DNA of 46,148 nucleotides from positions 1-46,148 of the forward strand of contig CALVGN010000019.1 of assembly GCA_944327105.1 (NCBI GenBank), in the 5' to 3' direction. This document shows, piece by piece, positions 1 to 46,148 of the stretch. This stretch comes from an uncultured Erysipelotrichaceae bacterium. GTDB lineage: Bacteria > Bacillota_I > Bacilli_A > Erysipelotrichales > Erysipelotrichaceae. Every line of letters begins with the position of its first letter. Position 1 is the first letter of the stretch. Below the pieces are notes generated by a model. The model made no database searches. It saw only the letters and a list, made by a program, of their open reading frames with translations, and had not been told where the DNA came from. The position numbers and the translations under genes are program-made.

Positions 1-117
1 GCATGTTAATAAGTTTTAGCTTTTAACGTCGCGAAATCCATGGATTTTTATGCATAGCAAAAAGAATTTCTTTAATTTTAACCGAAATTCACATTCCCAA
101 TGTTTTTAATGAACTGA

Positions 118-1698
118 CTAATTTTGATATGAAGTATCCAAGAAAACCTTTCTTGTACTAAGTTTCCGAATATTATGCCCAATTGCTACTAAATAGAGTT
201 CAAGTCTTACGTTGGAGAGGCCGCGTCGCCATAATCTATCGTATTCTTTATCTTGCTTTAATTGACCAAAAATCCCTTCGGCTTGAACTGATCTCTGTTT
301 CATCAATTCTTTACCTTCATCTGTGGATAGATTTTGTTTGACTTCTTTCTGAAATCCGATCAACTCTTCATTAACAATAAGAGTGCGACCATTCTTTGCT
401 TTGGTGCATTTGCTGCGTAGAGGACAACTTTCGCAATTGTGATTTCTGTATAATTTATTGCTTCGTTCATAAACGCCATCAGTTTGCTGATATTCGCGTT
501 CAAGTTCAAATTCGTGCCCACCTGGGCAAATGATTTTACCATTCTCATCTGGCTTAATTCGATAATTTCTGAACTGATTTTTATCGTTGATTGGCTCTTT
601 CTCCTTGGCGTAAGTATTGTATTTCATGAATAGCTCAATTCCGTGTTCTTTACAAAATTTATAGTTATCAAATGAGCCATACCCAGCATCCGCTGGAACC
701 TTTGCAGGGTATTTGCCATAAGCTTCGAAATATTCTTTGATGAACGGAATAAATGTATTAACGTCATTAGCGTCACTGGAAATATACAAATGCCGAATAT
801 ATCCATCACTACTTCCAACCTGAAGGTTATATCCCGGTTTGAATACATTTGTATGATTGTAATAGTCATACTTCATGTGCATAAAAGTAGCGTCATGGTC
901 GATTTTTGAAAAACTATTTCGACCCTTTGCGATTTTAAAGTGAGACTCATATTTTTCGAGTTTCTTTCTAATTTCTTGGATTTGTTCAAGATAACGTTGC
1001 AACTGATGCTTTCTGCAGCCTTTGCCAGATACAATTTTGATGCCTCTGTTATTCATTTCTGTTAACAAAGTACTCTCGAACTTTATAAGCTTTTCCGATT
1101 CTAAACAAAGCCGAGAAAATCTACGTTTGATATTATTTTTGGTGAAATAATCGTTGATTTCTTCGACTAATAAAATAAGTTTCTTTAAACAAGATTCCCG
1201 ATACTTCTTTGAGGATTTAAGCCATACAAAAGTCATTTTATTAGCGTTCGCCTCATATTTCGTACCATCAAGGTAAAGCACCGAGGTGTCGATGCTATCA
1301 CGTTCAGCTATAATTTGATTGATGTCGATGAAAATATCCTCTATTCCGTATTTCAAGTCATCTTTAATGAATCGATGAAACGCCATATGTGATGGTTTAA
1401 ATCCATTCATAATGAACATGAAACGAATATCATTACGACAATAATCTGCCAACTGTCTCGTTGACGCATAACCATGTAATGCGAAAGCAAGTAGTACACA
1501 TTCAAACATTTTTCTTGCGTTATATCCATAACTGTTACGTGCTGAGATGTCGATATACTTTTTAATATTGATCCTTTCTACGACTTCTTTCACGGTCCTG
1601 GAGATGTCATTCTGTGGAATGGCATCTTCATAAACAATACTTAATGGCAATTGTAACGCAGGTTGATATACTGTATAATTTTCCTGGTATATTGACAC
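118..1698 (-). CDS. IS1182-family DDE transposase
   Basis: This 526-residue protein catalyses cut-and-paste movement of its IS. It has an N-terminal DUF772-like region (about 50-130) and a DDE catalytic core. The likely triad is D144 (LYLDGTKYEAN), D337 (PADAGYGS) and E474 (VQAEGIFGQLK). A cysteine cluster near 391-431 (CPGGHE, then CESCPLRSKC) is typical of this family. Length and motif order are normal, so the protein looks intact. The start is GTG at 1698, only five bases after a TATAAT box and with no Shine-Dalgarno sequence, which suggests a leaderless mRNA. The gene has no copy of the 13-bp palindrome common elsewhere in the window, as expected for recently acquired DNA. Confidence 0.9.
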   Translation of the reverse strand: MSIYQENYTVYQPALQLPLSIVYEDAIPQNDISRTVKEVVERINIKKYIDISARNSYGYNARKMFECVLLAFALHGYASTRQLADYCRNDIRFMFIMNGFKPSHMAFHRFIKDDLKYGIEDIFIDINQIIAERDSIDTSVLYLDGTKYEANANKMTFVWLKSSKKYRESCLKKLILLVEEINDYFTKNNIKRRFSRLCLESEKLIKFESTLLTEMNNRGIKIVSGKGCRKHQLQRYLEQIQEIRKKLEKYESHFKIAKGRNSFSKIDHDATFMHMKYDYYNHTNVFKPGYNLQVGSSDGYIRHLYISSDANDVNTFIPFIKEYFEAYGKYPAKVPADAGYGSFDNYKFCKEHGIELFMKYNTYAKEKEPINDKNQFRNYRIKPDENGKIICPGGHEFELEREYQQTDGVYERSNKLYRNHNCESCPLRSKCTKAKNGRTLIVNEELIGFQKEVKQNLSTDEGKELMKQRSVQAEGIFGQLKQDKEYDRLWRRGLSNVRLELYLVAIGHNIRKLSTRKVFLDTSYQN

Positions 1699-1703
1699 AA
1701 CAA

Positions 1704-1709
1704 ATTATA
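1704..1709 (-). promoter_or_regulatory. -10 box of the transposase promoter
   Basis: A perfect TATAAT lies on the minus strand five bases before the GTG start. No convincing -35 is seen. Transcription would begin at or next to the start codon. Confidence 0.5.
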
Positions 1710-1714
1710 CCAAA

Positions 1715-1757
1715 AAAGCCTGTATTTATCGACGTTTAGTCGATATCTACTGGCTTT
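1715..1757. repeat. Long imperfect hairpin upstream of the transposase
   Basis: AAAGCCTGTA (1715-1724) pairs with TACTGGCTTT (1748-1757) with one T-T mismatch. Inside it ATCGAC (1728-1733) pairs with GTCGAT (1739-1744). It may shield the transposase from outside transcription or be part of the IS end. It is the main structure in the 144-base spacer between the transposase and the GH3 pseudogene. Confidence 0.45.
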
Positions 1758-1842
1758 AATTTTGAGCTGTGGCAATCAAATTTTCTTTTACCTCATTGCC
1801 TATTTTGCGTTACAGCTCCTTTTACGTGAATGAAACCATATC

Positions 1843-3371
1843 TTATTGGATCAATCCAAGTTCGATCTTCAGCTTAAGGATGCGCAACACTGATGCATCA
1901 ATGCGATCTTGGGAAATGGTACCATTATAGAACGGATCGTTGACGTAGTTGATCTGCTGTTGGAAATCCGTGCAACATAATAAATCATTACCGGCCAGTA
2001 TGGCTAAAATCCCCAATTGGTCTTCGGTAACATAATCCCGTCCACCATGCATGGCCAGATCATCGGTAATGATGACACTATCAAAACCAAGGTCGTTGCG
2101 CAATATATCATGCACGATCGGGGACAGGGATGCCGGGTAAGAACCATCCATGGATTCAACCACATTATGTGAGACCAGCACCATAGATGCCCCTGCTTCG
2201 ATACGGCTTTAAACGGCAAAAAATCTGAATTGACGAAGGTATCATAGGGGCGTTGGTCATATGTGATTCCCGTATGGGTATCCACGTTATTGCCATAACC
2301 GGGGAAGTGCTTCAATACACTGCCCATCTGATCTTCATGCATGGTTGAAACCACTGTAAATACAAATTGGGATGTCAAGGTTGCATCTGACCCAAAACTG
2401 CGTGCATAAATGAAATCATTGGGATCAATGGAAACATCACATACCGGTGCAAAATTCAAATTGATACCAAGATCATGCAATAACGCATCTTTTTCCTTGG
2501 TATCGGAGATGATCAGATCAAATCCACCATAGGGATACATCTTTTGCGGACTCCAGAAGGCAACGGCTCTTAAATTGGGATTGGTACTGACACGATTGAC
2601 GGTACCACCTTCTTCATCCACACCGATCAACAATGGAATCGTGGCTTGATCCTGATAGCTTTGGATGGTTGAGACCACCTCATCATAGGATTTATTTTGG
2701 AAATCCCGTCAAAACAGGATATATCCACCCACATGATATTGGCTGACGTCAGCGGCCGCATTTACTTCAGGACAATGGGCAATAAACATTTATCCGATTT
2801 TTTCTTCGATGCTCATGGTATCCAGGATTTGTTGAGCTCTGGCTTCGATTGGATCCACAGATGGGGTTGGTTGTGGGGTAGCGGTAGCAGTGGGTTGAGG
2901 TGTCGTCGTTTCTTGCGGGATATCCGTTGGTGCGATGGTTTGCGGGGTTTCGGATTCGACCGGTGTAACGATGGTAGAACCACTTAATACCGTGATATTT
3001 TGGACCATAACGGACTGTTGCACACTGGATTCATCCAGATTTCCTTGATAATCAATGCGTACACGTGTATCGATGAACAAACCATTTCCACTGGTGGTTG
3101 AATCCATATTTTCGGTATTGAAGGCCAATACCCGTCCATCATCAGTCACGATGGACAGGGTATTCATCGTTGCATCCACGATGGTTCCTTCAATACTGGT
3201 CGATTCCATCACTTCCGCACTTGGGGATGGCGTGGTTGGATCAGTGGAATCGGATCCATTGAACATCATGGTAAAAAACAGAATAACTGCACCGAGAATA
3301 CATAATACGGATAATATGGCCACAATCAGTATCAATACCCGGCTGATCAGAATTTTGCGATGTTTGCGCAT
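1843..3371 (-). pseudogene. Membrane-anchored GH3 beta-N-acetylhexosaminidase-like protein, broken
   Basis: Read through its lesions, this would be a protein of about 509 residues: a short basic N-terminus, one membrane helix (about 10-35), a small extracellular domain, a Pro/Thr-rich linker and a GH3 domain of the NagZ type. The substrate-binding loop LKHFPGYGNNVDTH and the nucleophile region SVIITDDLAMHG are recognisable, and the C-terminus (RILKLKIELGL) is complete. Three lesions are visible: TAA at 2790-2792 where IGQMF is expected, TGA at 2709-2711 where GGYILFGRDF is expected, and a one-base loss near 2204 that shifts KAG-IEAGASMVLVSHN out of frame. With two stops and a frameshift it is a true pseudogene. 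NagZ-type enzymes remove GlcNAc from peptidoglycan fragments. Confidence 0.88.
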
Positions 3372-3393
3372 CGGTAGACCGCTCTTATTTCAA

Positions 3394-3411
3394 ATGGTAT
3401 GGAGATACCAT
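3394..3411. promoter_or_regulatory. Inverted repeat upstream of the GH3 pseudogene
   Basis: ATGGTAT-GGAG-ATACCAT is a perfect 7-4-7 inverted repeat 23 bases before the gene start. Its arms begin and end like the dispersed ATGGT...ACCAT palindrome. It could be an operator. Confidence 0.35.
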
Positions 3412-3433
3412 AAACATTGCATCATGCCTATCT

Positions 3434-3457
3434 AAAAAAACCATCATTGATGATGGT
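3434..3457 (-). terminator. Rho-independent terminator of the ROK kinase gene
   Basis: On the minus strand the stem ACCATCAT/ATGATGGT (loop of two) is followed by a run of seven T. It starts just after the ROK stop codon, and the stop codon itself sits beside the palindrome ATGGTCAAACCAT at 3453-3465. Confidence 0.75.
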
Positions 3458-3464
3458 CAAACCA

Positions 3465-4358
3465 TTAATGCAGGTTATATACGTTTTTATAATGCGCCAA
3501 TGCACCGATCAGATTGCTATCATTGTAATAAGCACATGGAACAATGGTCGCCTGAGGGATCGGCATAGGCATTTTTGCATAGATCTCATCCAATGATTTT
3601 TGGATATATTCCAATAAAATCGGCTGCTTGCTGATCCCACCACCAATGGCGATCTTATCTGGATCCACCATCGCCTGCAGGTTATAGCATCCCATGGCGA
3701 TGATATCGGTATACCGTTTCAATACCGTCAATGCATCCATGTTGCCTTGGTTGCAATACTCAAATGCTTGTGGTCCATTCAATTCTGCTTTGCCAACGGC
3801 GTTTGCGATGTCTTTGATCAATTTGAAGGCACTGGATTCATTGGCCCATTTCTTGTCAAAACCGTCGGTTTTGCTCCAATCGGTGGATAAATATGAAAAT
3901 TCTCCGGCAAAACCATGGGTTCCGGCAAAGACCTCATTGCCGATGGTGATCCCACCACCGATCCCGGTGCCAATGATGATCACGGCACCAACGGATGTGT
4001 TTTTCAATGCACCATAGTTGACTTCACACAATGCTGCACATTTGGCATCGTTTTCGATTGTCAATCGATCGGTGGTCACACTGCGTAATTCCTGCAGGAT
4101 ATCCTGATTTTGATTGTAGGTCAGTGCGCCGGGGATCTGTACTTTATTGGTATGTTTGTTGATCATACCAGGTAAAGACATGGCGATACCATCCACAAGG
4201 CCGATGTATTTGCCATAGATCATGGCAACGGTATGTTTGAAGGATTCCAGTGAATCGGAAGGGGTCGGCACTTGTCCTTTTTCCTTGATGTTCAGATCAT
4301 CATTGATAATGGCATATTTGATGGCAGAACCACCGACATCCATGGTCAGATAATCCAT
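3465..4358 (-). CDS. ROK-family sugar kinase
   Basis: This 297-residue cytoplasmic protein would phosphorylate a hexose or N-acetyl sugar with ATP. The N-terminal phosphate loop (MDVGGSAIKYAI), the second ATP motif (IIIGTGIGGGITIGNEVFAG) and the catalytic region TIENDAKCAAL, with the ROK aspartate, are all visible. The GHMxxxxGxxCxCGxxGC zinc site of most ROK proteins is absent: after HGFAGEFSYL comes a sequence with no cysteine cluster. Some small ROK kinases share this trait. The start is supported by AAGGAGG a few bases upstream. A LacI/CcpA-type operator lies about 50 bases upstream, so sugar-responsive control is likely. The substrate cannot be told from sequence; glucose, N-acetylmannosamine and allose kinases are all possible. 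Confidence 0.85.
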   Translation of the reverse strand: MDYLTMDVGGSAIKYAIINDDLNIKEKGQVPTPSDSLESFKHTVAMIYGKYIGLVDGIAMSLPGMINKHTNKVQIPGALTYNQNQDILQELRSVTTDRLTIENDAKCAALCEVNYGALKNTSVGAVIIIGTGIGGGITIGNEVFAGTHGFAGEFSYLSTDWSKTDGFDKKWANESSAFKLIKDIANAVGKAELNGPQAFEYCNQGNMDALTVLKRYTDIIAMGCYNLQAMVDPDKIAIGGGISKQPILLEYIQKSLDEIYAKMPMPIPQATIVPCAYYNDSNLIGALAHYKNVYNLH

Positions 4359-4408
4359 ATCTTATTCCTCCTTGGTTGTATGCTGATACCTATTATGAAC
4401 CCAAAATT

Positions 4409-4422
4409 TGGAAACGCTTCCA
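4409..4422. promoter_or_regulatory. cre-like LacI/CcpA-family operator
   Basis: TGGAAACGCTTCCA is a perfect 14-base palindrome with a central CG. It fits the TG-n-AAnCGnTT-n-CA form of catabolite-responsive elements and other LacI-family operators. It lies upstream of the ROK kinase, just ahead of a CATAAT-type -10 on the minus strand, so binding would block that promoter. Confidence 0.6.
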
Positions 4423-4757
4423 CTTGTTGCACGATATGTGTGGTTTTGACCTGAATTCAACGATGTACATTCGATAAAATTGGACAAGCACAAGGGATAC
4501 TGACACCTTATGTCAACGACGTGACAAAGTGTTTTCGTAAAGTCTGATAAATAAATCGTTAGATCTTTAGCGTTTTCTGGTTGTTGGAATTCGGGTTTTG
4601 TACGTGAAATATTCACAAAATCCTTGACAACCCCATATCCGTCCATTACTCTTATACACGCGTGATAAAAAACGTGGAAAGAGAAGTCCATTCTCACCTG
4701 AATTCCTCGCGGAATTGGGTCAAACGCTACTGTTGATGATAACTGTTGTGTGAGAGA
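4423..4757. other. Spacer between the ROK kinase and infC
   Basis: This spacer contains the probable infC promoter and the long infC leader. A minus-strand open frame across it has no family resemblance and no ribosome binding site, and I do not regard it as a gene. Confidence 0.5.
4624..4652 (+). promoter_or_regulatory. Probable promoter of infC-rpmI-rplT
   Basis: A consensus TTGACA (4624-4629) is followed after 17 bases by TACTCT (4647-4652). The -10 is weak. Starting here gives a leader of roughly 150 bases ending in the attenuator, as expected for this operon. Confidence 0.45.
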
Positions 4758-4783
4758 ACGGACGTATCCTACGTCTGTTTTTT
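4758..4783 (+). terminator. Leader attenuator of the infC operon
   Basis: ACGGACGTA-TCC-TACGTCTGT forms a nine-pair hairpin followed by six T, ending 24 bases before the infC start. A terminator inside the leader is the known arrangement in Bacillus, where ribosomal protein L20 binds the leader and promotes premature termination. L20 control here is inferred from that family knowledge. Confidence 0.75.
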
Positions 4784-4807
4784 ATTCCCGCAGGGAGGTA
4801 GAGCTGA

Positions 4808-5344
4808 TTGAATCCAGCAAAAAGAGACAACAAGCGTAATCGCGATCTTGTCAATGACGACATTCGTTTCAAGGAAGTAAGAGTAGTTGGCGCACAGGGT
4901 GAACAGTTAGGTATCATGAGCCGCAACGATGCTCTGGATGCTGCATACGATCTGGGATTGGATCTGTATTGCGTTGCACCCAATGGCAATCCGCCAGTGT
5001 GCAAGATCCTGGACTATGGCAAATACAAATTTGACCAGAAGAAAAAAGCCCGTGAAGCGAAAAAGAACCAGTCCACCGCCGAGATCAAAGGTCTGCGTCT
5101 TTCACCAGTCATCGATAAGCATGACTTTGAAACCAAACTGAAAAACGTGACCAAATGGATCGAACACGGAGATCGTGTCAAAATCGATATGCGCTTTCGC
5201 GGTCGAATGATCACCCGTCAAGAAGTGGGCAAACAAGTCATGGATGAATTCGTCAATGCATTGGCTGAAATCGCCACTGTTGACAAGAAACCGGCTCTCG
5301 AAGGGAATATTTTGAGCGTTGTTTTATCACCGAAGAAAAAGTAG
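4808..5344 (+). CDS. infC: Translation initiation factor IF-3
   Basis: IF-3 binds the 30S subunit, prevents premature 50S joining and proofreads start codons. The 178-residue protein has the usual N-terminal domain (DDIRFKEVRVVGAQGEQLGIMSR) and C-terminal domain (EIKGLRLSPVIDKHDFETKL; KIDMRFRGRMI). The start is TTG. GGGAGG lies nine bases upstream and an in-frame TGA immediately precedes it, so no other upstream start is possible. A rare start codon is typical of infC, because IF-3 discriminates against such codons and so limits its own synthesis. It is followed after 12 bases by rpmI and then rplT. Confidence 0.97.
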   Translation: MNPAKRDNKRNRDLVNDDIRFKEVRVVGAQGEQLGIMSRNDALDAAYDLGLDLYCVAPNGNPPVCKILDYGKYKFDQKKKAREAKKNQSTAEIKGLRLSPVIDKHDFETKLKNVTKWIEHGDRVKIDMRFRGRMITRQEVGKQVMDEFVNALAEIATVDKKPALEGNILSVVLSPKKK

Positions 5345-5356
5345 GAGGAAAACCAC

Positions 5357-5551
5357 ATGCCAAAGATGAAAACCAAAAAGGCGTTGGCCAAACGTGTCAA
5401 AGTCACCGGCAGCGGCAAACTGATGCGCAAGCATGCCTATGTCAGCCACTTTGCAGCCAACAAGACTCACAAACAGAAAGTTCAGCTGCGCAAAAGCGCA
5501 ATCGTGTCCAACAGCGATATGAAGCGAATCAAAGGATTGCTTCAGGGCTAG
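5357..5551 (+). CDS. rpmI: Ribosomal protein L35
   Basis: This 64-residue, very basic protein is the bacterial L35 of the large ribosomal subunit. The signature [20 protein letters not shown] and the tail KRIKGLLQ are typical. It is the second gene of the infC operon, starting after AGGAGG 12 bases past infC, and its length is standard. Expression is probably set by the leader attenuator upstream of infC together with translational coupling. Confidence 0.97.
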
Positions 5552-5573
5552 GTGAAAGGAGAATTGAAAGAAT

Positions 5574-5930
5574 ATGGCAAGAGTTAAAGGTGGAACCGTT
5601 ACCAGAGCCAGAAGAAAGAAAGTTCTCAAACTGGCCAAAGGTTACTATGGAGCAAAACATTTACTGTATCGTACCGCTCATGAACAGGTCATGCGTTCAC
5701 TGGCGTATGCTTATGTTGGACGTAAGCAGACCAAACGTGAAATGCGCAAACTGTGGATCGCCCGTATCAATGCGGCAGCCCGTATGCATGATATGAGCTA
5801 CAGCAAATTGATGCATGGCTTGAAACTGGCTAATGTTAGTGTCAACCGTAAGATGCTTTCCGAGATCGCTATTCATGATCCCAAAGGCTTCGAAGCCATC
5901 GTCAATCAGGCAAAAGCAGCGTTAAACTAA
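5574..5930 (+). CDS. rplT: Ribosomal protein L20
   Basis: This 118-residue basic protein binds 23S rRNA early in 50S assembly and in Bacillus also represses its own operon. The pattern [33 protein letters not shown] is diagnostic in parts, and the globular C-terminal half ([20 protein letters not shown]) is complete. It is the last gene of the operon and is followed 12 bases later by a strong terminator built on the dispersed palindrome. Confidence 0.97.
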
Positions 5931-5942
5931 ACATGAATCAAA

Positions 5943-5970
5943 GATCCCATGGTTTGACCATGGGATTTTT
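5943..5970 (+). terminator. Terminator after rplT containing the dispersed palindrome
   Basis: ATCCCATGGT (5944-5953) pairs with ACCATGGGAT (5957-5966) around a three-base loop, followed by five T. Positions 5949-5961 are an exact copy of ATGGTTTGACCAT. Confidence 0.9.
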
Positions 5971-6005
5971 CTTTACTGTGATTTTTAAATGAGATCCTGA
6001 TTTGG

Positions 6006-6014
6006 TGGTAAAAT
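6006..6014 (+). promoter_or_regulatory. Extended -10 promoter of the MarR gene (leaderless)
   Basis: TGG-TAAAAT is an extended -10 element ending six bases before the ATG at 6021. There is no room for a ribosome binding site, so the mRNA should start at the ATG. Confidence 0.6.
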
Positions 6015-6020
6015 ACTTTT

Positions 6021-6464
6021 ATGGAAGCAAAACAGAAAATGCCGCTACACACGATGCTGTTTCGTTTGTCCCAAGCGCAACGTAAACAACTATTCGACGC
6101 CAATAATCCAACATGTTTGACCAGCGGTCAGCCCAAAATATTGCGCTATTTGCGTCATAACGGATGGAAAAGTCAATCGGAAATCGCACAGAATTGTTCG
6201 ATCGAACCACCGACTGCATCACGATTGATCGAATCATTGTTGCGTGAAAAACTGATCCAACGAAAAGACAATGAACATGACAAACGATCTTACTTGATCG
6301 CCATCACGCAAAAGGGGATCGAACAGATGGAGCGTTGGGATGATTATGCTCAAAAATTTGAACACGTCCTTTTTGATGGGATGAGTCCGGCGGATTTGGA
6401 TCAATTGCGCGTTTGGTTCAACCAAATGTATATCAACATGACCGGCAGACCATTGGATGAATGA
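6021..6464 (+). CDS. MarR-family transcriptional regulator
   Basis: This 147-residue dimeric winged-helix protein probably represses itself or nearby genes. The helix-turn-helix is seen in SQSEIAQNCSIEPPTASRLIESLLREKLIQRKD (about 55-87), followed by the wing KRSYLIAITQKGIEQM. N- and C-terminal helices would form the dimer interface. The gene stands alone between the rplT terminator and a bidirectional terminator. It has no Shine-Dalgarno sequence; a TGGTAAAAT element six bases upstream makes a leaderless transcript likely. The target cannot be told from sequence. Confidence 0.88.
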   Translation: MEAKQKMPLHTMLFRLSQAQRKQLFDANNPTCLTSGQPKILRYLRHNGWKSQSEIAQNCSIEPPTASRLIESLLREKLIQRKDNEHDKRSYLIAITQKGIEQMERWDDYAQKFEHVLFDGMSPADLDQLRVWFNQMYINMTGRPLDE

Positions 6465-6474
6465 GCATATCATT

Positions 6475-6503
6475 AAAAAAGAGAAGCGCCGCTTCTCTTT
6501 TTT
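6475..6503. terminator. Bidirectional terminator between MarR and the epimerase pseudogene
   Basis: AAAAAAGAGAAGC and GCTTCTCTTTTTT pair around a three-base loop, giving T runs on both strands. It overlaps the last codon of the convergent minus-strand pseudogene. Confidence 0.85.
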
Positions 6504-7350
6504 AGTCCTCGATTCTTTGTGTCATATAATCACAGATTATCTTGAGATAATCCAGTTTCTTTTCCAATATTCCAAGCGGTACATGGGATTCACCAGGAAT
6601 TTCTAGATTGAAGAAATCATGATAACCAATGGCATGCAACGCGTCTAATACTTCATCCCAATTCACATTGCCTTTGCCATAAGGCATCATGTGATCATCA
6701 TCAAATCCAAGATTATCCGCAATGTGCAGTGCTTGAAGATGTGGACCGCACCCGATGATGAAATCATGGAATGTATCGCCCTTGACGATGTTGAGATGAC
6801 CAGTATCCAAACATACGCCCAGATGGTTACTGCCAACGGCATGGATCAAGGTTGTCATTTCGTCGGCTGTAGCCATGATGGGTAGAGGACCTTGGTCACT
6901 ATCTTGGTAGAGATTTTCGATACAGATGGTCAAACCATAGTGCTTGGATTCGATATACGCACACAGTTTTTTCAAAACGGAAACCCGTTTGTTCAATAAA
7001 TATTCCGGATCCATTTCATATCATCCACCCGGGTGTAACACAGCTTTTTTAATACCGATGGATTCAAACAGATCGATCCAGGGGATCAATGTGGTCATGA
7101 CCATATCATCATTGAATTCGACGATATCGATATCCAGTTTTAAATGACCTTGAGGGAAAGAAAAACCTTTGGTTTGACCATAAGCTTTGATGGTTTGACC
7201 CATTTGCCAAGGATCTATTCCACTGGATAACGCCATCACACCATGTTCGTCCGAAAATTCGGAATACGTGTATCCATGGCAGACGAAACGGTCGATGACC
7301 GTTTCGATGGGTGTATCAATAAAATAGTTTGACCAGATTCCGTATTGCAT
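6502..7350 (-). pseudogene. Sugar-phosphate isomerase/epimerase (TIM barrel) with an internal TGA
   Basis: Reading through one TGA at 7021-7023 gives a 282-residue AP-endonuclease-2-type TIM-barrel protein. The N-terminal part ends ...KKAVLHPGG and the frame resumes with YEMDPEYLLNKRV. The metal-site region (TICIENLYQD, CLDTGHLNI, LQALHIADN, MPYGKGNVNWDEV) is intact. Such enzymes isomerise or epimerise sugars or inositol derivatives. The start is ATG at 7350 after AAAGGAA. The rest of the reading frame is undamaged, so inactivation is recent, or rare readthrough or restart could still make product. It is transcribed divergently from the HAD phosphatase. Confidence 0.8.
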
Positions 7351-7420
7351 AGCTATCATTCCTTTTCTGATGGTTGAAATCATTATGACGAATAGTTGGT
7401 TCAACCACAAGTGAACACTT

Positions 7421-7426
7421 TATGAT
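7421..7426 (+). promoter_or_regulatory. -10 box upstream of the HAD phosphatase
   Basis: TATGAT lies 12 bases before ATG 7439 and only three before ATG 7430. No ribosome binding site is present, so translation is probably leaderless or nearly so. No good -35 is seen. Confidence 0.4.
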
Positions 7427-7438
7427 TTAATGGTTTGC

Positions 7439-8212
7439 ATGAAGTATTTGGTCTGTGACTGGGATGGAACTTTATATCCGAGTGATCCCAATGGTTTTGA
7501 AGCAAATATCCATGCATTGCATGCATGGTGCAACCAAGGCAATGGCTTTGCCATTGCCTCATCCCGTGAGATCGAAGGGGCAGATGATTTGTTTGACCAG
7601 ATTGGATTAAAGGGGGATTTCATCGGATCCAACGGTGGTCAGATCCGATTGCTCGATGGTCGAACCAAGATATATCCGTTGGATCCGAATATTCTCTCTC
7701 TGTTAAGAAACTATCAGGATCGATTCGATTTTACTTTTCAATTCATGAGTCAAGGAAAATTCTATGGTTCAGACCATCATCACTTTCCTTATATCCATAA
7801 TCCATCCAGAATGCATATCCAAAAGGATCATCCTATTTTTGATTTGAACCATATCCTCGACTACCGTATCACCCAGATCAAGATCTTAGTTGAACCCAAT
7901 GATCGGGATGGATTGAAGAAAATACTGACTGATCATTTTAAGGATGGTTATACCATCACCACCAGTGATATCGACATGGTCGATATCACTGGCAACCACG
8001 TCAATAAAGCCCATGGTATCGAAGTGATCATGGATGCCTATGGTTTGACCAAAGCATCTGTATTCGTTTGTGGGGATGGTGAAAACGATATCTGTATGTT
8101 TGAATCATTTCCCAATCATTGCGTCATGGACAGTGCGGAAACCACAGTCAAATCCTTTGCCAAACATCACGCTACAAACGTTGCCGCAGCACTGCAAAAG
8201 TGGATGCGATAA
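7439..8212 (+). CDS. HAD-superfamily phosphatase, Cof type (subclass IIB)
   Basis: This cytoplasmic Mg-dependent phosphatase of 257 residues probably acts on sugar phosphates or related small substrates. Motif I is CDWDGTLYPSD near the N-terminus, motif II is in AIASSREIEG, and motifs III and IV are TKAS and FVCGDGENDICMFE near the C-terminus. The middle holds a Cof-type cap. The start at ATG 7439 places DWDGT at residues 7-11, as usual; the in-frame ATG at 7430 would add three residues. Pseudouridine or FMN phosphatase activity is possible in this family, but the substrate cannot be assigned. Confidence 0.87.
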   Translation: MKYLVCDWDGTLYPSDPNGFEANIHALHAWCNQGNGFAIASSREIEGADDLFDQIGLKGDFIGSNGGQIRLLDGRTKIYPLDPNILSLLRNYQDRFDFTFQFMSQGKFYGSDHHHFPYIHNPSRMHIQKDHPIFDLNHILDYRITQIKILVEPNDRDGLKKILTDHFKDGYTITTSDIDMVDITGNHVNKAHGIEVIMDAYGLTKASVFVCGDGENDICMFESFPNHCVMDSAETTVKSFAKHHATNVAAALQKWMR

Positions 8213-8219
8213 AAAACGC

Positions 8220-8248
8220 TTGCAATGAGTTGATGGATTTGCTACACT
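8220..8248 (+). promoter_or_regulatory. Promoter of tRNA-Val(GAC)
   Basis: TTGCAA (8220-8225), a 17-base spacer and TACACT (8243-8248) with an upstream TGC extension. The predicted start is two or three bases before the tRNA. Confidence 0.75.
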
Positions 8249-8257
8249 AATCCCGCT

Positions 8258-8333
8258 GGACGCTTAGCTCAGTTGGGAGAGCACTTCCTTGACGTGGAAG
8301 GGGTCAGGGGTTCGAGTCCCTTAGCGTCCACCA
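8258..8333 (+). tRNA. tRNA-Val (anticodon GAC)
   Basis: This 76-base cloverleaf has acceptor arms GGACGCT/AGCGTCC, anticodon stem CTTCC/GGAAG with anticodon GAC at 8291-8293, T-loop GTTCGAGTC, and an encoded CCA. It reads GUC and GUU valine codons. Confidence 0.96.
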
Positions 8334-8378
8334 TTTTTATATCAAGAACGTGGTTTTACCATCATCGGAGCGTTTATA

Positions 8379-8407
8379 TTGAATTCTAACGAATCTGGTG
8401 GTTAAAT
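8379..8407 (+). promoter_or_regulatory. Promoter of tRNA-Val(CAC)
   Basis: TTGAAT (8379-8384), 17 bases and TTAAAT (8402-8407), ending nine bases before the second tRNA. Confidence 0.6.
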
Positions 8408-8416
8408 CATATCTGC

Positions 8417-8492
8417 GGACACTTAGCTCAGTTGGGAGAGCACATCCTTCACGTGGTTGGGGTCAGGGGTTCGAGTCCCTTAGTGTCCACCA
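8417..8492 (+). tRNA. tRNA-Val (anticodon CAC), integration target
   Basis: This close paralogue of the preceding tRNA has acceptor arms GGACACT/AGTGTCC, which differ from the first tRNA by a compensated pair, anticodon CAC at 8450-8452, and encoded CCA. The anticodon stem CATCC/GGTTG contains a central U-U mismatch. It would read GUG. Its last 13 bases are repeated at 11468-11480 and form the attachment core of the adjacent element. Confidence 0.93.
8480..8492 (+). repeat. Attachment core in the tRNA 3' end (att left)
   Basis: TTAGTGTCCACCA, the 3' acceptor strand plus CCA of tRNA-Val(CAC), is identical to 11468-11480. Confidence 0.8.
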
Positions 8493-8496
8493 AGGT

Positions 8497-8580
8497 TCCC
8501 TATTTTGGCCTGTTTTTCGATTGAAAAACGGGCTTTTTTCTTGATTTTGGGGGTCTTATCCCTATTTTGACCTGCTTTTT
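8497..8580 (+). repeat. Pair of imperfect 22-base direct repeats downstream of the tRNA
   Basis: Positions 8497-8518 and about 8559-8580 both read TCCCTATTTTGRCCTGYTTTTT. The first copy contributes to the tRNA terminator. They may be integrase arm sites or traces of an earlier insertion. Confidence 0.5.
8508..8539 (+). terminator. Terminator after the tRNA-Val genes
   Basis: GCCTGTTTTTC (8508-8518) pairs over 11 bases with GAAAAACGGGC (8523-8533), followed by six T. Confidence 0.85.
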
Positions 8581-8647
8581 GGGTGCAAAGTGGGGAATCA
8601 AAATTTGACATTTTGCCAATTTTCCCAACTTTTTTCCAACTTTTTAG

Positions 8648-9790
8648 TCAATTCAGGAACTTCTTGTCACGATCCATGATGGCTTTGCGTTTCTCTTCCG
8701 GCGTGGACCATTGATAATACACGGATTGATTGATCGATGCGTGACCCATCAAATCCATCAACGTCCTGGAACTGGCCACCTTACCAATTTCTCTTGATAA
8801 CAAATGTCGTAGTTGGTACATGTGGAATTTGCAGCCGAGTTTCTTACACACGTTTCGGATGAGTGTGCCGGTGTAATTGTGTTCCATGTACTTACCATTC
8901 CATAACCTGAACAATTCATCAGTTTTAGCATAATCGATGAGCTCGTGCAGAATGGCTTCCAGATCTGGACCTTTCGGAATGTCTCGAATTGAATTTGGAG
9001 TCTTGGGTGTGTCTGTGGTGACCAACTCATTGTAATCGGACCCAATGCGCTTGTAGATATGGATCACTTTCGCTTTGAAGTCGATGTCTTTGGTTGTCAG
9101 CGCATATACTTCAGACGGCCGCATGCCGGTATGAAGCATGATTTTAATGGCATATGTCATCAATTTGTTGTTGTAGGCATCACATTGATTTGTACGTGCT
9201 CGATTTTCCAATTCGTGGATCACGTTTAAAACCGTTTCGATATCCGTTTCGGACTGGATCTTGAATATCGGTTGTTTGGATTGCGGGAGTTGGATGACAT
9301 CAGCGTAATTGGTTTTGATGACATCATCGATAATGGCTGCACGAAAAAATTTTTTCCAGATATAATGGAGCCGTCTCATATTATCATCAGTGATGTAATT
9401 GACCCACTGATTGAAAAATTCCAGGAGATCGGCCGCATTGATTTCTTGGATTTTTTAATTTTGGATGCCTTTGAAATACTTATTGAATTTCAAATCATTC
9501 TTGCGGATCGTGTTAACCGAGTTCTTGATCAGGACCTTCGATCGCTCATAAGCATAGGCAACCGTGTATTTGTTATCTCTTGCGACCTCCTTTGATTTTT
9601 TAACGGTATGGGTTCGGGTATCGTAACTGATCTGGTCACGATAGTCGATAGCAGCCGCGATCATTTTGGCTTCGGAAGGGTAATTCCGGAGATTGAATGT
9701 CTTGGCTTTGGTGTTTGGAACTTTGACCACGATGTAGGTATTACCATTGACGTGGTTGTAGTAGAGATATTTTGGAAGTTTGTTTTCCAT
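8648..9790 (-). pseudogene. Tyrosine recombinase (integrase) with an internal TAA
   Basis: Read through the stop at 9455-9457, this is a 380-residue phage-type integrase. It has an N-terminal arm-binding region (about 1-65, TYIVVKVPNTKAKTFNL), a core-binding SAM-like domain and a complete catalytic domain: first Arg in HTGMRPSE, the box HMYQLRH, GHASI histidine and the nucleophile in SVYYQ. Frame is kept on both sides of the TAA (...FKGIQN, stop, KIQEINAADLLEFF), so one substitution explains the damage. The stop falls in the core-binding domain, so neither fragment should recombine DNA. It reads towards the tRNA it presumably targeted. Confidence 0.87.
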
Positions 9791-9822
9791 GATTGTCTCG
9801 TCCTTTCCGTTATGAAAAGGTC

Positions 9823-9835
9823 TTGCAAGCCGAGA
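9823..9835. repeat. 13-bp direct repeat, downstream side of the Abi unit
   Basis: TTGCAAGCCGAGA is identical to 10988-11000. The two copies bracket the Abi gene and its small RNA. Confidence 0.75.
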
Positions 9836-9846
9836 ACATATATAAA

Positions 9847-9862
9847 CAGTAGATTACTACTG
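9847..9862 (-). terminator. Weak hairpin after the Abi gene
   Basis: CAGTAG and CTACTG pair around a four-base loop on the minus strand, followed by TTTATATAT. This is a plausible but weak terminator a few bases past the Abi stop. Confidence 0.4.
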
Positions 9863-9869
9863 CTTATAC

Positions 9870-10838
9870 CTAATTGAATTCTTTTGGGAATCCGAGTGTG
9901 ACTAGAATTTTGTAGCAGTCTATTGAAGTTATGCTTTCTTTTAATTCATTAGTAACTTCGGATATTTCTTTAATCATTGAGTTATATTCGTTAATTGATA
10001 GAAATAGTCTTAAAACCATTATTGTATCAAAAACCGTTTTTCTAGAATTATTATCATTAGATTTGTTAAAGTTAACAAAGTTATACTTTGGATACATATA
10101 TTGAAGTTTTGCATTGAAAAGTAGAGATCTATGTGCCAACAAATTCCGTATGTCTTTTATGTTGGTCATAGTTAATGTTATTTGTTTAGGGGAAAGGCTA
10201 ATAGCTTTAAGATCATTTATATCTATTCCTAGATTTTTCCTTACAAATATACTTAGTTGTATAGCTATTTGTTCCCGAATTATTGGATCCAATCCGCGGT
10301 AAAAATTAATAATTACTCCAAATGTAAGATATTCAGATATTACCCAAATCGGAACATGACCATGATTGTTGATATAGTGATTTATTGAATTTCCGTTTTC
10401 TCTTGCAAAATGTTCATAGGTGTTTTCTATTTTATTTAGCGCTTTATTTACGTATTGTCTTTGCAATGGATTTATATCATAAAAGCATCTATCCCGATAT
10501 GCTTCTATTGCTCCATATGTCAAGTCTGAGAATTTATAAGAAATAATAGCTTTAAACTTTGATTCAACAGCAAGTATATATTTTAGTAAAACGTGACCAA
10601 AATTTACGTGAAAATCCTCTACACATTTAATTTCTTCGATAGTTGTTTTATACGGATATACATCGAGTTTATTTCCGTTGTTATCATGAGAATTAAAAAA
10701 TTGACCAAATCCATTTATCAGATAGTAATAGTTACACTCCAGCAATAAATTTTTAGCTTGTTCCTCGTCGTTAATAATAAGTCCACGATCGCGTAATAAT
10801 TGGACTTGTTCATCTAATGTTTTAAAAGGTTTGTTCAT
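9870..10838 (-). CDS. Abi_2 (AbiD/AbiF-like) HEPN abortive-infection protein
   Basis: This 322-residue protein begins with the family hallmark KPFKTLDEQVQLLRDRGL and CNYYYLINGF. It has HVPIWVISEYLTFG in the middle and ends its core with RNLLAHR. R231 to H236 matches the Rx4H active site of HEPN ribonucleases. Family members abort phage infection, probably by RNA cleavage. The start at 10838 follows GGAG by about eight bases. A promoter, small structured RNA and terminator lie just upstream, so the gene is probably expressed by limited readthrough. The organisation suggests an RNA-antitoxin/HEPN-toxin pair; the RNA's role is inferred. The gene is AT-rich and foreign-looking compared with the core genes. 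Confidence 0.87.
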   Translation of the reverse strand: MNKPFKTLDEQVQLLRDRGLIINDEEQAKNLLLECNYYYLINGFGQFFNSHDNNGNKLDVYPYKTTIEEIKCVEDFHVNFGHVLLKYILAVESKFKAIISYKFSDLTYGAIEAYRDRCFYDINPLQRQYVNKALNKIENTYEHFARENGNSINHYINNHGHVPIWVISEYLTFGVIINFYRGLDPIIREQIAIQLSIFVRKNLGIDINDLKAISLSPKQITLTMTNIKDIRNLLAHRSLLFNAKLQYMYPKYNFVNFNKSNDNNSRKTVFDTIMVLRLFLSINEYNSMIKEISEVTNELKESITSIDCYKILVTLGFPKEFN

Positions 10839-10868
10839 CGTTTTACTCCGCAGTAATTTATTTAAAAG

Positions 10869-10899
10869 AAAAAAAAGCCGCCGCTAATATTACGGCGAC
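10869..10899 (-). terminator. Terminator of the small RNA
   Basis: On the minus strand GTCGCCG and CGGCGGC pair with one G-U, followed by eight T. It lies about 30 bases before the Abi start codon. Confidence 0.85.
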
Positions 10900-10941
10900 T
10901 TTTCCACATCGGGTCCCGACAAGATCACCGATGTTCATCGT
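10869..10941 (-). ncRNA. Candidate structured small RNA upstream of the Abi gene
   Basis: A strong minus-strand promoter drives a transcript of about 73 bases that ends in a terminator. The RNA contains hairpin 1 (ACAUCGG paired with CCGAUGU around a 15-base loop containing GUCGGGAC) and hairpin 2 (GUCGCCG paired with CGGCGGC around a nine-base loop), followed by eight U. No coding frame fits. I recall that a conserved 'abiF' RNA motif has been described in front of genes of this Abi family, and this unit has the same position and promoter-RNA-terminator-gene order. Confidence 0.72.
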
Positions 10942-10947
10942 GTCACC

Positions 10948-10975
10948 ATAATACCATTTGAATTATTAATGTCAA
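10948..10975 (-). promoter_or_regulatory. Promoter of the small RNA
   Basis: On the minus strand a consensus TTGACA (10975-10970) is followed after 16 bases by TATTAT (10953-10948), with a TG extension before it. The predicted start is near 10941. Confidence 0.8.
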
Positions 10976-10987
10976 CGGATTTGATCA

Positions 10988-11000
10988 TTGCAAGCCGAGA
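10988..11000. repeat. 13-bp direct repeat, upstream side of the Abi unit
   Basis: TTGCAAGCCGAGA, identical to 9823-9835. It lies between the XRE stop codon and the small RNA promoter. Confidence 0.75.
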
Positions 11001-11013
11001 CTAATAACGGATA

Positions 11014-11253
11014 TTAATGCGAGTCCAACTTAGAAAAGAATTCTGCTAAAGAAAGATTGAACATGTCACAAACTTTTTTAAGTGAAGCCGCAGTCATGGC
11101 ATTTTTTCCTTGCTCCCAATATAAAACGGTAACGTCAGTAACACCTAACCGTTTACCCATTTCTTTAAGTGACCAATTCTTAGATTCTCTTAATGCTCTG
11201 ATTTCCTTTCCTAATTCAACATTGAATGGATCTAGCTCATAATTCTTTCTCAT
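11014..11253 (-). CDS. XRE-family helix-turn-helix repressor
   Basis: This 79-residue single-domain protein has the lambda-repressor/SinR fold. ELGKEIRALRESKNWSLKEMGKRLGVTDVTVLYWEQGKNAMTAASLKKVCDMF covers the five helices, with LKEMGKRLGVTDVTVLYWE as the helix-turn-helix. The start follows GGAG. It is divergent from the 38-residue HTH gene, with a palindrome between their promoters, as in phage-type switches. It probably controls that gene and its own promoter, and perhaps the small RNA/Abi unit downstream on the same strand. No partner toxin fused or overlapping is seen. Confidence 0.88.
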   Translation of the reverse strand: MRKNYELDPFNVELGKEIRALRESKNWSLKEMGKRLGVTDVTVLYWEQGKNAMTAASLKKVCDMFNLSLAEFFSKLDSH

Positions 11254-11276
11254 ATTAATTCTCCGTTAGTAATTTG

Positions 11277-11305
11277 ATTTTACACTGAAAGTAAAAAAAT
11301 AACAA
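11277..11305 (-). promoter_or_regulatory. Promoter of the XRE gene
   Basis: On the minus strand TTGTTA (11305-11300), 17 bases and TAAAAT (11282-11277). Confidence 0.6.
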
Positions 11306-11310
11306 AAATA

Positions 11311-11341
11311 TTGTCGAACTAATTCTAAATTAGTGTATTAT
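11311..11341 (+). promoter_or_regulatory. Promoter of the 38-residue HTH gene with an operator inside
   Basis: TTGTCG (11311-11316) and TATTAT (11336-11341) are 19 bases apart. The space between them is filled by a perfect 7-3-7 palindrome, ACTAATT-CTA-AATTAGT (11318-11334). This is the likely XRE binding site. Confidence 0.6.
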
Positions 11342-11376
11342 GAAATCACTGATTAAGAATTGGTGAAGGAGGTAAA

Positions 11377-11493
11377 ATGGTAAAAACAGAAGATATCAAG
11401 TTCACTATCAAAATGATTGCAGCTTATATGGGCATAAGCTTGGATCAATTGGCAGATCTGTCAGGGATTAGTGTCCACCATTTGAAAAAATGA
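11377..11493 (+). CDS. 38-residue helix-turn-helix protein spanning the attachment site
   Basis: This small gene starts with ATG eight bases after AAGGAGG. The protein contains IKMIAAYMGISLDQLADLSGISVHHLKK, which reads as the first three helices of a Cro/CI-type domain, including a helix-turn-helix. It could be a Cro-like regulator or a recombination directionality factor. Its final codons (GISVHHLKK) are written by the attachment core and the chromosomal DNA past it, so integration defines the C-terminus. It ends at the foot of a terminator. Its size makes the call moderate, but the perfect ribosome binding site and the HTH pattern support it. Confidence 0.68.
   Translation: MVKTEDIKFTIKMIAAYMGISLDQLADLSGISVHHLKK
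11468..11480 (+). repeat. Attachment core, distal copy (att right)
   Basis: TTAGTGTCCACCA, identical to the 3' end of tRNA-Val(CAC) at 8480-8492. Confidence 0.8.
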
Positions 11494-11521
11494 CTGTTTC
11501 GAAAAATGAAACAGTTTTTTT
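11493..11521 (+). terminator. Terminator just outside the distal attachment site
   Basis: ACTGTTTC and GAAACAGT pair around a seven-base loop, followed by seven T. It may be the original terminator of the tRNA-Val operon, displaced by the insertion. Confidence 0.8.
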
Positions 11522-11550
11522 AATTCTCTGTATTTCGACAATCATCTACA

Positions 11551-11604
11551 TTGACATTCGATATATATCAAATATAGTGCATATAGATTCGGTGTATATC
11601 GAAT
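11551..11604 (+). promoter_or_regulatory. Promoter and operator of the MFS-ArsR operon
   Basis: Consensus TTGACA (11551-11556), 16 bases and TATAGT (11573-11578). Two halves of a 10-base inverted repeat, ATTCGATATA (11556-11565) and TATATCGAAT (11595-11604), flank the -10. They are a likely binding site for the downstream ArsR-type protein. Confidence 0.7.
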
Positions 11605-11618
11605 AAGAGGTTGCAATC

Positions 11619-12854
11619 ATGTCGAATTTGAAGGTTTTAAAAAATCGCAATTATGCGTTGCTGGTGATCGCAAATGGGATCAACCGTCTGGGTGATGCTG
11701 TCGATGCTGTGGCATTAACCTGGTTGGTCTATGATGTCAGTAACAGTGCATCATTATCGGCGATAAATTTTGCGATCAATTATCTACCAACTGTATGTTT
11801 ACAACCGTTGATCGGTGCGTTTGTGACCAATCAAAGCAAACAGAAAATGATGGTGCTTTCCGATTTAGCACGCGGGATCGTTGTGGGGTTGTTGGCGGGT
11901 TTGACCATGATGCAGATGGTCCAACCATGGATGATCATTATTTCAACATTTCTTTTAAGTCTTTTTGAAACATTTCGATTGCCCAGTGCCAATGCCATGA
12001 TTCCGCTATTGATCAAAAAAGAGCAATATCATACCGGAATCTCGGTATCATCGAGTGTATCGAAAATGTTTGAATTGATTGGGTCTGGTATTGCTGGAGC
12101 CATCATTGCGCTATGTGGTACAGGCACAGCTGTTTTGATCGATTGCTTTTCATTTTTTGCCAGTGCATTTTTATTATCCTTGATTCGTGTATCTGAAGAT
12201 CTTGGTCCAACCACAGCCAACGTGGTTTCTCAGATCAAATTGAATTTGATTGATGGATTCCATTATGTCACCACTTCAAAGGTATTGATGATCCTGTGTG
12301 GTCTGACCATGATCGCGAATATGATGTTGGTGCCGTTCAATGCGTTGCAATCTGCATTTATCGATCAATGTTTTCATGGTAATGCCATTTATCTGTCCGT
12401 GATTTCCACTTGCTTATCCATTGGTTCATTGATCGGTGCTGCTTTGTATGCTAAAGCAAGTCAGATCCTGACATCGAAAACCATGATCTTGATGCTTTTT
12501 CCATTATGTGCATTTTATTATCTGGCTCAATTGAGTGTATCGATGCTGTCCATTACGGGTTTTGTGATCATTTTATTGGGACTTATCAATGTGATCAGTG
12601 GGATTTGTGTTGGTATCGGTAATTGTGAACTGGCGGTCAGTGCAATGAATCGATGTGATCAACATTACCTATCACGGGTGTCTGCAGTGCTCAATGCTTG
12701 TGGGACGACAATGATACCACTGACATCCATGATCATTTCTGTGGTCAGTACCAGTGTGAGCGTATCGATGATTTTTCTGGTCAGTGGTATACTCATGATC
12801 GGAATCGGCATTGTTGCATGGAAAGATGAAAGGATGGACGTGTTGAATGGTTGA
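11619..12854 (+). CDS. MFS efflux transporter
   Basis: This 411-residue inner-membrane protein is of the MefA/DHA type. It begins NRNYALLVIANGINRLGDAVDAVALTWLVYDVS, the usual first two helices, and shows about 12 hydrophobic segments with a basic loop after helix 2. It probably exports a drug or toxic metabolite by proton exchange. The start follows AAGAGG by nine bases. It overlaps the ArsR-like gene by eight bases, so the pair is translated together. The substrate is unknown. The promoter carries an inverted repeat suited to autoregulation. Confidence 0.86.
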   Translation: MSNLKVLKNRNYALLVIANGINRLGDAVDAVALTWLVYDVSNSASLSAINFAINYLPTVCLQPLIGAFVTNQSKQKMMVLSDLARGIVVGLLAGLTMMQMVQPWMIIISTFLLSLFETFRLPSANAMIPLLIKKEQYHTGISVSSSVSKMFELIGSGIAGAIIALCGTGTAVLIDCFSFFASAFLLSLIRVSEDLGPTTANVVSQIKLNLIDGFHYVTTSKVLMILCGLTMIANMMLVPFNALQSAFIDQCFHGNAIYLSVISTCLSIGSLIGAALYAKASQILTSKTMILMLFPLCAFYYLAQLSVSMLSITGFVIILLGLINVISGICVGIGNCELAVSAMNRCDQHYLSRVSAVLNACGTTMIPLTSMIISVVSTSVSVSMIFLVSGILMIGIGIVAWKDERMDVLNG

Positions 12855-13863
12855 ACCAATGCTTTATGAAACGCCATGCTGGATGGATGAAGCGTTGAAT
12901 TATGCTAAGCGAAAGGTCAATGGGATCAAATATAACCATGATGATCGATTGATCGATCCAGATAAGGCGAAACGTATGGATACTCAAATCCAGACACTGG
13001 ATTCGATAACGATCCACTATCCGGAATTATTTACATGGTTGAACCATACCCAAATCACATTCGCTGATATTTTATTGCATTCCTATGGTTTGACCATGGA
13101 AGATATGGTTAAACCCGATTTTAAACCACGACTGATTCAAGCCATGGAGCACATCATTCAATCCAAAGTCGGTACGGTCACATTGGAACACTATCTGGAT
13201 TTTGACCTGGAACATCCCACTCAACCATTATTGGATGGTTTGATGAAACTATCATTGGATGATGCGGACAAACTGAAGCTCATCGATGTGCTGTTTCATC
13301 CATCAAAATCCATTGACCATCTGATCGAATCACTGGATCCATTGATCCAAACCATTCAATCCCTGGTTGAAACCATCGATATCCAACCGTATCTCAATCA
13401 TTTCAAATCTGAAGATGCGCTCAAATTCCTGGACAATGCCAACGTCATGGTCCATGGTCCGATCATCGTTTTCCCATCTTTGATCAATCATCGCACACTT
13501 GCCGTCAATATCACCCCGAAGGAACAGATCGTTGTGATCAGTGGTCTTTCCATCGATTTCAACCAACTATCCCATTTTGATTTTTATCAAGATGAAATGG
13601 ACATGCGGCTTGAAAACTTAAGTAAAGTGTTGGCGGATAAAAGCAAGATGAAATTGATCGCCTTATTGAAAACCAAACCGATGTATGGTGCACAACTTGC
13701 AGCTGCGATGCATCTGAAACCGTCAACGATCTCTTATCATCTGGATACATTGATGAATGCCGGTATGGTCAAGACCAGGCGGGAAAATAATCGGATATGG
13801 TTTGAATATGACAAAGACCATACATTGATGCTTTTAGATGATTTACGGCATTATTTTGAATAG
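12847..13863 (+). CDS. ArsR-type winged-helix regulator with long N-terminal sensor
   Basis: This 338-residue protein has a C-terminal ArsR-like winged helix (LSKVLADKSKMKLIALLKTKPMYGAQLAAAMHLKPSTISYHLDTLMNAGMVKTRRENNRIWFEYD, about 255-325). The 250-residue N-terminal part resembles the DUF5937-type region of large ArsR regulators and could sense the transporter's substrate. Its ATG lies in an almost exact copy of the dispersed palindrome, which also contains the TGA stop of the MFS gene. The most direct role is repression of this operon at the inverted repeat at 11556-11604. An alternative start at 12859 would remove four residues. Confidence 0.82.
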   Translation: MVEPMLYETPCWMDEALNYAKRKVNGIKYNHDDRLIDPDKAKRMDTQIQTLDSITIHYPELFTWLNHTQITFADILLHSYGLTMEDMVKPDFKPRLIQAMEHIIQSKVGTVTLEHYLDFDLEHPTQPLLDGLMKLSLDDADKLKLIDVLFHPSKSIDHLIESLDPLIQTIQSLVETIDIQPYLNHFKSEDALKFLDNANVMVHGPIIVFPSLINHRTLAVNITPKEQIVVISGLSIDFNQLSHFDFYQDEMDMRLENLSKVLADKSKMKLIALLKTKPMYGAQLAAAMHLKPSTISYHLDTLMNAGMVKTRRENNRIWFEYDKDHTLMLLDDLRHYFE

Positions 13864-14096
13864 TGGCTATGGTCTAAACCCTATTCATTCAAACGAAGTG
13901 ATTCAGTTCACCATCGTGTGTGGTTGGTTATAGCTATGCTTGGTTTGACCATATGATCTAAATCCATTTCAATACATATTTGACCATCACCACTTTGACT
14001 CGTGAAAACGCTACGATCCTAAAACGATTGATAACCGTTTCATTCCTTGCGGATCAACACTGATCGTTTGATCATTAACCTAAATTCGATTATTCC

Positions 14097-14114
14097 CCAT
14101 GGTTGGACCATGGG
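14097..14114. repeat. Extended copy of the dispersed palindrome
   Basis: CCATGG-TTGGA-CCATGG with flanking C/G pairs gives CCCATGGTTGGACCATGGG. Its core is ATGGTTGGACCAT. It has no T run and sits directly before the terminator hairpin. Confidence 0.7.
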
Positions 14115-14116
14115 AT

Positions 14117-14151
14117 AATGCAATGGCTACTATCTTCCATTGCATTTTTTT
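14117..14151 (+). terminator. Terminator after the MFS-ArsR operon
   Basis: AATGCAATGG (14117-14126) pairs with CCATTGCATT (14137-14146), followed by seven T. Confidence 0.85.
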
Positions 14152-14186
14152 GTTAGAATACCACGGTAAAAGATGGGAGGACCATT

Positions 14187-17135
14187 TTGTTTCTAAAACG
14201 AATTGAAATGCAAGGATTCAAATCCTTCGCAGATCGTGTCACAATCGAATTTGAACATGAAATCACCGGCGTGGTCGGACCAAACGGCTGTGGTAAATCC
14301 AATATCACCGATGCCGTACGCTGGGTATTGGGTGAACAAAGCGTCAAAAATTTACGTGGTTCCAGCATGAGCGACGTCATTTTTGCCGGTTCTGCCGATC
14401 GCAATAAAGTCAACATGGCTGAAGTCACCCTGGTATTCGATAATTCCAACCATGCCCTAAATTCCGACAGTGATGAATTGGAAGTCACTCGACGTTTATA
14501 TCGTGACAGCGGGGAAAGCGAATATCTGATCAATCGCCGCAATGTCCGTCTGAAAGACATATTGGATCTGATCGTCGATACGGGTTTAGGTAAAGATTCT
14601 TTATCCATGATCAGTCAAGGCAACGTCGTATCCTTTGCCGATGCACGTCCGATCGACCGCCGTGCGATTTTTGAAGAAGCCGCCGGTGTGGCCAAATACA
14701 AAAAACGCAAGATCGAAACATTATCCCGCTTGCAACGTACCAAAGACAATATGGATCGTTGCGCCGATATCGTCAATGAATTGAGCCGCCAGGTCGGACC
14801 GCTTGAAAAAGCCGCCGCCAAGGCAAAGATCTATCACGAAAAAAAGCAACGCCTCCAGCAAATCGAAGTGGCCGTGTTGGTCAATGAGATCGGCGAATTA
14901 CAAAATGCATTAAGCAATTATAAAAACCAACTGGAAGATCTAGAAGCCCAGTATACGATGATCAAAGCCACCGTCAATCTCAATGATACGGCTGCGTATT
15001 CCACTAAAAAGCAGGTCAATGATCTGGATAAATCCATCAATTCTCTGCAGGAAAATCTCATGCATACGCTCAATGACATCCAACGCCTTGAAACCAGCAA
15101 GATCAAAATGGATGAGCAACGCAAATATTTGATCGAGCAGGGGACCAGCGAGCAAAAAGTCGCCGAATTACGTCACTCCTTAAGTCAAAGCAAATTGGAA
15201 TACGAAGATCGTGCCCAACGTTATGTGGATTTGAAAAACCAGCAGGATCTGATCAATACCCAATTGCAGCAGGCCGCTTCCACATTCGGTGAATATACCC
15301 AGCAACGCTTCGATCTTCAAGCCAAGATCAATCGACTCAACGCCCGTGTGGCGGTATTGGAAAACAATTTGCGTGCACCCTATGCCCACCAAGCCGGCGT
15401 GCAGGCGATCATGGACCACCAACATGCATTAAGCGGTGTATTGGGAGTGGTCGGATCATTGTTACAAGCCCATGAAGGCTATGAAAATGCCATCTCCATG
15501 GCACTGGGTGGTGCGATCAACCATATCGTCACTCACGATGAAGCATCCGCCCGCAATGCCATTGAATTTCTCAAACGCAATCGCAGCGGCCGGGCTACTT
15601 TTTATCCACTAACTGTCTGTCGAGCACATTATCTGAATCGAGATCATGAAATCATTGCCGAAAATGCGAAAGGGTATCTTGGCGTGGCTGCGGATTTTGT
15701 CAGCTGTGATCCAAAATATGATCCCGTGGTTGAATCACTGTTAGCCAATGTCATTGTCGTGGATACGCTTGAACATGGCAATGAATTGGCCCGATTGCTC
15801 AATTTTGGATATAAAATCGTCGATCCGGACGGGGATGTCATCCACCGTGGCGGTTCCATGAGTGGTGGTTCCTTCAAGCAAAACAATTCTATTTTTACGG
15901 CTAAAAAAGATTTATCCGATGCCAAGGATCAGCTCAACAGTGCCAAGGCATCGCTGGATCTTTTGGAAAATCAGATCAATGATCTTTCCGACAAACGCCA
16001 CAGTCTGGATGCGTCCCGAATGAATCTGTCCATCGATCTGGCTCAATTGGAACCCATCGTTGCAGCTAAAAAAGCGGCTTATTTAAGGATCCAGAGTGAA
16101 TTGGAACAACTCGATCCATCTGTCGATGGTAAAACCATATCCAACGATAATGATCAACATGTCAATGCATTGATCAATCAATTGAACAGTGCATATGCCA
16201 AACGGGATGAGATCAGCAGTGAGATCAAAAGCAAGCGCGAACAGCGCATCCGTCTTTCGGCAGAAGCCGAGCGCAAGGATGCACAAAATCGCGCCAGCCG
16301 TACGCAGATCGATGAACTCAATTCCAAGATCAATACCATCAAAGTGGAGATGGCCAAACACTCCACCAAACTGGATGGGGATTTGAATCGATTGGCTAGT
16401 GAATATGCATTGACCTATGATTATGCCAAGGAAAATGTGGATCTGACCATCGCTGCCGATACCAACGAAGAAGTGGTACGGCTGCGTCGGGATATCGATG
16501 CTTTGGGCAATGTCAACATGAATGCCCCGTATGAATATGAGCGGGTCAATGAACGCTATACCACTTTAAAAAAACAATTGGATGATCTGACCATTGCCCG
16601 CAATAAGATATTGGATGCCATCGATGAGTTGGACAGTGTCATGGAAACCCAGTTCAAATCTATGTTTGATGCGATCAATACCAAATTGGATGGGATCTTC
16701 AAACAATTGTTCGGCGGTGGTAAAGCTCGACTCATTCTGGAAGATCCAACCGATCTGCTCAATACCGGTATCGATATCGATGTCCAACCACCCGGTAAAT
16801 CCGTACGCAACATCCGTCTTTTTTCCGGAGGAGAAAAGTCATTGATCGCCTTATGTGTCTTATTTGCCATTCTATCCGTCAAAAGCGTACCGTTGGTCAT
16901 ATTCGACGAAGTGGAAGCGGCATTGGATCAGGGCAATGTTGAACGGTTTGCTAAATTCATCGCCCAATTTACACATCAGACCCAGTTTATTGTGGTGACG
17001 CACCGTCCCGGTACAATGGAACAATGCCAGGTTTTATATGGTGTGACCATGCAGAAACAAGGTGTCTCACAAATGCTGAAAGTCGAACTCAAACAGGCCA
17101 TCGATCTGGCCAATAGCGATCAACAAGGAGGTTAA
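14187..17135 (+). CDS. smc: Chromosome segregation ATPase SMC (short coiled coil)
   Basis: SMC organises and segregates the chromosome together with ScpA and ScpB. The Walker A motif GPNGCGKSNIT (about 30-40), two coiled-coil arms, a hinge (about 400-500, GVLGVVGSLLQ... ALGGAINHIV) and the C-terminal signature LFSGGEKSLIAL (about 877) with Walker B VPLVIFDEVEAALD (about 900) are all present. At 982 residues it is about 200 shorter than the usual 1,180. Both arms are shortened and no domain is missing, so the arm length is reduced. The start is TTG, chosen because GGGAGG lies six bases upstream. It is followed after four bases by ftsY and ylxM, a common Firmicute order. Confidence 0.96.
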   Translation: MFLKRIEMQGFKSFADRVTIEFEHEITGVVGPNGCGKSNITDAVRWVLGEQSVKNLRGSSMSDVIFAGSADRNKVNMAEVTLVFDNSNHALNSDSDELEVTRRLYRDSGESEYLINRRNVRLKDILDLIVDTGLGKDSLSMISQGNVVSFADARPIDRRAIFEEAAGVAKYKKRKIETLSRLQRTKDNMDRCADIVNELSRQVGPLEKAAAKAKIYHEKKQRLQQIEVAVLVNEIGELQNALSNYKNQLEDLEAQYTMIKATVNLNDTAAYSTKKQVNDLDKSINSLQENLMHTLNDIQRLETSKIKMDEQRKYLIEQGTSEQKVAELRHSLSQSKLEYEDRAQRYVDLKNQQDLINTQLQQAASTFGEYTQQRFDLQAKINRLNARVAVLENNLRAPYAHQAGVQAIMDHQHALSGVLGVVGSLLQAHEGYENAISMALGGAINHIVTHDEASARNAIEFLKRNRSGRATFYPLTVCRAHYLNRDHEIIAENAKGYLGVAADFVSCDPKYDPVVESLLANVIVVDTLEHGNELARLLNFGYKIVDPDGDVIHRGGSMSGGSFKQNNSIFTAKKDLSDAKDQLNSAKASLDLLENQINDLSDKRHSLDASRMNLSIDLAQLEPIVAAKKAAYLRIQSELEQLDPSVDGKTISNDNDQHVNALINQLNSAYAKRDEISSEIKSKREQRIRLSAEAERKDAQNRASRTQIDELNSKINTIKVEMAKHSTKLDGDLNRLASEYALTYDYAKENVDLTIAADTNEEVVRLRRDIDALGNVNMNAPYEYERVNERYTTLKKQLDDLTIARNKILDAIDELDSVMETQFKSMFDAINTKLDGIFKQLFGGGKARLILEDPTDLLNTGIDIDVQPPGKSVRNIRLFSGGEKSLIALCVLFAILSVKSVPLVIFDEVEAALDQGNVERFAKFIAQFTHQTQFIVVTHRPGTMEQCQVLYGVTMQKQGVSQMLKVELKQAIDLANSDQQGG

Positions 17136-17138
17136 ACC

Positions 17139-18110
17139 ATGGGATTCATCTCTGCCATCAAGGAAACACTGTCCCGTCACAAGGACTCCGGTGCTTATCT
17201 TTCCGGATTCAAAAAAACCTCATCCATATTCAGATCCCATTCCAAGGAATTAAGCAAAAACTTCAAAGGGGTCAATGATGAATTTCTTGAAGATCTGACC
17301 GTGATGCTTCTGGAAGCGGACGTCGGTATCGAAACTGCCGATGAGATCTGTCACCGTTTGGTTGGTAAAGTCGAAGAAAAATTCTTCATTACATTTAATT
17401 CGACCATGGACATGTTATTTGAGATCATGGCCGATATTTACAATGAATCATCCATTGCACCATTGAAATTCAATGATGATGGATTGACCGTGATCCTTTT
17501 AGTCGGCGTCAATGGCTCCGGCAAAACGACAACGGCCGCCAAGTTGTGTCATCGCTATCAACAGGAAAACAAAAAGGTCATGCTCGTGGCGGCCGATACG
17601 TTTCGCGCCGGAGCCGTTGACCAGTTATTGACCTGGGGGGAACGATTGCATGCGCCATGTTACGCCGGCAAAGATAAAGAAGACCCCTCCAGTGTCATTA
17701 TGGATGGGATCAGCAAAGCCAAGGCGGATGGCATGGATATCGTCATCTGTGATACCGCCGGAAGGCTACAGACCAAGATCAATTTGATGAACGAACTCAA
17801 TAAAATGAGTCGTGTCGTGGAAAAAGCATGTGGTCACAAAGCTGATCAGACATTGCTGGTATTGGATGCCACCACCGGACAGAATGGTTTGAGCCAAGCT
17901 GAATTGTTCAATGAAACCACATCACTGGATGGCATTATCTTGACCAAAATGGATGGTACCGCCAAAGGTGGCATCGTATTGCCCATCAAACATAAACTCG
18001 ATCTGCCAGTCTATTACATTGGTTTAGGTGAGGGGATGGATGATCTTAAACCCTTTGACCTCAACGATTATCTGGCCTCACTGGCCATGGAAATGTACGA
18101 TGTCTATTGA
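17139..18110 (+). CDS. ftsY: Signal recognition particle receptor FtsY
   Basis: FtsY is the membrane-associated GTPase that receives SRP-bound ribosomes. At 323 residues it is the short Firmicute form with no long acidic A domain. The four-helix N domain is followed by the G domain: GVNGSGKTTTAAKL (P loop, near 124), DTFRAGAVDQL, DTAGRLQ and TKMDGTAKGG, with GLGEGMDDLKPF near the end. Its ATG follows an AGGAGG site at the end of smc. The last 11 bases overlap ylxM, indicating translational coupling. Confidence 0.97.
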   Translation: MGFISAIKETLSRHKDSGAYLSGFKKTSSIFRSHSKELSKNFKGVNDEFLEDLTVMLLEADVGIETADEICHRLVGKVEEKFFITFNSTMDMLFEIMADIYNESSIAPLKFNDDGLTVILLVGVNGSGKTTTAAKLCHRYQQENKKVMLVAADTFRAGAVDQLLTWGERLHAPCYAGKDKEDPSSVIMDGISKAKADGMDIVICDTAGRLQTKINLMNELNKMSRVVEKACGHKADQTLLVLDATTGQNGLSQAELFNETTSLDGIILTKMDGTAKGGIVLPIKHKLDLPVYYIGLGEGMDDLKPFDLNDYLASLAMEMYDVY

Positions 18111-18417
18111 TATCCAGGACAAAGCCACCTTGCTTGGCTTTTATGCTCCCTTATTAACGGCCAAACAATTTGCCATGGCGTATGACCATTATTATGATGA
18201 TCTATCCATCGCAGAAATCGCTCAAAACCATAACATCAGCCGTGCTGCCGTATTCGATACATTACGAAAAGTCGACCAAAGCTTGATCCGTTATGAATCC
18301 AAACTCCATCTTGCATCCAAATTTGCACAAAGAGAAGCCATTTATGCCCAATTGATGGCGTATAATGATTCCCGTATTCAGGCATGCGTGCATGCCTTGG
18401 AAGATATCGACGAATAA
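18100..18417 (+). CDS. ylxM: YlxM-family SRP-associated DNA-binding protein (UPF0122)
   Basis: This 105-residue protein has a sigma-like helix-turn-helix (LSIAEIAQNHNISRAAVFDTLRKVDQSLIRYESKL). The family is encoded with ftsY or ffh, and in streptococci it modulates SRP GTPase activity. I chose ATG 18100 (MSIDIQDKATLLGFYAPLLT), which matches the family N-terminus and overlaps ftsY by 11 bases; a longer reading from 18028 would only translate ftsY out of frame. The usual neighbour ffh is not here; ackA follows. Confidence 0.9.
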   Translation: MSIDIQDKATLLGFYAPLLTAKQFAMAYDHYYDDLSIAEIAQNHNISRAAVFDTLRKVDQSLIRYESKLHLASKFAQREAIYAQLMAYNDSRIQACVHALEDIDE

Positions 18418-18445
18418 TCAATTCGATCAAGGAGGATAAGAAAGA

Positions 18446-19645
18446 ATGAGTAAAGTGATATCCGTCAATGCCGGTTCCTCAAGTCTGAAGTTCCAGCTGT
18501 TTGACATGCCCAGTGAAAAAGTATTGACCAGTGGGATTGCCGAACGCATCGGACAGGACATGGGTGCCTTTTCCATCAAAGTGGATGGTGTCAAACATGA
18601 AGATACCCTGCCGATCCCCGATCATAAAGTCGCCGTCAATTTATTATTGGATGCTTTGATCAAATGGCATGTGGTCGAAGATCTCAATGAGATAGTCGCT
18701 GCCGGTCACCGTATCGTGCAAGGCGGCCCATATTTCAGTGGCAGTGTGGAAGTGGATGAAGATGTCGTTTCCAAAGTGGCTGAATTGGCCCCATTGGCAC
18801 CACTACACAACCCGGCACATCTGATCGGCTATCGTGCCTTCAAGGAAGCATTGCCTTCCATCGGTCACGTCTTTGTTTTTGATACCGCATTCCATCAAAC
18901 CATGGATGAAGATTCTTATCTGTTCCCAGTACCGTATGAGTGGTACAGCGAACATAAGGTACGCCGTTATGGTGCGCATGGGACCAGTCATGATTATGTA
19001 TCCCATCATTGTGCCGAATTGATGGGCAAAGATGTCAAAGATCTAAAGATCATTACCTGCCATTTGGGAAATGGTGCGTCCATCTCTGCCGTGGATGGGG
19101 GCAAATGCGTCAATACTTCCATGGGGTTGACACCGTTAGGTGGCATCATGATGGGGACACGTTGCGGCGATATCGATCCGTCGGTGGTGATCTACATGAT
19201 GAAGGAATTGGGTTGTACACCGGATGAAATGGATATCTTGCTGAACAAAAAGAGCGGCATGCTCGGTGTATCCGGTATCAGCAGTGATGCGCGCGATATT
19301 GCTGATGCGATCGATAAAGGGGATGAACGTGCCATCCGGACGATGAATTTATATGTCAATCGTGTCATCAATATGATCGGTGGCTACTACATTCAAATGG
19401 GTGGTTGTGATGCTATCGTCTTTACCGCTGGTTTAGGTGAAAACGATATCGCATTGCGTCAATCCGTCTTGGATCGTTTGAGCGCGACCATGGGGGTCAA
19501 GTGTGATCCGAGCCGCAATAACGTACGAGGTGAAGATCGTTTGATCACAACAGATGATTCCAAAGTAGCAGCTTATGTCATTCCGACACTGGAAGAATTG
19601 ATGATCGCCCGTGATACCTACCGTATCCTTGGATTGCATGAGTAA
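18446..19645 (+). CDS. ackA: Acetate kinase
   Basis: Acetate kinase makes ATP and acetate from acetyl phosphate and ADP, the last step of mixed-acid fermentation in anaerobes. The protein is 399 residues, the standard length. Signatures are VISVNAGSSSLKFQLF at the N-terminus, RRYGAHGTSHDY in the middle, HLGNGASISAV, and the catalytic region MGLTPLGGIMMGTRCGDID. It starts 8-9 bases after AAGGAGG and about 30 bases after ylxM. No phosphotransacetylase gene is next to it. The 3' end overlaps nrnA. Confidence 0.97.
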   Translation: MSKVISVNAGSSSLKFQLFDMPSEKVLTSGIAERIGQDMGAFSIKVDGVKHEDTLPIPDHKVAVNLLLDALIKWHVVEDLNEIVAAGHRIVQGGPYFSGSVEVDEDVVSKVAELAPLAPLHNPAHLIGYRAFKEALPSIGHVFVFDTAFHQTMDEDSYLFPVPYEWYSEHKVRRYGAHGTSHDYVSHHCAELMGKDVKDLKIITCHLGNGASISAVDGGKCVNTSMGLTPLGGIMMGTRCGDIDPSVVIYMMKELGCTPDEMDILLNKKSGMLGVSGISSDARDIADAIDKGDERAIRTMNLYVNRVINMIGGYYIQMGGCDAIVFTAGLGENDIALRQSVLDRLSATMGVKCDPSRNNVRGEDRLITTDDSKVAAYVIPTLEELMIARDTYRILGLHE

Positions 19646-20579
19646 TTCGAATAATTGGTTGATGACCATTGGATCGTATGATTCAATGGTCATTCTCCGT
19701 CATGGACATCCGGATGGGGATGCGATCGGATCGCAATTTGCATTAAAGGCATATATTGAGAAGTATTATCCAAATTGTAAGGTTTATGCGTTAGGTATGG
19801 ATGAAGATCCGTATGGGATGGTCGGACCAATGGATACGGTGGATCAGACCACATTTGAATCTTCATTGATCCTGGCGTTGGATTGCGGGAATATCGAGCG
19901 GCTGGACAGTCCGTATGAAATCAAAAACCAGATGATCATCAAAGTCGATCATCATCTCAACAATACCCCATATGGGGATATCCAGGATGTGGATGATACC
20001 TGCGGTGCCACCTGTCAATTGTTATGGCGACGATTCAAGGAAATGGGTAAACCTTTGGATGAAAAGATCGCTTATCTGTTGGCGTTTGGTTTGATCACGG
20101 ATACTGTGTCATTTTCCGCCGGGTATACCTCGGTTGAAACCATCAATGCCTATGCAGATTGTTTAAGCTATGGCATCGACCATGTGGAATTGTTCAAAAA
20201 TGCCACCAGTGTCACTGTCGATGCGTTCCGTGGTGCCACCTTGATCCGCCAATATGCCATCATCGAAGACCATGTGGCGTATACCATCATCGATCAAGCG
20301 ATGTTGGATCGACATGGGTTGAAACTCGAAGACGTTCGCGATTATGTCAATGAACTCAAAGGGATCAAAGATGTGGAAGTGTGGATGATCGCCACACCCG
20401 ATCCCGAAAACCCACACGGCTTCAAGGTTTCGTTAAGAAGCTACAAAGCCAACATCAATGCCGTGGCGATCAAACACAATGGTGGTGGCCATCTGGCCGC
20501 CAGCGGATGCAGTGCAACTGATCGAAATGAAGTGCTATGCATAGTTGAAGAATTAAAACAAGCGGCAAATTTAAGCTAA
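19638..20579 (+). CDS. nrnA: DHH-family nanoRNase/pAp phosphatase
   Basis: This 313-residue DHH/DHHA1 phosphoesterase degrades two- to five-base RNAs and 3'-phosphoadenosine 5'-phosphate. Metal-binding motifs are RHGHPDGDAIGSQ, ALDCGN and KVDHHLNN in the N-terminal half. The C-terminal DHHA1 domain ends HNGGGHLAASGC. I chose ATG 19638, which overlaps the ackA stop (ATGAGTAA), so translation is coupled. This matches the family better than the upstream in-frame ATG at 19611. No ribosome binding site of its own is strong. Confidence 0.9.
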   Translation: MSNSNNWLMTIGSYDSMVILRHGHPDGDAIGSQFALKAYIEKYYPNCKVYALGMDEDPYGMVGPMDTVDQTTFESSLILALDCGNIERLDSPYEIKNQMIIKVDHHLNNTPYGDIQDVDDTCGATCQLLWRRFKEMGKPLDEKIAYLLAFGLITDTVSFSAGYTSVETINAYADCLSYGIDHVELFKNATSVTVDAFRGATLIRQYAIIEDHVAYTIIDQAMLDRHGLKLEDVRDYVNELKGIKDVEVWMIATPDPENPHGFKVSLRSYKANINAVAIKHNGGGHLAASGCSATDRNEVLCIVEELKQAANLS

Positions 20580-20605
20580 ATTTGTCAAATTCGTTGAATT
20601 TTTTG

Positions 20606-20634
20606 TTGATTTAACACTTGGGTTTTCCTATCAT
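20606..20634 (+). promoter_or_regulatory. Promoter of the HU gene
   Basis: TTGATT (20606-20611), 17 bases and TATCAT (20629-20634), 20 bases before the start codon, with AGGAGGA in between. Confidence 0.65.
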
Positions 20635-20654
20635 ATTGCGCAGGAGGAATAAAA

Positions 20655-20936
20655 ATGGAAACAGTTAACAAGAAAGCTTTAGTGGATGCCGTTTCCGAAA
20701 AGACCGGTTTCACGAAGAAAGATGTCACCACTGTGGTGGAAACTTTATTCGAAACCATCGGTGCTTCTTTATCTGAAGGGAACAGCGTGGATGTAGCCGG
20801 CTTCGGCAAATTTGTAGTGAAGGAGAGAGCTGCCCGTAAGGGTGTCAATCCGGCTACCGGTGCCACCATTGAAATTGCTGCCAGCCGTGTTCCGACATTC
20901 AAGGCCAGCAGAACGTTAAAATCCATTATTCAATAG
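20655..20936 (+). CDS. hup: DNA-binding protein HU
   Basis: HU is a small dimeric nucleoid protein that bends and compacts DNA. At 93 residues it is standard. The N-terminal helices (NKKALVDAVSEKTGFTKKDV) and the DNA-grasping arm (GFGKFVVKERAARKGVNPATGATIEIAASRVPTFKAS) are complete. It is monocistronic: its own promoter lies upstream and a compound terminator downstream. AGGAGG lies eight bases before the ATG, consistent with high expression. Confidence 0.97.
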   Translation: METVNKKALVDAVSEKTGFTKKDVTTVVETLFETIGASLSEGNSVDVAGFGKFVVKERAARKGVNPATGATIEIAASRVPTFKASRTLKSIIQ

Positions 20937-20950
20937 TTGATTTTACACTA

Positions 20951-21001
20951 AAGACTTCCCGATCATGGTCAAGACCATGAAAACAAACGGAAGTCTTTTT
21001 T
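20951..21001 (+). terminator. Terminator after HU with an inner palindrome
   Basis: AAGACTTCC (20951-20959) pairs with GGAAGTCTT (20989-20997) and six T follow. The loop itself holds CATGGTC-AA-GACCATG, a four-base-spacer variant of the dispersed palindrome. Confidence 0.88.
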
Positions 21002-21079
21002 CATGGTTGAAACCACATCATGCGTAGTTGATGTCCGTTTGATACAATAAATGAAGAATCAACAGAAAGGAATCGTATC

Positions 21080-22423
21080 ATGTCTGCTTATCTCGATCAT
21101 GTATTGGATGGCTTACACCATCGCTATCCCCATCAAAAAGAATTCATCCAAGCCGTGGATGAAGTCTTCGCTTCCACATCGATCTTGTTTGAAGATGGTG
21201 GACTTTATGCTTCTTACAATATCGCAGAGCGATTGATCGAACCCGATCGTATCATTTCATTCAAAGTTCCCTGGATGGATGATCATGGTCACATCCAGGT
21301 CAACCGGGGTTTTCGGGTGGAATTCAACAATGCCATCGGCCCCTATAAAGGTGGTTTACGCTTTCATCCCAGTGTCAACGAAGGGGTATTAAAGTTTTTG
21401 GGATTTGAACAGATCTTTAAAAATGCCTTGACCACATTGCCGATTGGTGGCGCCAAAGGGGGCAGTGATTTTGATCCCAAAGGCAAAAGCGATGCGGAAG
21501 TATTCCGCTTCTGCCAAGCATTCATGAGTGAATTATTCAAATACATCGGTCCTTACCAGGATGTGCCAGCTGGTGACATGGGTGTGGGCGCACGGGAGAT
21601 CGGTTACTTATACGGAACGTATAAGAAATTGACCAGTCGCAGTGAAATGGGTGTATTGACCGGCAAACCATTGGATATGGGTGGATCATTGGTTCGTACC
21701 GAGGCTACCGGCTATGGTTTGGTCTATTTTACCGATACGGTCTTGAAACACTTTGGTATAACCACGCATGGTTTGCGTACTGTGGTTTCTGGAGCCGGAA
21801 ACGTGGCCATTTATGCAGCAAAAAAAGCCAAGGAACTGGGGTATCACGTCATTGCGATGAGTGATTCAAAAGGATATATCGTGGATGAGGATCTAGATCT
21901 TGAATTGGTGAAAACCATCAAAGAAAAAGAAAGAGGTTCATTGAAGGATTATATCCAACGTGCCGGACATGGTTCATATAAGGAAGGCAGTGTCTATGAT
22001 GATCCGACACTTGATGTCAAAGTGGTTTTACCATGTGCCAAAGAAAATGAGATCGATGCCAAACGCGCGTTGAATCTGGTCAAACAGGACGTACTGGTGG
22101 TGGGTGAAGGTGCCAATATGCCCAGTAATAACGAAGCCATTGAAATCTATAAACAAAACCACATCATCTACTTACCGGGTAAAGCCGCGAATGCCGGTGG
22201 TGTGGCCACCAGCGTGCTGGAAATGAACCAAAATGCCACATTCCGTCATGACGCCTTTGATGTGGTCGATCATCAACTCCAAAACATCATGCATGCCATC
22301 TATGATCAATGCCAGATGATGATCGATCAATATCATTTGGATCCATATGATTATCAAAGTGCCGCTAATTTAGCCGGTATGAAAAAGGTCTGCGATGCCA
22401 TGATCGCTCAAGGTCAGTATTGA
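21080..22423 (+). CDS. gdhA: NADP-type glutamate dehydrogenase
   Basis: This hexameric enzyme interconverts glutamate with 2-oxoglutarate and ammonia and is the main ammonia-assimilation route in many gut anaerobes. It has 447 residues, the usual length of the small hexameric type. Motifs include GPYKGGLRFHPSVN with the catalytic lysine region, LPIGGAKGGSDFDPKGKSD, and the Rossmann nucleotide site VVSGAGNVAIYAAKKAKELG. Coenzyme preference is inferred from overall similarity. AGAAAGGA precedes the ATG. Its stop codon overlaps the start of a small membrane protein. Confidence 0.95.
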   Translation: MSAYLDHVLDGLHHRYPHQKEFIQAVDEVFASTSILFEDGGLYASYNIAERLIEPDRIISFKVPWMDDHGHIQVNRGFRVEFNNAIGPYKGGLRFHPSVNEGVLKFLGFEQIFKNALTTLPIGGAKGGSDFDPKGKSDAEVFRFCQAFMSELFKYIGPYQDVPAGDMGVGAREIGYLYGTYKKLTSRSEMGVLTGKPLDMGGSLVRTEATGYGLVYFTDTVLKHFGITTHGLRTVVSGAGNVAIYAAKKAKELGYHVIAMSDSKGYIVDEDLDLELVKTIKEKERGSLKDYIQRAGHGSYKEGSVYDDPTLDVKVVLPCAKENEIDAKRALNLVKQDVLVVGEGANMPSNNEAIEIYKQNHIIYLPGKAANAGGVATSVLEMNQNATFRHDAFDVVDHQLQNIMHAIYDQCQMMIDQYHLDPYDYQSAANLAGMKKVCDAMIAQGQY

Positions 22424-22677
22424 TGCATCGGCTCAATATCTTTGCTGAGATCAAACAACGCTGGCACCTTTACGATACGTTGGCTTTGATCAGTATTGGA
22501 ATCGGGTTGATCGGATGGATCGTTTCATTTGGTTTTGGAATCGGTAATCGGATGGTCAATGTCGTTGCCACGGCATTGATATTGATTGGTTTTCTTCGAC
22601 TGAATGATACCTATACCAAGGTATATCGACGCAAATATCCAAAGGCAAACGGTAATAATGGTTTGTTTGGCGATTAG
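22423..22677 (+). CDS. Small two-helix membrane protein
   Basis: This 84-residue protein has a basic N-terminus, two hydrophobic segments (LALISIGIGLIGWIVSFGFGI and MVNVVATALILIGFL) and a basic tail (TKVYRRKYPKANGNN). I do not recognise a family. It starts at the ATG that overlaps the gdhA stop (TGATG), so it is translated by coupling. A TTG at 22420 is also possible. Its position suggests co-expression with gdhA; the function is unknown. Confidence 0.68.
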   Translation: MHRLNIFAEIKQRWHLYDTLALISIGIGLIGWIVSFGFGIGNRMVNVVATALILIGFLRLNDTYTKVYRRKYPKANGNNGLFGD

Positions 22678-22702
22678 ATCCAGATTCAAAAGGGGAACGA
22701 AT

Positions 22703-23389
22703 ATGAAACTTCGCATTGGATTATTATCTTGTTTTTTGTTGCTTGCCGGCTGTTCGCAAAACGGATCTGATCCACGCATTAACGAAACAGCCGTTCCAAC
22801 ATCTTCATCGACTGTGGTTGAACCCACGACTTCGGCCGATACAACGGAAAGCGATACTGAGTCTTCGTTTGAAAGAGGAAGCATCGTTGAAAACGTATAT
22901 ACGAATGAATCGTTAAATATCAATATCGAAATTCCAGATAACTTTGTGGCATTATCCGATGAACAATTGAATGCTTTGGTCACGACCAGTGCCGAAAGCA
23001 AAGGGATCGATAATTTTCAGGAAGCCATTGAATCACAGGCAGTGACGTATGATTTTGGAATGGTCGATCCAAGCGGCAATGGTTCTGTTTTGGTAGGCAT
23101 CGAAAATCTGGTACTTGAAGGCGCGCAAGGTTTGGTCAACGATGCAAATGAGTATCTTAATTTTGTGAAAGCCGGACTTAGTGGGAATGCCAATACCGAT
23201 TATACATTCAGTGACATTTATGATTTCCAGATGGTCAACGATACATGGAAAGCCATAAATGCCATGGATAGTGCCAATGGTGTCAATAGTACGATCATCG
23301 TAAAATATTACGGGCAATATGTGGCGTCAATCATTTACAATTACACCGAAACCACCGATCCATCTGTCGTATTGAGTTACATTTATTAG
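22703..23389 (+). CDS. Secreted lipoprotein of unknown function
   Basis: This 228-residue protein has a signal peptide and lipobox (LLLAGC, cysteine at 17), a Ser/Thr-rich linker (about 20-55) and a compact alpha/beta domain. The domain reads NESLNINIEIPDNFVALSDEQLNALV at its start and ends YYGQYVASIIYNYTETTD, a pattern of small surface-bound domains. The start was set at ATG 22703 because AAAGGGG lies just upstream and the signal peptide begins there (MKLRIGLLSC). It could be the third gene of a gdhA unit. No function is assigned. Confidence 0.8.
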   Translation: MKLRIGLLSCFLLLAGCSQNGSDPRINETAVPTSSSTVVEPTTSADTTESDTESSFERGSIVENVYTNESLNINIEIPDNFVALSDEQLNALVTTSAESKGIDNFQEAIESQAVTYDFGMVDPSGNGSVLVGIENLVLEGAQGLVNDANEYLNFVKAGLSGNANTDYTFSDIYDFQMVNDTWKAINAMDSANGVNSTIIVKYYGQYVASIIYNYTETTDPSVVLSYIY

Positions 23390-23420
23390 CAATCGGATAA
23401 CGATTCGTTGGAATTTCATC

Positions 23421-23437
23421 GTGCAAAATCTTTGCAC
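23421..23437. repeat. Inverted repeat in the pyr leader region
   Basis: GTGCAAA-ATC-TTTGCAC, a perfect 7-3-7 repeat with no T run. It may be an operator near the pyr promoter or an RNA hairpin. Confidence 0.4.
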
Positions 23438-23458
23438 ATAGAGTAAACTGATTGCGGT

Positions 23459-23491
23459 CACCTTTAAACGGCACCGAGAGTGCTGTAAGGT
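23459..23491 (+). promoter_or_regulatory. PyrR-type RNA binding site in the pyr leader
   Basis: CACCTTTAAACGGCACCGAGAGTGCTGTAAGGT (written here in parts: ACCTT, TTAAAC, GGCAC-CGAGA-GTGCT, AAGGT) folds as an ACCTT/AAGGT lower stem, a purine-rich bulge and a GCAC/GTGC upper stem. It resembles the PyrR anti-antiterminator, which has CCTTTAA before and CCAGAGAG in the loop. UMP-bound PyrR would favour the following terminator. pyrR itself is not in the window. Confidence 0.72.
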
Positions 23492-23511
23492 CAAATACGA
23501 TTGTGTTGTTT

Positions 23512-23537
23512 AAGGGTACCTTCAAAGTACCCTTTTT
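23512..23537 (+). terminator. Attenuator of the pyr operon
   Basis: AAGGGTAC (23512-23519) pairs with GTACCCTT (23527-23534) around a seven-base loop, followed by five T. It lies 40 bases before pyrK. Confidence 0.85.
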
Positions 23538-23577
23538 CTTTAAAGGCGTGACCACAACTCAATAAGGAGGCGTTGGC

Positions 23578-24327
23578 ATGGACAATTGCTGTGCAATGGG
23601 CACGATCATCCAAAATAAGGCTCTGACGGATTCCATCTATGAATTGAAATTGACGTATCAGCAGAAACTGGACTTTATCCCTGGACAATTCGTCAATTTG
23701 AAACTGGATGGATTCTATCTGCGTCGACCGATCAGTGTAGCGGACTATGATGACCATACTCTCACATTGATCTATAAAGTCGTAGGACAGGGAACAGATG
23801 CACTATCGAAATATCAACCGGGTCAAACCATCGATACCTTGATGCCATTAGGCAACGGGTTTGATCTTTCTAAGCCGATCGATACATTGATCGGCGGTGG
23901 GATGGGTATTGCCCCGATCTATGGTTTAACCAAGGCATTGAAAGATCATCATCCACTTACCGTTATATTGGGATTTCGGAATAAAGATGAAATCGTATAT
24001 CTACAGCAATTCCAATCCCTGGGTGTCAAGATGATCATCACCACTGACGACGGTTCCTATGGTATCCAAGGCAATGTCATGGCAGGGATCGATACATTCG
24101 ATCATCCCATCCAAACCTGGGCAGCCTGTGGTCCAACCATCATGATGAAATCATTAAGTCAAACCCTTAACACCCACGGTCAAGTCTCTTTGGAAGCCCG
24201 CATGGGTTGCGGGTTTGGTGGTTGCATGGGATGTTCGATCCAAACCACTTCAAATCAATCCAAACGCGTCTGTCTGGATGGTCCGGTATTTGATGATAAG
24301 GAGGTTCTATGGGACAGCTTGAAGTAA
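23578..24327 (+). CDS. pyrK: Dihydroorotate dehydrogenase electron-transfer subunit PyrK
   Basis: PyrK carries electrons from the PyrD FMN to NAD through FAD and a 2Fe-2S cluster. It has 249 residues. The FAD-binding motif YLRRPISV (about 49-56), the NAD-binding GGGMGIAPIYGL and the C-terminal cluster cysteines (MGCGFGGCMGCS followed by KRVCLDGPVF) are all present. AAGGAGG lies before the ATG. It overlaps pyrD by 19 bases. This is the first gene of a pyrK-D-F-E operon with PyrR-type attenuation; carA, carB, pyrB and pyrC are elsewhere. Confidence 0.95.
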   Translation: MDNCCAMGTIIQNKALTDSIYELKLTYQQKLDFIPGQFVNLKLDGFYLRRPISVADYDDHTLTLIYKVVGQGTDALSKYQPGQTIDTLMPLGNGFDLSKPIDTLIGGGMGIAPIYGLTKALKDHHPLTVILGFRNKDEIVYLQQFQSLGVKMIITTDDGSYGIQGNVMAGIDTFDHPIQTWAACGPTIMMKSLSQTLNTHGQVSLEARMGCGFGGCMGCSIQTTSNQSKRVCLDGPVFDDKEVLWDSLK

Positions 24328-25235
24328 ATCTTTCCGGGATCACCATCGACAATCCGATCATCCCGGCCAGCGGTACCTTTGGTTACGGCATTGAATATCA
24401 ACGCTTCTATGACATCAATATTCTCGGCGCTTTCAGCTGCAAAGGAACCACACTCAATCCCCGCTATGGCAATCCACTACCACGGATCGCTGAATGTACA
24501 TCGGGCATGCTCAATGCAGTCGGATTGCAGAATCCGGGGATCGATCATGTCATCGATGTGGAATTGAAAGAACTGGCAACGTTTTATCACAAAAAAATAT
24601 TTGCCAACGTATCCGGTTTTTCCATCGATGAATATGTGCAAACCGCCATGCGGTTTGACAGCTGTGATATCGTTGGATGGATCGAATTGAATATCTCCTG
24701 TCCCAATGTCAAACATGGTGGATTGAGCTTTGGTACATCCCCAGATATGGCGGCGGAAGTGACCAATGCAGTCAAATCCAAGATCCATAAACCACTCTAT
24801 GTCAAACTTTCACCCAATGTAAGCGATATCGCCACTATGGCCAAGGCCGTCGAAAATGGTGGAGCGGATGGATTGGTCGTGGGGAATACCTTGACCGGGG
24901 CACGGTTTGACCTAGCCACCGGGAAACCGATTTTAACCAATATCACCGGTGGATTATCCGGTCCGGCACTATTCCCCATTGCATTGCGTTGTGTCTATCA
25001 ATGTGCCAAAGCAGTGGATATACCGATCATTGGATGTGGTGGGATCACTACAGCTCAAGATGTCATTGAAATGATATCGGCCGGTGCCAGTGCCGTAGAG
25101 GTGGGAGCTGCCAATTTAGTGGATCCCTATGCATGCTATCAACTGGTTCAATCATTACCGCAATGGTTAGACCATTACAATATCGAATCCATACAGTCAT
25201 TAACAGGGAGGTCATTACATTATGGAAACGAATAA
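24309..25235 (+). CDS. pyrD: Dihydroorotate dehydrogenase class 1B, catalytic subunit
   Basis: PyrD oxidises dihydroorotate to orotate. At 308 residues it is the class 1B form that works with PyrK and uses NAD. Motifs: PASGTFGYGIEY near the N-terminus, the active-site cysteine in NISCPNVKHGG, KLSPNVSDI, GNTLTGARFD and FMN-phosphate binding GCGGITTAQDVIEMISAGASAVEVG. Its start lies within the end of pyrK and its end overlaps pyrF by 14 bases, so the operon is tightly coupled. Confidence 0.97.
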   Translation: MGQLEVNLSGITIDNPIIPASGTFGYGIEYQRFYDINILGAFSCKGTTLNPRYGNPLPRIAECTSGMLNAVGLQNPGIDHVIDVELKELATFYHKKIFANVSGFSIDEYVQTAMRFDSCDIVGWIELNISCPNVKHGGLSFGTSPDMAAEVTNAVKSKIHKPLYVKLSPNVSDIATMAKAVENGGADGLVVGNTLTGARFDLATGKPILTNITGGLSGPALFPIALRCVYQCAKAVDIPIIGCGGITTAQDVIEMISAGASAVEVGAANLVDPYACYQLVQSLPQWLDHYNIESIQSLTGRSLHYGNE

Positions 25236-25938
25236 ACAACGGGAAGTCATCATTGCCTGTGACTTTTCCAGCTATGAAGAGACATTGAACTTTCTTGATC
25301 TGTTCACCGAAGAAAAACCATTCGTCAAGATCGGAATGGAACTGTTCTATGGTGAAGGGTTGGATATCGTCAAGGAAGTCAAACGGCGTGGTCATAAAAT
25401 CTTCTTGGATCTGAAAATGCACGATATTCCAAATACCGTGCACAAGGCCATGGTCAATGTGGCCAAATTGGGAGTGGATCTGACCAGTATCCATTCTGCC
25501 GGAACCATCCGCATGATGCGTGCTGCACAGGATGCTGTTGAATTCGTCGGCTCCAAGACCCAGATCATTGCCATCACACAATTGACCAGTACCAGTCAGG
25601 AAGTGATGCAAAAGGAATTGTGGATCGACCATCCGATCAATGAAACGGTGCAGCATTATGCTTTAAATGCCCAAGCTGCCGGCATCGCCGGCGTGGTCTG
25701 TTCACCCCTTGAAGCCGGTTTGGTCCATGAAGTTTGTTCACCGGATTTTCTGGTCGTAACACCCGGAATCCGTTTTGCTGAAGATTCCAAAGGGGACCAA
25801 GTACGTGTTACCACCCCTTACAAAGCTCGTGAGATCGGATCGAACTATATCGTGGTCGGTCGCAGCATCACCGCCAGCAAAAACCCAGTCGAAAGCTATC
25901 GTCGTTGCGTCAAAGAATTCGTGGAAGGAGTGGAATAA
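25222..25938 (+). CDS. pyrF: Orotidine 5'-phosphate decarboxylase
   Basis: This converts OMP to UMP, the last step of UMP synthesis. It has 238 residues. The catalytic motif DLKMHDIPNTV (about 61-71) contains the Lys-Asp pair, and the phosphate-binding end TPGIRF...YIVVGRSI is intact. The start at ATG 25222 overlaps pyrD and is preceded by GGGAGG. pyrE follows within three bases. Confidence 0.97.
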   Translation: METNKQREVIIACDFSSYEETLNFLDLFTEEKPFVKIGMELFYGEGLDIVKEVKRRGHKIFLDLKMHDIPNTVHKAMVNVAKLGVDLTSIHSAGTIRMMRAAQDAVEFVGSKTQIIAITQLTSTSQEVMQKELWIDHPINETVQHYALNAQAAGIAGVVCSPLEAGLVHEVCSPDFLVVTPGIRFAEDSKGDQVRVTTPYKAREIGSNYIVVGRSITASKNPVESYRRCVKEFVEGVE

Positions 25939-25940
25939 AC

Positions 25941-26585
25941 ATGACACAGACAACTGAAGCATTAATTGCCAATGATTTACTGAAAATCAAAGCCGTTTTC
26001 TTACGTCCCAATGATCCCTTTACCTGGGCCAGCGGCATCAAAAGTCCGATCTATTGCGATAACCGGTTGACTTTATCCGATGTTGCAGTGCGTAATGATG
26101 TGGAAAATGCATTGGCGGATATCATCCGTCAATACTATCCCGAATGTGAAGCTGTGATGGGTACTTCCACCGCGGGCATCGCCCATGCTGCTTTAGTGGC
26201 CAATATCCTGGATCTTCCCATGGGTTATGTGCGCAGCAGCGCAAAAGATCATGGTCGGACCAATAAAATCGAAGGGAAATGCGAACCCGGAACCAAAGTC
26301 GTCGTTGTGGAAGATCTGATCTCCACGGGTGGCAGTTGCATCGATGTGGTCAATGCATTGCGGGAAGTGGGCGCTGTAGTATTGGGGGTTGCATCCATCT
26401 TTACCTATGATTTGAAAAAAGGATTGGATAAATTAGCGGATGCCAATGTCATCAACCACAGTGCATCCAATTTCCATACATTGATCCATTGTGCGGCTGA
26501 AAGCGGTTATATCGAACACAAAGATATCGAAAAATGTCTGGCTTTCCAGAAAGATCCCAATAACAGTGACTGGATGAGTCTTTGA
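25941..26585 (+). CDS. pyrE: Orotate phosphoribosyltransferase
   Basis: PyrE joins orotate to PRPP to form OMP. It is 214 residues long from ATG 25941 (MTQTTEALIAND), chosen because GAAGGAG lies upstream and the family begins this way. The PRPP-binding loop VVVVEDLISTGGS and the substrate region FTWASGIKSPIYCDNR are complete. It is the final gene of the pyr operon and is followed by a palindrome copy and a bidirectional terminator. Confidence 0.96.
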   Translation: MTQTTEALIANDLLKIKAVFLRPNDPFTWASGIKSPIYCDNRLTLSDVAVRNDVENALADIIRQYYPECEAVMGTSTAGIAHAALVANILDLPMGYVRSSAKDHGRTNKIEGKCEPGTKVVVVEDLISTGGSCIDVVNALREVGAVVLGVASIFTYDLKKGLDKLADANVINHSASNFHTLIHCAAESGYIEHKDIEKCLAFQKDPNNSDWMSL

Positions 26586-26614
26586 TCATTCGATGGTTTG
26601 ACCATAGGGTTAAC

Positions 26615-26649
26615 AAAAAGCTCAGCATCATACGATACTGAGCTTTTTT
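26615..26649. terminator. Bidirectional terminator between pyrE and the DUF885 gene
   Basis: AAAAAGCTCAG and CTGAGCTTTTTT pair over at least ten bases around a 12-base loop, with T runs on both strands. Exact palindrome copies lie on each side, at 26593-26605 and 26653-26665. Confidence 0.88.
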
Positions 26650-26667
26650 ATGATGGTTTGACCATCG

Positions 26668-28506
26668 TTATTGCTGGTTTAACCAAAGATCAAAGTCTCG
26701 ATCCAAGATATCAAAGGATAAATTCGGATGATCCAGGATGAAGGTATTGAATTGTACTTCATCATATGTATCTCCCAATGTATCCATGGCTTTATCCCGT
26801 AATGCATTGATCCGATAATACCCATAATAATATGACTGGAAAGCACAGGGATTGGCTTGTAATTGTTTATATTGGGTTTCGATACTACTGCTATCCATGG
26901 TCAAACCATAGTCACGCATCATCTCACCAAATTCATCCATGGTCATCCCATCATAATGAATGGCGATATCCGCTAAGATGATCACATAATAAACGATCAA
27001 TTGATTGGAAATATAAACTTGTTTGAATCCTTCACTCAAATCGGGTAAAAAATCCATCGAACCAAATTGGGCATACGTGGCATATCCTTCCGTATATGCC
27101 AGATTGTTGGCCATGAATTTCTGCCAGTTGGAATCGATATTTTCATACATGTACGCAAATTGATACATATGACCTGGATATCCTTCATGACAAACCGTCA
27201 TGTATGTATCCAGACTGGTTAAATCCGAACTAATGGGATTGACCCGCATCTGTTGAATGGTCGCACCATCGATCGGCGGGATGTTGAAATATGCCTGTAC
27301 ACCGCTGGTTGAAGCCAACGCTTCATTGATATCATAGATTTCATAATGCAGATCCGATATGGTTGGAACCACCGTATCCATATGATCTTCCGCATAATCC
27401 AATATCGCTTCATACGATTCAAAATCAGTTCGTGGCATTTCCATGGTATTGATAAACGCATCCAATTGCAGATCATCATCATACGCACTGATGGTTGTGA
27501 TCATCTTCATCATCTCATTGGAAATCGCTTGCTCCATCTCCGCTTTCATTTGATCCACTGTAATATCCGTGCCCACACTTTGTTTCAATAACAGTTCATA
27601 GTAGGACCGACCATTTTCCAGTGTGGCATAACCCCCATCATGATTGAGTGGGGCCAGTTCACTCAACGTATCATACATCGCCTGATAGCTTGGGATGAAA
27701 GAATCATAAAATGCATCGATCACTTGGGTAATGTAGTGGTCTTCATCATCGAGATCTAGATTGGTGATATTGGTGACCATCGCATCCAATACGGCCGATT
27801 CATCGGCCGTATCCAGCACGGATTGGATGTAATTGAGCACATCATCCATATCCGTCATCAACAAACCATTTTCCGCTTGTTTTTTGGTATAGTCCAATGC
27901 CGAATCCACATAGCGTTTCGTATCGTTGAGCAAACAAATCAAATCCACAACATCCGTTTCATCATCCAATCGATAATCCGAAAAAAACGAAGTCAGATTG
28001 TAATGCAGACCGGAAAGGGAACTGAACAACTGTCCATGATAGTCATAACGCGGATCGGATAACTGTTGATCCAACTCCATTTGGAACGCGTACATGTCAT
28101 AAAGATCCTGTTGGGATCTGGATAATGTATCCCGGTCAAATTCATTGAAAATCGAATATTCTTCTTGGTTGTGCAGGGCTACCGTTTCCGCTTCAGCCTG
28201 AGAAAATCCGATGCCAAGATCAACGTTGACATCATCCAGATCTATCCCAGCATTGGCTGGATCGATGTAATAGGCATGAAGGGTGGTAAAATCCCAGGTC
28301 AATGCATCCTTGAAGCTGGCTTCAAGGAATGCATTGAATGATGCATTCGCAGTATTTGACGATGGTTGATCCACAGATGGTGTGGTTTCGCTCACTGCAG
28401 TAGTTGCAGAAGGGATGGAAGTGGAAACACCATCAACCGTTGTGGAACAGCCACTCAATAACGTTAAACTCAATAGAAAGGATAAAGACTTTTTAAGTGT
28501 GTACAT
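26668..28506 (-). CDS. DUF885-family lipoprotein, probable zinc metallopeptidase
   Basis: This 612-residue surface lipoprotein has the lipobox LLSGC with cysteine 20, a Ser/Thr-rich linker, and the helical DUF885 domain. The family signature HEGYPGHMYQ is at about 440-449, resembling gluzincin-type metal sites. Further family pieces are EGYATYAQ and the C-terminal YYYGYYRINALRDKA. Members are considered metal-dependent peptidases, but few have been tested. The upstream GGAGG lies close to the ATG. It is monocistronic and divergent from the ABC transporter operon, with a paired palindrome between them. Confidence 0.86.
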   Translation of the reverse strand: MYTLKKSLSFLLSLTLLSGCSTTVDGVSTSIPSATTAVSETTPSVDQPSSNTANASFNAFLEASFKDALTWDFTTLHAYYIDPANAGIDLDDVNVDLGIGFSQAEAETVALHNQEEYSIFNEFDRDTLSRSQQDLYDMYAFQMELDQQLSDPRYDYHGQLFSSLSGLHYNLTSFFSDYRLDDETDVVDLICLLNDTKRYVDSALDYTKKQAENGLLMTDMDDVLNYIQSVLDTADESAVLDAMVTNITNLDLDDEDHYITQVIDAFYDSFIPSYQAMYDTLSELAPLNHDGGYATLENGRSYYELLLKQSVGTDITVDQMKAEMEQAISNEMMKMITTISAYDDDLQLDAFINTMEMPRTDFESYEAILDYAEDHMDTVVPTISDLHYEIYDINEALASTSGVQAYFNIPPIDGATIQQMRVNPISSDLTSLDTYMTVCHEGYPGHMYQFAYMYENIDSNWQKFMANNLAYTEGYATYAQFGSMDFLPDLSEGFKQVYISNQLIVYYVIILADIAIHYDGMTMDEFGEMMRDYGLTMDSSSIETQYKQLQANPCAFQSYYYGYYRINALRDKAMDTLGDTYDEVQFNTFILDHPNLSFDILDRDFDLWLNQQ

Positions 28507-28537
28507 AAAACCTCCGTGGCTTCATTGTACAAAAGAA

Positions 28538-28572
28538 ATGGTTGAACCATGAATCAACAATGGTTCAACCAT
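28538..28572. promoter_or_regulatory. Paired palindromes in a divergent promoter region
   Basis: ATGGTTGAACCAT (28538-28550) and its exact reverse complement ATGGTTCAACCAT (28560-28572) are nine bases apart. Each is a palindrome and the two can also pair with each other over 13 bases. Confidence 0.75.
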
Positions 28573-28636
28573 CGAAGTGTATGAAAACTTTTACATCGAT
28601 GGTTCACTCCTTCGCATATCTTCTATCCCATCATTC

Positions 28637-28645
28637 TGTTAAAAT
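28637..28645 (+). promoter_or_regulatory. Extended -10 of the ABC transporter operon
   Basis: TGT-TAAAAT, 46 bases before the start. The -35 is weak. GAAGGAG precedes the ATG. Confidence 0.45.
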
Positions 28646-28691
28646 TTCTAACTGTTTTAAGGAATTGTAAGTCGAAGGAGTATCGATACCT

Positions 28692-29702
28692 ATGATCAAA
28701 CCATTGCATGCTTTCTTGGCGATGTTATTGCCAATATCCCTGAGTGCTTGTGCATCCGCGGATGCTTCAACCACACCAACCTCAACACCATCTATTGATT
28801 CTTCGGTTTCCGTTGGGATGATCCAATATATGGAACATGGTTCACTCGATGCCGCCAGTGAAGGATTTATCGATGGTTTGGCCGATCAAGGATATGTCGA
28901 AGGGGAAAATCTATCGTTGAACCAAAACAATGCCCAAGGCGATGCCTCCAATGCCGACGCCATCGTTTCACGCTTTGTCAACGATAACGTGGATCTGATC
29001 TTTGCGAATGCTACACCCGCTGCCCAAACGGCTGCGGCTAAAACCATGGATATCCCCATCATCATCACCTCGGTGACTGATCCGGCAGAAAGTGGGTTGG
29101 TCCAATCCAATGAAAACCCGGGTGTCAATATCAGCGGGACCAGTGATATGGCGGATATCGAAACACAGATTGATCTGGTGACCCAGCTGTTGCCGGATGT
29201 CTCCACCATCGGGATCATGTACTGTTCGGCGGAAGCCAACAGTCAGATTCAGGCTGAATTGGCCAAAACCACTATCGAATCCCTTGGTTTATCCTGGAAG
29301 GAATATACCGTATCGGATTCGACCTATATCCAATCCACTGTGCAAAGTGCGATCGGCAATATCGATGTGTTGTTCGTTCCGACTGATAATTTGATGGCTG
29401 AATCGATCGCTGCCATTACCGGAGTCGCCAATCAATCCGGTTTACCAGTGATCACCGGGTTCGGTGATGCGGTCGAACAAGGGGCATTGGCTTCTTATGG
29501 TGTGGATTATTATCAAGTCGGTTATCTGGCTGGTACCATGGCAGCTAAAGTGCTTAATGGTCAAACCATCGAAACCATGCCGATCGGTTATCTGGACGAA
29601 GAGGACTATGAGTTGATGATCAATACCACCGTATTGAATGATCTTGGTCTGACCATTCCCGAAACCCTGGCCAATTCGGCGATCTTGTACGAAGGAGAAT
29701 AA
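28692..29702 (+). CDS. ABC transporter substrate-binding lipoprotein, TrpX type (first copy)
   Basis: This 336-residue protein binds a small ligand outside the membrane and delivers it to the downstream permease. The signal peptide ends with lipobox-like LSAC (cysteine about 20), followed by a Thr/Ser/Pro linker and the two-lobed fold: SVGMIQYMEHGSLDAASEGFIDGL, FANATPAAQTAA, IIITSVTDPAESGLV, and GFGDAVEQGALASYGVDYYQVGY. These match the PF04392/TrpX family, often linked to tryptophan or tyrosine uptake. No T-box leader is visible, so the ligand is uncertain. A paralogue starts five bases later. Confidence 0.88.
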   Translation: MIKPLHAFLAMLLPISLSACASADASTTPTSTPSIDSSVSVGMIQYMEHGSLDAASEGFIDGLADQGYVEGENLSLNQNNAQGDASNADAIVSRFVNDNVDLIFANATPAAQTAAAKTMDIPIIITSVTDPAESGLVQSNENPGVNISGTSDMADIETQIDLVTQLLPDVSTIGIMYCSAEANSQIQAELAKTTIESLGLSWKEYTVSDSTYIQSTVQSAIGNIDVLFVPTDNLMAESIAAITGVANQSGLPVITGFGDAVEQGALASYGVDYYQVGYLAGTMAAKVLNGQTIETMPIGYLDEEDYELMINTTVLNDLGLTIPETLANSAILYEGE

Positions 29703-29707
29703 GGATA

Positions 29708-30700
29708 GTGAATAGCTTTAAACGTTTCGCTTTTGCATCGTTAGCAGGGTGCTTGTCGATCTTAAGCGGTTGTAACAGTCAAACCAATACCAGTGTTGAT
29801 GATGGTTTGACCATCGGGATCATCCAATATGCGCAACACCCGGCTTTAGATGATGCCAGAGATGGTTTTATCGATACGCTCAATGCCAATGGATACGATG
29901 ATTCAACCATCACCATTAGTGAATACAATGCCCAAAACGATCCCAGCAATGTGGAAACCATTGCCAACACCTTGGTCAATGCCAATGTGGATCTGATCTA
30001 TGCCATCGGCACCCCGGCCGCGCAAGGTGTCGCTGCTAAAACCACATCGATCCCCATCATCATTTCTGCGGTCACTGATCCGGCCGCCAGCGGCCTGGTT
30101 GAAACCAATGAACTTCCCAATACCAACATCAGCGGTACATCCGATGCCTCCGATGCGTCGGTATTGGTCGATCTGTTAACGCAAATCGTTCCGGATGCCA
30201 CTACGGTCGGCATCATGTATTGTTCCAGTGAAGATAACAGTACGATCCAAGCGCAAACTTATCAGACATTGCTGAATCAAAAAGGCATCAATGTGGAGAT
30301 TTTCACCGTTTCCGATAGTGCCAGTGTGCAAAGTGTAGCAGAAAGTGCCAATGGCAAAGTCGATGCCATGATGATCCCCACCGATAATCTGATGGCGCAA
30401 ACCATGCCACTTGTGGCTTCTACGCTCAATAGTTTTGGGATCCCGACGATCGTTGGTGAACCCGCATTGGTGGAAAACGGTGGTTTGACCACGGAAGGGA
30501 TCGATTACTATCAATTGGGTGTGGAAAGTGCATCGATGGCAATCGATGTGCTCAATGGTACGGATATTTCGACCATGCCGATCTATTTTGCACCCAAAGA
30601 TCAATTGCAGCGTTGCTTCAATACCGATACCATCGCTGCCCTTGGTCTAACCATCGATCCATCCCTGATGGAAAATGCCACCCTCTATCCACTCGATTGA
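29708..30700 (+). CDS. ABC transporter substrate-binding lipoprotein, TrpX type (second copy)
   Basis: This 330-residue paralogue of the preceding protein has the same motif order: LTIGIIQYAQHPALDDARDGFIDTL, YAIGTPAAQGVAAKTTSIPIIISAVTDPAASGLVETNE, and GIDYYQLGVESA. The lipobox is LSGC (cysteine 22). The start is GTG after AAGGA, only five bases past the first copy, indicating a tandem duplication that has diverged. A DGLT stretch near residue 33 is encoded by an exact copy of the dispersed palindrome. The two proteins may give one transporter two ligand specificities. Confidence 0.88.
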   Translation: MNSFKRFAFASLAGCLSILSGCNSQTNTSVDDGLTIGIIQYAQHPALDDARDGFIDTLNANGYDDSTITISEYNAQNDPSNVETIANTLVNANVDLIYAIGTPAAQGVAAKTTSIPIIISAVTDPAASGLVETNELPNTNISGTSDASDASVLVDLLTQIVPDATTVGIMYCSSEDNSTIQAQTYQTLLNQKGINVEIFTVSDSASVQSVAESANGKVDAMMIPTDNLMAQTMPLVASTLNSFGIPTIVGEPALVENGGLTTEGIDYYQLGVESASMAIDVLNGTDISTMPIYFAPKDQLQRCFNTDTIAALGLTIDPSLMENATLYPLD

Positions 30701-30721
30701 CCTTTATCTTAACCATAAATT

Positions 30722-30730
30722 TGCTACAAT
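30722..30730 (+). promoter_or_regulatory. Possible internal promoter before the permease gene
   Basis: TGC-TACAAT, an extended -10, lies at the foot of the strong hairpin. Transcription would start inside the hairpin arm. Confidence 0.4.
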
Positions 30731-30766
30731 ATGTGACGTGACGCTTCACGTCACATATTGTTTTTT
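30727..30766 (+). terminator. Strong hairpin between binding-protein and permease genes
   Basis: A 15-base perfect stem (CAATATGTGACGTGA, 30727-30741, with TCACGTCACATATTG, 30746-30760), a four-base loop and six T. As a terminator it would reduce permease and ATPase transcript relative to the binding proteins. As DNA it is also a long palindrome at the possible internal promoter. Confidence 0.85.
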
Positions 30767-30787
30767 ATTGAATTCGAGGTAAGCATC

Positions 30788-31729
30788 ATGAGTCTTAGCG
30801 CGTTATCCATGGCACTGTATTCGGCCATTCCCCAAGGCATCATCTGGGGGATCATGGCATTGGGTGTCTATCTGTCGTTTCGTTTGCTCAATATTGCCGA
30901 TATGAGTTGTGAAGGTACCTTTGCTTCCGGTGCCGCCATATCCGCTATTTTGATGGTCAATCATGGTTTCAATCCATACCTGACCCTGATCTTTTCCATT
31001 TTGATCGGCTTTATCGGTGGAATGATCACCGGTATCATGCATACCAAATTCAAGATCCCCGCCATTTTAGCCGGGATCTTGACCCAATTGGGTTTATATT
31101 CCATCAATCTGCATATCATGGGGGCATCCAATGTCCCATTATTGCGCATCGATACGGTTTTCAATACGTTTGCTGCATTGACTGGATTGGACAATACCAC
31201 ATCCACGATCATTGTCGGATTGGGTTTTGCCATGATCGTTGTCGCCTTGATCTATGCTTTTTTCGGTACCGAGATCGGTTCCGCTATCCGCGCTACCGGT
31301 TGCAATCCATCCATGGCCAAAGCCCAGGGGATCGATACCGATAATATGATCATCATTGGGCTGGGATTATCCAATGCATTGATCGCCTTAAGCGGTGCAT
31401 TGGTTTCCCAAAGCCAAGGCTATGCCGATGTCAAGATCGGTCAAGGCGCGATCGTGATCGGCTTGGCCGCCATCATCATCGGAGAAGTGTTGCTTTCGGC
31501 TGTTTTCAAACGTGGCAACTTCGTCGCTAAATTTTCATTTGTTTTTTTAGGTTCGATCTTCTATCGCATCATCGTATCACTGGTCTTGCAGATGGGCTTG
31601 AACACCGATGATCTGAAATTATTTTCCGCCATTTTGGTCATGATCGCCTTGGCGACACCGGCATATCTGGAACATCAACGCACCCGTTCCGCCTACAATG
31701 CGTCATTGAAAGGAGATCATCATGCTTAG
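30788..31729 (+). CDS. ABC transporter permease, TrpY type
   Basis: This 313-residue membrane protein belongs to the branched-chain/ribose-type permease family (PF02653). It has eight to ten hydrophobic segments and family motifs ALGVYLSFRLLNIADMSCEGTFASGAA near the N-terminus and GTEIGSAIRATGCNPSMAKAQGIDTD in the ATPase-contacting loop. I chose ATG 30788 because GAGGT lies upstream and the family starts so; an upstream ATG at 30758 falls in the hairpin region. It overlaps the ATPase gene by eight bases. Confidence 0.92.
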   Translation: MSLSALSMALYSAIPQGIIWGIMALGVYLSFRLLNIADMSCEGTFASGAAISAILMVNHGFNPYLTLIFSILIGFIGGMITGIMHTKFKIPAILAGILTQLGLYSINLHIMGASNVPLLRIDTVFNTFAALTGLDNTTSTIIVGLGFAMIVVALIYAFFGTEIGSAIRATGCNPSMAKAQGIDTDNMIIIGLGLSNALIALSGALVSQSQGYADVKIGQGAIVIGLAAIIIGEVLLSAVFKRGNFVAKFSFVFLGSIFYRIIVSLVLQMGLNTDDLKLFSAILVMIALATPAYLEHQRTRSAYNASLKGDHHA

Positions 31730-32516
31730 AATCGAACATCTGTCCAAAACATTCAATGGTCATACCATCAATGAACGCAAAGCCCTCAATGATATCAATC
31801 TGACCTTAAATGACGGGGATTTTGTCACAGTGATCGGTGGCAATGGTGCCGGTAAGAGCACATTGCTCAATATGATCGCAGGGGTCTATCCGATGGATAG
31901 CGGCAAGATCATTTTGGATGATATCGATATCTCGTTGATGCCCCAATCCAAACGTGCGCGCTATATCGGCCGGGTATTCCAGGACCCCATGATGGGAACC
32001 GCCGCCGATATGCAGATCGAAGAAAATCTGGCTTTAGCCAGACGTCGCGGATCAAAACGTGGATTGGCTTGGGAAGTCAGTGAGGCAGAGCGTCAGCAAT
32101 ACCGTCAATTGCTTCGATCATTGGATCTGCATCTGGAAGATCGTTTGACGCAACAAGTCGGTTTATTATCCGGTGGTCAGCGCCAGGCATTGACGTTATT
32201 GATGGCAACGTTGATCAAACCATCTTTATTACTGTTGGATGAACATACGGCTGCATTGGATCCAAAAACGGCTGCCAAAGTATTGGAATTGACGGAATCA
32301 CTGGTCAAAACGCATCATCTGACCACGTTGATGATCACCCATAATATGAAAGATGCCATTCGACTGGGCAATCGATTGATCATGATGCATGAAGGAAGAA
32401 TCATCTTTGAAGCCGATGGTCCAACCAAATCCAACTTGACCGTGGAAGCATTGCTTGAAAAGTTCGAATCCGCATCCGGCCAACAATTGAGCAACGATCG
32501 GATGCTTTTGGTCTAA
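31722..32516 (+). CDS. ABC transporter ATP-binding protein, TrpZ type
   Basis: This 264-residue ATPase powers the transporter. Walker A is GGNGAGKSTLL (about 39-49), the signature LLSGGQRQALTLL lies near 146-158, Walker B is LLLLDEHTAALDP and the switch histidine is in TLMITHN. It starts within the end of the permease gene after AAAGGAG. It is the last gene of the operon; no clear terminator follows before the next promoter-like TATAAT. Confidence 0.94.
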   Translation: MLRIEHLSKTFNGHTINERKALNDINLTLNDGDFVTVIGGNGAGKSTLLNMIAGVYPMDSGKIILDDIDISLMPQSKRARYIGRVFQDPMMGTAADMQIEENLALARRRGSKRGLAWEVSEAERQQYRQLLRSLDLHLEDRLTQQVGLLSGGQRQALTLLMATLIKPSLLLLDEHTAALDPKTAAKVLELTESLVKTHHLTTLMITHNMKDAIRLGNRLIMMHEGRIIFEADGPTKSNLTVEALLEKFESASGQQLSNDRMLLV

Positions 32517-32534
32517 CCAGTGGATAAGTTCATG

Positions 32535-32540
32535 TATAAT
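32535..32540 (+). promoter_or_regulatory. -10 box of the aldolase/VOC gene
   Basis: A perfect TATAAT, 26 bases before the start. No good -35. GAGGAT serves as the ribosome binding site. Confidence 0.45.
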
Positions 32541-32566
32541 AAGTACAAAGAAATGAGGATATTGCC

Positions 32567-33457
32567 ATGCAAAACGCCTATCAGACGATCAACGAAGAAG
32601 GATTGATCGTTTCCTTCACGTCCCAGGCCAAAGATCTACGTGCCATCGAAGCAGTGAACAACCTGGGCATTTCGACAGTGATTCTCAACTCCAATGATTC
32701 CAAATTGATCAATGAAATTCATCAAAAAAATCCGGACAGTGTCATTGGTATATCTTGTCTGAAACATGAAGAAACGTTCGATTATACCAACCACCATGCC
32801 GATTTTGTCTTATTGCCCTGTTGGGATCTGACCAATGCATCTGCGTATTTGTTCAATGGTATCCGGGTGATCCCATATTGTGAAACCGAAAATGATGTGG
32901 AACGGCTCAAAGATAATTATTCGACCTTCATGATCAATTTCAACACGGGGATCGAACAGAAATATCCCAATCACTTTTTCATCATCAATACCGTATCCGA
33001 TTCCGATATCAAGGAAACTGGTTATCTGACCAACGTATTGGCTTATGTGGTCCATGACAATATGTGTTTGATGGACAACTGCCGTTCCATTCGCCGTGCG
33101 ATACGGGCATTATTGGACGTATCACTGGCACATGTGGGATTGAACAGTGAAAGTGAGCAAGATGCGGATGAAATGACCACCGCATTCAGTAAACTGTTCA
33201 TCCAAGAAAGGGAAGAAACATTCGTTTCCTACTTTGGCAGTGAATACAGTGAAGTGATGAAACCGGAAAACAAACGCGGCATCCATGGTCATATCGGTGT
33301 TGCGGTGAATAATGTACCCCGTGCCATGCATTACTATGAAGCGATGGGATACCATTTCAATCCCGACAGTGTCCAGGTGGATGAATTCGGGAACATGACC
33401 TTGATCTACATGATCGAACAGATCGGTGGATTCGCATTACATCTGTATCGCAAATAA
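32567..33457 (+). CDS. KDPG-aldolase-like/VOC two-domain protein, lysine missing
   Basis: The 296-residue protein fits a Firmicute family in which a KDPG aldolase TIM barrel (about 1-180) is joined to a glyoxalase/VOC domain (about 185-296: LAHVGLNSESEQDADEMTTAFSKLF... HIGVAVNNVPRAMHYYEAMGYHF... IEQIGGFALHLYRK). In normal members the Schiff-base lysine sits in a KLFPA or KFFPA strand; here the equivalent strand reads STFMINFNTG and has no lysine. The aldolase glutamate region is also not recognisable. This suggests lost aldolase activity and a new role. The assignment rests on the strong C-terminal match and is inferred for the N-terminal half. Confidence 0.66.
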   Translation: MQNAYQTINEEGLIVSFTSQAKDLRAIEAVNNLGISTVILNSNDSKLINEIHQKNPDSVIGISCLKHEETFDYTNHHADFVLLPCWDLTNASAYLFNGIRVIPYCETENDVERLKDNYSTFMINFNTGIEQKYPNHFFIINTVSDSDIKETGYLTNVLAYVVHDNMCLMDNCRSIRRAIRALLDVSLAHVGLNSESEQDADEMTTAFSKLFIQEREETFVSYFGSEYSEVMKPENKRGIHGHIGVAVNNVPRAMHYYEAMGYHFNPDSVQVDEFGNMTLIYMIEQIGGFALHLYRK

Positions 33458-33461
33458 CATT

Positions 33462-33487
33462 CAGGTGGGCGTCAAACCGTCCACCTG
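33462..33487. repeat. Hairpin without T run after the aldolase/VOC gene
   Basis: CAGGTGG (33462-33468) pairs with CCACCTG (33481-33487). It may stabilise the mRNA 3' end or help separate the two genes. Confidence 0.5.
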
Positions 33488-33514
33488 ATAATACGTTTAA
33501 GGAGGGTGAACCGG

Positions 33515-34495
33515 TTGAAACGCTACGAAGACGATTTCAGTGAATCCCCGTTTGAAAATATGCGGGAATTAAGTCGAAAACATAAACGGAAAAGCAAAAA
33601 ACAAAAAAAAGAAAAAGCTCAAAGGGAAGTGGTCGAACCATCGGATCGTATCAATCGCAGTGAAAACAAAGCCTATTCCAATACGATGACCAAACGATTG
33701 ACGGTAATGGTGATCATTTTGATTCCGTTGATTTTGATCGCACTTATGGTTTTATTGATGCAAAACAAAGATCAATCGGAAGTGGTTCAACCATCGCCCA
33801 CACCATCCCTGATACCAACCAGTACCCCGACACCATTGCCTACTCCAACGGCTGAACCAACTTTTGATACCAGTGGTTATGACACGACATCATTTGGTTC
33901 CACCACGCAGATCGTGAATAAAAAACATCGTCTCGATTCATCCGATATCCCAGATGATATGGTGGTGATCGACATGCCGGCAACCATTGCCGATATGACC
34001 GTCAAGCGGGAAGTCAATGATGCATTGAATCTGCTCTACGCTGATGCATCCAATGCCGGCATCGATTTATATGTCAATACCGGTTATATTGGTTATTACT
34101 ATCAAGCAACATTGTTTGATCAATATGTTGATACGGCAGGGTATGACTATGCATTAAAGATCCAACCACGCCAGGGATATAGTGAACACCAGACCGGTTA
34201 TGCGGTGGATTTCATCTCCAGACAGAATGGTAAATACACCCGATATAATGATTCGGATCGTTCATCCTGTGCACCGCAGGAGTGTGAAGGAAATGATGCG
34301 GCCATCTGGTTGAGTGAACATGGCCATGAATATGGGTTTATCCAACGTTATCCCAAAGGAAAAGAAGAAATTACCGGATATGATTCCCAATGGTGGCATT
34401 ACCGTTATGTGGGAGTGGATGTCGCAACATATATGCATGAGCATGGTTTGACCATGGAAGAAGCATTCAATGTGGAAGGAGGAGATTATCAATGA
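33515..34495 (+). CDS. VanY-family D,D-carboxypeptidase-like membrane protein
   Basis: This 326-residue cell-envelope protein has a basic cytoplasmic tail, one membrane helix (MVIILIPLILIALMVLL), a Pro/Thr linker and a VanY peptidase domain. The zinc motif SEHQTGYAVDF (SxHxxGxAxD) and the third-ligand region QWWHYRYVG are seen. The usual EPWH reads QWWH, so the conserved glutamate is glutamine. I chose TTG 33515 because AAGGAGG ends nine bases upstream; GTG 33506 overlaps that site. Family members trim D-Ala from peptidoglycan stems. It overlaps the FemAB-like gene by four bases. Confidence 0.88.
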   Translation: MKRYEDDFSESPFENMRELSRKHKRKSKKQKKEKAQREVVEPSDRINRSENKAYSNTMTKRLTVMVIILIPLILIALMVLLMQNKDQSEVVQPSPTPSLIPTSTPTPLPTPTAEPTFDTSGYDTTSFGSTTQIVNKKHRLDSSDIPDDMVVIDMPATIADMTVKREVNDALNLLYADASNAGIDLYVNTGYIGYYYQATLFDQYVDTAGYDYALKIQPRQGYSEHQTGYAVDFISRQNGKYTRYNDSDRSSCAPQECEGNDAAIWLSEHGHEYGFIQRYPKGKEEITGYDSQWWHYRYVGVDVATYMHEHGLTMEEAFNVEGGDYQ

Positions 34496-35739
34496 GTGGA
34501 AAGTATCAGTTTGTAACACAGATCGATCCTACGATCTATGATGATTTTGTATCTCAACACTCCTTGCGCAATATTTCCCAATACCGCCAATGGGCGGTAT
34601 TGAAACCGGCATGGACCAGTTTTATCTGTGGTATGACCAGTAATGATGCGCTCGTTGCCAGTGCATTGGTATTGGTGCGCAGTCAATACGGGTTCAAGAT
34701 GGCTTATTGTCCCCGTGGTCCGATCATGGATTATACCAATGTGAATCTGGTTCGATCATTTTTAAAATCATTGCGTTTATATTGTGCCGATCAGGGAATA
34801 TCCACATTGATTTTTGATCCCAATGTCATCGTCAATTCCGTCAGTATCAAAGAAAAAGGGAATGCAGATGCATTCGATGCATCGTGGTTGCTGGATACGA
34901 TATTGGATGATCACCACATCCATTTTCGTGGTTTTACCAAAGATATCGAAGCCACCACATTACCACGCTATAACCTGGCAATGGATCTAAACCAGGATAT
35001 GGAAATGGTTTTACCCAAAAAAACCAAAGAGAAGATCCATCATTATGATGGCCATGGTTTGACCATATCTGCCTGTCAAGACAGCCAACGGTTTTATGCC
35101 ATGGTCAGTTACACTGAAAAACGCAAAGGCATTGCGTTGCGCAATGCCGACTATTTTCAAACGTTATTGACCCAATACCCATCCAGTACCATTTTGATGG
35201 CCACATTGGATTGTGATACGACCATCGACTATCTTAACGCATTAAAAGTCCAGTATGAAAGCAAACTGGAACTGTATCGACAAAGTGCTCCCAAGAAAAG
35301 CAAGCAATGGCAAAATCAGATCGATCGGATCGTCAAGGAGATCGAAGAAACGGAATCGTTGAAACATCAATATGGTTCAACCATCGATGTTGCTGGTCTG
35401 CTTTTAGTTCATGATGGTAAAAACTGTGAGTTGCTTTACTCCGGTTTGAATGAAGATTTTAGAAAATACCATCCAGCGTATGCGTTACGCTATCACGCAC
35501 TGCTTTGGGCGAAACAACACGGATGCCAATGGTTCAACTTCGGTGGGGTGGAAGGTACATTGGACGATGGTCTGTTCACCTTCAAAAGTGCGTTCAATCC
35601 CACGATCAATGTCTATATCGGTGAATTTGTCATGGCGTGCAGATGGAGCAATATTTTATTTGAAAAAGGATTGCCCTTGCTTCGCAAGTGGCGGGACAAA
35701 GCGATTGCCAAAAATAAAAAGGAAGGGAATCGTCTATGA
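34492..35739 (+). CDS. FemAB/MurM-like peptidoglycan aminoacyltransferase
   Basis: This 415-residue protein would add amino acids from aminoacyl-tRNA to the peptidoglycan stem to build the interpeptide bridge. It has two GNAT-like halves and a helical arm (LELYRQSAPKKSKQWQNQIDRIVKEIEETESLK, about 265-300), as in FemA/FemX. Family segments include YCPRGPIMDY, KTKEKIHHYDGHGLTI, YALRYHALLWAKQHGCQWFNFGGVEG and FKSAFNPTINVYIGEF. The ATG overlaps the stop of the VanY-like gene (ATGA), so the two are coupled, fitting a shared cell-wall role. An exact palindrome copy encodes HGLT. Confidence 0.9.
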   Translation: MSGKYQFVTQIDPTIYDDFVSQHSLRNISQYRQWAVLKPAWTSFICGMTSNDALVASALVLVRSQYGFKMAYCPRGPIMDYTNVNLVRSFLKSLRLYCADQGISTLIFDPNVIVNSVSIKEKGNADAFDASWLLDTILDDHHIHFRGFTKDIEATTLPRYNLAMDLNQDMEMVLPKKTKEKIHHYDGHGLTISACQDSQRFYAMVSYTEKRKGIALRNADYFQTLLTQYPSSTILMATLDCDTTIDYLNALKVQYESKLELYRQSAPKKSKQWQNQIDRIVKEIEETESLKHQYGSTIDVAGLLLVHDGKNCELLYSGLNEDFRKYHPAYALRYHALLWAKQHGCQWFNFGGVEGTLDDGLFTFKSAFNPTINVYIGEFVMACRWSNILFEKGLPLLRKWRDKAIAKNKKEGNRL

Positions 35740-36326
35740 CGTACACTTATGCACCGTATCCCAAATATCCCGTTCGCTATTACCGGCAGACGATTTATGA
35801 TCTTCAACGTCGCGATCCCATTCGTTACATTGCATTGGATGTGGAAACGACAGGATTGAGTTGCTTTGATGATCGTATCGTCGAACTCAGTGCGATTTTG
35901 TTTGAAAATGGTGAAATCAAAGCCGAATTCACCTCCTTGGTCAATCCAGGATGTGCCATCCCGCAAAGGGTGATCGAAATCCATGGGATCAATGATGATA
36001 TGGTCAAGGATGCACCGGATGGTTCGATCATGTTGAAACAATGGAATGAAAAGATGCATTGGATCGATGATCCGACCATGATATTCGTGGCGCATAATGC
36101 CAAATTCGATATGAGTTTTTTGGCACAAACCATGCAACGGTGTGGGTATGAATGCGAATTGAATTATGTGGATACGTTATCCGTTTCCAAAAAATTTTTG
36201 AATCTGCCGGATTATAAACTCAATACCGTGGCCTCTCATTTCAATATCCATAATCCCCATGCACACAGGGCATATGCAGATGCATTGACCTGCGGGAAGA
36301 TCATGTGGAAATTGATCCAGGAATGA
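35736..36326 (+). CDS. DnaQ-like DEDD 3'-5' exonuclease
   Basis: This 196-residue protein is a single exonuclease domain of the DnaQ/PolC epsilon type. Motif ExoI is ALDVETTGLS (D and E), ExoII is FVAHNAKFDMSFL and ExoIII is HRAYADALTCGKI, with the DEDDh histidine. It probably acts in DNA repair or RNA degradation. It overlaps the FemAB-like gene by four bases (ATGA), yet has no obvious functional tie to cell-wall genes. A terminator follows 18 bases later. Confidence 0.92.
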   Translation: MTYTYAPYPKYPVRYYRQTIYDLQRRDPIRYIALDVETTGLSCFDDRIVELSAILFENGEIKAEFTSLVNPGCAIPQRVIEIHGINDDMVKDAPDGSIMLKQWNEKMHWIDDPTMIFVAHNAKFDMSFLAQTMQRCGYECELNYVDTLSVSKKFLNLPDYKLNTVASHFNIHNPHAHRAYADALTCGKIMWKLIQE

Positions 36327-36343
36327 GTATGGTTCGACCATTG

Positions 36344-36381
36344 AAAAAAGGCACTTCGCTTCACATCGAAGTGCCTTTTTT
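36344..36381. terminator. Bidirectional terminator overlapping the end of the DUF1361 gene
   Basis: AAAAAAGGCACTTCG and CGAAGTGCCTTTTTT form a 15-base stem with an eight-base loop. The right arm encodes the last codons of the minus-strand gene. An exact-type palindrome, ATGGTTCGACCAT, lies at 36329-36341. Confidence 0.9.
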
Positions 36382-37062
36382 CATCCGATCCTTCAATTCA
36401 TTGCCTTCTTCCACTTTCTGATAGATCCAATAGGCACAGAAGAAGAAAATGGCAATGACAAAGGAGAAGATCACCGCAAATTTGTCTAAATCATGATAGA
36501 GTGCTTTCAACAACATGCGCGGACGCAATATATCCCAGCTGTTAAACCGCAAAAAACGTCCGATATATACCCCATACCCCACCAATAACGACAAGATGAT
36601 CATCAAGCCATATTTAAGGATGGGATGACGGATCAATGGTGTGTTGCGATAGATCCATTGAGTGGAAACCAAACCGCTGACGACACCCAATACGATCCCT
36701 GCTGCAACATAGATCAATGCCAGCCAGGCTTTTAGATCCGGGTTATAGGTATAATTCCAGTTGACGATGGAAGAACTGTCCAGATGGATCAGATCGGTGA
36801 TCATATACGTACTGTTGGGTAAAAATAATAACCATAGGCCAAGAAATGGTAAAACCAGGATGATCCAGAACCATTTTTTGCTGGAAAAACCAAGGGCGAC
36901 AGGAATCGAGAAAACGAGTGGTAAAAAGGAAAGGATCAGATTCCAATACAACCACTTCAATCGTAATGGTACACCCATATCATCCAGGAATACGCCACAT
37001 ATGGCATACACCAGAGATATCAAGGTAAAAATCAATAATAATTTCCAATCTTTCTTACGCAT
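36361..37062 (-). CDS. DUF1361 integral membrane protein
   Basis: This 233-residue protein has about seven hydrophobic helices. The DUF1361 signatures FLPNSTYMITDLIHL and YIGRFLRFNSWDIL are present. The function of the family is unknown. I chose ATG 37062 because AAAAGG lies nine bases upstream; ATG 37068 is too close to that site. It overlaps rnhC by eight bases, so it is the second gene of a pair. Its 3' end doubles as the terminator. Confidence 0.86.
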   Translation of the reverse strand: MRKKDWKLLLIFTLISLVYAICGVFLDDMGVPLRLKWLYWNLILSFLPLVFSIPVALGFSSKKWFWIILVLPFLGLWLLFLPNSTYMITDLIHLDSSSIVNWNYTYNPDLKAWLALIYVAAGIVLGVVSGLVSTQWIYRNTPLIRHPILKYGLMIILSLLVGYGVYIGRFLRFNSWDILRPRMLLKALYHDLDKFAVIFSFVIAIFFFCAYWIYQKVEEGNELKDRMKKGTSM

Positions 37063-37945
37063 GATCATTCACCTTTTGGATATTGGAAAAATGCAGTTTG
37101 GCCACATGATAGAGCATGGTGGGACCATGTTTATCCATGATTTTTCGAATATCTTCATCCACAAGCTTACCGGCACCTTTATGCAAAGCAATACCGATCT
37201 GTTCACTCAATTGATCCATGGCTTTTAAAAACGTATAACGGGCGATCAAAGAAGCACAGGCGACGGATAGATATTGATGCTCGGCTTTGGTTTTGAATGT
37301 TAAACCACGAATAATGGTGGTCTGACCATTCAAATAATGGTAATAACTGGTTTCCGGTGTGAATTGATCCACCACACATAAATGGGGTAATTGATGGATC
37401 TTTTCTTTTAATTTGACATAAGCATGATTGTGCAATATGGCTTTTAACGCATTGAGGTTATATGTTTGATGCATTTGGTTGTATTTGGCATTATCCAATA
37501 CCAATACACTGTAAGGACAAGTTTTCATGATGGTCGGGACCACATTGATAATGGTGGTATCATCCATGGATTTGGAATCATCGATATGATAGGGCTTCAA
37601 TTGGTGTGCCATGGTCTTATCCACATATACCGCACTGACAACGACTGGACCAAAGACATCCCCGGTACCGACTTCATCACTGCCGGCTTGGGGATAGATG
37701 GTTTGAACCATCGTATCCTGGGAATTTAGTAATCGTGCAATGGATGGATGATCATCCATCCATTGCGATAACTGATTTCCCTGAAAGACCACTTTGTTGG
37801 ACGTATAAACCGAGATGGTGATCCCATCCGCTTTATACAGTGTTTGGATATACGGGTTGGGGGATGGATATACCAATAAATCCTTTAGGGTAGATAATTG
37901 ATGGATGGTTTGATCGTCCCATTGGACGGAAATTACATTGCTCAT
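37055..37945 (-). CDS. rnhC: Ribonuclease HIII
   Basis: RNase HIII cuts the RNA of RNA-DNA hybrids. It has 296 residues with an N-terminal substrate-binding region (about 1-80) and the catalytic motif AGSDEVGTGDVFGPVVV (about 87-103). Further pieces are DDSKSMDD, VVDQF and ACASLIARY. It is divergent from cvpA-mutS2, a neighbourhood also seen in Bacillus. The ATG has no ribosome binding site; an extended -10 (TGCTAGACT) ends seven bases upstream, so translation is probably leaderless. Confidence 0.95.
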   Translation of the reverse strand: MSNVISVQWDDQTIHQLSTLKDLLVYPSPNPYIQTLYKADGITISVYTSNKVVFQGNQLSQWMDDHPSIARLLNSQDTMVQTIYPQAGSDEVGTGDVFGPVVVSAVYVDKTMAHQLKPYHIDDSKSMDDTTIINVVPTIMKTCPYSVLVLDNAKYNQMHQTYNLNALKAILHNHAYVKLKEKIHQLPHLCVVDQFTPETSYYHYLNGQTTIIRGLTFKTKAEHQYLSVACASLIARYTFLKAMDQLSEQIGIALHKGAGKLVDEDIRKIMDKHGPTMLYHVAKLHFSNIQKVNDHA

Positions 37946-37952
37946 GCACTAG

Positions 37953-37961
37953 AGTCTAGCA
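37953..37961 (-). promoter_or_regulatory. Extended -10 of rnhC (leaderless)
   Basis: On the minus strand TGC-TAGACT is followed by seven bases and the ATG. Confidence 0.5.
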
Positions 37962-38035
37962 CAAAGTGAGCCTTCATATTGTGGTTGAATCATGTAAAAT
38001 AATACTGCTCATTCAAGAAATAAAGGAGTTTTTAC

Positions 38036-38704
38036 ATGTTTACCTTACCTTCATATTTTTCTGTGGTGGTCACCATCATCGCATTGGTGATGATCATCTT
38101 CAGTGTGATCAAAGGATTCAAGGATGGACTGGTTTTGTCCATCTATGATCTGTTTTCCTTATTGATCAGTCTGTATATCGCCTATATCTGTTCAGGAACG
38201 TTAGCGGTCGATTTAGCTATCATTCCCGATAATGTCACCAATGGGATCACCATCGTACCCAATGAGATCTTCAATGAAATGATCACCCTGGTGATCAACT
38301 ATTTCATCAACTGGATCTTATGGTTTATCATCCTTTCCATTGCATTGCGGATCATCCTTCATTTTATTCGGAAGATATTCAAAGGGATCGACAAGATCCC
38401 GGTGGTCAAAACCATCAACGAATATGCCGGAGGCATATTCGGTCTGATCAAATCCATCATCATGATTTTGATCATGGGATATGTGTTATCTTTACCCATT
38501 ATCACCAACGGTGTACAGATCCGTCAGCAGTCATTGATCGAACCATTGGTGGAATTGTCCCGTACCAGCTTTTCATTCATCGATGAATCATTGGATATCA
38601 GTGAAACATTAAATGCATTGGCCACAGGATTGACCGATTTTAGCGAGTTATCCGCTTCTCAATTGGATACCTTGATCCAAAATCTATCTGATTTTATTCA
38701 TTAA
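38036..38704 (+). CDS. cvpA: CvpA-family membrane protein
   Basis: This 222-residue protein has four hydrophobic segments, starting with FSVVVTIIALVMIIFSVIKGFKDGLVLSIYDLFSLLISLYIAY, the CvpA/colicin V production pattern, and a middle motif KIPVVKTINEYAGGIFGLIKS. CvpA-like proteins sit in the same place (between rnhC and mutS2) in Bacillus and relatives. AAAGGAG precedes the ATG. Its molecular role is unclear. Confidence 0.84.
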   Translation: MFTLPSYFSVVVTIIALVMIIFSVIKGFKDGLVLSIYDLFSLLISLYIAYICSGTLAVDLAIIPDNVTNGITIVPNEIFNEMITLVINYFINWILWFIILSIALRIILHFIRKIFKGIDKIPVVKTINEYAGGIFGLIKSIIMILIMGYVLSLPIITNGVQIRQQSLIEPLVELSRTSFSFIDESLDISETLNALATGLTDFSELSASQLDTLIQNLSDFIH

Positions 38705-38728
38705 TGGTTCAACCAAGGAGGACGTTTC

Positions 38729-41038
38729 ATGGATCAAAACCATGAATTTCAAACCATACTCAATACCATCTCATCTTATGGTCAAACCGATCTTGGCAAA
38801 GCGTTGATCACTTCCACCCAACCGGTTTTTTCCCGTTTGATCATCAAACGGGATTTAATGCGTTTAAAACAAGCCATGCAATGGTTGAACCAAGGCTATG
38901 ATGTGGACTTGATCCAATCCATCGACATCACCCCTGAACTGACTCAAGTATCCAAAGGGTATATCCTGACGGCGATCCAATTGCTGAAGATATTGAAGGT
39001 TGCCCGTGCGATCGTGGCATTGCGCAAAAGCTTTGCTGCTCATGATGAAGTGGCTATTGATGCATTGGATGATCTGATCGATACGTTGATGGTTGAACCA
39101 TCGTTTATTGCGGCATTGATGAAAATCATCGATGATGCCGGAGAAGTGCGGCCGGATGCATCAAACGTATTAAGTGATTTATACAGTCAATACGATATCG
39201 TCAAAAACCGATTTGATCGCATGGTCAAATCATTTCTTGATACCCATTCTGCCAGTCTGCAGGAACATTTCACTACCTTAAGGGATGGCCGGTTGTGTGT
39301 ATTGGTGATCAACAGCGATAAAAACAAATTCCGCGGCTTTCAACACGGCACTTCCGCTTCCGGTGCCGCAGTGTATATCGAACCGGAAAGTTTTGTACGT
39401 TATAACAATGAATTGGTCAACATCCAGGATGGTATTGACCAGGAAATCCATCGGTTGTTGACGGAAGCATCTTTATTGGTTTTAAACCACAAGGATAATT
39501 TATCCGCCAATGTGGAAACGATGGCCATCATCGATAGCATTTTTGCCAAAGCCCGTTGGGGAGTGGCCAATGGGGGATGTGTGGCGGAATTGATGGAAGA
39601 TGAAAAAGGATATGCATTGGTTCGCGTTCGCCATCCATTGCTAGATGTGAAAAAAGCAGTGGCCAATACCATCGAATGCATGGGCGAAAAACGCATTATT
39701 TTGATCACCGGTGCCAATACGGCCGGTAAGACGGTATTGCTGAAAACCATTGGATTATCGTTTATGCTGATGGCCTCCGCTATTCCTGTATTGGCCGATC
39801 AAGCACGTCTGTGCTTGATCGATACCATTTTGGATGATGTGGATGATCAACAATCCATCATCGAATCGTTGTCCACATTCTCAAGTCATGTGCTCTCCTG
39901 GAAAAATGCGATCGAAAAGGCAACGCCACGTTCGTTGGTTTTGTTGGATGAATTGGGCAGCGGCACAGATCCGAAAGAAGGGGCTGCATTGGGCCAGGCA
40001 TTGTTGGAACGATTGATGGATATCGGCTGCTTGGTGGTGGCAACCACCCATTTTCAATCCATCAAGGAATATGGTCTGACCCAACCGCTCATTCTTGAAG
40101 CCAGTATGGAATTTGATCGGAAAACACTCAAACCGACCTATCGCTATATTGCCGGCTCATTGGGAACCTCCTATGCGTTTGAGATCGCATTGCAGTATGG
40201 TTTGGACCAAGATCTGATCGATCGTGCCATTGCATTAAAAGCCGATGCGGAAAGTAAAGCCGAACAGCTGATCAAAGTCTTATCTGCCAAACAGATCGAG
40301 CTCGACCAAGCCAAAGTCGCATTGGAACAAAAAGAATCTGATCTGGAAAATGAATATCAGCAGAAATTAAATCAACTGGAAGCCGATAAAGCCAAATTAC
40401 AGACCGAATATGATGCATTGGTTGAAACCAACCGCAAAACCATTGCCCGCACGCAACAGAAACTCAATACATTGATCAATGAACTTAAACGCAAACCGGA
40501 TCTAAAACGAGTGGATCAGATCAAAACGGAAGCCAGATCGATCGAAATGGTTGAACCATCGAAATCGCTTGAACCATTGCAACACGGGGATTATGCCCGT
40601 TTGGAAGGCAGCAATGCCATCGTCAAGATCATATCCATCCGCAATAACAAAGTGGATGCGTTGCTCAATGGTAAAACCATCCATACCACATTGAATGCTT
40701 TGACCAAAGTCTCCAATAGTATGGCCATGGTTTCAACCACGTCTAAAAAGAAACATACCCCAAAACCTGCACGCAATGAATTTATACCTGTAGCTTTTGA
40801 TGCTCGCTTGAATTTACTTGGACAAACGGTGGAAGAGGGCACACAGGCCGTTGCGGCATTCATTGATAAAGCGTTGGTGGCCAACCAAAAACGCATTGTG
40901 ATCATCACCGGTGACGGTACCGGCCGCTTGCGCAGCGGCATCCACGATTACCTGCGACATAATCGTTTTGTCGACCATTTTGAATTGGCCGCGCGAAGCG
41001 AAGGGGCAAGTGGCGCCACGGTGGTATACTTGAAATAA
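38729..41038 (+). CDS. mutS2: MutS2 ATPase with Smr domain
   Basis: MutS2 acts on branched DNA and collided ribosomes and limits homologous recombination. It has 769 residues, close to the usual 780. A core clamp region comes first, then Walker A (ITGANTAGKTVLLKT, about 326-340), LLDELGSGTDPKEGAALGQALLE with Walker B, a coiled coil (about 510-600) and a C-terminal Smr domain (about 694-769). In that domain the usual L-D-hydrophobic-R/H-G reads LNLLG and the usual HGxGTG reads TGDGTG, so the catalytic Asp and His are missing. AAGGAGG precedes the ATG. One base separates it from uvrC. Confidence 0.95.
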   Translation: MDQNHEFQTILNTISSYGQTDLGKALITSTQPVFSRLIIKRDLMRLKQAMQWLNQGYDVDLIQSIDITPELTQVSKGYILTAIQLLKILKVARAIVALRKSFAAHDEVAIDALDDLIDTLMVEPSFIAALMKIIDDAGEVRPDASNVLSDLYSQYDIVKNRFDRMVKSFLDTHSASLQEHFTTLRDGRLCVLVINSDKNKFRGFQHGTSASGAAVYIEPESFVRYNNELVNIQDGIDQEIHRLLTEASLLVLNHKDNLSANVETMAIIDSIFAKARWGVANGGCVAELMEDEKGYALVRVRHPLLDVKKAVANTIECMGEKRIILITGANTAGKTVLLKTIGLSFMLMASAIPVLADQARLCLIDTILDDVDDQQSIIESLSTFSSHVLSWKNAIEKATPRSLVLLDELGSGTDPKEGAALGQALLERLMDIGCLVVATTHFQSIKEYGLTQPLILEASMEFDRKTLKPTYRYIAGSLGTSYAFEIALQYGLDQDLIDRAIALKADAESKAEQLIKVLSAKQIELDQAKVALEQKESDLENEYQQKLNQLEADKAKLQTEYDALVETNRKTIARTQQKLNTLINELKRKPDLKRVDQIKTEARSIEMVEPSKSLEPLQHGDYARLEGSNAIVKIISIRNNKVDALLNGKTIHTTLNALTKVSNSMAMVSTTSKKKHTPKPARNEFIPVAFDARLNLLGQTVEEGTQAVAAFIDKALVANQKRIVIITGDGTGRLRSGIHDYLRHNRFVDHFELAARSEGASGATVVYLK

Positions 41039-41039
41039 G

Positions 41040-42818
41040 ATGACCAGTGATTACATCAAGGAAAAACTCAAAACGCTGCCGCTTCTACCCGGATGCTATC
41101 AGATGAAGGATGCAAACGGGAATATCATTTACGTCGGCAAAGCCATCAAGCTGAAAAACCGGGTCTCCAGCTACTTTACAGGATCCCATAACTTCAAAAC
41201 GACCAAATTGGTTTCCAACATTGCCGATTTTGACTATATCGTTACCAAAAGTGAAAAAGAAGCGTTGATTTTGGAAATCAACCTGATCAAAAAATACCGT
41301 CCCAAATACAATATCCAGTTCATGGATGATTCCAGTTATCCCTATATTGAACTGATCAGTTCACCGTATCCCAAATTAGACGTCGTGCGATTGAACAAAC
41401 GCAAACGCAAAGGAAAAATATTCGGTCCGTTTACCGATGTTTTGGCAGCACGCAAAACCGTGAAATTGTTGGAAACGATCTATCCATTGCGCAAATGCAA
41501 AAATATGCCGGATAAGGTGTGTCTGTATTACCACATGGGACGGTGTCTTGGACCATGTGAATATAAAGTGGATCCATCCAAGATCGATGAAATGACGGAA
41601 GCGATCGAGCGCTTTTTGAAAGGAGACACCAAATCGGTGGTATCCACCATCAAATCCAATATGGCCAAAGCCGTGGAGGAAGAACGATTCGAATATGCTG
41701 CCGAGTGCAAATCATTACTGGATTCCATTGACCACGTCATTGCCAAGCAAGATATCGAACAGACCATCCATAAAATGGTCGATGTCTTCAATTGTGTGGA
41801 AGATCATGGCCACATCTGCATCAATGTGTTGTTTATCCGAGATGGGGTATTGCTGGATAAAACCAATACTGTCTCCCCGTTATACAGTGACAAGGAAGAA
41901 GCATTGACAGAATATATCATTCAGTTCTATGCGACCCATCCCTTGCCTAAAACCATCATTGTGCCCAATGAACTGGATATTCCGACATTGAACAGCTTGC
42001 TGGAAGAGAAAGTCACTTCTCCCAGCAAAGGGATGGGTCGCCAGTTGCTTCTCACCAGTGAAAACAACGCACGTAACCAATTGAATACATCACTGCAGTT
42101 GATGGTCAAAAATGAGTATGAAGAAACCACGGCACTGCAGGAATTATCCACTTATGTCGGCAAACCAGCGCATTACTTTGAAATCTTCGATAACTCCCAT
42201 ATCGCCGGCAGCAATGCCGTTGCGGCATGTGTGGTATGGGATCATGGGTTCAAACGCAACATGTATCGCTTGTATAAAGTCAGCCATGGAGCGGATGATC
42301 TGGCCAATATGGAAGAAGTGTTTTATCGACGTTATTTCCGTTTACTCAATGAAGACAAGCCACTACCGGATATCGTATTTGTCGATGGTGCGGAAAATCA
42401 GATGAAACGGGTGATGGATATCCGGGATGCCCTTGGTTTGACCACGATAACCATATGCGGTCTGGTCAAAAATGATAAACACCAGACGGATGATCTGATC
42501 ACGGAAGATATGGTCCATTGTCATCTGGATAAACAATCCCCATTGTTTTTTTTGTTGACGCAGTTACAGGATGAAGTCCACCGCAAAGCGGTGTCCTTTC
42601 ATCAAAAACTGCGTTCGAAAAGTCAAACCCGTTCCATTTTGGATGATATCGATGGATTGGGAGAAAAACGGAAAAAGAAACTGATGAACCATTTCAAATC
42701 GTTCAAAGCGATCCAGAATGCTTCGATCGAACAGCTGGAAATGGTCATCCCATCATCCATTGCGGTTGCGTTACGCAACCGACTGGATGAAATATCAAAG
42801 GAAAATAGTGTAGAATAA
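41040..42818 (+). CDS. uvrC: Excinuclease ABC subunit C
   Basis: UvrC cuts DNA on both sides of a lesion marked by UvrAB. It has 592 residues. The GIY-YIG 3' nuclease is at the N-terminus (LPGCYQMKDANGNIIYVGKA), then a cysteine cluster (CKNMPDKVCLYYHMGRCLGPC), a UVR motif (about 205-235), the RNase H-like 5' nuclease (FDNSHIAGSNAVAACVVW; FVDGAENQMK) and helix-hairpin-helix repeats at the end. It starts one base after mutS2 with no clear ribosome binding site, so it is translated by coupling. Confidence 0.96.
   Translation: MTSDYIKEKLKTLPLLPGCYQMKDANGNIIYVGKAIKLKNRVSSYFTGSHNFKTTKLVSNIADFDYIVTKSEKEALILEINLIKKYRPKYNIQFMDDSSYPYIELISSPYPKLDVVRLNKRKRKGKIFGPFTDVLAARKTVKLLETIYPLRKCKNMPDKVCLYYHMGRCLGPCEYKVDPSKIDEMTEAIERFLKGDTKSVVSTIKSNMAKAVEEERFEYAAECKSLLDSIDHVIAKQDIEQTIHKMVDVFNCVEDHGHICINVLFIRDGVLLDKTNTVSPLYSDKEEALTEYIIQFYATHPLPKTIIVPNELDIPTLNSLLEEKVTSPSKGMGRQLLLTSENNARNQLNTSLQLMVKNEYEETTALQELSTYVGKPAHYFEIFDNSHIAGSNAVAACVVWDHGFKRNMYRLYKVSHGADDLANMEEVFYRRYFRLLNEDKPLPDIVFVDGAENQMKRVMDIRDALGLTTITICGLVKNDKHQTDDLITEDMVHCHLDKQSPLFFLLTQLQDEVHRKAVSFHQKLRSKSQTRSILDDIDGLGEKRKKKLMNHFKSFKAIQNASIEQLEMVIPSSIAVALRNRLDEISKENSVE
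42811..42816 (+). promoter_or_regulatory. -10 box upstream of the second VanY-like gene
   Basis: TAGAAT overlaps the uvrC stop codon and ends nine bases before the ATG. No ribosome binding site is seen. Confidence 0.4.
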
Positions 42819-42825
42819 AACCGTC

Positions 42826-43830
42826 ATGGATAAGAAAATCATGAAAAATCGACTGCTCTTCACCCTGGTGTTGATTGGTATTACCATATCCTGCCTTGGC
42901 TTTATGAACCTGCATTTTGATCGACTTAGTCGCTACCCGTATCAAAATGAAGCAGATCGGGCATTGATCAATCAGTATCTCAATGATGAAGAGATCGAAT
43001 ATATCATTGAATATTCCATTGCACCGATGCAATTTGTCCAATATCTGGGATGCAGTGGATTCAACATTTACCATATTGCCGAATATAACCAATTGAGTTC
43101 CTATATGGGGTATGGTTTGGCATGTGAAATGGTTTCCAGAGTGGAATTGACCAGAGATCAGGTGGATGTGCCGACTTTAGCGGCATTGATGAACGTCTAT
43201 CCATGGGATGTCGTGGATTTTTGGTTTACTTACCATGATATCTACAATCCAAATGCCATTCTGGTTTCGAATCCAAAATCATTGACGGCAGTGGTGGATA
43301 CCAATTATACCGTGAGCAAATACCGTCCCAATGATCTGGTTTTTCTCAATGAGGATATTCCTCAAAGTGAAGCAGTTCGCGTATCTTCACGCATGGTTGA
43401 ACCATTGATGCAGATGTGTGATGCATTAGAAAATACGTTTGACCAACCCTGCGGTGGTTTGACCATTACAGACGGATATATCGATTACGATACTCAGGTC
43501 GAACTGTATACCCAGGCTCAGACCAACTATGGGGATCAAGCATCGATCTATTGCGATTATCCTGGGCACAGTGAACATCAACTGGGTTTAGCCATCGATA
43601 TCGCATTAAACGATGGTTCAAAATTAAACGACAGTGATGTCTATGCATGGTTGCTCAATTATTCCGACGTATTTGGTTTCCACTTTACGTATGATGGCAC
43701 CAGCAGTTCATCCATGATGGCACCCCGCCCCAACCATTTACGCTATAACGGGATATGCTCGGATAAAGTGATCCCCACAACATCTGATCAAATCGATGAA
43801 ACAGCAGCCGCTGATGAATCCTTGCATTAA
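42826..43830 (+). CDS. VanY-like D,D-carboxypeptidase-fold protein, divergent
   Basis: This 334-residue protein has one N-terminal membrane helix (LLFTLVLIGITISCLGF), a helical middle part and a C-terminal VanY-like domain. The motif SEHQLGLAIDIA supplies zinc ligands and PNHLRYNG the third histidine. The EPWH glutamate is not present. YMGYGLACEMV and VPTLAALMNVYPWDVVDFWF precede the domain and are of unknown function. It is probably an envelope protein. The ATG has no Shine-Dalgarno sequence and a TAGAAT lies nine bases upstream, so expression may be leaderless. Confidence 0.84.
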   Translation: MDKKIMKNRLLFTLVLIGITISCLGFMNLHFDRLSRYPYQNEADRALINQYLNDEEIEYIIEYSIAPMQFVQYLGCSGFNIYHIAEYNQLSSYMGYGLACEMVSRVELTRDQVDVPTLAALMNVYPWDVVDFWFTYHDIYNPNAILVSNPKSLTAVVDTNYTVSKYRPNDLVFLNEDIPQSEAVRVSSRMVEPLMQMCDALENTFDQPCGGLTITDGYIDYDTQVELYTQAQTNYGDQASIYCDYPGHSEHQLGLAIDIALNDGSKLNDSDVYAWLLNYSDVFGFHFTYDGTSSSSMMAPRPNHLRYNGICSDKVIPTTSDQIDETAAADESLH

Positions 43831-43857
43831 GCCTGGATCAAACCGGCTGCTTTTTGA
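43804..43857 (+). terminator. Possible terminator after the VanY-like gene
   Basis: GCAGCCG near 43805-43811 can pair with CGGCTGC near 43846-43852, followed by five T. The loop is long, so the call is weak. Confidence 0.35.
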
Positions 43858-44107
43858 TTTGCCTGGATTCTACTTCAACAAACCAGCAATGATCGCTTAA
43901 ACGATAAAATAGACGCAATGGCTGATCGTTTTCCAAGATCACATCATAACAATATCCAAAATCATGGCTTTTGCTGGTCAAACCACGGATGATCTGATGG
44001 ATCCTTTTGATCCGTATGAAATGATGATCAACCAATATGGCGATGGGGGTTACTTCTCCATCGCCTTGATATTCGATCACATCCACCAATTTGGAGATAT
44101 AGTCCAT
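43838..44107 (-). CDS. Small conserved protein of unknown function
   Basis: This 89-residue beta-rich protein reads KLVDVIEYQGDGEVTPIAILVDHHFIRIKRIHQIIRG, then YCYDVILENDQPLRLFYRLSDHCWFVE. It resembles a common family of short Firmicute proteins with a [hydrophobic]-PI-I-W/V...F-I-K-V pattern and a terminal WF-V-E. I chose ATG 44107. Longer readings would run through the tRNA-Arg terminator hairpin and even the tRNA. No good ribosome binding site is visible, and translation control is unclear. It is downstream of tRNA-Arg on the same strand. Confidence 0.55.
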   Translation of the reverse strand: MDYISKLVDVIEYQGDGEVTPIAILVDHHFIRIKRIHQIIRGLTSKSHDFGYCYDVILENDQPLRLFYRLSDHCWFVEVESRQIKKQPV

Positions 44108-44110
44108 ACC

Positions 44111-44139
44111 AAAAACATGCCATGCAAAGCATGGCATGT
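44111..44139 (-). terminator. Terminator of tRNA-Arg
   Basis: ACATGCCATGC and GCATGGCATGT form an 11-base stem with a three-base loop, followed on the minus strand by five T. Confidence 0.82.
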
Positions 44140-44152
44140 CAATCATCCAATA

Positions 44153-44229
44153 TGGCGTCCTCGAATGGATTCGAACCATCGACCGTTCGCTTAGAAGGCG
44201 AATGCTCTATCCGACTGAGCTACGAGGAC
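44153..44229 (-). tRNA. tRNA-Arg (anticodon TCT)
   Basis: A 77-base cloverleaf with acceptor arms GTCCTCG/CGAGGAC, anticodon loop CTTCTAA with anticodon TCT, T-loop GGTTCGAATCC, discriminator G and encoded CCA. Confidence 0.95.
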
Positions 44230-44260
44230 AGCGCTTAAAAGTATAGCAAACCTCACTGGT

Positions 44261-44728
44261 TTATTCAATGGTGAAAAATTGTGGTGTAATGGTCGAACCA
44301 TCGATGGTCACGATGCAATAGCTCCGTGGCGAACCATCCCGGTTATAGCGCAATGATCCGGGATTGATCAAAACCATATTCCCGTTATTGACCAGTGCTG
44401 GGATATGGGTATGACCATAAAATACCGTATCCACACCTTTATTACGGGCGTAAGCGATCAAGCGGGTCTGTTTGGCATAATCCGCCAGTCGAGTACCATG
44501 AATGATCAGTATCTTACGATTTTCAATGGTGATGATCTTTTCCAATGGATAGTCAAAATCATCATTATTGCCTCTGACACATAAAAAGAAGGAATGCATC
44601 ATGGCATAGTCCATCATCGAATCCCCACAATGGATGCAATAGTCCACATTCGCGCAATGTTGGTTGTAAACATCAAAAAGGATGTCATTGTCCATGTGGT
44701 TGTCGGAAACCAGTAAAATGCGTTTCAT
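44261..44728 (-). CDS. YfcE/MJ0936-type metallophosphodiesterase
   Basis: This 155-residue calcineurin-fold enzyme hydrolyses phosphodiesters. Metal motifs are VSDNHMDNDILFD (D-x-H), IHCGDS (GD), VRGNNDDF (GN) and YGHTHIPAL (GHTH); the C-terminal NPGSLRYNRDGSPRSY is also typical of the family. I chose ATG 44728 (MKRILLVSDNH). A TGCTACAAT element ends seven bases upstream and there is no ribosome binding site, so the mRNA is probably leaderless. It is divergent from the DUF948-like gene; the two starts are only 45 bases apart. Confidence 0.9.
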   Translation of the reverse strand: MKRILLVSDNHMDNDILFDVYNQHCANVDYCIHCGDSMMDYAMMHSFFLCVRGNNDDFDYPLEKIITIENRKILIIHGTRLADYAKQTRLIAYARNKGVDTVFYGHTHIPALVNNGNMVLINPGSLRYNRDGSPRSYCIVTIDGSTITPQFFTIE

Positions 44729-44735
44729 GGAAACC

Positions 44736-44744
44736 ATTGTAGCA
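44736..44744 (-). promoter_or_regulatory. Extended -10 of the phosphodiesterase gene (leaderless)
   Basis: On the minus strand TGC-TACAAT, then seven bases and the ATG. Confidence 0.65.
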
Positions 44745-44758
44745 AACATTGATAAGGA

Positions 44759-44767
44759 TGATAGAAT
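44759..44767 (+). promoter_or_regulatory. Extended -10 of the DUF948-like gene (leaderless)
   Basis: TGA-TAGAAT, then six bases and the ATG at 44774. It is divergent from and 20 bases away from the -10 of the phosphodiesterase gene. Confidence 0.6.
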
Positions 44768-44773
44768 AAATCC

Positions 44774-45121
44774 ATGTTATCCAGTGGTTTTATCATGTTT
44801 GTGATGATCTTTGTAGCAGTATACGGGGTATTGATCGCATTAGTTTACTGTGGGATCCAGGGAATTTATCTGGTCAAAACCATGCAGGATGTGATGCCGA
44901 TACTGGATAAGATCAATGGTGATCTGGATCAGATCACAGTCAAAGCAGGTGTGGTTTCGACCAGTATCACCACCAATGTCACCGATTTAAGAAAAACATT
45001 GAAAAAGATCGGACAGATCTTATTTTTCATCACCCCATGGTTACGCCATATCCGTTATGGTCGTAAACTGGAAAAGATGGAAACCAAGATCAATCACTTA
45101 TTAAAAAGCATCAATGGTTAA
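44774..45121 (+). CDS. DUF948-like single-helix membrane protein
   Basis: This 115-residue protein has one N-terminal membrane helix (FIMFVMIFVAVYGVLIALVYCGIQGIYLV) and a predicted coiled-coil region (MPILDKINGDLDQITVKAGVVSTSITTNVTDLRKTLKKIG), the DUF948 layout. No enzyme motif is seen. It has no ribosome binding site and TGATAGAAT ends six bases before the ATG. Its 3' end overlaps the convergent endonuclease-family gene by 21 bases. Confidence 0.75.
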   Translation: MLSSGFIMFVMIFVAVYGVLIALVYCGIQGIYLVKTMQDVMPILDKINGDLDQITVKAGVVSTSITTNVTDLRKTLKKIGQILFFITPWLRHIRYGRKLEKMETKINHLLKSING

Positions 45122-45853
45122 GACCATGAATAACGGAAAATGATCACTGGGATAGATCCCACCATAATCATGATCGATGATCGTCGCATGTTTGATGGTC
45201 AAACCCGGTTTGACAAACAGAAAATCGATCGGAAGTTTCGATGTGATCTTACCAGAGCCATAATGCAACGTATTATGATCATTGTCCGTTTGAACATAAT
45301 GCATCGTTTGATTCAGCTGGTGAAACCATTTCTCATTGGCCGTTCCATTGAAATCTCCACCCAAGATCAAGATCTGACTTAAATCAATGGTATTCAGCAG
45401 ACATTGGATCTGTCTATTCCTCACCCAAGGAAACAAAGGATCCAGATGAAGGGATACCAAATGGATCGTTTGATCATGGATTAAAGTGGAAACCACGGTC
45501 GCGATCCGTGGTTTCAATGACGTTTTCTGTTTGGAAACCACCATCGGCGTATCGGTCAACCAGATCGTTTGAATCTGTGGTTCTTGAAATAACGAACGCC
45601 GCAACAATATCCCAACTCCTTCTTTCACCGTTTCCTTTGGATTGCGAAATGCCCCAAAATACGCATAGCGTTTTTCATAACGATGGGTCAGATCATCCAA
45701 TGAAGTGGGGGTGATTTCCTGAAGCAGAACTACGTCAGGATTGAGTGAATCGATGCAGGCGCAAATGGCCGGCCAACGGGTCGACCATCTAAGGTGTGCA
45801 CGGGTGAAGGTCATATCGACTTTTAAATTGATACACAGAACTCTTAAATCCAC
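45101..45853 (-). CDS. Endonuclease/exonuclease/phosphatase family protein
   Basis: This 250-residue enzyme has the Mg-dependent DNase I-like fold. Motifs: CINLKVD near the N-terminus, PDVVLLQEIT (metal glutamate), GVGILLRR, LVSLHLD, ILGGDFNGTA (GDFN) and the C-terminal SDHFPLF (SDH). Substrates in this superfamily include DNA, lipids and phosphoinositides. I chose GTG 45853 (MDLRVLCINLKVD), because a TAAAAT ends seven bases upstream; longer starts have no family match. It is probably leaderless. Its upstream flank is close to the IS200-type element. Confidence 0.84.
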   Translation of the reverse strand: MDLRVLCINLKVDMTFTRAHLRWSTRWPAICACIDSLNPDVVLLQEITPTSLDDLTHRYEKRYAYFGAFRNPKETVKEGVGILLRRSLFQEPQIQTIWLTDTPMVVSKQKTSLKPRIATVVSTLIHDQTIHLVSLHLDPLFPWVRNRQIQCLLNTIDLSQILILGGDFNGTANEKWFHQLNQTMHYVQTDNDHNTLHYGSGKITSKLPIDFLFVKPGLTIKHATIIDHDYGGIYPSDHFPLFMVLTIDAF

Positions 45854-45860
45854 ACCAGTT

Positions 45861-45866
45861 ATTTTA
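45861..45866 (-). promoter_or_regulatory. -10 box of the endonuclease-family gene (leaderless)
   Basis: On the minus strand TAAAAT, then seven bases (AACTGGT) and the GTG start. Confidence 0.5.
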
Positions 45867-45946
45867 AATATATTTTTAAAGATAACGAAGTGATTATCTA
45901 CTTGAAATGAACGCATTAAAAAAATATTGCCACTTTTACCAAATTC

Positions 45947-45986
45947 GCCGTAAAGCCCCTTGCTTTAGCAATGGGGATATAAGGCG
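45947..45986. repeat. Subterminal hairpin of the IS200/IS605 left end
   Basis: Two-part stem with a bulged base, the form recognised by Y1 transposases for single-strand transposition. Confidence 0.75.
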
Positions 45987-46045
45987 ATTTTCAAAGTTTT
46001 TTAATAAATTGCTCTTATAATAATCCAATATATTGATATTTATTA

Positions 46046-46051
46046 TATAAT
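46046..46051 (+). promoter_or_regulatory. -10 box of tnpA
   Basis: A perfect TATAAT ends six bases before the tnpA ATG. No ribosome binding site is seen. Confidence 0.5.
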
Positions 46052-46057
46052 GTTGGT

Positions 46058-46148
46058 ATGAAATACAAATCAAATCATAATGTTGTCTATTCCTGTAAAT
46101 ACCATGTAGTGTGGTGCCCTAAGTATCGCCGTTCTGTTTTGATAAATG
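46058..46148 (+). CDS. tnpA: IS200/IS605 Y1 transposase TnpA (cut by the window edge)
   Basis: Only the first 30 codons are in the window, reading MKYKSNHNVVYSCKYHVVWCPKYRRSVLIN in short. The HVVWCPKYRR segment is a hallmark of TnpA, a tyrosine (Y1, HUH) enzyme that moves single-stranded DNA. The catalytic HUH and tyrosine lie outside. Whether an accessory tnpB follows cannot be seen. Confidence 0.9.
   Translation, partial: MKYKSNHNVVYSCKYHVVWCPKYRRSVLIN

Follow-up and report, generated by a model that had tools for sequence, protein, structure and literature searches.

The DNA analysed here, called the window, is a stretch of 46,148 nucleotides from an uncultured Erysipelotrichaceae bacterium whose genome comprises 1,614,838 bases in 59 contigs. 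Between two divergently transcribed genes lies a pair of 13-base elements, ATGGTTGAACCAT and its exact reverse complement ATGGTTCAACCAT, with 9 bases between them. Open reading frames and domain matches confirm the flanking genes as a DUF885 gene and a TrpX-like substrate-binding gene. The features of the locus are as follows; the arms are given without strand.

26668 to 28506, minus strand: DUF885 (PF05960) putative lipoprotein gene, ATG at 28506 (open reading frame and domain match)
28524 to 28529, minus strand: TACAAT, possibly the -10 box for DUF885 (read by eye)
28538 to 28550: first arm, perfect site ATGGTTGAACCAT, its center 38 bp upstream of the DUF885 start codon (sequence)
28560 to 28572: second arm ATGGTTCAACCAT, its center 60 bp upstream of the same start codon (sequence)
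28692 to 29702, plus strand: ABC transporter substrate-binding gene (PF04392, TrpX-like), first of an ABC operon (open reading frame and domain match)

Each arm is itself a palindrome, the central base excepted, and the dyad centers of the two arms are 22 bp apart, corresponding to two helical turns. A promoter consensus scan at the pair found no full promoter, and no terminator-like tail was found there. If TACAAT serves as the -10 element then the -35 element would fall inside the first arm, and binding there would block the DUF885 promoter. In named genomes the substrate-binding protein has relatives at 12 loci, each of them Lachnospiraceae or Eubacterium; at 37-45% identity these are too distant for an intergenic comparison.

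The motif in the window and the genome

An earlier note had described the arms as the only exact tandem pair in the window. This holds for a pair with 13 of 13 matching bases, but other spaced pairs exist, such as that at 26653-26665 and 26674-26686, spaced by 21 bp. Two perfect 13-mers are paired twice in the genome, in the window and at C27:50351. The second of these (L043:10351-10385, equivalent to G000:C27:50351-50385) lies between two genes, and its second arm runs on into a longer inverted repeat. Matches to the single 13-mer exceed chance. Allowing up to two mismatches it has 83 matches in the window against 3.6 in shuffled sequences, and there are seven exact copies when both strands are counted. 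TGGT-N3-ACCA (TGGTNNNACCA) occurs 69 times in the window, of which 30 are ATGGTNNNACCAT, and TGGT-N4-ACCA (TGGTNNNNACCA) occurs 27 times. Sites located by the motif scan, again without strand, are these.

3453 to 3465: ATGGTCAAACCAT
5949 to 5961: ATGGTTTGACCAT, within a longer inverted repeat that has T's after it and resembles a terminator
6926 to 6938: ATGGTCAAACCAT
7944 to 7956: ATGGTTATACCAT
11916 to 11928: ATGGTCCAACCAT
13035 to 13047: ATGGTTGAACCAT
13085 to 13097: ATGGTTTGACCAT
14099 to 14111: ATGGTTGGACCAT
16126 to 16138: ATGGTAAAACCAT
17038 to 17050: ATGGTGTGACCAT
25163 to 25175: ATGGTTAGACCAT
26593 to 26605: ATGGTTTGACCAT
26653 to 26665: ATGGTTTGACCAT, in a 21-bp pair with 26674-26686 (motif scan and pair distances)
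26674 to 26686: CTGGTTTAACCAA, partner of the 26653-26665 site (pair distances)
26897 to 26909: ATGGTCAAACCAT
27257 to 27269: ATGGTCGCACCAT
29557 to 29569: ATGGTCAAACCAT, within the substrate-binding protein gene
29802 to 29814: ATGGTTTGACCAT
31756 to 31768: ATGGTCATACCAT
34443 to 34455: ATGGTTTGACCAT
35054 to 35066: ATGGTTTGACCAT
35372 to 35384: ATGGTTCAACCAT
36329 to 36341: ATGGTTCGACCAT
37116 to 37128: ATGGTGGGACCAT
39089 to 39101: ATGGTTGAACCAT
40547 to 40559: ATGGTTGAACCAT
40668 to 40680: ATGGTAAAACCAT
43393 to 43405: ATGGTTGAACCAT
44289 to 44301: ATGGTCGAACCAT

Genome-wide, TGGTN{3,4}ACCA is present 3,150 times, compared with 210 for a reversed-pattern control. This is a density of ~1,950 per Mb, with one site per ~510 bp (~1.9 per kb). 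In 15 relatives the counts of the same pattern range from 0 to 121, with reversed controls equally large, the zero coming from a genome whose sequence was not readable. The form ATGGTYNRACCAT occurs 532 times with none for the reversed control, and none of 461 relatives has more than 7. The maximum of 7 occurred among 116 relatives, and 6 was the maximum elsewhere, among 392 genomes drawn from across the phylum (that of the window included, and 345 of them new). Among the genomes compared, from which other species of the same genus were absent, the iteration is confined to this one. No other iterated gapped palindrome of comparable frequency emerged when one readable stretch from each of 19 relatives was scanned (18 kb in one case, 20 kb in the others). 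Six viral contigs share the paired motif, and since each has just 2-4 sites in the stretch examined this appears chance-like. To call the pair the best regulatory candidate in the window, as the earlier note did, is thus an understatement because the motif is spread across the whole chromosome, and the pair is an especially perfect instance of it.

The shape of the motif was determined in a sample of 675,521 bases (42% of the genome) that includes the window. After setting aside the DISARM stretch (L041) discussed below, there were 872 exact matches with a spacer of 3 and 377 with a spacer of 4, against a mean of ~44 for spacers of 6-20. Enrichment is seen only at these two lengths, the 4-base form making up 30% of sites in the genome, and the logo is TGGT-Y-N-R-ACCA, with the Y-N-R preference in the spacer accompanied by a preference for A ahead of TGGT. 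Of the one-mismatch forms, change of the second G to A is enriched (437 vs 119), as is change of the last T to C (170 vs 54); at the first G no change is tolerated (G to A, 16 vs 16). Such selective tolerance resembles a profile of recognition more than the outcome of neutral decay. TGAT-N3-ACCA is enriched 3.7-fold and first-G changes are not, so that a graded series of affinities may exist beside the 3,150 exact sites.

Sites are also paired at a preferred distance. Center-to-center separations of 20.5-22.5 bp were found for 18 and 16 pairs in two independent samples, where longer distances predict 3.9 and 4.2. Together this is 34 pairs where 8.1 were expected (Poisson P ~1e-11), a 4-fold excess over the sampled 42% of the genome. 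The peak is the same when the partner has one or two mismatches (29 vs 4.7 and 69 vs 16.7 at exactly 21 bp), and it is present both within and between genes. Long-range helical phasing of the distances is weak. This helical spacing is what cooperative dimers bound on one face of the DNA would predict, and neither methylation nor DNA uptake predicts it.

Sites with the 3-base spacer occur at 1.56 per kb between genes and 1.22 per kb within them. Their density is even along genes, and 73% of 413 genes of at least 600 bp carry a site. In a profile resting on simple gene calls made for this analysis, the density rises to 4.2-4.9 per kb at 25-75 bp before start codons and to 5.5 per kb just after stops (0-25 bp), and gene ends may therefore be favored as well as promoters. 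Divergent gaps are modestly denser, at 2.72 per kb vs 2.04 and 2.23. At 17 of 204 intergenic sites, that at 5949-5961 of the window among them, the dyad continues for at least four further base pairs as a longer inverted repeat, in some cases with T's after it, so that terminators seem to be built on copies of the motif.

The iteration is also visible in the encoded proteins. Genic sites with the 3-base spacer prefer one frame (521 of 700), in which they read Gly-X-Thr. In 539 predicted proteins Gly-X-Thr is found at 1.64 times expectation and Thr-X-Gly at 0.97 times, and peptides of the form [DHNY]GxT[IM] number 194 compared with 9 in the reverse order.

One 20-kb stretch (L041, G000:C25:1-20000) has only two sites, with a G+C content usual for the genome. 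Genes for DISARM (DrmA, B, C, D and MII) lie here beside a type III restriction-modification system in which the methyltransferase is divided between two frames; the stretch is presumably an acquired island. The remaining sampled part of the same contig has the normal density. Two other stretches, L044 and L057 of G000:C30, have 0.75-0.85 sites per kb, which is under half of the average, and L044 has no site with the 4-base spacer.

A candidate reader of the FadR type

In sequence the iterated motif is a textbook operator of the FadR type of GntR regulators. The box given for the FadR subfamily in PMC4494728 is TKGT-N3-ACMA, with a gap between GT and AC that is usually three bases and sometimes two, and the PdhR box appears in PMC7660256 as AATTGGTnnnACCAATT. 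The genome encodes five GntR-type proteins. Among three that were scanned one, of 237-250 amino acids, joins a GntR helix-turn-helix (PF00392, E 3e-12) to an FCD domain (PF07729, E 5e-6), and the two outside the scan, of 242 and 249 amino acids, look HutC-type by eye. The FCD gene lies outside the window at G000:C27:11405-12157, following infB and rbfA and beside a convergent recombinase-like gene. Two sites lie back to back ahead of the FCD gene, 34 and 21 bp from its ATG and following a -10-like TACAAT. This double site (L042:11371-11394 on G000:C27) is spaced by 13 bp and so differs from the 21-bp pairs found elsewhere. Each of the remaining four GntR genes has at most one site in the 150 bp upstream, and a single site near any gene is weak evidence because the sites are so dense in this genome.

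Homologues of the FCD protein were sought in 272 genomes of the family, and were found at E <=1e-8 in 23 besides that of the window. Eighteen of these 23 are full-length homologues with 26-38% identity and E <=1e-21, 16 from genus g32 and two from g21, so that few independent lineages are represented. All 18 have an exact TGGTN3ACCA within 200 bp upstream, one in five cases and two in 13; for three of them no in-frame start codon was found and the start of the alignment was taken instead. Together these 18 loci (64.6 kb) contain 31 exact sites, every one of them in the promoter of an FCD homologue, and none of these promoter sites has the 4-base spacer. The g32 proteins and the FCD protein of the present genome have in common the recognition helix S-K-S/T-x-V-H. 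Two homologues from the sister family (L077 and L078, E ~2e-19) have no exact site, which counts against a broader rule. Among five weak homologues (L144-L148), no upstream site was present in the three checked; of the other two, one locus has no exact site and L147 has a site elsewhere.

In g32 the FCD homologue lies between a divergent FAD-dependent oxidoreductase gene and a convergent citrate synthase gene (named by eye). At two of the g32 loci, L127 and L133, two sites lie ~100-110 bp apart at the FCD homologue, an arrangement that suggests the ancestral target and maybe looping. In 15 stretches from homologue-bearing genomes there were 37 sites in 253 kb, a number that partly includes the promoter sites, compared with the ~1.9 per kb of the present genome. 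Because the motif in related bacteria lies mainly ahead of one regulator gene, it seems that an ordinary local switch has been turned into a chromosome-wide feature.

We consider it probable that the pair is a double site for a single FadR-type (GntR-FCD) protein, whose operator has been multiplied to ~3,150 copies that are read cooperatively over the chromosome. A dimer of the FCD protein would occupy each palindrome TGGT-Y-N-R-ACCA, including those with the 4-base spacer, and neighboring dimers two helical turns apart would cooperate on the same face of the DNA. The operator would have spread through changes made in place within one lineage. What in related genera appears to be a local, self-controlled regulator might act here as a sequence-specific binder of the whole chromosome, in the manner of a nucleoid protein, while sites located in promoters would give local effects. 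With ~3,150 sites to fill, a transcription factor would need thousands of monomers. At the pair in the window, which lies in the densest zone before start codons, the FCD protein would cover the likely -35 region and repress DUF885. The earlier note had left the choice between a two-site operator and a hairpin, and our analysis favors the operator. The fuller proposition, that a local FadR-type factor has been turned chromosome-wide, with its 11-bp operator iterated ~3,150 times in situ, altering encoded amino acids, and with copies two turns apart acting cooperatively, we regard as evenly poised between right and wrong. If true, an ordinary regulator can pattern a whole chromosome and bias its proteome.

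Alternative explanations and known systems

Some DNA-binding protein of the genome other than the FCD protein might read the same palindrome. The choice of the FCD protein as reader comes from the type of motif and the promoter sites, and members of other DNA-binding families could in principle recognize the same sequence. However, the sole FadR-type gene has a double site in its promoter, for all 18 full-length homologues the promoter is the one part of the locus in which the motif is found, and another reader is in our view unlikely. Less likely still is a methylation-linked palindrome like HIP1, in which the motif is the target of an orphan methyltransferase and is maintained at high frequency by repair or selection. 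The density of ~1,950 per Mb is within the 1,000-2,000 per Mb given for highly iterated palindromes (HIPs) in PMC4390886, and the genome does have some methyltransferases. Searches of the genome with four methyltransferase families (PF01555, PF02086, PF00145 and PF02384) nonetheless gave no good candidate. There is no MethyltransfD12 protein; the only N6_N4 and C5 methyltransferases sit in the DISARM and type III island with its two sites in 20 kb, the N6 enzyme being the split one; and outside the island there are just a type I HsdM on contig C3 and a weak match on C48. Two spacer lengths, preferences beyond the core and pairing at 21 bp suit protein dimers and not an enzyme site, and the core here is 50% GC where the HIPs in that paper are mostly GC-rich.

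A DNA uptake sequence, favoring import of DNA from kin as in Neisseria and Haemophilus, would have a like copy number and a like location in coding DNA. It would also fit the near absence of the motif from the presumably foreign island and the copies that form terminator-like inverted repeats. But the motif matches an operator in the promoter of a regulator of related genera, and the 21-bp pairing would have no role in uptake. Known uptake sequences (DUS and USS) are, moreover, not palindromic. We therefore judge this explanation very unlikely. The motif might instead act in RNA, whether in termination, attenuation or processing. Exact complementarity between the two arms would let the pair fold into a 13-bp hairpin, spacers of 3 and 4 bases suit hairpin loops, and the extended intergenic copies, some of them T-tailed, are of the expected form. 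If RNA pairing were at work then TGGT..ATCA on the sense strand, which can form wobble pairs, should be tolerated better than TGAT..ACCA, which cannot. The two are enriched alike (167 vs 57, 2.9-fold, and 218 vs 73, 3.0-fold). Since the tolerance of mismatches is symmetric between strands, and the sites lie throughout genes with no terminator at the pair, the RNA reading is largely refuted; we give it a very slight chance, and the hairpin proposed by the earlier note falls with it. Finally, the preference of genic sites for the Gly-X-Thr frame might point to a by-product of codon or amino-acid usage. This is refuted by an intergenic density that is as high as the genic one, and mirrored tripeptides are not enriched; its probability is close to nil.

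The preferred reading, a FadR-type operator iterated over the chromosome, has points of likeness with several known systems. With operators of the FadR subfamily (PMC4494728 and PMC7660256) the motif shares its dyad, the 3-base spacer, an accompanying protein with GntR helix-turn-helix and FCD domains, a site in the promoter of the regulator that is kept in relatives, and double sites near divergent promoters. It differs in having ~3,150 copies rather than a local set serving a few operons, in lying inside genes too, in its 4-base spacers and in the frequent 21-bp pairing. The cyanobacterial HIP1 and its alternates, as described in PMC4390886, are likewise genome-wide, lineage-specific palindromes at ~2,000 per Mb that lie in coding DNA, and they go with methyltransferases. 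The present motif is interrupted, four of its eight fixed bases are G or C, no matching methyltransferase was found, and the candidate reader is a transcription factor. DUS and USS are alike in copy number and coding location, and are not known to be palindromic, whereas the motif here is a promoter operator in related genera. A search of the open-access literature found no transcription factor site iterated in this way.

Since HIP1 it has been an open question why a single short palindrome should be present thousands of times in some genomes. Here the candidate reader has a known fold and binding mode, and relatives keep the same protein with few sites, so that the question becomes testable. 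If the preferred reading is true, highly iterated palindromes include a class read by transcription factors and not by methyltransferases.

SlmA, Noc, MatP and ParB at parS are sequence-specific proteins that organize the chromosome, with tens to a few hundred sites. The likeness to them lies in a dimer that binds palindromes at many points of the chromosome; these proteins have fewer sites than are found here, and their sequences and protein families are different. In keeping with a nucleoid-type protein, the sites of the present motif lie chromosome-wide irrespective of gene boundaries.
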